From Malikia granosa (GTDB lineage Bacteria; Pseudomonadota; Gammaproteobacteria; Burkholderiales; Burkholderiaceae_C): 34,217 bases of DNA. The stretch lies in contig NZ_PVLQ01000042.1 of NCBI RefSeq assembly GCF_002980595.1, forward strand, positions 1-34,217. The letters run 5' to 3'. Below the pieces are notes generated by a model. The model did not search any database, had not been told where the DNA came from, and saw only the letters and a list, made by a program, of their open reading frames with translations. Every line of letters starts with the position of its first letter. Within the stretch, counting starts at the first letter, position 1. Below, one piece after another: positions 1 through 34,217 of the stretch. The translations under genes and the position numbers were made by a program.

Positions 1-270
1 ATTAATACAACAAAGCCGCGCACCCTGTCCACCGGCCAGCACGCCGTCGACCCAGGGCCAGTACAGCGGCAGGTAGTCGCGCTTGGCCTCGACCTTGCGC
101 TCGATGGACTGGATGGCCTTGAGCGCGCGGCGGTGCTCGTAGAGCTGGGCCTGCATCAGCTCGTAGGCGCTGGTCTGCGCCGGATCGAGCGCGTTGGCGC
201 CCGAGTCGTCGGCGGACAGGCTGGCTGCGGTCATGGCCAGCATGTGGGCGCGGGCGGGGGTCATGGCCAT
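1..270 (-). CDS. gpM: Small terminase subunit GpM (P2 type), partial
   Basis: Endonuclease (small) subunit of the P2-type terminase that cuts cos DNA for packaging. Reading leftward from 270, the product starts MAMTPARAHML and contains YELMQAQLYEHRRALKAIQ, IERKVEAKRDYLPLYWPWV and DGVLAGGQGA. These match the known GpM pattern of an N-terminal ARAH segment, a central helix and a WVDGVL block. An internal ATG at 264 is an alternative start. It begins 2 bases after the gpN stop, in the usual P2 order O-N-M. The frame runs off the window. The last few codons (positions about 1-20) no longer resemble GpM, where family members continue with an acidic AQDD block; this may be a contig-end artefact or a junction. 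Confidence 0.85.
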   Translation of the reverse strand, partial: MAMTPARAHMLAMTAASLSADDSGANALDPAQTSAYELMQAQLYEHRRALKAIQSIERKVEAKRDYLPLYWPWVDGVLAGGQGARLCCIN

Positions 271-272
271 GG

Positions 273-1280
273 TCAGACCTGCGCGATGTTGGTGATCACG
301 CAGCCGCGGCCGTAGTCCTCGACCACATAGGCGTCGTTGCTGGACTCGTAGTTCTCGACCCGGTCGCGCTTGGCGTTGTCGACCACGGTGCGGCGGCGCG
401 CGCCGTCCTGGTAGTAGATCGACAGGTTGTCGAGGGTGGTCACCATGATCGTGTTGTTCGGGATGAACGGCACGCGCACCGCCTGCAGACCGCCGACGCG
501 TTTCTGGCTGATGACCAGGTCGGCCGCCATCTGCTCGCTCGGGGCCAGGTTGGCGTTGTTGACCAGGGGGAAATACTTGTCGGCCAGCAGGTCACGGCTC
601 AGGAGGCAGACCAGCGCGGTGTCTTCGCGGTACCAGGGGTCGACCAGGTTGTTGACGGTGTCGTAGACCAGGGCGTCCAGGGTCTTGTAGTCGCCCGTCG
701 CGCCGACCTTGACCTGGCCAGCGGTGGCGCCGCCGGTCAGCACGCGAGCCGGGCTGTTGGTCTTGTACTGCTGGATCCAGCCGATGTTGACGTCTTGCAG
801 CAGCGGGTTGGTGGCCTTGTTGGTGGCCGCCGCCGCCGAGGTGCCGTTGAAGCCGATCATGATGCGGTCGAGGGCCATGCGGCGCACGATCAGGTCGCGG
901 ATGCGGGTCTGGAAGTCGGGGAACTTGGCCCAGGCATCCAGCTTGCTGTAGCTGATGTGGGTGTCGTAGTTGGTCTGCTTGCAGGTGTAGCCGATGCCGT
1001 CGAGCGAGGTGGGGTCGCTGGTGGCGCGGTCGGAGGCGTCGGTGTTGGTGCGGCTGGCGATCGGGCCGCCGATGCCGAGACCGAGCTTTTCGCCCTGCTG
1101 CTCGGTCACGCCGACCAGGTTGATGCGCTGCAGGAAGTCGCTGGACTCCTGGATGCGGCTCTCGAGTTTCTGCTGGATCGAGGGGCTGACCGCGAACTTG
1201 GCGGAAGCGGACGGCACGCCGTTGAGGCTGGCCAGGGTCTGCATGAAGGCGTTGAACGCCGAGCGGGTTTCGTTGCGCAT
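273..1280 (-). CDS. gpN: Major capsid protein GpN (P2 family)
   Basis: Major head protein of P2-like phages, 335 aa (P2 GpN is about 357 aa). The N-terminus MRNETRSAFNAFMQTLASLN and the central RRMALDRIMIGFNGTSAA segment are typical of the Phage_cap_P2 family. The remaining conserved blocks (LSRDLLADKYFPLVN, AVRVPFIPNNTIMVTTLDNL and a YVVEDYG near the C-terminus) are also present. The start at 1280 has AGGA about 8 bases upstream. It lies between the scaffold gene gpO and gpM, transcribed leftward from the shared late promoter region. No truncation is seen. Confidence 0.95.
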   Translation of the reverse strand: MRNETRSAFNAFMQTLASLNGVPSASAKFAVSPSIQQKLESRIQESSDFLQRINLVGVTEQQGEKLGLGIGGPIASRTNTDASDRATSDPTSLDGIGYTCKQTNYDTHISYSKLDAWAKFPDFQTRIRDLIVRRMALDRIMIGFNGTSAAAATNKATNPLLQDVNIGWIQQYKTNSPARVLTGGATAGQVKVGATGDYKTLDALVYDTVNNLVDPWYREDTALVCLLSRDLLADKYFPLVNNANLAPSEQMAADLVISQKRVGGLQAVRVPFIPNNTIMVTTLDNLSIYYQDGARRRTVVDNAKRDRVENYESSNDAYVVEDYGRGCVITNIAQV

Positions 1281-1316
1281 GAGGGGCTTCCTGTGAGGGG
1301 TGAAAGGCTGCCTGGA

Positions 1317-2147
1317 TCAGCAGTCGGTCTTGATCTGGGTGCCGGTGCCAGTGGCCGGCGGGCGGGTACCGCTGTACTGCGGGTCCTGGGTGCCGGCGAG
1401 CTTGGCCTGCAGCGCGTTGAAGTCGGCCTGCAGCTTGTCGTGCTCGGTCTTGAGCGCGGCGAACTGGCTGCTGGGCACCAGACCCTTGATCTGGTCGGTG
1501 ACGGCGGCGGCGATGTTGCCCAGCGCTTCGGCGACCTGGGCGAAGCGGGCGTCGTCGCTGCTGGCCTTGCCAGTGAACTGGCTGACGATGCCCTTGAGCT
1601 TGTCGCCGAAGGCCTTGACCAGGCCGGCGCTGTCGTCGGCCTTGTCCTCGAGCTCGATCTGGGTTTCGATCGCCGCGGTGAACAGTGCGCCTGGCGAGGA
1701 CTTGCGGCTCTGGAACGGGCTGGCGTCGGGCTTCTGGGCCGCGAAGGTCAGTACCTCGGTGCCCAGGCTGGCCGGGCTGTCGGTGACGGCCAGACCGGTC
1801 AGGTAGGCCTCGCCGGTGTCGGCGAATTTCGGGTTGACCTCGATCGAGGTGTAGATCTTCTGGCCCCGCTTGATCAGGTCGACCAGCTCGGGCAGGGGCT
1901 GGATCTGCGCGAACAGACCGAGCTTGCCATCCTCGACTTCGCGCGCTTCCACGGACAGCACGTCGCCGTAGGCGCGGAAGGTGCTGTCGGGGCCAATGCC
2001 GCGCAGGTGCTCGAGCCAGATGCGGGCGCCGTACTTCTGCGGGTTGAAGTTCTTGGCCATCTGGGTGATCCACTCGCGGCTGATGGCGCGGCCGTCGGTG
2101 GTCGCGCCTTCGGTGGCGACGCGGAAAATCTTGCTCTTGGTGGACAT
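1317..2147 (-). CDS. gpO: Capsid scaffolding protease GpO (P2 family)
   Basis: Head scaffold with a self-cleaving serine protease domain, 276 aa (P2 GpO 284 aa). The start MSTKSKIFRVATEGATTDGR at 2147 is the conserved family start; the frame stays open upstream but without homology. The P2 protease triad Asp19-His48-Ser107 corresponds by position and context to D18 (TTDGR), H47 (WLEHLRG) and S101 (KIYTSIEVNP). Residues beyond about 190 form the helical scaffold: ELEDKADDS, then a coiled stretch LKTEHDKLQADFNALQAKL. It is divergent from gpP and upstream of gpN, as in P2. Confidence 0.93.
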   Translation of the reverse strand: MSTKSKIFRVATEGATTDGRAISREWITQMAKNFNPQKYGARIWLEHLRGIGPDSTFRAYGDVLSVEAREVEDGKLGLFAQIQPLPELVDLIKRGQKIYTSIEVNPKFADTGEAYLTGLAVTDSPASLGTEVLTFAAQKPDASPFQSRKSSPGALFTAAIETQIELEDKADDSAGLVKAFGDKLKGIVSQFTGKASSDDARFAQVAEALGNIAAAVTDQIKGLVPSSQFAALKTEHDKLQADFNALQAKLAGTQDPQYSGTRPPATGTGTQIKTDC

Positions 2148-2215
2148 GGGGCTGGGCTGCAGAAGTTGAGTTCCAGCCATGGTGCCCAGGCTTCTCGCGC
2201 GGCTCAACGTCCGGC

Positions 2216-2240
2216 ATTTGTAGGGGCGATCGGTACAAAT
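2216..2240. promoter_or_regulatory. Dyad in divergent gpO/gpP late promoter region (Ogr/Delta-type site candidate)
   Basis: Perfect 7-bp inverted repeat ATTTGTA ... TACAAAT lies in the 192-bp gap between the gpO and gpP starts. P2 late promoters are activated by Ogr/Delta zinc-finger proteins at TGT-N12-ACA elements, and one such element serves the divergent P and O promoters. Here the arms are TGT-N13-ACA, one base longer than the consensus. The centre lies about 80 bases from the gpO start and 110 from the chosen gpP start. Placement fits; the activator gene is not in the window. Confidence 0.5.
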
Positions 2241-2339
2241 GACCGTGGTTTCGCGCGCGCGCGGCACCGGGGAACATCGGTTCCCATGTCAGACCACGAC
2301 GACGATTCGCCCCCCTTCGATACCGAGGAGGCCCCCGCC

Positions 2340-4091
2340 ATGGCCCAGCAGGCCGACAGCCGGCGGCGCGCGCGCGACCTCTACTGGCAGGGCTGGCGTC
2401 TGACGGACATCGGCGAGCTGCTGAAGATCCCGCGCACCACGCTGCACGGCTGGAAGGAGGCCGAGCAGTGGGACAAGGCGGCTCCGATCCAGCGCGTCGA
2501 GGGCGCGCTCGAGTCGCGCCTGGTGCAGCTGATCGCCAAGGATGCCAAGACCGGCACCGACTTCAAGGAAATCGACCTGCTGGGCCGCCAGGTCGAGCGA
2601 CTGGCCCGGGTGCGCAACTACGAGCAGACCGGCAAGGAGAAGGAGCTCAACCCCAACATCGAGCGCCGCAACGCCGGCCCCAAGCGCAGCCGGCGCGAGG
2701 ACAAGAACTTCTTCAGCGAGGACCAGGTCGAGCAGCTCGAGAGCGCCTTCCGCGATTCGCTGTTCGGCTACCAGCAGCGCTGGTGGCGCGAGAGCCAGCA
2801 GCGCACCCGCATGATCCTGAAGTCGCGCCAGATCGGCGCGACCTGGTACTTCGCCCGCGAGGCGCTGATCGACGCGATCACCACCGGGCGCAACCAAATC
2901 TTTTTGTCGGCCAGCAAGGCGCAGGCGCACATCTTCAAGCAGTACATCATCGGCTTCGCGCACGAGGCCTGCGGCGTCGAGCTGTCGGGCGATCCGATCG
3001 TGCTGGCCAACGGGGCGCACCTCTATTTCCTGGGCACCAACGCGCGCACCGCGCAGGGCTACCACGGCAACTTCTACTTCGACGAGTTCTTCTGGACCCA
3101 CGCGTTCGAGGTGCTCAACAAGGTCGCGTCGGGCATGGCCATGCACAAGCAGTGGCGCAAGACCTACTTCAGCACGCCCAGCAGCATCCAGCACGAGGCC
3201 CACTCGCTCTGGTCCGGCGAGCGCTTCAACAAGAAGCGGCCCAAGGCCGAGCGTGCGCAGTTCGACCTGACGCACGACCGGCTGGCCGATGGCCATGTGG
3301 CCGAGGACCGGATCTGGCGCAACATCGTCACGATCTACGACGCCGAGCGCGGCGGCTGCGACCTGTTCGACCTGGACGAGCTCAAGCTCGAATACAACCC
3401 CGAGGAGTTCGCGAACCTGCTGATGTGCGAGTTCATCGACGACTCGCACTCCATCTTCCCACTGGCCGAGCTGCAGAAGTGCATGGTCGACAGCTGGGAC
3501 GCCTGGGACGACGTCAAGCCGTTCAGCCAGCGGCCCTACGGCTTCCTGCCGGTCTGGGTCGGTTACGACCCCAGCCACACGGGCGACTCGGCCGGCCTGG
3601 TGGTGTTGGCCCCGCCGCTGGGCGACAAGGGCGCGTTCCGGGTGCTGGAGCGGCACCAGTTCAAGGGCATGGACTTCGAGGGCCAGGCCGAGGCCATTCG
3701 CAAGGTGACGCAGCGCTACAACGTGGCCTACATCGGCATCGACACCACCGGCATCGGCCAGGGCGTGTACCAGCTGGTGACCAAGTTCTTCCCGACGGCC
3801 AGGGGCATCAACTACAGCCTGGACAGCAAGACGCAGCTGGTGCTCAAGGCGCGCTCGGTCATCGGCAAGGCCCGGCTGCAGTTCGACAGCAGCTGGGTCG
3901 ACCTGGCGCACTCATTCCTGGCGATCAAGAAGACCCTGACCGCCAGCGGCAACGCCGTCACCTTCAGCGCCGGGCGCAGCGCCGAGACCGGCCACGCCGA
4001 CCTGGCCTGGGCCTGCATGAACGCGCTGGTCAACGAGCCCCTCGAGGGCCAGACCAGCAGCAACCAATCCTTCATCGAGATCTACGACTGA
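2340..4091 (+). CDS. gpP: Terminase large (ATPase) subunit GpP
   Basis: ATP-driven DNA packaging motor of P2-like phages, 583 aa (P2 GpP 590 aa). An N-terminal helix-turn-helix (RRARDLYWQGWRLTDIGELL) is followed by the ATPase: Walker-A-like KSRQIGAT at about 161-168 and Walker B NFYFDEFFW with D248/E249. The RNase H-like nuclease begins at WVGYDPSHTGD with D410. The ATG at 2340 is preferred because AGGAGG ends 8 bases upstream and the product then starts like P2 GpP. An in-frame ATG at 2286 would add an acidic 18-residue extension with a poor ribosome site. It is followed by gpQ after one base. Confidence 0.93.
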   Translation: MAQQADSRRRARDLYWQGWRLTDIGELLKIPRTTLHGWKEAEQWDKAAPIQRVEGALESRLVQLIAKDAKTGTDFKEIDLLGRQVERLARVRNYEQTGKEKELNPNIERRNAGPKRSRREDKNFFSEDQVEQLESAFRDSLFGYQQRWWRESQQRTRMILKSRQIGATWYFAREALIDAITTGRNQIFLSASKAQAHIFKQYIIGFAHEACGVELSGDPIVLANGAHLYFLGTNARTAQGYHGNFYFDEFFWTHAFEVLNKVASGMAMHKQWRKTYFSTPSSIQHEAHSLWSGERFNKKRPKAERAQFDLTHDRLADGHVAEDRIWRNIVTIYDAERGGCDLFDLDELKLEYNPEEFANLLMCEFIDDSHSIFPLAELQKCMVDSWDAWDDVKPFSQRPYGFLPVWVGYDPSHTGDSAGLVVLAPPLGDKGAFRVLERHQFKGMDFEGQAEAIRKVTQRYNVAYIGIDTTGIGQGVYQLVTKFFPTARGINYSLDSKTQLVLKARSVIGKARLQFDSSWVDLAHSFLAIKKTLTASGNAVTFSAGRSAETGHADLAWACMNALVNEPLEGQTSSNQSFIEIYD

Positions 4092-4092
4092 C

Positions 4093-5139
4093 ATGACCAC
4101 CCCTACCGAAACACCCGCCGATGGGCCCGAGACCCTGCTGCCCATGGCGCCGCCTGCCACCCAGGGCGCGGCCTTCACCTTCGGCGACCCGGTGCCCGTG
4201 CTCGACGGGCGCGACATCCTCGACTACCTGGAGTGCTGGACCAACGGCCGCTGGTACGAGCCGCCGGTCGACCCCAGCGGCCTGGCCAAGACCTTCCGGG
4301 CCAGCACCCACCACGCCAGCGCGCTCTACTTCAAGCGCAACCTGCTGGCCAGCCGCTTCGTGCCGCACCGCTGGCTGAACCGCGAGACGTTTTCCGCCTG
4401 GGCGCTGGACTACCTGGTGTTCGGCAATGCCTACCTGGAGCGCCCGCGCAACCTGCTGGGCGGCGCCATGCAGCTGCGCCACGCGCTGGCCAAGTACGTG
4501 CGCCGCGGCGGCGATGCGCTCGAGCGCTACTGGTTCGTCCAGAGCACGCAGGAGCACGAGTTCACGCCCGGCAGCCTGCACCACCTGCGCGAGCACGACA
4601 TCAACCAGGAGGTCTACGGCCTGCCCGAGTACCTGGCCGCGCTGCAGTCGGCCTGGCTCAACGAGTCGGCCACGCTGTTCCGCCGGCGCTACTACAACAA
4701 CGGCAGCCACGCGGGCTTCATCCTGTACATCAGCGACGCGCAACAGCAGCAGGCTGACGTGGACAACATCCGCGAAGCGCTCAAGAACAGCAAGGGCCCG
4801 GGCAACTTCCGCAACCTGTTCCTCTACAGCCCTGGCGGCAAGAAGGACGGCGTGCAGGTGATCCCGGTGTCCGAGGTGGCCGCGCGCGACGAGTTCATCG
4901 GCATCAAGAACGTCAGCCGCGACGACGTGCTGGCCGCACACCGCATCCCGCCGCAGCTGATGGGCATCGTGCCGCAGAACAGCGGCGGCTTCGGCAGCAT
5001 CACCGAGGCGGCCAAGATCTTCCATGCCAGCGAGATCGAGCCGCTGCAGCAGCGCCTGGCCATGATCAACGACTGGCTGGGCGAGGAAGTCGTGACCTTC
5101 CTGCCCTATGTGACCGAAGCGCCGGCTGCCGGCGCCTGA
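4093..5139 (+). CDS. gpQ: Portal protein GpQ (P2 / PBSX family)
   Basis: Portal vertex protein through which DNA enters the head, 348 aa (P2 GpQ 344 aa). Recognisable blocks are VLDGRDILDYLECW near residue 36, the LDYLVFGNAYLERPRN segment, YGLPEYLAALQSAWLNESAT, RRRYYNNGSHAGFILY, and the C-terminal PQLMGIVPQNSGGFGS. The gene starts one base after the gpP stop, so translation is probably coupled. It ends 3 bases before the convergent early operon, unlike P2, where gpQ lies next to cos and the left end. Confidence 0.94.
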   Translation: MTTPTETPADGPETLLPMAPPATQGAAFTFGDPVPVLDGRDILDYLECWTNGRWYEPPVDPSGLAKTFRASTHHASALYFKRNLLASRFVPHRWLNRETFSAWALDYLVFGNAYLERPRNLLGGAMQLRHALAKYVRRGGDALERYWFVQSTQEHEFTPGSLHHLREHDINQEVYGLPEYLAALQSAWLNESATLFRRRYYNNGSHAGFILYISDAQQQQADVDNIREALKNSKGPGNFRNLFLYSPGGKKDGVQVIPVSEVAARDEFIGIKNVSRDDVLAAHRIPPQLMGIVPQNSGGFGSITEAAKIFHASEIEPLQQRLAMINDWLGEEVVTFLPYVTEAPAAGA

Positions 5140-5142
5140 AGC

Positions 5143-5349
5143 TCAGGACAAGGGCTTGCCCCGCCTGGCCCGGTCGAGCTGGTCGCAGGCGTTGTGCAGG
5201 CCGTCGCGCATGGGTTCGATCAGGGTCAGGACCGAGGTGGTCGAGATCCGCTCGCCGTTGGCGGCCCGCAGCAGGTCGTACAGCGCGTCGGTGATAAAGG
5301 AGGCGCGCTGCACCTGGTCGGCGATCAGGCGTTGGTCGGCCGGCGTCAT
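5143..5349 (-). CDS. Small phage protein, unknown function
   Basis: A 68-aa product starting MTPADQRLIADQVQRASF, with predicted helical segments and a basic end (DRARRGKPLS). Its ATG overlaps the stop of the preceding membrane protein gene by 4 bases, so it is the last gene of the leftward early operon. Its own stop lies 3 bases from the convergent gpQ stop. No motif points to a function. The tight packing and coupling argue that it is a real gene. Confidence 0.6.
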   Translation of the reverse strand: MTPADQRLIADQVQRASFITDALYDLLRAANGERISTTSVLTLIEPMRDGLHNACDQLDRARRGKPLS

Positions 5350-6689
5350 GCGGCACCCCCGATCAGGGCCATCTGGCGCGGATCGACCGGCGCCCCGCGC
5401 AAGGCGTAGCCCCGGCCCTGGCGCTCGATCACGCCGTCGCGCTCCATCTGCTGCAGGTAGCCGCGCACGGTGACGGTGCCGCCGCCTTCCGAGCGCTGGA
5501 TCGCGCGCACGCTGGGCGTGAGCCGGCCGGCGCGCACGCTGGCGACGATGCGCCGGTAGCGGTGACCATCCAGCTCGCCGACACCCGAGTCGCGCTTGCT
5601 GCCGACTTCGACCGTGACGCGCTTGCGCGGCGCGGTCTGGCGCTTGGAGCGTGACGCGGTCGTCACAGTCGCTGGTGCCTCCACCGTCGCGTCTTGCTCC
5701 GGTGGGCGTTGCGACGGCGCCGTCACAGTCGCGTTGGCCGCGCCCTGGGCGGCTGTCGTCACGGGTGCCGAGACCGTCACGGTCGGGGCGGCAAAGGCGG
5801 CGGCAGGGATGGCCGCCAGCGGCACGCCGGCGGACAGCCAGCGGCGCGTGGTCGACGGCAGGGCGGTGGGCAAGCCTGCCGGAGCGGCCTGGATACCGTG
5901 AGCGTAGCCGGTGCGGGGCTTGGCCGCAGCCATCGCCGGCGCCGTCGCGCTGCCCAGCGGGGTCATGACCGATCCAGCCGCCGTCACCGAACGGCCCGCG
6001 CGCAGCAGGGCGCCCGCTGCGGCGAACATCACCAGGCCCATGCCGACGATCAGCACGCCGCGCGCGACCGAGTACCAGACCATGCCGTCCTGGCCCAGGA
6101 TGGTGGTAAGGGTGGGGCGCTGGCCAGCCTGCAGCCGAGACAGCTCGGCCGACAGCTCGGCGTTGCGCTGCTCGATGCGCGCGGCCTCGCGCAGGGCCTG
6201 GGCGCCGTGGGCGCGGCTGCTGGCGTACTGGCTCTCGCCGCTGCGGGCACCGGTGGCCACCAGGGCGGCAGCGGCCTGGCGGTTCTGCGCGATCGAGGCC
6301 TCGAGGTGAGCGATGCGGCTGCTCGCGCCCTGGTGCACCGCATCGGCGCTTTTCACCAGCGTGACCTGGACGGCGTAGAGCGTGGCGACCTCGAAGGCCA
6401 CCAGCGCGACGCCGGTCCAGATCAGGCGGGTGCGCAGGGCCTTGAGGCGCTCGCGCGGCAGCAGGGCGGCCATGCCAAAGGCGGCCAGCTCGACCACGAT
6501 CATCAGCACGCCGGCGGCAATCAGCGCCTCGCGCGCCAGGCTGTCGCTCTCGGTGCGCTCCAGGCCCAGGACGAAGAACTGCGCGGTGACGGCGCTGCAG
6601 GCCAGCCCGATGACGGCGGCGGCCAGGGCCAGCAGGCGGTAGGCCCAGCGGGGCAGGTGGGTGTCTTGCTCGGTGTGGCGGTGGGTCAT
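5346..6689 (-). CDS. Multi-pass membrane protein with C-terminal winged-helix-like domain, unknown
   Basis: A 447-aa protein not recognised as a known family. Visible layout: three hydrophobic segments at about 15-45, 52-78 and 87-112, a helical coiled-coil-like stretch about 115-185, a fourth segment about 200-225, then a low-complexity Ala/Thr/Val linker. A C-terminal module about 375-435 (GHRYRRIVASVRAGRLTPS and TVTVRGYLQQMERDGVIERQ) reads like a winged helix. The ATG at 6689 has GGGAG 6 bases upstream; an ATG at 6695 sits directly on that SD. It follows the replication-like gene by 14 bases and overlaps the 68-aa gene. A membrane-tethered DNA-binding role is inference only. Confidence 0.65.
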   Translation of the reverse strand: MTHRHTEQDTHLPRWAYRLLALAAAVIGLACSAVTAQFFVLGLERTESDSLAREALIAAGVLMIVVELAAFGMAALLPRERLKALRTRLIWTGVALVAFEVATLYAVQVTLVKSADAVHQGASSRIAHLEASIAQNRQAAAALVATGARSGESQYASSRAHGAQALREAARIEQRNAELSAELSRLQAGQRPTLTTILGQDGMVWYSVARGVLIVGMGLVMFAAAGALLRAGRSVTAAGSVMTPLGSATAPAMAAAKPRTGYAHGIQAAPAGLPTALPSTTRRWLSAGVPLAAIPAAAFAAPTVTVSAPVTTAAQGAANATVTAPSQRPPEQDATVEAPATVTTASRSKRQTAPRKRVTVEVGSKRDSGVGELDGHRYRRIVASVRAGRLTPSVRAIQRSEGGGTVTVRGYLQQMERDGVIERQGRGYALRGAPVDPRQMALIGGAA

Positions 6690-6703
6690 GGTCATCTCCC
6701 GGA

Positions 6704-7870
6704 TCAGGCGGCCACGGTGGCCAGGGTGGCAAGGTGGGCGGAACGCTGCGCCTTGAGGTCGGCCAGCGACAGCCCCAGGGCGGCCGCGGCGTTGACGATG
6801 GTGGCGCGCGAGACGGCCTCGCCGGCGACGAAGCGGTCGGCGGCCTTGCGGGCCCAGCCGGTGCCAATGCTGCCGCCGACAGCGGTCGGGGCCTGGCTGC
6901 GCAGCGTCACAGTCTGCAGCGCGGCTACCGGACGTGCCGGGCGAGCCGGGGCGGTGATCGGCCCGGCGGACTGGGGCAGCACCAGACCCGCCTCGTAGCG
7001 GGCCCGCAGCGCCATGGCTGCACGGCCGGCGTCGCTCAGCTCGACCGGGCCGGCCGGGGCGACAGCGGGTGTCGTCAGGCTGGCGGCGCTGGCGAAGTCG
7101 GCGCGGAAGAAGTTGCGGCCCGGGCGGGCCAGGATCCACTCGGCGGCGGCCTGGGGCGCGATGCCGGCCAGGGTGGCCTCGCGGCCCAGGTCGAGCAGCT
7201 CGGCGCGCTTGAACGCCGCCTTGCCGTTGGCCACGCGCTGGGCGTTGACGGCGGCCAGGGTGTCGGGGGCAATGGCGACGGCGCGATCGACGGCCGGGGC
7301 CTTGGTCGTCAGCACCTGGGCGTCAGCGGTGGCGGCCAGCGCCGGGGATTCGGCTTGGGGTTGTTCAGAAACAGGGAGGGAGGGGGCGGCTTGTACCGGC
7401 GCCGGTTCGGCGCGCGTCCCAGTACCTTCCTCAGTACAGACCAGTACCCCTTCAGTACGGGGGACATGGGTGTCCGGGGTGGATGGCTCGAATGTCCGGG
7501 GTAGGGCGTCCAGATGTCCGGGGTCGATGTCGCCCATGTCCGGGGTGGCGGCGACGGATGGGCGGCAGTTGCGGGCCTGGGCCAGCGCGACCAGGTCGAT
7601 CACGTAGCTGGTCGAGCGTCCGGCGCGCGGCAGGCGGGCGATCAGGCCGAGCGCGACCAGGGCCTCGATGTTGCGGCCGGCCTGCTTCTCGCTCACGCCC
7701 GACAGGGCGGCGATGGTCTTGAGCGAGCAGGTGCTGCGGCGGGTGCGGTCGTCGTGGCAACGGGCGATGGCGATCAGGGCCAGCTTGGGGCCGGCCGGCA
7801 GCCGGACGTCGGCCGAGGCGACCAGGGCGCGCAGGCTCTCACGCTGGAGTCCGGTGTTGAGCGCTTTCAT
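6704..7870 (-). CDS. Winged-helix phage replication initiator candidate
   Basis: A 388-aa protein. Residues about 20-95 form a helix-turn-helix/winged-helix domain of the phage replication-protein type (KLALIAIARC, CSLKTIAALSGVSEKQAGRN, IEALVALGLIARLPRAGRST). A long Ala/Pro-rich linker follows, then a C-terminal domain with RAELLDLGREATLAGIAPQA and PGRNFFRADF. The gene contains two DNA repeat arrays (7420-7458, 7471-7546), as lambda-type O genes contain the origin. It overlaps the upstream 78-aa gene by 4 bases. The initiator role rests on the fold plus repeats and is inferred; a transcription factor is the main alternative. Confidence 0.6.
   Translation of the reverse strand: MKALNTGLQRESLRALVASADVRLPAGPKLALIAIARCHDDRTRRSTCSLKTIAALSGVSEKQAGRNIEALVALGLIARLPRAGRSTSYVIDLVALAQARNCRPSVAATPDMGDIDPGHLDALPRTFEPSTPDTHVPRTEGVLVCTEEGTGTRAEPAPVQAAPSLPVSEQPQAESPALAATADAQVLTTKAPAVDRAVAIAPDTLAAVNAQRVANGKAAFKRAELLDLGREATLAGIAPQAAAEWILARPGRNFFRADFASAASLTTPAVAPAGPVELSDAGRAAMALRARYEAGLVLPQSAGPITAPARPARPVAALQTVTLRSQAPTAVGGSIGTGWARKAADRFVAGEAVSRATIVNAAAALGLSLADLKAQRSAHLATLATVAA
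7420..7458. repeat. Four CAGTAC repeats inside the initiator gene
   Basis: CAGTAC occurs at 7420-7425, 7432-7437, 7442-7447 and 7453-7458, with spacings of 12, 10 and 11 bases, about one helical turn. The copies are read in different codon phases by the gene, so protein repetition does not explain them. They lie directly beside the 22-bp-period array. Confidence 0.7.
7471..7546. repeat. Four iterons with exact 22-bp period (putative replication origin)
   Basis: The 10-mer TGTCCGGGGT occurs at 7471-7480, 7493-7502, 7515-7524 and 7537-7546. Every spacing is exactly 22 bases, about two helical turns. Since 22 is not a multiple of 3, the copies encode different peptides (TPDT, PRTF, DPGH, TPDM), so the conserved unit is DNA. 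This is the usual design of replication-initiator iterons. Confidence 0.8.
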
Positions 7871-8103
7871 GTGGCACCGCCTTCTTGCGCGGTGCGGATC
7901 GCCTGCTTGAGCAGGGACGAGGCGCGGATGGCCTTGGCCAGGGCGCGTTCCAGGCGCTTGACGCCGACTTCGGGCGTGGACAGCTCGGTGCGCGCGGCGG
8001 TCAGCGCGCTGAAGGCCAGCGTGTGCAGGACCGGGACGGACTGGGGGACAGGCGAAGCGGAGGCGCGAACGGGCGCGCGCAGGGTGCGGATGATTTCAGC
8101 CAT
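7867..8103 (-). CDS. Small phage early protein, unknown function
   Basis: A 78-aa product, MAEIIRTLRAPVRASASPVP at the N-terminus and a basic helical C-terminus (GVKRLERALAKAIRASSLLK). The start has AGGAG 6 bases upstream, a good ribosome site. It is the first gene of the leftward early operon and overlaps the initiator gene by 4 bases (ATGA). No known domain was recognised. Confidence 0.6.
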   Translation of the reverse strand: MAEIIRTLRAPVRASASPVPQSVPVLHTLAFSALTAARTELSTPEVGVKRLERALAKAIRASSLLKQAIRTAQEGGAT

Positions 8104-8170
8104 GAATGGCTCCTACGGAACAGATCTCAGGACCTGCCGCCCTCGACGCCAATCAAGGGGAGGCAGGCGC

Positions 8171-8229
8171 GTGTGGGTTGGCGTACCGGCCGTAGGTCCG
8201 GCGAACCCCCTCGCGGGAGTTCCCCACAC
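8171..8229 (-). ncRNA. Candidate C4 / P4-CI-type phage antisense RNA
   Basis: On the minus strand this segment folds into a three-way junction. A perfect 7-bp closing stem joins 8223-8229 and 8171-8177 (GUGUGGG/CCCACAC). Inside is an 8-bp hairpin GAACUCCC-GCGA-GGGGGUUC with a GNRA loop, then a second hairpin of CCGG/CCGG plus CC/GG with one bulged A. This resembles, from memory, the C4 antisense RNA of P1/P7 and CI RNA of P4, which sit in the leader of early operons and pair with nearby leader sequences. Here UUGGCGU/ACGCCAA complementarity links this RNA (8178-8184) to sites at 8146-8152 and 8366-8372. Family assignment needs a covariance search. Confidence 0.55.
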
Positions 8230-8244
8230 GGCCCGCCAATCGTC

Positions 8245-8394
8245 GGAGCAGGGGGCTGCTCCGTCCGCAAGGGGAATCCGTGTTGCCACCCGCAGCGGTG
8301 GACATGAGAAAAAGCCGCTGACACCCTGGGGCGGCGCGCGGCTTGCTGCGCCTACGGAAACCGGGACGCCAATCCCGTGCACCCTTTAGGGTGC
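8245..8394 (-). other. Structured leader of the early operon
   Basis: No convincing gene was found in the roughly 340-base stretch 8104-8442; it is dense in hairpins instead. There is GGAGCA/TGCTCC (8245-8262), CGGGA/TCCCG (8362-8377) and GCACCC-TTTA-GGGTGC (8379-8394). CGCCAATC recurs at 8147-8154, 8234-8241 and 8367-8374. Together with the C4-like fold this looks like a regulated phage leader. Short minus-strand ORFs pass through it, but coding there is not supported. Confidence 0.4.
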
Positions 8395-8412
8395 GTCGCA
8401 GAGTGTAACACG

Positions 8413-8431
8413 TAGTCTCACAATGAGACTA
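8413..8431. promoter_or_regulatory. Perfect dyad upstream of DUF1640 gene
   Basis: TAGTCTCA-CAA-TGAGACTA is a perfect 8-bp inverted repeat ending 11 bases before the downstream start codon. A TAGAAT at 8430-8435 overlapping it could be a -10 element, making it a possible operator. No clear -35 or SD is seen. Confidence 0.5.
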
Positions 8432-8442
8432 GAATCATCTGC

Positions 8443-8718
8443 ATGACAACCTTGACATTCGACACCTTGAAGTACGCTGAACGGCTGAAGTCAGCTGGCG
8501 TGTCTGAGGCGCAGGCCAAGGCCGAAGCCGAAGCCTTGCGTGATGTGTTGTCCGAGGCGCTGGACACCACCTTGGCTACCCGTGCCGATGTGCAGTCCAT
8601 CAAGGTTGAGCTTGAGCGCATGGAGTCGAAATTCGAGGCGAAGTTCGACAAGCTGTCCTGGATGCTCGGCATCCTGATCGCGTTGGCGGCGGCCAACTTC
8701 GGCAAGCAGTTCTTCTGA
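8443..8718 (+). CDS. DUF1640 coiled-coil protein with C-terminal membrane helix
   Basis: A 91-aa protein of the DUF1640/CCDC90-like type. The N-terminal FDTLKYAERLKSAGVSEAQA block is characteristic; a coiled coil follows (SIKVELERMESKFEAKFDKL), then one membrane helix near 70-86 (SWMLGILIALAAANFG). Such small proteins recur in proteobacterial prophages and near mobile elements, with no established role. It has its own dyad-containing upstream region and runs opposite to the early operon. GC content drops sharply right after its stop. Confidence 0.8.
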   Translation: MTTLTFDTLKYAERLKSAGVSEAQAKAEAEALRDVLSEALDTTLATRADVQSIKVELERMESKFEAKFDKLSWMLGILIALAAANFGKQFF

Positions 8719-8761
8719 GTAATTCACGCCTTATATTTTTAAAAGCCAAGACATAGTTTTT

Positions 8762-9727
8762 ATGAAGTACGACGTTTACCGCTACTCTGGGCAAATAAGC
8801 GTTTATGGATATCACGCAATTTGTGATGAGATCAAAAAAAGGAAAGAGGGCGAAGATGCTACGGCGCTTCTTATGATCTCAACTCCAGGCGGAGATCCTG
8901 ATGCGGGATTTCGTATCGCTCGTGCGCTTCAGCATGCGTATCCTGAAAATGGGTTTCATGCCTTGATATCTAATGAATGCAAAAGTGCAGGTACCCTAGT
9001 TGTGGTTGGGGCCAAAAAAATCTACATGGCAGATCGTAGTGAGCTTGGTCCGCTAGATATTCAGATAAAGAAAGGTGATGAGTTATTTGGTCGAAACTCA
9101 GGTCTTGATATTAATCAAGCGGTAGATTTTTTGAAAGATGAGGCATTGACGACTTTTAATTCTTATATGAATAAATTGGTGCGTCAGGGCTTATCTACGA
9201 AAGTTGCAGCAGACATGGCTGTAAAACTGGTTTCTGGACTTTTTCAGCCAATTGCAGCTCAGATTGAGCCATTACGGTTGGCGGAAATGCAGCGTGCCAC
9301 AAATATTACGTACGCATATGGAAGAAGGCTCTCTACTACCAGTGCAAATGTTAAGCCAAGAGGTGTGGAGACGTTGATAGGTGGGTATCCATCACATAGT
9401 TTTGTTATAGATAGAAAAGAGGCGCGAACCTTATTTAAGGTGGTGGATAAGCCTGATTTGGGTTTATTGAAGTTTTGCGATAGCTTTGATCAAGATTTTT
9501 TAAAGTATATAAATGACCCAATTGCTAAAATCGACTCATTCAGCATTGAAGGATATGAAAATGGAGCAGAATACCGAGTTCTTCGAACCGCTGAAGAGGT
9601 TGCAGGAGAAAGTCAGTCAAAGCTCAATGGCACTGGCGGGCAGACTCGCAGAAGTAAAACAAAAAAACAGCTTCACTCATCAGTGGCCGGTGCAGACGCC
9701 GTTGCATCAAATAAATCATCGATATGA
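8762..9727 (+). CDS. SDH-type (ClpP-fold) serine protease, prophage cargo
   Basis: A 321-aa protein of the serine dehydrogenase proteinase family (ClpP/SppA fold). Visible motifs are the oxyanion-loop MISTPGGDPDAGFRIARAL (about 38-56), the nucleophile in NECKSAGTLV with S75, and SELGPLDIQ at about 93-101, matching the family's conserved ELGPLD segment. No signal peptide, so probably cytosolic or membrane-associated. The gene is visibly AT-rich with A/T third positions, unlike the phage genes beside it, which suggests recent acquisition as a moron. Its last 55 or so codons overlap a second ORF. No strong SD is seen upstream. Confidence 0.8.
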   Translation: MKYDVYRYSGQISVYGYHAICDEIKKRKEGEDATALLMISTPGGDPDAGFRIARALQHAYPENGFHALISNECKSAGTLVVVGAKKIYMADRSELGPLDIQIKKGDELFGRNSGLDINQAVDFLKDEALTTFNSYMNKLVRQGLSTKVAADMAVKLVSGLFQPIAAQIEPLRLAEMQRATNITYAYGRRLSTTSANVKPRGVETLIGGYPSHSFVIDRKEARTLFKVVDKPDLGLLKFCDSFDQDFLKYINDPIAKIDSFSIEGYENGAEYRVLRTAEEVAGESQSKLNGTGGQTRRSKTKKQLHSSVAGADAVASNKSSI

Positions 9728-9767
9728 CATTGATGTCTCTGAGCTTGATGATTCATATCGCTATTGA
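9561..9767 (+). CDS. Small ORF overlapping the 3' end of the protease gene
   Basis: A 68-aa ORF in another frame, starting MEQNTEFFEPLKRLQEKVSQ and ending DIDVSELDDSYRY. The ATG at 9561 has GAAGGA 7 bases upstream, a better ribosome site than the protease's own. It overlaps the protease by 167 bases and runs 40 bases past its stop, ending just before a strong terminator. The composition looks protein-like (amphipathic start, acidic/aromatic end), whereas the overlapping protease tail is Ser/Thr/Lys-rich and less ordered. It could be a coupled partner gene, or mark a frameshifted protease tail. Confidence 0.45.
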   Translation: MEQNTEFFEPLKRLQEKVSQSSMALAGRLAEVKQKNSFTHQWPVQTPLHQINHRYDIDVSELDDSYRY

Positions 9768-9799
9768 ATAATTTATCTCTGAGTTTTATGCTTAAATAG

Positions 9800-9840
9800 A
9801 CAGCGTTGGCGCAGTTTTGTGCCAACGCTGTTTTCTTTTT
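9800..9840 (+). terminator. Strong rho-independent terminator
   Basis: The stem ACAGCGTTGGC / GCCAACGCTGT is perfect over 11 bp and extends inward (GCA with TGT) around a short loop, followed by TTTTCTTTTT. It ends the protease unit and separates it from the leftward rha gene. Confidence 0.92.
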
Positions 9841-9871
9841 GCGGATTATTTTCTGAATCTATTCGTGCCTA

Positions 9872-10693
9872 TTAATTCCGGTAAGGCTCGGCCAGTTCAC
9901 CGTTTTTATCCAATATGCCAGCGCGCTGCAAAAAGGAGATCGACTCTTCTTTGCTGGCTGAAATCTTCTTGACATAAGCGTCAATCTCTGCGATCTCCTT
10001 GTCAATCTTGCTCAAGGCCGGTTTGCATGAAATGGACGTGTGCTCGCGCTCGACGTCCACCACTGGCTGCTGCACACCCAGGACCTCCATCGAGTCGGTT
10101 GGAATGCCCAGTGCGTCGTTGACCTGGCGCAGCTGCCAGTACAGGTTGCGTCTTGCCTCTGGCCGTGACTCGTTGAGCAGGTCGTTCATCGCACGGCGGC
10201 CTTGCTCCTGCAGCGTCAGCTTGAAGCGCAGCGGAATCCCTTTCCTGAACTGCTTGTCGCTGGCATCAAGCAGGGGCTCGACGTAGAGCGCACGCAGCTT
10301 GGCCTCCATCGCGTTGAAGGCGTCGATGTAGGCCAGCTTGAACGCCAGTGCTCGGTCGCCCGTGAAGCCCATCCCTAGCAGCGTGAAGCCGTCGCGGGTG
10401 ATGCGGTAGACCGGCTCCTGACGGACGGCGCCGTTGGGTCCGGGGACCTCGAATAACGTCTCCGCAAAATTGCGGGCACGTTCGGCGGGCAACTGTGCAA
10501 GCAAGTTCCGGATGGCACGCAGCACATCGTCATGCCGCTTATCGAAGTGGCGGGCGATGTCCAGGCTGGTGGTGGTGGCTTGGCCATCGACGACGGTCAG
10601 CAAGGGAGAGGCGGCCTCGACCTGCTGGAAGGCATCGGCGCGCTCTTCGAGGGTCTTGCGCATCGAGTTCAGGGCATTGACGGGGGTGGACAT
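9872..10693 (-). CDS. rha: Rha-family phage regulatory protein
   Basis: A 273-aa protein with an N-terminal pRha domain (about residues 30-125): VVDGQATTTSLDIARHFDK, RHDDVLRAIRNLLAQ, YRITRDGFTLLGMGFTGDRA and LAFKLAYIDAFNAMEAKLRA are the conserved family blocks. The C-terminal half (LTLQEQGRRAMNDLLNESRP onward) is a separate helical region. Rha proteins interfere with phage growth or act as regulators/antirepressors in lambdoid and P2-like prophages. The ATG at 10693 is chosen where homology begins; upstream reading is GC-rich and non-homologous. Confidence 0.85.
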   Translation of the reverse strand: MSTPVNALNSMRKTLEERADAFQQVEAASPLLTVVDGQATTTSLDIARHFDKRHDDVLRAIRNLLAQLPAERARNFAETLFEVPGPNGAVRQEPVYRITRDGFTLLGMGFTGDRALAFKLAYIDAFNAMEAKLRALYVEPLLDASDKQFRKGIPLRFKLTLQEQGRRAMNDLLNESRPEARRNLYWQLRQVNDALGIPTDSMEVLGVQQPVVDVEREHTSISCKPALSKIDKEIAEIDAYVKKISASKEESISFLQRAGILDKNGELAEPYRN

Positions 10694-10996
10694 GGCGTTT
10701 CCAGGCAGAAGGTGGCTGTATGGCGCAGGATGAACACCATTGTGCTCCAGCGCGCAGTCGAGACCCCGCCGCGCCCCCGCGCTAAATCGGCCTCGAGTGT
10801 CGGCCTGGTCGGCCCCCCGGCTTCCCTGCGGGGGAGGGGGCTTTCCGGGGCCCTGGCGGCGTCGGGATTCGACGGGATTCGTCGGCCTGTGCGCTGGTCT
10901 GCCGAGGAGCCATGCCCGGCCAGACATACCCCCACCCCCGTTTCGGCCGTTTTCAGGCCGTTTTTCCCAGCTTTTCCGGGAAGGGTTCGGGAAAAA

Positions 10997-11271
10997 CCTA
11001 ACCAGGAAAAAAGCGCCCGAAAAACGCCGGCAAGTCCTTGATCTTCAACCGGAAATCTTGGTTAGAAAACACCCTAACCAGACCTAACCAAAACCCTTAC
11101 AAAGCCGCAAGTGCTTGATTTTTATAGGTGGTGTTCTTGACCTTGGTTAGGTTCTCATCTTCTAACCAAGTTAGGTTTTGGTTAGGAAATTGTTAGACTT
11201 TATAGGTTACTGTAAGTGCTTGTTCTGTATGGATTTTCAAGCCTTTTTCAGTATCAGTAATGCCGGTTAGG
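10997..11271. repeat. Cluster of CCTAACCA sites in both orientations
   Basis: In the 717-base gene-free stretch 10694-11410, CCTAACCA or its complement TGGTTAGG occurs exactly at 10997-11004, 11073-11080, 11083-11090, 11144-11151 and 11179-11186. One-mismatch copies lie at 11059-11066, 11161-11168 and 11264-11271, and a weaker copy near 11168-11175. This dense bidirectional array resembles an origin/crr or a multi-site regulator region. The rest of the stretch (10694-10996) is GC-rich with no recognised feature. Confidence 0.8.
11030..11229. repeat. Three longer direct repeats interleaved with CCTAACCA sites
   Basis: Related sequences start at 11030 (GCAAGTCCTTGATCTTCA), 11107 (GCAAGTGCTTGATTTTTA) and 11212 (GTAAGTGCTTGTTCTGTA). 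They share a core AAGTGCTTG-like unit in the same orientation. TTATAGGT also recurs near 11121 and 11200. They add a second repeat class to the same region. Confidence 0.6.
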
Positions 11272-11410
11272 TTTTTCCCGACCCCTCCCTGGGATTTTGG
11301 AATCGGCCTGTTTTCGGCTGTTTTGCCTGAAAAGTGTGCAAGTTTCAGGGGGGTTGCGTCTGAAAACACTGGGGGGAGTATTGGTTTCCAGGCAGGCCAG
11401 AGCAGCGCGG

Positions 11411-12586
11411 TCACTTGGCCGGCTTGGCGCAGGCATCCAGCCAGTCGGCCCAGTCCTGCAGCATCTGGCGCCGCTGCTTGAGGTAGCGGGCCCGGTTGTA
11501 GGCGCTGCGGGTCTTGTTTTCTTCGCTGTGCGCGAGTTGGAACTCGATGTGGTCGGGCTCGTAGCCGGCCTCGTTGGCCCAGGTCGAGGCGACCGATCGG
11601 AATCCGTGCCCGGTCATGCGGCCCTTGAAGCCGATGCGGTAGAGCAGGTAGAGAATGGCGTTCTCCGAGATCGGTGTGTCCTTGCGGCTCTCGCCCCGGA
11701 ACACGTAGTCGCTGCCGCGCGCGCGCTGCTTCATGACCTGGAGCAGCTCAAGCGCCTGGCGGCTCAGCGGGATCACATGGTCGCGCGACCGCTTCATCTT
11801 GCCGGCCGGAATGCGCCAGATGTCGCCCTCGATCTCGTGCCAGCGCATCTGGCGCAGCTCGGTGGTGCGCACCCAGGTGTAGGCGAGCATGCGCAGAGCC
11901 AGCACGCTCTGCTGCTGCGGGCTCTCGAAGGCCAGTCGGTCGAACAGCTGCGGCATCTCGCTGGGCTCAAGTGCGGCGAAGTGCTCGACCTTGGCGGTGG
12001 CGAAGGCCTTCTTGGGGTCGATCTCGGCAGCCGGGTTGTGCTCGCAGTGTCCGTTGGCGCGGGCCCACTCGAAGACCGCGTCGGCCCACAGGCGGATCTT
12101 GCGCACGTAGACATGCTTGCCGGCGTCGTCCACCTTGCGCAGTTCGGCCAGCAGGTCGTTGCGGGTGATGCCGTCGATCGGCCGCTGGCCCAGGGCGGGC
12201 ACCAGGTAGGCGTCGAGCGCCCGCGTGGCGTTGTCGATGTACTTGGGCGTGCAGTCCTTGCGGCCAGCCCAGTAGAGCTCGGCGCACTTCGAGAAGGTCG
12301 GCGTCGATGGGTTTGGTGTATCGGACGCTGTCATGGGGTTGATGCCGTCGCGCAGCTGCCGCTTGGCCTCGTCGCGCTTGGCCCGGGCCTCGGCCAGGCT
12401 GACCTTCGGGTAGGGGCCCCATGAGATGGTCTGCTGCTTGCCTTCCCAGCGGAAGGATTGCCGCCAGAGCTTGGAGCCGAGAGGCGTGATCCAGAGATAG
12501 AGGCCTTCGCCGTCGAACTTCTTGTAGTTCTTGTCACCGGGCTTGAAGCCGCGGCACTGTGAGTCGGTCAGGGTGTTGGTAGCCAT
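11411..12586 (-). CDS. int: Tyrosine integrase, P4-type with DUF4102 arm-binding domain
   Basis: A 391-aa site-specific recombinase. An N-terminal DUF4102 domain (KKFDGEGLYLWITPLGSKLW, GPYPKVSLAEARAKRDEAKR) is followed by a core-binding domain and the catalytic domain. Catalytic residues are visible: R240 (TWVRTTELRQMRW), K263/K265 (GKMKRSRDHVIPLS), H327 and R330 (GHGFRSVAS), H353 (QLAHSEENK) and the nucleophile Y363 (AYNR). The protein looks complete and active. The start lies about 200 bases from the tRNA-Ser-like att site, the normal arrangement for P4-type integrases. Confidence 0.96.
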   Translation of the reverse strand: MATNTLTDSQCRGFKPGDKNYKKFDGEGLYLWITPLGSKLWRQSFRWEGKQQTISWGPYPKVSLAEARAKRDEAKRQLRDGINPMTASDTPNPSTPTFSKCAELYWAGRKDCTPKYIDNATRALDAYLVPALGQRPIDGITRNDLLAELRKVDDAGKHVYVRKIRLWADAVFEWARANGHCEHNPAAEIDPKKAFATAKVEHFAALEPSEMPQLFDRLAFESPQQQSVLALRMLAYTWVRTTELRQMRWHEIEGDIWRIPAGKMKRSRDHVIPLSRQALELLQVMKQRARGSDYVFRGESRKDTPISENAILYLLYRIGFKGRMTGHGFRSVASTWANEAGYEPDHIEFQLAHSEENKTRSAYNRARYLKQRRQMLQDWADWLDACAKPAK

Positions 12587-12600
12587 GCTGGCAGGTCAGG

Positions 12601-12651
12601 TGTAGGTATTTCAGGGCAGCTGCTTTAGAAATACCTACATTTCTACCTACA
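12601..12651. promoter_or_regulatory. Inverted and direct repeats upstream of int
   Basis: TGTAGGTATTTC (12601-12612) and GAAATACCTACA (12628-12639) form a perfect 12-bp inverted repeat. A third copy TTTCTACCTACA follows at once (12640-12651). They begin 15 bases before the int start, so they may be an int operator, Xis/integrase arm sites, or both. Confidence 0.6.
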
Positions 12652-12708
12652 GACTGCCCGTGGTGAACGGTGTGATCATGTGGGGTTCGTTGGGCTTTAG
12701 GCAACAAA

Positions 12709-12752
12709 AAACCCCACTAAGTGCCTGATTTTCATCAGTTTTAGTGGGGTTT
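12709..12752. terminator. Long hairpin between int promoter and att site
   Basis: AAACCCCACTAA / TTAGTGGGGTTT is a perfect 12-bp inverted repeat enclosing a second hairpin CTGAT-TTTC-ATCAG. Runs of A on the left and T on the right suit a bidirectional intrinsic terminator, shielding the prophage end from the host side. Confidence 0.65.
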
Positions 12753-12785
12753 GGTGCGGTAAGGTGGCTTACCGTTTGCTATTCA

Positions 12786-12808
12786 TGGCGGAGAGGGCGG
12801 GATTCGAA
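12786..12808. other. Attachment site: 3' end of tRNA-Ser (prophage right boundary)
   Basis: This 23-base segment, read on the minus strand, is the 3' end of a tRNA-Ser: the TTCGAATCCC of the T-arm followed by an acceptor stem ending in TCTCCGCCA. Just upstream on that strand the T-arm context breaks (GGGTTTTCG instead of GGGTTCG), so only the fragment is present, as expected for an att duplicate at the integrase end. The intact tRNA should be at the other prophage end, outside the window. The remaining host side to 12980 is AT-rich with no recognised feature. Confidence 0.7.
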
Positions 12809-12980
12809 AACCCTTCCGATTTTTTATTATAAATCAATGACTTGATATTTTGCAAGGCTGGTGATGTGTAGTGCTCATGTGTAGAAAAACCGGCCGTCTG
12901 TTGCGGCTCACCTGAGCTCGAATCGCAGCCGGTCCGTTAGCGCTCTTCAGGCCGCGAAGCGCGCAGCCCCCCGGCTTGAA

Positions 12981-13478
12981 CTACTGGAACGCGAATTGCT
13001 TCAAGCGTTGTCCTTCTGCCCGAGCCTCCTCCAGCAGCTGGTTCCAGTCGTCCGGCGGATGGCCGCTCTCCAGCATCTTGCGGAACACTCGGTAGGCGTC
13101 GTCGTTGCTTTCGTAGGCACGCTTGGTGTCCTCGTCGTTGACCCACGCAAACACGATCACCTTGGCTTGTGCGTGGTAACGGAAGAACAGCCGGTATTGC
13201 TGGAAGAACTTGGCTCGGAACCAGTGCTTGTGATCGTCGCCCAGGGTGCCTCCTTGCCGGTACTCCGGCCGCGCCGGATCCTGCGGGATGACGTCGAACG
13301 CCAGCTTGGTGATAGCTGCCAGTCGCTTGCTGGCATTCTTCTTCACGTAGCCGAGCGGGTCCTTCTGTTTAAGGGCCTCGACTTGCTGTGCCAGCGCTTC
13401 AATCTGTGCGAGGAACAATGGATGGGCGAAGATCGTCCAGCCGTGAACGACCAAGGGCGCAGGCTTGCTGGTGCTCAT
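12981..13478 (-). CDS. yhaV: YhaV-type RNase toxin
   Basis: A 165-aa toxin of the YhaV family (E. coli YhaV 154 aa), RelE-superfamily ribonucleases acting on mRNA. Recognisable blocks: HGWTIFAHPLFLAQIEALAQ at the N-terminus, FDVIPQDPARPEYRQGGTLG in the middle, and HWFRAKFFQQYRLFFRYHAQ followed by VIVFAWVNDEDTKRAYES. The ATG overlaps the stop of the upstream prlF gene, the classical antitoxin-first order with coupled translation. It is the first host-side gene after the att site. Full length, no damage seen. Confidence 0.93.
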   Translation of the reverse strand: MSTSKPAPLVVHGWTIFAHPLFLAQIEALAQQVEALKQKDPLGYVKKNASKRLAAITKLAFDVIPQDPARPEYRQGGTLGDDHKHWFRAKFFQQYRLFFRYHAQAKVIVFAWVNDEDTKRAYESNDDAYRVFRKMLESGHPPDDWNQLLEEARAEGQRLKQFAFQ

Positions 13479-13804
13479 TCATCGTCTGCCGACAGTGTGG
13501 CATCGAAATCGGCTTCAATGTCGCCGACCAGAGACTGGAGTCGGTGGACAAGACTGGCATCCATGGCCTGCAAGTGCTCCGGATGGTTGGCGATATCGCG
13601 AGCCAAAAAGCCAAGGAAAAACCCCAGCACTGGATCGCCATCCTCTGTGACTTCAGCGCGGGTGAGCACCACCTCGCCGCTGGGATGTATGGTGTAGTGG
13701 ATTTTGTCGCGCTTGCCCAGCCGCAGAGCACGACGCACGGTCTCTGGCACGGTAGTCTGGTAGCGGTCGGTCAGCGTGGATTCGACTTCTAGGGTGGCAG
13801 GCAT
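13475..13804 (-). CDS. prlF: PrlF-type antitoxin (AbrB-fold)
   Basis: A 109-aa antitoxin (E. coli PrlF/SohA 111 aa) that neutralises YhaV and represses its own operon. The N-terminal swapped-hairpin AbrB-like motif ESTLTDRYQTTVPETVRRAL is clear, followed by LGKRDKIHYTIHPSGEVVLT and the family-typical DPVLGFFLGFLARDI. The ATG at 13804 has GGAG 6 bases upstream. Two AT-rich dyads lie directly upstream (13837-13881). Confidence 0.94.
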   Translation of the reverse strand: MPATLEVESTLTDRYQTTVPETVRRALRLGKRDKIHYTIHPSGEVVLTRAEVTEDGDPVLGFFLGFLARDIANHPEHLQAMDASLVHRLQSLVGDIEADFDATLSADDE

Positions 13805-13836
13805 GGCATTCTCCGGTGGAAGAGGAGGAAGGTCAT

Positions 13837-13881
13837 CAATGGTAATGCAATCCCATTGTCTTGGCAATGCATTTGCATTGC
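13837..13881. promoter_or_regulatory. prlF-yhaV operator candidates
   Basis: A perfect palindrome GCAATGCA-TT-TGCATTGC (13864-13881) and a second dyad CAATGG ... CCATTG (13837-13842/13853-13858) enclosing AATGCAAT share the GCAAT/ATTGC element. They lie 33-77 bases upstream of the prlF start, where an autoregulatory operator is expected. Confidence 0.6.
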
Positions 13882-13925
13882 ATGAGACGGTTGTCGACTT
13901 GTCAGGCGTCATGAAATGTGACCGA

Positions 13926-14065
13926 CAGTCCGGCCTTGCTAGGATGGAGGTATGTGCAGGCACCATGAAGCGACCTACCAGTCCGAACGCGACCGCAGGG
14001 TCTTCAGCGTCGTGCGGCTGGCCGAATGCCCAGCCAGGGCGCTCTGGCAACCTGTGTTGCATTGG
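13926..14065 (+). repeat. 140-bp direct repeat, copy A
   Basis: Matches copy B at 19337-19476 base for base in register (offset 5411), roughly 85% identical by eye, with no gap. Both contain CTTGCTAGGATGG, then an ATG at 13952/19363. Substitutions are not concentrated at third codon positions, so coding is not clearly supported. Its nature is unknown. Confidence 0.75.
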
Positions 14066-14067
14066 GT

Positions 14068-14410
14068 ATGCGTTACGCCGATATCCTGGGCCGGCACTAC
14101 ACGGACTACGGCGCAAGACGCAAGGCCAATCCGGCGCTACGCGAGAGCCCAACCACCCTGGTCTGGCGTAGTGGCCGTCTGCATTGGGTCGAGGTTGTGT
14201 GAAAACGTCCCATGTCAATGTTTTGGGGGGCGCCTCACCCCTTGGCAACTTTACGATCGGGTGTTCTACGGCGATCTGAAAGGTTGGAGTTTGACAACAG
14301 GCTTGAAAGTCTGCGACAGAGCGCGTTTCCACACAGCCTCGGTCGATAGTGGCTCAGGAGGCGACCGGCTGGGCGATGTGCGCGCCCTCTACGTGCTGGG
14401 CTGGGCCTGA
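14068..14410 (+). pseudogene. Small ORF split by MITE-like insertion
   Basis: An ORF from ATG 14068 (MRYADILGRHYTDYGARRKA...) runs into the MITE and stops at 14202. If the insert 14191-14340 and one copy of the GGTC duplication are removed, the frame continues from 14345 to TGA 14410, giving 62 aa and ending DVRALYVLGWA. Restored continuity supports a former gene or gene fragment. Its 3' end would overlap the convergent hipA end by 22 bases, which weakens the case. Function unknown. Confidence 0.3.
14191..14340. mobile_element. MITE-like insertion, 150 bp, with TIRs and 4-bp target duplication
   Basis: Left end GAGGTTGTGTGAAAACG (14191-14207) and right end, complemented, GAGGCTGTGTGGAAACG (14324-14340) match at 15 of 17 positions. 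Both are flanked by GGTC (14187-14190, 14341-14344), a likely target-site duplication. No transposase fits in 150 bp; a minus-strand reading frame crosses it and may be a transposase remnant. The parent IS family is not determined. Confidence 0.65.
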
Positions 14411-15735
14411 AGCCGCTGGACTTGTTTGCGAACACCTTCGAAGACTGCCTCGGCCACGTCTTGCGGGAAGTCGACGGGCATCTGCCGGGTGACGGCGTCT
14501 ATGGCCGGTTCCACTCTGGCAAGCAGTTCGCCCATAATGTCCTCGGCGTTTTCGCCCCAGCCGCACTTGGCCGCCATGGCGTTGAAATGTCGCCGCATGA
14601 TGTTGGCCAGCTCATAGTGCCGGTTCTTGCCGCTGACCGCCATGGCCAGCTTGGCGTTGCGCCATGCCAGCTGGTTCTTTCCGTTGCCGATGATGGGCCA
14701 GGCGGAGAGCACGTCGTACAAGGGGGTCAGCGCATAGGCGCCTCTCGCCTGAAGCCGGATGCTGTAGTTCTTCGCGTGGCCATCCGTGGCAGCCAGCAAC
14801 CAGAAGACGACTTGACTGGCCAGGAGCGTGCGCAGGTCGGCACGTGCGCGTTCGGAGCCGCTGAGCACCTGGGCGAGCCGCTCGATGCCTGGCCCACCGT
14901 CAGCCTCGTACTTTTTCGCAGGACTCACGCCCAAGGCCTGGCAGAAGTCCTCCTGAGGGAGGCGAAGAATCCATGTGCCCGAGGGGTGCCTCTTGCGGTC
15001 GAAACGTTCGACCACCAGTACCGGCATGTGGTCGGCAAAGGTCACGATGTCGGCCTGTGCCACGTCGAAGCCCAGCTCTCGCATGAACCTTAGGCACAAC
15101 CACTCGTTGTAGACCGAGGTGCGCATGTCAGCCTGCATGTTGCCGACAAGGCCCATGGGCAGCTTGACGATGTGCGTGGTGGGCGTAGCGCCCAGCGGCC
15201 GCAGCCACCGGCCGTCGTGACGCAACAGGGCGGTTTTTTCCTGGGCGCCAGCAATCGAGATGCGGAAATCCTGGTCCTTGCACTGACCGGCGAACGAGCC
15301 ACTGGAGACGGTGGCACGCAGCAGGGCAGCCACGGCCTCATCATCCAGGACTTCGCCTTCGATGCGGTCAAAGCCGGTCGGCGTCTCATCGGCTGGAAGG
15401 AGTTGAATGGCCCCCACGCAATCACGACCAATGGCAGCCAACAGGTCGAAAGTATCTTCCGAGCCTGCCGAATAGCGCTGCGCGAGGCGCCTGCGGATGG
15501 CCCCGCTGTCCGGCAGCAGGTTGTCAAAGAAGTGTTCGACACGCTCTCCCCTCAGAGGCTCGTTGCCCACCAGGGGAAGCGGCAAGGATAAGGATAGCGG
15601 ACGAGCCGAGCGCGAGGCCAGCCAGCTATCTTCGTAGCGCAACTCCATCGGCCGGCGAGATGCCGGGGACCAGTGGCCCACCAACTCGCCGTTGATCCAT
15701 ATGCCCAGCGGCTGGGAACTTGATCGGCGGCCCAC
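14389..15735 (-). CDS. hipA: HipA-type serine/threonine kinase toxin
   Basis: A 448-aa kinase toxin (E. coli HipA 440 aa) of the type that phosphorylates glutamyl-tRNA synthetase and causes persistence. Motifs: S160 in FRISIAGAQEKTALL, equivalent to the E. coli autophosphorylated S150; K191 in HIVKLPMG for ATP; the catalytic loop ATDGHAKNYS with D318 and N323; and D341 in TPLYDVLSA for metal. All key residues are intact. It follows hipB by 3 bases. Its 3' end meets the MITE-disrupted strip. Confidence 0.96.
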   Translation of the reverse strand: MGRRSSSQPLGIWINGELVGHWSPASRRPMELRYEDSWLASRSARPLSLSLPLPLVGNEPLRGERVEHFFDNLLPDSGAIRRRLAQRYSAGSEDTFDLLAAIGRDCVGAIQLLPADETPTGFDRIEGEVLDDEAVAALLRATVSSGSFAGQCKDQDFRISIAGAQEKTALLRHDGRWLRPLGATPTTHIVKLPMGLVGNMQADMRTSVYNEWLCLRFMRELGFDVAQADIVTFADHMPVLVVERFDRKRHPSGTWILRLPQEDFCQALGVSPAKKYEADGGPGIERLAQVLSGSERARADLRTLLASQVVFWLLAATDGHAKNYSIRLQARGAYALTPLYDVLSAWPIIGNGKNQLAWRNAKLAMAVSGKNRHYELANIMRRHFNAMAAKCGWGENAEDIMGELLARVEPAIDAVTRQMPVDFPQDVAEAVFEGVRKQVQRLQAQPST

Positions 15736-15738
15736 GGC

Positions 15739-16005
15739 TTACCACTCCCCCGTAGGGTCATCGGTGGCCCGTGGAGCCTTTGCACGCGGCTGCACAGTCA
15801 GCTGCAGGCCCAACAGGGCACATAAGGCCATAAGCTGGTCGACGCTCAATGTACCCGGTGCCCGCTCGAGCTCGGAGATGCGCCTCTGGCTCAGCCCCAG
15901 GCGCTCGCCAAGCTGGGCCTGCGTGAGCTTGAGGCTCTTGCGTGTGCCTTGCAAGAGCGCACCCAGTTGGGAAGATGTCACGAGAGCTTGGGTTCGAGGA
16001 GACAT
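15739..16005 (-). CDS. hipB: HipB-type antitoxin
   Basis: An 88-aa DNA-binding antitoxin, the same length as E. coli HipB, with a Cro/CI-type helix-turn-helix (LTQAQLGERLGLSQRRISEL, about 27-47). It binds HipA and represses the operon. It is followed by hipA after 3 bases, and preceded by a cluster of dyads (16022-16070) that includes GGTAT/ATACC arms similar to the TATCC-type HipB operators. Confidence 0.94.
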   Translation of the reverse strand: MSPRTQALVTSSQLGALLQGTRKSLKLTQAQLGERLGLSQRRISELERAPGTLSVDQLMALCALLGLQLTVQPRAKAPRATDDPTGEW

Positions 16006-16021
16006 GGTTTACCGCTTATTA

Positions 16022-16070
16022 CAGTAAATGTATTTTACTGGTATTTGTTCTAAATATCAAATACCGGTAT
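16022..16070. promoter_or_regulatory. hipBA operator region
   Basis: Three dyads in 49 AT-rich bases directly upstream of hipB: CAGTAAA/TTTACTG (16022-16028, 16034-16040), GGTATTTG/CAAATACC (16040-16047, 16058-16065) and the palindrome ATACCGGTAT (16061-16070). The arrangement fits multi-site autoregulation by HipB-HipA. Confidence 0.65.
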
Positions 16071-16120
16071 ATTCGGTAAGAGCTCTGCCTTCGGGTTGGT
16101 TGGCAGAATAGCCATACCAC

Positions 16121-16291
16121 ATGCGACGATCCGCGCTGGCCGCGTGGGAGCGCTCGTCGGTTGCCCGCCTGTGCCACCCGCTGCGCGCCGAGGAGCACCT
16201 GCTGCCGCTCATTGTGGTCGCCGCGGGCGACGACCCTGCTGAGCAGGGCAAGGTGCAGCCGCATCGACCGGATCTGGACGACGGCACATGA
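16121..16291 (+). pseudogene. Remnant of DODA-type extradiol dioxygenase (C-terminal fragment)
   Basis: A 56-aa frame reads ALAAWERSSVARLCHP and EEHLLPLIVVAAG, matching the conserved near-C-terminal block (HPREEHLLPL) of DODA/LigB-type extradiol dioxygenases. The Arg of HPREEH is replaced by a short insert (LRA) and the end past AAG is not family-like. The remaining roughly 200 residues of the enzyme are absent, so it is a decayed fragment. Confidence 0.55.
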
Positions 16292-16410
16292 AGCCGGGTC
16301 ACCAGAGACGAAAAGCCAGCATAGCCGAGGGCTCTTTTGTAACGACGTAAGTCGTTGCTATCCAGAGGGGCGCAGTGACCGGGTCGGTCTAGCGCATAGC
16401 GGACGAGCAT

Positions 16411-16496
16411 GCGTGTAGCAAAAGCCAGAGGGGGGAGGGCATCCGACCACTACCGTGCGTGTAGCAAAAGCCAGAGAACGCGTGTAAAAGCCTGAG
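16411..16496. repeat. Direct repeats on a 23-bp grid
   Basis: GCGTGTAGCAAAAGCCAGAG occurs at 16411-16430 and 16457-16476 (46 apart), with a shortened copy GCGTGTAAAAGCCTGAG at 16480-16496 (23 further). IS21-family ends carry such multiple internal repeats, so a solo IS end is one reading. The rest of 16292-16726 has only a small hairpin (AACGAC-GTAA-GTCGTT, 16341-16356). Confidence 0.55.
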
Positions 16497-16794
16497 CCCA
16501 GGATTCCCCAGGGCACCAACAAGGCGGGATCGGCCATTGAGCTGGATGCGGCAACGATTGTCAGGCTGGTTTCGTTCAAAGTCGGCGAGCTAGGCAGTGA
16601 TGCACCGCAATCGGGATCGTCCGGAACGTGCCTGAGGCAGCGTGCAGTGTCCACCATGATTCAGACTCCTATGCGGACAACCTGCCTGCAGGCAATCGAG
16701 TTTCTTGCAGCTTATGTGGAACTTTCGTATCCGTCCGGTGAACCCATCTTGAAGGCGTTCTGAGAAGCGGGCATCGTTCCCACGATGGAGGATC

Positions 16795-17178
16795 GTGGAG
16801 ACGATGGAGAAGTTTTCAATTGCAGCGCGGCCTGGCCGACGCGAGTACAGCCAAGAGTTCAAGGCGCAGATGCGGGCCAAGTGCCAGGAGCCCGGGGCCA
16901 GCATCGGAGGGGTGGCGATCGCACATGGCCTGCACCCGAACATGCTGCACCGCTGGATCAGGGAGGCCCGACAGGCGCGCGCGCTGAGTGGCCACGCCGA
17001 TGCCGAGCCGCCAGCGGCGTTCGTGCCCATCCCGCTGACCGGAGTCATCCCTGCGGGTGGCAGTGAGCCGCCGGTGTCCGAAGCGGTGCAGTTGAGGCTG
17101 CAGCGCGGCGAACTGGTGGTGAGCCTGCAATGCCCCCTGTCCCAGTGCGGGGCCTTGCTGCGCGAGATCCTGCGATGA
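16795..17178 (+). CDS. tnpA: IS66 accessory protein TnpA
   Basis: A 127-aa IS66 accessory protein with an N-terminal helix-turn-helix related to IS3 OrfA (REYSQEFKAQMRAKCQEPGA, then GLHPNMLHRWIREARQ). The C-terminal half has SEAVQLRLQRGELVVSLQCP, typical of the family. It starts at GTG 16795 with GGAG 4 bases upstream; an ATG at 16804 is the alternative. Its stop overlaps the tnpB ATG (ATGA). Confidence 0.9.
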   Translation: METMEKFSIAARPGRREYSQEFKAQMRAKCQEPGASIGGVAIAHGLHPNMLHRWIREARQARALSGHADAEPPAAFVPIPLTGVIPAGGSEPPVSEAVQLRLQRGELVVSLQCPLSQCGALLREILR

Positions 17179-17510
17179 TCCGCATCGATGCGATCTGGAT
17201 GTCCACCGAGCCGCTGGACATGCGCGCAGGCATGGAGACGGTGCTGGCTCGGGTGGTCAAGGTCTTCGGAGCCGCACATCCGCACCATGCCTACCTGTTC
17301 GCCAATGTCCGTGCTAACCGCATGAAGGTGCTGGTCCACGATGGCTATGGGGTGTGGCTGGCTGCCAGACGCTTGAACCGTGGCCGCTTTGTCTGGGGTG
17401 ATAGGGGTGTCGATGTGCGCCTGCCGCTGACTGCCGAACAACTGCAGGCCTTGGTCACGGGCCTGCCCTGGCAAAGGCTCGGCCAGGCGGGCGTGATCAC
17501 GGTGCTCTGA
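17175..17510 (+). CDS. tnpB: IS66 accessory protein TnpB (Orf2)
   Basis: A 111-aa IS66 Orf2-like protein. The family blocks are IDAIWMSTEPLDMRAGMETV, HHAYLFANVRANRMKVLVHD, GYGVWLAARRLNRGRFVW and LTAEQLQALVTGLPW. It is translationally coupled to tnpA by a 4-base overlap and required for IS66 transposition in characterised members. Full length, no lesions. Confidence 0.95.
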   Translation: MIRIDAIWMSTEPLDMRAGMETVLARVVKVFGAAHPHHAYLFANVRANRMKVLVHDGYGVWLAARRLNRGRFVWGDRGVDVRLPLTAEQLQALVTGLPWQRLGQAGVITVL

Positions 17511-17578
17511 TCCTGCACCAACCCAGGACGGCGTTCCATTCGTGAATATGCCGATGGCGAGCACGCTCGCCTTGGGTA

Positions 17579-19147
17579 ATGATGGTGGCCATGAACCCGA
17601 CGGTGGACCTGCAAGGCATGGACGAGGCGCAAATGCGCCAGATGCTGCAGGCGCTGCTGTCACAGGTCCAGCAGCAAGGCGCAGTCGCGCAACAGCAGGC
17701 TGCCGAGCTCAGGCACAAGCAGGCCTTGCTCGACAAGCTCACGTTCGAGAATGCGATGCTCAAGCGGCTGAAGTTTGCGGCCAAGAGCGAAGCCCTCAAC
17801 GCCGATCAGCGCAGCCTGCTCGAAGAGTCCATCGACGAAGACCTGCAGGCTGTGGCCGAAGAGATCGGCCAGATGCAGTCGTTCGTCGATCGCCAGGCAC
17901 GCCAGCAGCCCAAGCGCCGGCCCTTGCCGCCACAACTGCCGCGCCAAGAGTTCAAGCATGAACCCGCCAGCATCGAATGCTGCGGCCAGCCGATGAAGCG
18001 CATGGGCGAAGACGTGTCCGAGAAGCTCGCCTACGCCCCGGGCGTGTTCACGGTGCACAAGCATGTTCGCGGCAAGTGGGTGTGCGCCTGTTGCCAGACA
18101 CTCAGGCAGGCACCTGTCGATGCGCACATCATCGACAGGGGGTTGGCAACCACCGGCTTGCTGGCCCAGGTGCTGGTGGCCAAGTACGCTGACCACCTGC
18201 CGCTGCACCGCCAGGAGGCCATCTACGAACGTGCCGGCGTGCCCATCCCTCGCTCGACACTGGCGCAGTGGGTCGGCAGCTGCGGCGTGCAACTGCAGCC
18301 GCTGGTCGATGCTCTGCGCCAGGAGGTGCTCGCTCACACGGTTATCCATGCCGACGAGACACCGGTTCAGATGCTCAAGCCCGCGAGTCAAAGGGATGGC
18401 AAGACCCATCGCGCCTACCTGTGGGCCTACACGCCTGGACGGCATGAATCCACCCGGGCGGTGGTCTATGACTTCTGCGAAAGCAGGGCCGGCCGGCACG
18501 CCAGCACCTTCCTCGAGGGGTGGTCAGGTACGCTGCTGGTCGATGACTTTGCGGGCTACAAGCAGTTGATGACTGGCTCCATCAAGGAGGCCGGCTGCTG
18601 GGCGCATGCCAGGCGCAAGTTCTTCGAACTGCACGTGGCCAACAAGAGCCAGATCGCCGAGCAGGCGCTGCAGCAGATCGGCCAGCTCTATGACGTCGAG
18701 CGGCAGATGCAAGATGCCCACGCGCAGGATCGCTGGCATGCCCGCCAGCAACACAGCCGCCCTGTCATCGACAAACTGCATGACTGGCTGACGCAGCACA
18801 GGCGGCTGGTGCCCGAGGGCTCGGCCACGGCCAAGGCCATCGACTACAGCCTGCGGCGCTGGCAGGCACTGATCCGGTTCCTGGACAACGGGCGGCTACC
18901 GATCGACAACAACTGGGTCGAGAACCAGATCCGCCCGGTGGCCCTGGGGCGCAAGAACTGGCTGTTCGCTGGATCGCTGCGCGCCGGGCAGCGGGCCGCC
19001 GCGGTCATGAGCCTGATCCAGTCGGCCAAGCTCAACGGGCACGACCCGCACGCCTACCTCAAAGACGTGATGGACAAGTTGCCGACGTGGCCCAACAGCC
19101 GCGTTGCAGAACTGCTACCACACCGTTGGTCTCCAACGCTGGTCTGA
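17579..19147 (+). CDS. tnpC: IS66 transposase TnpC (DDE)
   Basis: A 522-aa transposase. An N-terminal leucine-rich coiled coil (about 18-70, HKQALLDKLTFENAMLKRLK) leads to a Cys-rich zinc-binding region (IECCGQPMKR, CACCQTLRQ). The catalytic domain has D259 (HADETPVQ), D322/D323 (LLVDDFAGYKQL) and E448 (NNWVENQIRPVALGRKNWLF). The IS66 C-terminal domain ends the protein (AKLNGHDPHAYLKDVMDKLP). It ends 48 bases before the right inverted repeat. Start ATG 17579 or the adjacent 17582. Confidence 0.96.
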   Translation: MMVAMNPTVDLQGMDEAQMRQMLQALLSQVQQQGAVAQQQAAELRHKQALLDKLTFENAMLKRLKFAAKSEALNADQRSLLEESIDEDLQAVAEEIGQMQSFVDRQARQQPKRRPLPPQLPRQEFKHEPASIECCGQPMKRMGEDVSEKLAYAPGVFTVHKHVRGKWVCACCQTLRQAPVDAHIIDRGLATTGLLAQVLVAKYADHLPLHRQEAIYERAGVPIPRSTLAQWVGSCGVQLQPLVDALRQEVLAHTVIHADETPVQMLKPASQRDGKTHRAYLWAYTPGRHESTRAVVYDFCESRAGRHASTFLEGWSGTLLVDDFAGYKQLMTGSIKEAGCWAHARRKFFELHVANKSQIAEQALQQIGQLYDVERQMQDAHAQDRWHARQQHSRPVIDKLHDWLTQHRRLVPEGSATAKAIDYSLRRWQALIRFLDNGRLPIDNNWVENQIRPVALGRKNWLFAGSLRAGQRAAAVMSLIQSAKLNGHDPHAYLKDVMDKLPTWPNSRVAELLPHRWSPTLV

Positions 19148-19336
19148 ACGCCAGCGAACCCATCCTCCAAAGCACACTCAACACCTGACTGCTGGTCAAG
19201 ATGGGTTCACCGGACGGATACGAACTTTCATCCAGGGTAATCCACGTCATCCGTGCCCAAATCTGTGGACAAGGCAGATGAAAGCAGGGTAAGTCGTTTT
19301 TGTTATTGATTTTTCTTGTAGTGCTTAAGAAATGGG

Positions 19337-19476
19337 CAGTCCAGCCTTGCTAGGATGGCGGTATGTGCAGGTACGATGAAGCTATCCATCAGCCCGAGCG
19401 ACACCGCAGGGTCTTCGGCGCCGTGCGGCTGGCCGAATGTCCAGTCAGGGCGTCCTGGAAACCTGTGCTGCAGTGG
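19337..19476 (+). repeat. 140-bp direct repeat, copy B
   Basis: Second copy of the 13926-14065 repeat, same orientation, just outside the IS66 right end and upstream of the primase-helicase. A 50-aa frame starts at the shared ATG (19363-19515, MCRYDEAIHQPERHRRVFGA) but coding is not convincing. The stretch 19230-19336 otherwise shows nothing. Confidence 0.75.
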
Positions 19477-19526
19477 ACCCACTACCTGCAGTTGCGTTGT
19501 GCGTCCTCGTCATAACAAGCATCGCA

Positions 19527-21896
19527 ATGACCCTCCAGGACCGTTCAGTCATTGCCACCCTTCAGGCCGAAAACACCCGCCTGGTGGCACTGCTAGAAGC
19601 CCACGGCATCGATTGGCGACTGCCTCAGCCCACCGCTGTCGTGCTGCGAGAGCCGGAACCGTCGCGTCTGACGACCGCCGAGAAGGTGGCCTTGTTCCGC
19701 CGCCTGTTCCGTGGGCGCACCGATGTCTATCCAATACGTTGGGAGAGCAAGGCCTCGGGCAAGTCGGGCTACGCCCCGGCCTGTGCCAACGAATGGCTCG
19801 CTGGGGTGTGCGAGAAGCCCCGCATCAAATGCGGTGATTGCTGCAACCGCCTGCTGATCCCGCTGTCCGATGCGGTGATCTACGACCACCTGGCCGGCAA
19901 GCACACCGTCGGCGTGTATCCGTTGCTGGAGGACGACAGCTGCTGCTTCCTGGCAGTCGACTTCGACGAGGCCGATTGGCGTGATGATGCCCGGGCCTTC
20001 ATGGAGTCCTGCGCAGAACTGGGCGTGCCGTCAGCACTGGAAATCTCTCGCTCCGGTCAGGGCGCGCACGCCTGGGTGTTCTTCGCCAGCCGGGTTCCTG
20101 CGCGTGAGGCACGTCGCCTGGGCACGGCCATCATCAGCCATACCTGCTCGCGCACCCGGCAACTCAAGCTGCAATCCTACGATCGACTGTTCCCAAATCA
20201 GGACACGATGCCCAAGGGCGGCTTCGGCAACCTGATCGCCTTGCCGCTGCAGAAGCGCCCGCGCGAAAACGGTTGCAGCGTATTCGTGGATGCCGAGCTG
20301 CAGCCGTGCCCGGATCAGTGGGCTTTCCTGGCGTCGATCCAGCCCATGGCCGGGCACGACATCGAGCCGGTCATCCTGCGGGCTACGGGAGGCGTCCACC
20401 CACTGGATGTCACCTTCATCGACGATGAAGACCTGGCCACGCCCTGGAAACGGGAAAGTCACTCGTCCAAGAAGTTGGCCGGGCCGATGCCGCAGTCGCT
20501 GACCGTGACGCTGGCCAATCTGGTCTACTTCGAGAAGTCACAGTTGCCGCAGCCACTGGCCAACCGGCTGATCCGACTGGCTGCCTTCCAGAATCCCGAG
20601 TTCTACAAGGCCCAGGCGATGCGGATGTCGGTATGGGACAAGCCACGCGTCATCGGCAACGCCGAGAACTTCCCGCAGCACATCGCCTTGCCACGCGGTT
20701 GCCTGGAAGCGGCGCTGGAACTGCTGCGGGATAACGGCATCGCCTGCGAGCTGCGTGACGAGCGCTTTGGGGGCGAGCCCCTCGACGTGAGATTTGCCGG
20801 CACTTTGCGATTGGATCAGGAGACTGCCGTCTCGGCCATGCTGCACCACAGCACCGGGGTGTTGTGCGCGCCCACCGCCTTTGGCAAGACGGTCACCGCC
20901 GCCGCGATGATCGCGCGCCGGGGCGTGAATACCCTGGTGCTGGTGCACCGCACGGAGCTGTTGAAACAGTGGCAGGAGCGCCTGCAGGCCTTCCTGGGCG
21001 TCGGCAAGGGCGTGGTCGGAACCATCGGTGGCGGCAAGTCCAGACCGACGGGCCAGATCGACATCGCCGTGATGCAGTCCGTCTCCCGGCAGGGCGAGGT
21101 CAATCCGCTGGTCGAGCGCTACGGCCAGGTGATCGTGGACGAGTGCCACCACGTCGGTGCCGTCTCCTTCGACGCCATCCTGAAGCGCACGAAAGCAAAG
21201 TACGTCCATGGCCTGACGGCCACGCCCGTGCGACGGGACGGGCAGCAGCCCGTCATCTTTATGCAGTGCGGCCCGATCCGGTACACGGCGGCGAGACCGA
21301 CAGGCGCTCCCCATGATCTGGCAGTGGTGCCCCGTTCACGCCTCACAAGGATCGATGTTTCTGCTGACGCGGGCATTCAGGACCTGTTCCGGTGTCTCGC
21401 GTCTGACCAGGATCGGACCCAGGCCATCGCGGCAGACGTGCGTGACGCGTTCGAGCAGGGGCGCAAGGTGCTCGTCCTGACCGAGCGGACTGAGCATCTC
21501 GAAGCCATCCATGCGGCACTTGACGGGCTGGCTGCAGCCCCGTTCGTCCTGCACGGTCGAATGTCCCGCAAGCAGCGCGACGCGCTGGTGGCCACCCTGG
21601 ACGCACTGCCGCCCGATGCGCCCCGCATCTTGTTGGCGACGGGCCGGCTGGTCGGGGAGGGCTTTGACCATCCGCCACTCGACACGCTGGTCCTGGCGAT
21701 GCCTGTGTCCTGGAAAGGCACGCTTCAGCAGTACGCCGGGCGCCTGCACCGGGAGCATGTTGGCAAGACAGACGTGCGGATCATTGACTTCGTCGATACA
21801 GGACACCCGGCGCTGCTGCGGATGTGGGACAAGCGGCAGCGTGGCTATCGGGCGATGGGGTACCGGGTGGGGGAGATGGACCAAGGAACAGGCTAA
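19527..21896 (+). CDS. TOTE-type conflict-system primase-helicase (AEP + SF2 helicase)
   Basis: A 789-aa multidomain protein. A short N-terminal coiled coil (IATLQAENTRLVALLEAHGI) precedes an archaeo-eukaryotic primase domain of the TOTE type: a zinc-ribbon-like set C86, C95, C102, C105, the metal-binding DFD with D145/D147 (LAVDFDEADW), and H181 (SRSGQGAHAWVFF). The C-terminal half is an SF2 helicase with Walker A PTAFGKT (G453-K454-T455), DECHH (D538-E539) and motif VI region QQYAGRLHRE. All catalytic residues are intact. Such AEP-helicases are predicted to act in conflict with invading DNA. ATG at 19527; the longer upstream frame runs through repeat B and is not family-like. Confidence 0.85.
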   Translation: MTLQDRSVIATLQAENTRLVALLEAHGIDWRLPQPTAVVLREPEPSRLTTAEKVALFRRLFRGRTDVYPIRWESKASGKSGYAPACANEWLAGVCEKPRIKCGDCCNRLLIPLSDAVIYDHLAGKHTVGVYPLLEDDSCCFLAVDFDEADWRDDARAFMESCAELGVPSALEISRSGQGAHAWVFFASRVPAREARRLGTAIISHTCSRTRQLKLQSYDRLFPNQDTMPKGGFGNLIALPLQKRPRENGCSVFVDAELQPCPDQWAFLASIQPMAGHDIEPVILRATGGVHPLDVTFIDDEDLATPWKRESHSSKKLAGPMPQSLTVTLANLVYFEKSQLPQPLANRLIRLAAFQNPEFYKAQAMRMSVWDKPRVIGNAENFPQHIALPRGCLEAALELLRDNGIACELRDERFGGEPLDVRFAGTLRLDQETAVSAMLHHSTGVLCAPTAFGKTVTAAAMIARRGVNTLVLVHRTELLKQWQERLQAFLGVGKGVVGTIGGGKSRPTGQIDIAVMQSVSRQGEVNPLVERYGQVIVDECHHVGAVSFDAILKRTKAKYVHGLTATPVRRDGQQPVIFMQCGPIRYTAARPTGAPHDLAVVPRSRLTRIDVSADAGIQDLFRCLASDQDRTQAIAADVRDAFEQGRKVLVLTERTEHLEAIHAALDGLAAAPFVLHGRMSRKQRDALVATLDALPPDAPRILLATGRLVGEGFDHPPLDTLVLAMPVSWKGTLQQYAGRLHREHVGKTDVRIIDFVDTGHPALLRMWDKRQRGYRAMGYRVGEMDQGTG

Positions 21897-22061
21897 ACAC
21901 CAGGGTCAGCCAGTTCGTGGCAAGCTCAAGACCTTGGTATACCGGTGGGGCTAGGGCAGGCCCGAGTCTCAGGTCTGGGAATCTGGCAAAGGCTTGGCCT
22001 GATCGCGAACACTGGCGATTGGACACCGACAAGTTCAAGCAAGACATTCCAAGCCTTACCG

Positions 22062-22163
22062 TCAACGCAGCAGCAGCGTGGGCACGTCAGCTGCCTTGAG
22101 CAGATCCGAAGTCCTGCTGCCCATGAACAGACTGCGCCATGGCGAGTAACTGTAAGCTACATT
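22062..22163 (-). pseudogene. Remnant of universal stress protein (UspA) C-terminus
   Basis: A 33-codon minus-strand frame ends WRSLFMGSRTSDLL, then KAADVPTLLLR and a stop, the pattern of UspA C-termini (GS..SDLL..ADVPVLLVR). An in-frame stop lies just upstream and no N-terminal part is present, so it is a degraded fragment. Nothing else is recognised in 21897-22292. Confidence 0.4.
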
Positions 22164-22292
22164 CTACAGCCGCATTTTGCCCGTCAGCGCCCGCATGTCG
22201 TGAGACCCGTTCCGCTTGCAAGTCGGCGTCAGGCCAGCCTTGCTGAATATGTATTGCCGGATCAGTTCGTCAGGGCTATCGGGTAAATTCAC

Positions 22293-23240
22293 TCATGGCG
22301 TGCCGGGAGTATCGGCGCTCAGGTCGCTGCCGTGCGTCCGCAAAGCACAGTGGCGGGCATGCTCTGCGGTCTCCACTTGCAGGGTGACATGCTGGATTTG
22401 GAAGTGTTCGTCCAGCTCCTCCTGGGCGTTTGCCAAGAGAATTCCCGAGTCTGTGCTGGCGTCGGCCACCACCAGATGAGCTGTCAGAGCGACCTGGGAG
22501 GTGCTCATTGCCCAGACATGGAGGTCGTGGACTGCCACGACACCGGGTAAGGCCATGAGACAGCCGTGCACTTGGTGCAGGTCTAAGTTCAGTGGCACCC
22601 CATCAAACATCATGTGCAGCGACTGGTGAAAAAGGCTCCAGGTGCCCACGACGATGACGGCCGCGATGAGCAGACTCATGACCGGGTCAATCCAGGCCCA
22701 GCCTTGCCAGAGATAAAGCACACCGCCTAGGACAACCCCCACCGAGACCAGGGCGTCGGCCGCCATGTGCAAGAAGGCGCCTCTGATGTTGAGGTCATCC
22801 TTGCGGTCTTTCATGAAGAGCAAAGCGGTCACGGTGTTCACCACAATGCCGACGGCAGCCACACCGATGACGGTCCAGCCCTCCGTCGCCTCTTGCGTTT
22901 GCAGCCGTTGTACCGCCTCCCAACCCAGCGACCCCATCGCCAGCAGCAGCAAGATGGCATTGATGAGCGCGGCCATGATAGTGCCGCGCTGCCAACCATA
23001 GGTGTGTCTGGCGTCTGGCTTGAGCTGACTGGCCAGTGCGCCGCCCCAGGCTAGCACCAGCCCGGCCACGTCGCTGAGATTGTGGGCCGCGTCTGCCAGC
23101 AATGCCAGCGAGTTGACTTTCCAGCCGTAGAAAGCCTCGACGACAACGAACAATACGTTCAGCGCGATGCCGACGGCAAACGCTCGGTTGAAGTTGGTCG
23201 GTGCGTGGGCATGGTCATGCCCGTGATTGTGTTCGCTCAC
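22293..23240 (-). CDS. CDF-family cation efflux protein (Zn/Cd/Co type)
   Basis: A 315-aa inner-membrane cation/proton antiporter of the cation diffusion facilitator family (CzcD/ZitB-like). A His-rich N-terminus (EHNHGHDHAHAP) precedes six predicted membrane segments. The metal-site residues are visible as LLADAAHNLSDVAGL (H and D on TM2) and HMAADALVSVGV (H and D on TM5). The cytoplasmic C-terminal domain contains VVAVHDLHVWAMSTSQVALT. It is the last gene of the sigma-factor operon, starting 14 bases after the OsmC stop. Confidence 0.94.
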   Translation of the reverse strand: MSEHNHGHDHAHAPTNFNRAFAVGIALNVLFVVVEAFYGWKVNSLALLADAAHNLSDVAGLVLAWGGALASQLKPDARHTYGWQRGTIMAALINAILLLLAMGSLGWEAVQRLQTQEATEGWTVIGVAAVGIVVNTVTALLFMKDRKDDLNIRGAFLHMAADALVSVGVVLGGVLYLWQGWAWIDPVMSLLIAAVIVVGTWSLFHQSLHMMFDGVPLNLDLHQVHGCLMALPGVVAVHDLHVWAMSTSQVALTAHLVVADASTDSGILLANAQEELDEHFQIQHVTLQVETAEHARHCALRTHGSDLSADTPGTP

Positions 23241-23254
23241 GATCGTGACCTGTT

Positions 23255-23677
23255 TCAGACTGCCGGCTTGCGTACCAGCACACCGCTGAGCTCCGTGCCA
23301 GGCGCAACGGTGTTGAAGACGGTGCCGTACTTCTTCACGTTTTCGTGCAGCAGGTTCATGCGCTGGTCTGACTCATCGGTATCAACGATGATTTCGTAGC
23401 GGATCGACTCCAGCCTCGGCGGCACGTCCTGGCGCACGCCGTCGACCTTGACCTCGACACCGCGCAACTGGAACTTGAGGATGGGCGTTACCCGCTCAAT
23501 GCCTTTGATCATGCAGGCTGACAAGGCGGCGAGCAGCAGCTCGGCCGGATTGAAGGCTTCGGGGTTACCAGCCAGGTCGGTGTCCAAGTCGATAGACGCC
23601 TGCTTGCAGACGGCCACACTTTGGTGAGCACTGCAACGCTTGCTCTCCACATGAAAACGCATTTTTTGTTCCGCCAT
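23255..23677 (-). CDS. OsmC-family peroxiredoxin-like protein
   Basis: A 140-aa OsmC/Ohr-superfamily protein, acting on organic or sulfur peroxides in characterised members. The NPAELLLAALSACMIKGIER block with conserved C55 is typical, followed by the beta-rich GVEVKVDGVRQDVPPRLESI. A second cysteine lies at 24. The ATG at 23677 is preceded by GAGGG; a TTG at 23698 would add 7 residues. It sits between the Cys-rich rhodanese and the CDF gene, suggesting a thiol or sulfane-sulfur role. Confidence 0.88.
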   Translation of the reverse strand: MAEQKMRFHVESKRCSAHQSVAVCKQASIDLDTDLAGNPEAFNPAELLLAALSACMIKGIERVTPILKFQLRGVEVKVDGVRQDVPPRLESIRYEIIVDTDESDQRMNLLHENVKKYGTVFNTVAPGTELSGVLVRKPAV

Positions 23678-23721
23678 GTCGTGATGCCCTCGAGTCAATC
23701 AAACAGGAGCTGCCAAATCGT

Positions 23722-24225
23722 TCAGCAGCAGGATGTCTTGGCCGCGGTAGTGCTGCAGCAAGACGATGCAGTTTCTGCCTGAGCCTGGTCTGCGGAAGCT
23801 CCGCAACAAGCACCGTTGTCCGCAGTGCTAGGCGCGCATCCAGATCCTGCGCAGCAAGAAGCACTGGCCGCAGGGGCTTCAAATCTCTGACCGACAACTG
23901 GGAAGCCCTTGCTGAGCCATTTGACCATGCCGCCCGACATGTTGCTGACCCGGCTGTAGCCCTGGTACATCAGGAAGTAGGTGGCCTTGAGGCTGCGGTT
24001 GCCGCTGCGGCAGACGATCACGAGCTCGCGGTCGCGAGGCAGTTCGCTGTAGCGTTGCTCGAACTCGGACAGCGGCATCACGACCAGTTCCGGTACGTCA
24101 AAGGCCAGTGCGTCGATTTCCGACCGCTCGCGCACGTCGACGAGCAGGGCACCTTCGCCGACCAGACGGCGTGTGGTGGTGGGGCAGACCTCGCGGGCTT
24201 GTGGCAGTTCCATGTTTTGGCTCAT
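23722..24225 (-). CDS. Rhodanese-domain protein with Cys-rich C-terminal tail
   Basis: A 167-aa protein. Residues about 10-112 are a single rhodanese domain with active-site C72 in VCRSGNRS and the conserved LLVDVRERSEIDAL. Residues 120-167 form an unusual tail with nine Cys, mostly as CC pairs (124/125, 140/141, 156/157, 166/167), suited to metal binding. Start at 24225 has AAGGAG 8 bases upstream. It follows the thioredoxin-like gene by 11 bases. Likely role: sulfur transfer plus soft-metal sequestration (inference). Confidence 0.88.
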   Translation of the reverse strand: MSQNMELPQAREVCPTTTRRLVGEGALLVDVRERSEIDALAFDVPELVVMPLSEFEQRYSELPRDRELVIVCRSGNRSLKATYFLMYQGYSRVSNMSGGMVKWLSKGFPVVGQRFEAPAASASCCAGSGCAPSTADNGACCGASADQAQAETASSCCSTTAAKTSCC

Positions 24226-24236
24226 TGACGATCTCC

Positions 24237-24470
24237 TTATGCGTGCAGCCACTGCTCGATTTTCTCGCGCGTCGGCAGGCCGCCTGCATGCACCACTTCG
24301 CCGTTGATGACGACACCTGGCGTGCTCAGGATGCCGTAGCCCATGATGGCGCGGATGTCCTCGACTTTGTCGATGTTGACGGCAACGCCTTTGGCCTGTG
24401 CGGCCTGCTGGATCATTTCGACGGTGCGCTTGCAGTTGGCACAGCCCGTGCCCAGTACCTTGATGTCCAT
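24237..24470 (-). CDS. Small thioredoxin-fold protein (redox-active disulfide protein 2 type)
   Basis: A 77-aa thioredoxin-fold protein with the active site GCANCKRT (C10, C13) directly after the first strand, and the cis-Pro motif STPGVVINGEVVHAGG. This matches the small redox-active disulfide protein family (TIGR00412-like), often encoded beside DUF318/ArsP permeases as here. It starts 25 bases after the permease stop. Confidence 0.92.
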   Translation of the reverse strand: MDIKVLGTGCANCKRTVEMIQQAAQAKGVAVNIDKVEDIRAIMGYGILSTPGVVINGEVVHAGGLPTREKIEQWLHA

Positions 24471-24495
24471 CGTGGTTCTCCTGTGAAAAAACGGT

Positions 24496-25542
24496 TTACA
24501 GAACGGCGTTGAAGACGAAGCCCACCAGCAAGATGCCGCAGGCCACGACGGCCGTGAAGGTGGCTATCAGGCGCGGCTTGAGCACCTTGCGCAGGATGAT
24601 CATCTCCGGCAGCGAGAGCGCAATCACGCTCATCATGAAGGCCAGCACGGTGCCGAGCGCCGCGCCCTTGGCCAGCAGCGCCTGCACAATCGGGATGATG
24701 CCGGCCGCGTTGGTGTACATGGGCACGCCGATGATCACGGCCAGAGGCACCGACCACCAGGCTTCCTTGCCCATGAAGCTGGCCATGAAGTCTTCTGGCA
24801 CGTAGCCGTGGATGCCGGCGCCGATCGCGATGCCCGCCAGGATGTAGGGCCAGACCTTTCCAACGATCTCGCGCACGGCGGTGAATCCAGCCTCGACGCG
24901 GTCGCCCAGGGTGGACTCAGAAGCCTCGAAGGCGGCGCTGCGGCGCGGCATCTCCCGCACCCAGTCTTCCAGATGCGCCTCCATCTTGAGCCGGCCGATG
25001 ATCCAGCCCGCGACGATGGCCACGCTCAGTCCCAGTCCGAGGTAGAGCGCCGCGACCTTCCAGCCGAACAGTCCGAACAGCAAGGTGAGCGCGACCTCGT
25101 TGACCATCGGCGCCGAGATAAGGAAGGAGAAGGTCACCCCCAGTGGCACGCCGGCCTGAACGAAGCCGATGAACAGCGGCACGGCCGAGCAGGAACAGAA
25201 CGGCGTGACGATGCCCAGCGTGGCGGCCATCACGTTGGCCATACCCTCGCTACGGCCCGCCAGCAGGGCGCGCGTGCGCTCGGGCGTGAAGTAGCTGTTG
25301 ACCATGCCCATCACGAACACCACGCCGGCCAGCAGCATCAGCACCTTAGGGGTGTCGTAGAAGAAGAACTGCAGGGCACCGCCGAGGTGGCTGGAGCGCT
25401 CCACCGGCAGCAGAGTCACCAGCCATTCGGACAGCGGCACCAGCGTCTGATAGATGCTCCACCACAGGGCGGCAGCCAGCAACAGGAACGGTACGGGTTG
25501 CCGGGTCGGCCAGCGCTGCAACTTCGAGGAAATCGTGTTCAT
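24496..25542 (-). CDS. ArsP/DUF318-family permease
   Basis: A 348-aa membrane permease with about eight hydrophobic segments. The signature TPFCSCSAVPLFIGFVQAG (C116, C118) and SFLISAPMVNEVAL are diagnostic of the DUF318/ArsP family, whose characterised members export trivalent organoarsenicals. A second conserved half has GVPMYTNAAGIIPIVQALL. The ATG at 25542 is the family-like start; GTG 25557 is possible. The gap to the sigma gene (78 bases) may hold an internal promoter. Substrate here is unknown. Confidence 0.9.
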   Translation of the reverse strand: MNTISSKLQRWPTRQPVPFLLLAAALWWSIYQTLVPLSEWLVTLLPVERSSHLGGALQFFFYDTPKVLMLLAGVVFVMGMVNSYFTPERTRALLAGRSEGMANVMAATLGIVTPFCSCSAVPLFIGFVQAGVPLGVTFSFLISAPMVNEVALTLLFGLFGWKVAALYLGLGLSVAIVAGWIIGRLKMEAHLEDWVREMPRRSAAFEASESTLGDRVEAGFTAVREIVGKVWPYILAGIAIGAGIHGYVPEDFMASFMGKEAWWSVPLAVIIGVPMYTNAAGIIPIVQALLAKGAALGTVLAFMMSVIALSLPEMIILRKVLKPRLIATFTAVVACGILLVGFVFNAVL

Positions 25543-25620
25543 GCCCTGAAGACGCACGAGGTCTGAAAAAGACGCAGCTCCGGCAAAAAATCGACTGAAA
25601 TACTCGCGTTTTTGAACGAT

Positions 25621-26157
25621 TCAGTACGGTGCCGGGCCACGCGGGACGAAGTCGACCACCTGGCCGCTGTCGTCTTGCCTTACCTGGCATGCGGTCGCCA
25701 TGCGGATGCGCAGCCGCTCCCGCGCGCGTTGCAGGCGTGACTTGGCACCACTCACGCTCAGGTCCTTGAGCCGGGCAAATTCGGCCTGCGGCATGCCTTG
25801 CAGGTCGCACCATGTAATGGCCTCGCGGTCCTCCTCATTCAGCTCGGACAGCACGCGCGGCAGACAGCTGACGAGCTGATCGACAGTCGCCGTTTCCTCG
25901 ACCGTCTCGGGTAGGTCGTCGTGTAGCGCCTCGCTGTCGCGCCGCGCCCGCAGACGGTCGGTCAGGGCGTTGCGCGCAACCTCGAACAGCCAGGCGCGTG
26001 CGTTGTCGACCGAGCAGAAACGTTCACCCTGTCGCATGGCTTTGAGAAACAGATCCTGCAGCAGGTCTTCGACCTCAGCAGAATCTGCCAGTCGGCGACT
26101 GGTCCAATGCCGCAATTCGGTGGCATGTGTGTTCCAGGCAGCTTGCAGACAGTTCAT
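25621..26157 (-). CDS. sigZ: ECF sigma factor, SigZ type
   Basis: A 178-aa extracytoplasmic-function sigma factor. Region 2 is AEVEDLLQDLFLKAMRQGER with NARAWLFEVARNALTDRLRA; region 4 is LSELNEEDREAITWCDLQGM with QAEFARLKDLSVSGAKSRLQ. The short C-terminal tail with CQVRQDDSGQVVDFVPRG is the SigZ-type ending. The ATG at 26157 fits the family length; a GTG at 26187 would give 188 aa. As first gene of the operon without a recognisable anti-sigma gene next to it, it probably drives the downstream metal/thiol genes, with a Cys-containing tail as possible sensor. Confidence 0.92.
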   Translation of the reverse strand: MNCLQAAWNTHATELRHWTSRRLADSAEVEDLLQDLFLKAMRQGERFCSVDNARAWLFEVARNALTDRLRARRDSEALHDDLPETVEETATVDQLVSCLPRVLSELNEEDREAITWCDLQGMPQAEFARLKDLSVSGAKSRLQRARERLRIRMATACQVRQDDSGQVVDFVPRGPAPY

Positions 26158-26448
26158 GGTCAGATGCTTCAGTTCGATCGCCGTCACTACAGCAGCCAGG
26201 CCGCACGCTCGCTGCCGGTGAATGATCCAGCAGATATTGCCCGGCCGCCGGCCCAGACATGTCCAGATGATGGCGGAAAGCTCCAGTATGTCACTACACT
26301 CTGCGCATGACTTTCCATGCTCTTGGTGTCGGCCAGCTCAAGCCCGGCACTCATCTGCGCCACTGCAAAGGAGGCACTCCGTCGTGGTAGGCAGCGAGTA
26401 TCTCCCAGCTTTGCCAGTCGGATACTTGCTGTTGACCGATTACGCCTG

Positions 26449-27321
26449 ATGACTTGGATCCTGCTGCTCCCCGCTGTGCTGCTGGCGGCTGGCTGGCTAG
26501 GCCTGCGCTGGTTGCGCCGTGAGCTCACGCCGCCGCAGCTCTCGCATCCCGAGCCTTCGTCCACCGATCCGCTACTCCAGTGGGTCACCATTCCTGCCAC
26601 CAATGGCAAGCAACTCTCAGCCCAGTGGCTGCCGGCGGGGGAGGGTGGTCCAAGAATGGGCATGGCGATCTTGATGCACGGCTGGGGCGGCAACGGCAGC
26701 CAGTTGCGAACGGCTGCCGTCGCCTTGTGCGGCCAGGGCTGGTCCGTGCTGCTGCCCGACGCCCGCAGCCACGGGCGCAGCGATGGGGACACCTTCAGTT
26801 CCCTGCCGCGCTTTGCCGAAGACCTGGACGCCTGCCTGGATTGGCTCCAGCGGCACCAACTCCATCCTACGCCAGATCAGGGTCAGGTTCCGGTGGTCCT
26901 GCTCGGGCACTCGCTGGGCGCGGCGGCCTCCCTGCTATGTGCCTCTCGCCGTTCTGACGTCAGCGCCGTGGTCAGCGTCTCGGCCTTTGCTCACCCGGAG
27001 CAGGTCATGCGGCGCTGGCTGGCGGAGTACCTCATCCCGTTCTGGCCGATCGGCTGGCTGGTGAACCGCTACATCGAAGGCGTCATCGGCCACCGCTTCG
27101 ACGACATCGCGCCGGTTCGCACCATCGTGCGGGTGAAGGCCCCGGTGCTGCTGGTCCACGGTCGCGAAGACGATGTGGTCCCGCTGTCCTGTGCCGAGCA
27201 GCTCAAGGCCGCGGCGCGCCACGCCGATCTGCTGGTAGTGCCCGGCCGGCATGACAGCTTCGTTGACGAGACGGAGCTGAACCGGCAGGTGCTGGCCTGG
27301 CTCGCAGGCCTGCCGGCGTGA
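26449..27321 (+). CDS. Alpha/beta hydrolase with N-terminal membrane anchor
   Basis: A 290-aa serine hydrolase. An N-terminal hydrophobic segment (1-21) is a membrane anchor or signal. The alpha/beta fold shows the oxyanion loop LMHGWGGNG (about 76-84), nucleophile S155 in GHSLGAAAS, acid D241/D242 in VHGREDDVVP and base H268 in PGRHDSF. Substrate unknown; it looks like a lipase/esterase. Divergent from sigZ; the 291-base intergenic region shows no clear element. An upstream in-frame extension to 26317 lacks family character. Confidence 0.85.
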   Translation: MTWILLLPAVLLAAGWLGLRWLRRELTPPQLSHPEPSSTDPLLQWVTIPATNGKQLSAQWLPAGEGGPRMGMAILMHGWGGNGSQLRTAAVALCGQGWSVLLPDARSHGRSDGDTFSSLPRFAEDLDACLDWLQRHQLHPTPDQGQVPVVLLGHSLGAAASLLCASRRSDVSAVVSVSAFAHPEQVMRRWLAEYLIPFWPIGWLVNRYIEGVIGHRFDDIAPVRTIVRVKAPVLLVHGREDDVVPLSCAEQLKAAARHADLLVVPGRHDSFVDETELNRQVLAWLAGLPA

Positions 27322-27444
27322 AGTGCCAGTTGGCGCAGGCGAGCCCTACGGCGTGCTCCTTTGGCATCTTGACCAGGCGCCGCTTCGGCATCCCGGCCAA
27401 TGTCCAGCAGGATCGTCCTGAACCTGGGACGCGTTCTTGCTGCC

Positions 27445-28140
27445 TCAGGTTGCCTGTCTATCGGAATCGATACATCCATCAATCAATTCAATGATGCGGT
27501 CGCAACGAGCCGCCAATCTCGGGTCGTGGGTCACGATCAGGAAGGTGGTGGCCTGCTGGCGGTTGAAATCGCGCAGCAAATTGAACACCTCATCGGCTGA
27601 ATGGGTATCCAGGTTGCCAGTCGGTTCGTCGGCTAACACCAGCGCCGGATTCATGGCCAGGGCACGGGCGATCGCGACGCGCTGCTGCTGGCCACCGGAA
27701 AGACGGTTGGCCAGATGCCGCCTGCGCTCGCCCAGGCCGACCTGACCCAGCAAACGAGCCGCGGTCTCGAACATTTCCCGCTCGGGACGGCCACGAGCCA
27801 CGAGCATCGGCATGGCGACGTTTTCCTCGGCGGTGAAGGCCGGAATTAGGTTGTGGTGCTGGAAGACAAAGCCGATCCGCTTGCCCCGCAGGCGGGTCAG
27901 CTCGGCGTCATCGAGCCGGGCGATGTCCTCGCCGTCGATTTCCAGCTTGCCGGAGGTCGGCCTGTCCAGCAGGCCAATCAGGTTGAGCAAGGTGCTCTTG
28001 CCCGAGCCTGATGGGCCGATCAAGGCGGCAAACTCGCCGCGCTGCAAGCGCAGGTCGATGCCGTGCAGGATCTCGGTCTCGAGATCGCCGCTGCCGTAGG
28101 ACTTGCGGATGCCTTCCAGGTGCAGTACGTCATCTTGCAT
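27445..28140 (-). CDS. ABC transporter ATPase, LolD/MacB type
   Basis: A 231-aa nucleotide-binding subunit. Walker [17 protein letters not shown] (about 41-56), Q-loop [10 protein letters not shown], signature [16 protein letters not shown], Walker [14 protein letters not shown] and H-loop VTHDPR are complete. The [19 protein letters not shown] context is typical of the MacB/LolD subfamily that pairs with FtsX-like permeases. It is the last gene of a three-gene exporter operon, 4 bases after the permease stop. Confidence 0.95.
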
Positions 28141-28144
28141 GGTT

Positions 28145-29365
28145 TCAGCCTCGAATCGCCACTACGGGATCGAGCTGGGCCGCACGCCGAGCCGGCAGCA
28201 GCGCCGCGAGGATACCCACCACACTGGCCCCGCCTGCAGCGATCAATATCAGGCTGGGCTCGACACTGATGATGAACATGGCTGTTCCGTCCGGGTTGCG
28301 CGCCAGCACGTGCCACAGCATCAGCAGGCTCCAGGCCAGCAGCGAGCCCAGCAGCGAGCCGAAAAAGCCGACGATGCCGCCCTGCAACAGGAAGATGCGC
28401 AGCATCTGTGCCTGCGTTGCACCCATGGCGCGCAGGATGCCGATTTCCTTGCTGCGCTGGATCACCGAGACGACCAGCACGCTGGCGATGCCGAAGGCCA
28501 CCGACAGCGCGATGAAGAAGCGGATGACATTGCTCGAGACGCGCTGCGAGGTCAGTGCGGTGACGAACTGGGCGTTGGTCTTGATCCAAGAATCGGCCGT
28601 CAGCCCGGTTTCGCCGGCGATGCGGCGAGCCAGTTGTTCGGCTTGGTCGAGGTCGTGCAGGGCCAGGTCGATGCTGGAGACACCGCCGACCAGGTCGAGC
28701 AGGCTTTGCGCCGTGCGCAGGCCGACATAGACGTTGCGCGCATTGACGCCCTTGTTGCCGAGGTCGAACAGACCGTTGATGGTCAGGGTTTCGCTACGGC
28801 CGTCTGCCACGCTCAGGCGAAGCTTGTCGCCCAACTCGGCACCGAGATCCTTGGCCAGCTCGATGCCGATTACGGCCTCGCCGGCTCCGACTCGCAGTTG
28901 TCCTATGGTCAGCCGCTCGGTCAGTGCGATGACGCGGTTGTAGCGTTGCGGATCGATGCCCACCATCGTGATCGCCTTGTTGGCCTCGCCACGGATGGCG
29001 AAAGCCGGGCCAGAGGCGACCGGCGAGACGGCGGCAATTTCCGGCCAGGTCTGCAGGCGGTCGCGCAGCGTCTGCCACAGGTCGATGGTGCGCAGGCGCT
29101 GGGCATTCTTTTGCAGGCGCAGGGCCGTGTTGGCGCTGGCTTGCTGGGGCCGGGGCAGATCCTCGGTGGGTAGCAGGGTGATATGCGGCTGTGATGAAAG
29201 GGTGCGCCTGATCAGATTGTCCTGCAGTCCGCTCAGCAAGGCCGACATGAAGACGATCACCGCCACTCCGACCCCAACGCCCACGATGATGAGCAGCGAC
29301 TGCATCCGCCCCTCGCGCAGAAAGCGCACGGCGGCGATCCATTCGAAGGGCAGCCAGGTTTTCAA
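28145..29365 (-). CDS. ABC transporter permease, FtsX/MacB type
   Basis: A 406-aa permease with an N-terminal membrane helix ([20 protein letters not shown]), a large periplasmic MacB-PCD-like domain, and three C-terminal membrane segments ([60 protein letters not shown]) separated by the cytoplasmic coupling region [20 protein letters not shown]. It starts 9 bases after the membrane fusion gene and directly precedes the ATPase, forming a mechanotransmission-type exporter that handles substrates on the periplasmic side. Confidence 0.93.
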
Positions 29366-29374
29366 TTTCGGCTC

Positions 29375-30589
29375 TTATTTCCGCTCGACCGTGGTCACGC
29401 GCCGACCTTCGCTGACCTGGTCACCCGCGAACAGCACGATCTCGCCCCCCTTAAGGCCGTCGACGATCTCGCAACGACCCGACCCGCGCAGGCCAAGACG
29501 GACCGGCTGGCGCACGGTCCGCTGGTCGCGCACAGCCATCACCCATGGCACGCCGGTAGCGTCGCGCACGCTGTCGCAGGGAACGCTCAGGGCATTGGGG
29601 CGCTTGGCCGCCTCGATGTCGATGGACACCGTCATATCGTGGCGCAGATAGGTCGGTGCTTCCGGTACTGCCAGGCGAATTTCCACCGAACCGCGCTGGG
29701 CGTCGATAGAAGGAGCGATATAGCTGAGCCGGGCTTCAAAGCTCTCGCTCGGGTAGGCGTCGGCTGAAACCCGGGCCCGTTGGCCCAGGGCCAGCAGGCT
29801 GAGGTTCTTCTCGTCTATCTGTGCCGTCAGTTCGGTGTCCATGTCTGGAGCCAGGGTCAGCAGCAGTTTGCCCGGCTGCACGGTAGCGCCGACTTCGGCC
29901 TGGCGCGTCAGCACCTGGCCAGCCACCGGGGCGCGCAAGCTGGCATAGTCCAACCGGGCTTGTGCGACCGCTAGTGCCGCACGGGCCTGCTCGACGTTGC
30001 TGCGAGCCAGGCGAACCTCGCTCCCGTCCTGGCGATAGTTGCTGACCTGGATGAGGGCTGCCTGCAACTGACTGGCGGCTATATCGCGGGTCCGATGAGC
30101 ATCATCAAGCTGGGCCGGACTGTAGAAGCCGTCGGCGACCAGTTCGGCGACCCGTTGATGATGACGCTCGGCTTGACGGGCAGTGGCTTCGGCCTGGCGC
30201 AGGGTCTGCTCGGCCAGCGGCAGGTTGGCTTCGCTGATTTGGCGCAGACGATTCTCGGCCTGGGCCAGGCTCGCCTGCGCCTGTGCAAGACTGGCCTGCC
30301 ATTCCGCTGAGTCGAACTGAAGCAGCAGCTGGCCAGCGCTGACAGCATCGCCTTCCTTCACCAGAATGGCGCTGACGCGGGCCGTGATCTGGCCGGACAG
30401 CTCGACACGTTCAGGGGTACGAACCCGCCCGCTCGCCACCACGGCTTGGCGCATTTCGCCCTGTTCGACCTGGGCTCCTTCGACCTGTTCTCCGCGCAGG
30501 GTGGCGAAGGCGACCGCAGTGAGCACCAGTCCGCCAAGCAGTATGGCAAGGCCTAGTGTGCGATTTTTGCGGGCGGGAAACTGGATCAT
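29375..30589 (-). CDS. Periplasmic membrane fusion protein (MacA/HlyD type)
   Basis: A 404-aa adaptor. An N-terminal anchor (LGLAILLGGLVLTAVAFATL) leads to a split lipoyl domain (ELSGQITARVSAILVKEGDA and YASLRAPVAGQVLTRQAEVG) interrupted by a long coiled-coil hairpin (about 100-205) rich in QAQASLAQAE-like repeats. Beta-barrel and membrane-proximal domains follow (ELTAQIDEKNLSLLALGQRA). First gene of the exporter operon. No outer-membrane channel gene is in the window, so a TolC-like partner must be elsewhere. Confidence 0.93.
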   Translation of the reverse strand: MIQFPARKNRTLGLAILLGGLVLTAVAFATLRGEQVEGAQVEQGEMRQAVVASGRVRTPERVELSGQITARVSAILVKEGDAVSAGQLLLQFDSAEWQASLAQAQASLAQAENRLRQISEANLPLAEQTLRQAEATARQAERHHQRVAELVADGFYSPAQLDDAHRTRDIAASQLQAALIQVSNYRQDGSEVRLARSNVEQARAALAVAQARLDYASLRAPVAGQVLTRQAEVGATVQPGKLLLTLAPDMDTELTAQIDEKNLSLLALGQRARVSADAYPSESFEARLSYIAPSIDAQRGSVEIRLAVPEAPTYLRHDMTVSIDIEAAKRPNALSVPCDSVRDATGVPWVMAVRDQRTVRQPVRLGLRGSGRCEIVDGLKGGEIVLFAGDQVSEGRRVTTVERK

Positions 30590-30682
30590 GGCTGGGTAGA
30601 ACTGTCAAAGATACCCTAGTCCAGTATACGCCCATTGATTCAGCCTAACGGCTTGTGCCGGTTGTGAAAGGCAGAACCCAAA

Positions 30683-30701
30683 CTGGCAGTGGTAGTGCCA
30701 G
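30683..30701 (-). terminator. Possible weak terminator after cytochrome c' gene
   Basis: CTGGCA ... TGCCAG (6-bp stem, 7-base loop) lies 36 bases past the cytochrome c' stop. On the minus strand it is followed by TTTGGGTTCT, a poor U-tract, so termination is uncertain. Confidence 0.35.
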
Positions 30702-30736
30702 TGCCAAAGCCGGTTGAAGGAGGGTAAGCTGCTGAC

Positions 30737-31186
30737 TTATTTAGACTTGTAGGAGTCGTGGCAGGCCTTGCAGGTGGCTGCCGCATCGCCAAAAGTCTTC
30801 TTCACGGCATCCAGGCTACCGGTCTTGGCTGCGGCATCCAGGGCCATGGCAGCGGTCATCAGCTTGTCTGCGCCGACCTTCACCTTATCCATTTCGGTCC
30901 AGAGTGCAGGCTTGGTCTTGCTCTCGAGCTTCTGGGTATCAGGCGTGAAGCCTGCCCAGGGGAGACGGCTGAGCATCAGCACCACGGCAGCATCCTCCTG
31001 GGCTTTCTTGGCATCGAACGGCACCTTGCCGTTGGCCATGGCGCCCAGCCGGCTGAAGTGGGTCCCCATCACCGAGAAGGCACTCTGGCGATATTTCACC
31101 GCTTCTTCGGGTTTCTGGAACTGTGCCTGGGCGGCACCTGCCGACAACATGGCTGTCGCAAGCATCAAGGCGTGACGTGCTTTCAT
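30737..31186 (-). CDS. Cytochrome c'
   Basis: A 149-aa periplasmic four-helix-bundle cytochrome c. The signal peptide (MKARHALMLATAMLSAGAA) probably ends at AQA before residue 22. The C-terminal haem site CKACHDSYK (C139, C142, H143) and the N-terminal AVKYRQSAFSVMGTHFSRL are typical of cytochromes c', which bind NO or CO. Divergent from the b-type cytochrome gene and likely its electron partner. The longer frame from 31246 is not needed since the signal peptide starts at 31186. Confidence 0.93.
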   Translation of the reverse strand: MKARHALMLATAMLSAGAAQAQFQKPEEAVKYRQSAFSVMGTHFSRLGAMANGKVPFDAKKAQEDAAVVLMLSRLPWAGFTPDTQKLESKTKPALWTEMDKVKVGADKLMTAAMALDAAAKTGSLDAVKKTFGDAAATCKACHDSYKSK

Positions 31187-31223
31187 TGCAAGCTTTCTGT
31201 ATGGATAAAGTTTGGCAAAAGGA

Positions 31224-31248
31224 GTATGCCAAGTCATGATGGTCATAC
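31224..31248. promoter_or_regulatory. Imperfect dyad in divergent cytochrome promoter region
   Basis: GTATG (31224-31228) and CATAC (31244-31248) flank an inner palindrome TCATGA in the 140-base gap between the two cytochrome genes. It could be a shared operator; support is weak. Confidence 0.25.
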
Positions 31249-31326
31249 CCCAAGCAGTATATGATGTCGTTGCATATTTGGTGTGTACTTTTCAGCGGTA
31301 AGCCCCGCTGCAAGGAGGATAAAAAG

Positions 31327-31983
31327 ATGGCTCGGCTTCGTATATGGGACCTGCCCACCCGCTTGTTTCACTGGCTGCTGGTACTGGCCGTGGTTGGACT
31401 GGTCATCACGGGCAATCTTGGAGGCGAGTGGATGACCTTGCATTTCCGCCTGGGCTATGCGGTGCTGGCCTTTCTGCTGTTTCGCCTGGCATGGGGATTC
31501 GTGGGCGGGCATTGGTCGCGCTTCGCGCAGTTCATCTATTCGCCGCTCACGCTGGTGAGCTACCTTCGGGGTCAGTCCAGGCCCGAACACGAACTGGGCC
31601 ATAGCCCCACTGCTGCCCTGTCGGTTTTTGCGCTGCTGTTGGTTCTGTGCCTGCAGGTCGTCTCTGGCCTGTTGAGCGATGACGAGATCGCCTTTACCGG
31701 CCCGCTGTCGCGCTTCGCACCCTCTGATTGGGTCTCACTCGCAACCGCCTACCATGCCGAGTGGGGCAAGCTCGTTCTGATTGGCCTGGTCGTCTTGCAT
31801 CTGTTGGCGATCGGCTACTACAAGTGGGTCAAGAAGACCCCTCTCGTGGCGGCCATGATCACGGGTGACAAGACCACGACCCTGCTGCAGCCGGCTTCCG
31901 CAGACGGATTCGCGCACCGCATCCTGGCCTTGGTGCTGGCGATTGGCTGCGTGGGCATAGCGGCCTTCATCGCATCCTTGTGA
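31327..31983 (+). CDS. Cytochrome b561-family membrane cytochrome
   Basis: A 218-aa di-haem b-type cytochrome (bacterial b561/Ni-hydrogenase b type). Four membrane segments are visible (about 12-30, 40-62, 97-115, 145-165). Candidate haem ligands are H15 (RLFHWLL), H39 (TLHFRLGY), H143 (YHAEWGK) and H158 (VVLHLLA). The start at 31327 has AGGAGG about 9 bases upstream. Pairing with the divergent cytochrome c' is a common arrangement for quinol-to-c' electron flow. Confidence 0.92.
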   Translation: MARLRIWDLPTRLFHWLLVLAVVGLVITGNLGGEWMTLHFRLGYAVLAFLLFRLAWGFVGGHWSRFAQFIYSPLTLVSYLRGQSRPEHELGHSPTAALSVFALLLVLCLQVVSGLLSDDEIAFTGPLSRFAPSDWVSLATAYHAEWGKLVLIGLVVLHLLAIGYYKWVKKTPLVAAMITGDKTTTLLQPASADGFAHRILALVLAIGCVGIAAFIASL

Positions 31984-32059
31984 ATGCTTGAGTCCTGACC
32001 ACCCGTCCAGCAGCTGCTTTCGGGTCAACTTCTTTCACCACTGAACCGAGGTAATCATC

Positions 32060-32608
32060 ATGAAGAAACTCTTGCTCGCCACGGCACTGGCCTGTTCCGG
32101 CTGGCTGGCCCATGCGGTTGAAATGCCCATCAGCGCGCAGGAAGCGCTGAGCAAGCTCCAGCAGGCCGACAGCAAGGTGCTGTTCATCGACGTGCGTGAT
32201 CCGGTCGAGATCATGTTCGTGGGCTTCACCGACGCCGTGCATGCCAACATTCCCTTCATGCTGGTCGACCGTACGCGCTGGAACGCTGAAAAAGGCGTGT
32301 TCGTGGTCGAGCGCAATCCCGGTTTCGTCGAACAGGTGCGTGCCGCGCTGCGCGCACGCGGTCTGGGTGACGATGCCGAGATCATCACTCTGTGCCGCTC
32401 TGGCAGCGACCGCGGCGAGCCCAGCGCCAAATTGCTGCGCGAGAACGGATTCCCGAACGCACGCTTTGTCGTCAACGGCTTTCAGGGCGATGCTCGCAAG
32501 GAGGAACCGCAAAAGGGCATGCGCACGCTCAACGGCTGGCAGAACTCGGGCTTGCCGTGGTCGGCCAAGCTCAATCCGGCCAAGATCTACCGCGTCGACC
32601 AGAAGTGA
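32060..32608 (+). CDS. Periplasmic rhodanese-like protein
   Basis: A 182-aa exported single-domain rhodanese. The signal peptide is MKKLLLATALACSGWLAHA with cleavage near residue 19. The rhodanese core has KVLFIDVRDPVEIMFVGF and active-site C112 in ITLCRSGSDRG. The C-terminal part (MRTLNGWQNSGLPWSAKLNP) fits periplasmic relatives. It follows the cytochrome b gene by 76 bases in the same direction, so co-transcription is possible. Substrate unknown. Confidence 0.88.
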   Translation: MKKLLLATALACSGWLAHAVEMPISAQEALSKLQQADSKVLFIDVRDPVEIMFVGFTDAVHANIPFMLVDRTRWNAEKGVFVVERNPGFVEQVRAALRARGLGDDAEIITLCRSGSDRGEPSAKLLRENGFPNARFVVNGFQGDARKEEPQKGMRTLNGWQNSGLPWSAKLNPAKIYRVDQK

Positions 32609-32614
32609 TCGTGC

Positions 32615-33763
32615 TCAGAGCAGCCAGTCCGGCTGCAGCAGCATGACCAAGCCCAGTGCCAGCATGACCAGGCCGCTGACCAGCTTGAGCCAGCGGCCAC
32701 GGCCTTCATCCAGCCGGCGCTGGCTCAGTGCCAGCACGGCGGTGCCGACCATCAGGCTGTCATCGGCGACATAACCCAGGATGTAGAGGCCCAGGTAGCC
32801 ATAGTGACCGGCCGGGCTCAGGTCCTGCTGCGTCAGGATGGCGGTGTACATGGCCGGCAGTCCTGCCGTGCACAGCAGTTCGATGAAGTTCACCGCCACG
32901 GCCAGGCTGGCCACGCCTAGCAGGGCCAGCGGCAGGGAGCGGGTCTGCATCACCCCGCGCATGCGGGCGTACAGCCCGGGCTTGGCCGAGCCGGGAATCG
33001 AGAGCGACGGCCCCTGCAGACCGAATGCGAAGTCCTTGAGATTGACGGCGGCGATCGCCAGGGCCAGCAAGGCCAGTCCAGTCCTGACCGTAGCGGACAG
33101 CCCGACCGCCAGGAAGATGTTGAGCCAGGCGGCCATGAAGGCGTAGTAGACCAGGCCGCTGACCAGCACGAAGGTGCCGGCGATCAGCGCCATGCGGCGC
33201 CGGTCGCGCAGGTGCACCAGCAGCGAGAGCAGGAACAGCAGGACCCACATCGCGCAGGGGTTGAAGCCGTCGATCAGTCCCACTGCGAGCGTGAACAGTG
33301 GCAGCCCGAGTGAATCCAGCCTGAGCGTGCCCCAGAAGCCTGCATCCAGGCTGGCTGTGGCAGCAGGCGAGGGGGCCGGTCGCTGGCCCACCAGCCGGTC
33401 CAGTTCCGGGCCGGACAGCTCGGCATCGGCAAAGCCCACCAGCACTTGGCCCCGGTAGACAAAGGTCGGCACGCCCGGCGGCCAGAGGCCGCTGTCGCGG
33501 CTGATGCGGATCAGGTCGCCGCGCGCGGCATCGTCCTGATCCACCGGGCGGTAGACCACTTGCAGCCAGGGCCTTGTCTGCAGGAACTGCGGCAGGTAGT
33601 CCTTGGCCGCGGCGCAATGGGGGCAGCCATCGCGCACATAGACCTCCAGCACGGCGCCAGCCTCGACTTGGCCGTTCTGGGGGCCTGTGCCAGGCGATTT
33701 TGCCGCAACGAATGCTGGTATGGTCAGCCATGCCAGCAGCCAGAGCCATTTCAGCCAGTGCAC
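32615..33763 (-). CDS. Glutaredoxin-like domain fused to DsbD/CcdA-like membrane protein
   Basis: About 382 aa, start uncertain (GTG 33763 or TTG 33772; no good SD). An N-terminal signal/anchor (WLKWLWLLAWLTIPAFVAA) precedes a thioredoxin/glutaredoxin domain with VRDGCPHCAAAK (C47, C50) and PPGVPTFVYRGQVLVGF. The second half has six or so membrane segments beginning LPLFTLAVGLIDGFNPCAMW, with cysteines in NPCAM and ELLCTAGLP, as in DsbD/CcdA electron carriers. Probably moves reducing equivalents to the periplasm. It is convergent with the rhodanese gene, 6 bases apart. Confidence 0.8.
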   Translation of the reverse strand: MHWLKWLWLLAWLTIPAFVAAKSPGTGPQNGQVEAGAVLEVYVRDGCPHCAAAKDYLPQFLQTRPWLQVVYRPVDQDDAARGDLIRISRDSGLWPPGVPTFVYRGQVLVGFADAELSGPELDRLVGQRPAPSPAATASLDAGFWGTLRLDSLGLPLFTLAVGLIDGFNPCAMWVLLFLLSLLVHLRDRRRMALIAGTFVLVSGLVYYAFMAAWLNIFLAVGLSATVRTGLALLALAIAAVNLKDFAFGLQGPSLSIPGSAKPGLYARMRGVMQTRSLPLALLGVASLAVAVNFIELLCTAGLPAMYTAILTQQDLSPAGHYGYLGLYILGYVADDSLMVGTAVLALSQRRLDEGRGRWLKLVSGLVMLALGLVMLLQPDWLL

Positions 33764-33800
33764 GACTTTCAATTGTCGGATCCGTAGATGATGGCAATTA

Positions 33801-33834
33801 CCCCGCCAGCCCGGCACTGACCCAGCTGGCGGGG
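33801..33834 (-). terminator. Terminator-like hairpin after katG
   Basis: CCCCGCCAGC / GCTGGCGGGG is a perfect 10-bp stem with a 14-base loop, 21 bases past the katG stop. It lacks a U-tract on the minus strand, so it may act as an mRNA end or attenuator only. Confidence 0.45.
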
Positions 33835-33854
33835 AACGTCGGCCTTGCCCGATC

Positions 33855-34217
<363 letters not shown>

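Follow-up and report, generated by a model that had tools for sequence, protein, structure and literature searches.

A probable replication origin inside the O-like initiator gene of a Malikia granosa prophage

In the stretch of Malikia granosa DNA analysed here (34,217 bases, in the following the window), the gene of an O-like winged-helix initiator contains two adjoining arrays of short repeats: four iterons at a pitch of exactly 22 bp and, beside them, four GTACTG repeats about one helical turn apart, which coincide with the computationally least stable DNA of the gene. The locus is very probably a prophage replication origin that lies inside its own initiator gene, as in phage lambda (i.e. 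an O-type origin). As such, it provides a precise and testable candidate origin for a prophage family of Malikia and its relatives. The features discussed are collected in table 1.

Table 1. Features of the initiator locus and of the surrounding prophage in the window.
Feature	Position	Strand	Matches and remarks
O-like winged-helix replication initiator gene, 388 aa	6704..7870	-	HTH_36, PHROG 270/391, AlphaFold2 model
78-aa ORF, directly upstream of the initiator start, which it overlaps	7867..8103	-	relative in L028
Iteron array, four 22-bp units, each opening with ACCCCGGACA on the gene strand	7459..7546	-	
Iteron units	7525-7546, 7503-7524, 7481-7502, 7459-7480	-	
Second array, four GTACTG (CAGTAC on +), 10-12 bp pitch; proposed DNA-unwinding element	7420..7458	-	
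449-aa protein, four hydrophobic stretches, weakly GntR-like C-terminus (386-428); possible partner	5346..6695	-	8 bp after initiator
ClpP/NfeD-like protease gene, in prophage early region	8762-9727	+	PHROG 21683 E 2.1e-87
Rha-family regulator gene	9872..10927	-	PF09669 E 4e-26
Tyrosine integrase	11411..12586	-	PF13356, PF22022, PF00589
P2-type portal gene (Q)	4093..5139	+	PHROG 68 E 6.1e-157
Rest of P2-type head module	1..4091	M, N, O all -; P +	small terminase M (cut by contig end), capsid N, scaffold O; large terminase P

On the gene strand, the four copies of ACCCCGGACA start at gene nucleotides 324, 346, 368 and 390 (counted from 0), within codons 109-138, and fall in codon phases 0,1,2,0, so that all three reading frames are used. 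In the orientation of the window, TGTCCGGGGT occurs four times in the whole 34,217 bases, always on the + strand (7471, 7493, 7515 and 7537). Exact TGTCCGGGGT pairs spaced 22 were found in the own genome only at the initiator locus (3 forward, 0 reverse), and the control pattern, read backwards, gave 0 pairs at this spacing. Furthermore, Tandem Repeats Finder assigned to the array (7471-7548) the top score (82) of the 21 rows for the window, and the lag-22 self-similarity of the gene (29/44) was matched by 0/1000 synonymous-codon shuffles, which preserve both the protein and its codon usage.

The GTACTG repeats of the second array start at gene nucleotides 412, 423, 433 and 445 (again counted from 0), in codon phases 1,0,1,1, and correspond to CAGTAC at 7420, 7432, 7442 and 7453, with spacings of 12, 10 and 11; in the whole window CAGTAC has 13 copies on the + and 5 on the - strand. 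The preliminary description had placed both arrays in the same 388-aa gene, with these spacings and in mixed codon phases, and these statements hold. It had also taken CAGTAC as a second iteron array, a view that is not retained. Indeed, when 45-bp segments of the gene were ranked by computed stability, 7416-7460 (from gene nucleotide 410), directly beside the iterons, came out as the least stable of all 1122. In the five relatives measured (L042, L006, L043, L032 and L033), the corresponding stretch lies at instability percentiles of 0.993-0.999, and the AT-rich region of lambda, by the same measure, at 0.984. Because the CAGTAC array sits in the least stable part of the gene, it is best read as an unwinding element and not as a second set of iterons, most likely an element in which the repeats are set one helical turn apart.

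The repeats of this element vary among relatives, GTACTG being kept in L042 and L006 and replaced by TCTGG/TCTGAGG-type repeats in L043, L032 and L033. When IMG/VR was scanned for GTACTG in three phased copies, at least 120 stretches came up, with 80 loci kept, in 68 of which all spacings are multiples of three (i.e. coding repeats); inspection by eye of the other 12 revealed no winged-helix initiator. Thus, among the matches listed, the array is known here from the window gene, L042 and L006 only. A strict pattern, TGAACCRTCANTGAACCRTCA, was met at 2 loci only.

Residues 24-77 of the initiator match Pfam HTH_36 (E 2.3e-7, 31 bits with a cut-off of 25), and the protein weakly matches PHROG 270 ('replication initiation protein', E 3e-7) and PHROG 391 ('replication initiation O-like', E 1.4e-5), in agreement with its early assignment as an O-like winged-helix initiator; the tandem arrays are located in the linker that comes right after the winged helix. 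The AlphaFold2 model (mean pLDDT 63.6, pTM 0.29) is of low confidence outside the winged helix (residues ~9-102) and the C-terminal helical parts (confident helices at ~200-265 and ~338-388), and the low-confidence stretch in between (103-196) is predicted to be a disordered linker, encoded in part by the repeats. With this model, the top Foldseek matches are general winged-helix proteins (best E 2.6e-3, none below 1e-3), including MarR-type and SmtB-type regulators and TubR, and no sequence match to the initiator was found in the PDB. Elsewhere in the same genome, another weak match to PHROG 270 is present (G000:C137:4467-4691, E 1.1e-5).

These structural matches bring to mind functions other than replication. 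It is unlikely, however, that the repeats are operator sites serving the autoregulation of the initiator's own operon, with no role in replication: MarR- and SmtB-type proteins are regulators, the sites lie within the transcribed region and a GGACA..TGTCC-type unit recurs in other HTH_36 genes, but the sites are found ~325 bp inside the gene, away from its start, the adjoining DNA ranks as the least stable of the gene, or close to it, both in the window and in the five relatives measured, the PHROG matches are replication initiators, and no second replication initiator was found among the phage-region proteins scanned (part of the ORFs of the window). A partition or incompatibility (centromere-like) site, bound by the winged helix in the manner of TubR while something else takes care of replication, is still less probable. 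The unstable array adjoining the iterons and the family matches to replication initiators speak against it, and the phage-region proteins scanned include no recognisable partition NTPase; in its favour are TubR itself among the Foldseek matches, the fact that iterons can serve both replication and partition, and the adjacent membrane-protein-like gene, the product of which could tether DNA.

That the repeats are maintained as DNA emerges from the comparison with related genes. Relatives of the initiator were found in IMG/VR (L005, which is the same as L042, L006 and L043) and in bacterial genomes (three loci in one Malikia genome, rated as belonging to the same genus as the genome of the window, seven in Macromonas bipunctata and one in Giesbergeria). 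Relatives of the C-terminal part, as far as the pattern-limited scans go, are the Malikia, Macromonas and Giesbergeria loci and two IMG/VR contigs (L042 and L043), the part that L006 has in common with the window initiator being the N-terminal half only. The window gene was compared with six relatives, three of which come from the one Malikia genome, at synonymous third positions (same amino acid and same first two bases, mostly four-fold codons). Identity was 40/42 in the 11-base motif and 11/13 in the spacers, as compared with 35/69 elsewhere in the linker and ~0.7 in the folded parts (winged helix 181/256, C-terminal part 266/387); the second array, with 14/18, is weakly to moderately conserved base by base.

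A significant lag-22 array (reached by 5% or less of the synonymous shuffles, uncorrected) was present in 11/14 genes tested, window included, a set from which L011, L014 and the duplicates L015, L017 and L021 were left out and in which L022, with its two halves in different frames, counts among the eleven. The three genes with no significant array (L016, L023 and L010) are all distant, with 28-31% identity, but other distant copies (L009, L018 and L020) retain it. Thus, selection on the DNA, as initially proposed, is borne out, and the persistence of the repeats across homologues applies to most of the genes tested, with the exception of these three. Furthermore, in 4/5 Macromonas genes inspected the pitch of 22 is kept with a different unit sequence, L016 having no such array, and L043 contains four exact copies of ACCCCGGACAT, also at pitch 22. 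The idea that protein-level constraint, or tandem duplication in a loose linker, produced the repeats as a by-product has next to no probability, since, for all that the linker is predicted to be disordered and evolves fast outside the repeats and that small tandem duplications are common, the mixed frames, the failure of all 1000 shuffles to reach the signal and the synonymous-site counts rule out a purely protein-level origin, and relatives with other unit sequences keep the pitch. In L006, an inverted pair, ACCCCGGACA-CCCA-TGTCCGGGGT, is found just ahead of the iteron array (1753-1776).

In lambda O, the iterons lie between the DNA-binding and the C-terminal parts of the protein. The annotated iterons of lambda (J02459) start at 39034, 39054, 39078 and 39101, that is with a pitch of 20, 24 and 23 and from codon 117, as compared with 22 and codon 109 here, and in both cases an unstable region comes directly after them. 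The presence of four iterons inside the initiator gene at a pitch of ~22 bp, as in the lambda O-P replicon, supports the original parallel with lambda O. The likeness is not complete. According to PMC5043065, O dimers bind the iterons of lambda, which are inverted repeats, and the unwinding region of lambda is A+T-rich with almost all purines on one strand, whereas the unit here is mostly non-dyad, a dyad being visible by eye in the fourth copy only, and the second array consists of GTACTG repeats with ~40% A+T. In-gene iterons are also common to the O genes of the Shiga-type phages P27 and 933W, where, according to PMC7466680, they adjoin an AT-rich tract and are six in number, four of them strongly bound, as compared with four here.

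With the HTH_36 initiators of PHROG 270 and 391, the window gene shares the domain and the in-gene arrays, although its lineage has iteron and second-array sequences of its own. The iterons of RK2 are located outside the rep gene, unlike the array described here, which is inside the 388-aa gene, and a search of the initiator gave no Pfam hit to plasmid Rep family domains of the TrfA or RepE type. On the other hand, RK2 oriV resembles the window locus in having iterons beside repeated motifs in an unwinding element; PMC4081077 reports repeated motifs in the unwinding elements of iteron plasmids and lambda, and TrfA is described there as having two winged-helix domains and as binding one strand of the 13-mers.

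How far in-gene arrays extend among such initiators was evaluated by two routes. Scanned without regard to proteins for CCCCGGACA pairs at pitch 22, IMG/VR yielded 31 loci, including the prophage of the window itself and the L043 contig, which form only 17 groups by DNA similarity; taking one overlapping ORF per locus (31 of 47 candidates, picked by eye), 26/31 match HTH_36. In the bacterial family, 24 further PHROG 391 genes were scored, and 17/24 have a significant in-gene array (5% or less of the shuffles, at any lag of 16-29), with lag 18 or 22 in 12 of these 17, and 7/24 have none at any of these lags. The scoring, which used the longest open frame at the match, possibly the wrong one for some, covered 25 loci (the window's own included) of the 30 returned (L045-L074), L057 and L071-L074 being left out. 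Taken together, these counts suggest that iterons inside the gene, arranged as in lambda, are a common feature of HTH_36 initiators, the units changing while pitch and place tend to stay. A five-copy array with unit TCCCCGGACA..GTGACA, also at pitch 22, was seen in L089 (4582), where it adjoins a tail-like gene (by eye) and not a winged-helix gene.

Judging from this anatomy, the N-terminal winged helix of the initiator would bind the four iterons, all of which, being two helical turns apart, would be displayed on one side of the helix. Once assembled, the complex would bend the DNA and open the weak, phased GTACTG stretch beside the iterons; the host helicase would be brought in by the C-terminal domain, possibly helped by the adjacent membrane protein or by a loader from the host, and its arrival would lead to the start of theta replication. 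Helicase loading is the weakest point of the O-type origin reading because, unlike in lambda, no recognisable P gene for a helicase loader follows the initiator, and the 449-aa neighbour has no PHROG match and only below-cut-off matches in Pfam, GntR (E 0.022) being the first. This neighbour comes directly after the initiator in six other loci (L042, L043, L032, L033, L034 and L037) and was not found in L006 or in the five Macromonas loci searched.

A second array of another sequence, namely GAACCRTCA at a pitch of 10-12 bp, is present just after the iterons in many phage initiator genes. A count of 7-mers recurring at 9-13 bp in 51 non-redundant genes gave 219, as compared with a mean of 53.8 and a maximum of 76 in 60 shuffles, and the most recurrent 7-mers include AACCATC and AACCGTC, in four genes each. 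A scan of IMG/VR for two GAACCRTCA copies gave at least 120 stretches, of which 80 were kept; since the scrambled control also yielded 82 stretches, the count alone is a weak argument, and position is a stronger one. A tandem array within 220 nt upstream, by a criterion that 5% or less of the in-contig controls reach, was found for 57/74 evaluable loci among those kept, as compared with 19/75 for the scramble, and a strong array score was obtained in 54/74 cases upstream and in 4/77 downstream of GAACCRTCA. The ORFs at these sites match HTH_36 in 61/76 cases (four ORFs under 100 aa left out), and, with a median percentile of 0.944 over 72 genes, the GAACC stretch belongs to the less stable segments of the gene that carries it. 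Some of the matches (L171, L175 and L182) turned out to be plain simple repeats. GAACCRTCA-type repeats directly after iterons of varied sequence were seen in L160-L239, L046, L058, L060, L065 and L131.

In 49 GAACCRTCA genes, the C-terminal parts form 15 clusters (the largest of 20) and the iteron units 14 classes, which are rough, the units having been cut automatically, with 25 combinations between the two; counter to strict independence, 32/49 iteron units chain into one class and 45/49 winged helices into one cluster. The window initiator gene contains no copy of AACCNTC, and what would unite the GTACTG and GAACCRTCA arrays as one element is place and pitch only. It is a possibility, admittedly a somewhat doubtful one, that O-type in-gene origins have a second general element, independent of the iteron sequence, made of short repeats one helical turn apart right after the iterons (GAACCRTCA in many phages, GTACTG or TCTGG-type in the lineage of the window gene), which forms or marks the unwinding element. 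Since GAACCRTCA arrays occur together with iterons and C-terminal domains of different kinds, they might then be read by a factor that the phages share, e.g. a host replication protein. If general, the phased second array would offer a handle on how small initiators open a G+C-rich duplex and on the host protein met there, and it is the part worth following; no publication describing it was found among the best-ranked literature matches.

As to the prophage itself, the contig has a counterpart in IMG/VR, a provirus of 15,648 bases, with 100% identity over the checked window positions 1677-15648, and P2-type head genes follow each other in order at 1-5139. In a search with the portal, the twelve top-ranked rows are Burkholderia phages with 64-67% identity, KL3 (64%) being the first and having the head genes M, N, O, P and Q in the same order and on the same strands. 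In the own genome, rated 99.69% complete, no match was found to the P2 sheath and tube (PF04984, PF04985) or to gpL/head completion (PF05926), and the small terminase is seen only as a cut piece at the contig end, inside gene M. The prophage in this assembly is incomplete, and either its tail half was lost in assembling or it is an element with no P2 tail (tail-less, satellite-like). The P2-type structural module of the preliminary description is upheld for its head half, no sheath, tube or head-completion gene having been found in the assembly.

The same description had contrasted the initiator with the rolling-circle initiator GpA of P2. Indeed, the own genome has no match to GpA (PF05840; in the control, the model matched 2/14 genomes, E. 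coli among them), as anticipated, but the contrast loses part of its force with KL3, the best-ranked portal relative, among whose 52 annotated features none is given as GpA (annotation only) and in which the annotation has a CHC2 primase, close to the integrase, as the replication gene, unlike the gene described here. Relatives of the initiator, the 449-aa neighbour, Rha and the integrase, the four proteins to which this check was limited, other kinds of initiator not being detectable by it, were found beside 0/10 other P2-like portals, out of 22 such places listed in the bacterial family, within flanks of up to 10 kb (two of them shorter, 5.9 and 0.6 kb). In the window and in L042, the initiator and its 449-aa neighbour adjoin a P2-type portal, and two of the three Malikia loci have them close to lambda-J-like tail genes, so that the pair seems to move between phage types. 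In Macromonas bipunctata (G042), the seven loci with relatives of the initiator, three of which have a stop inside the match, lie in one genome of 2.7 Mb and can be read as several related prophages or remnants in one cell.
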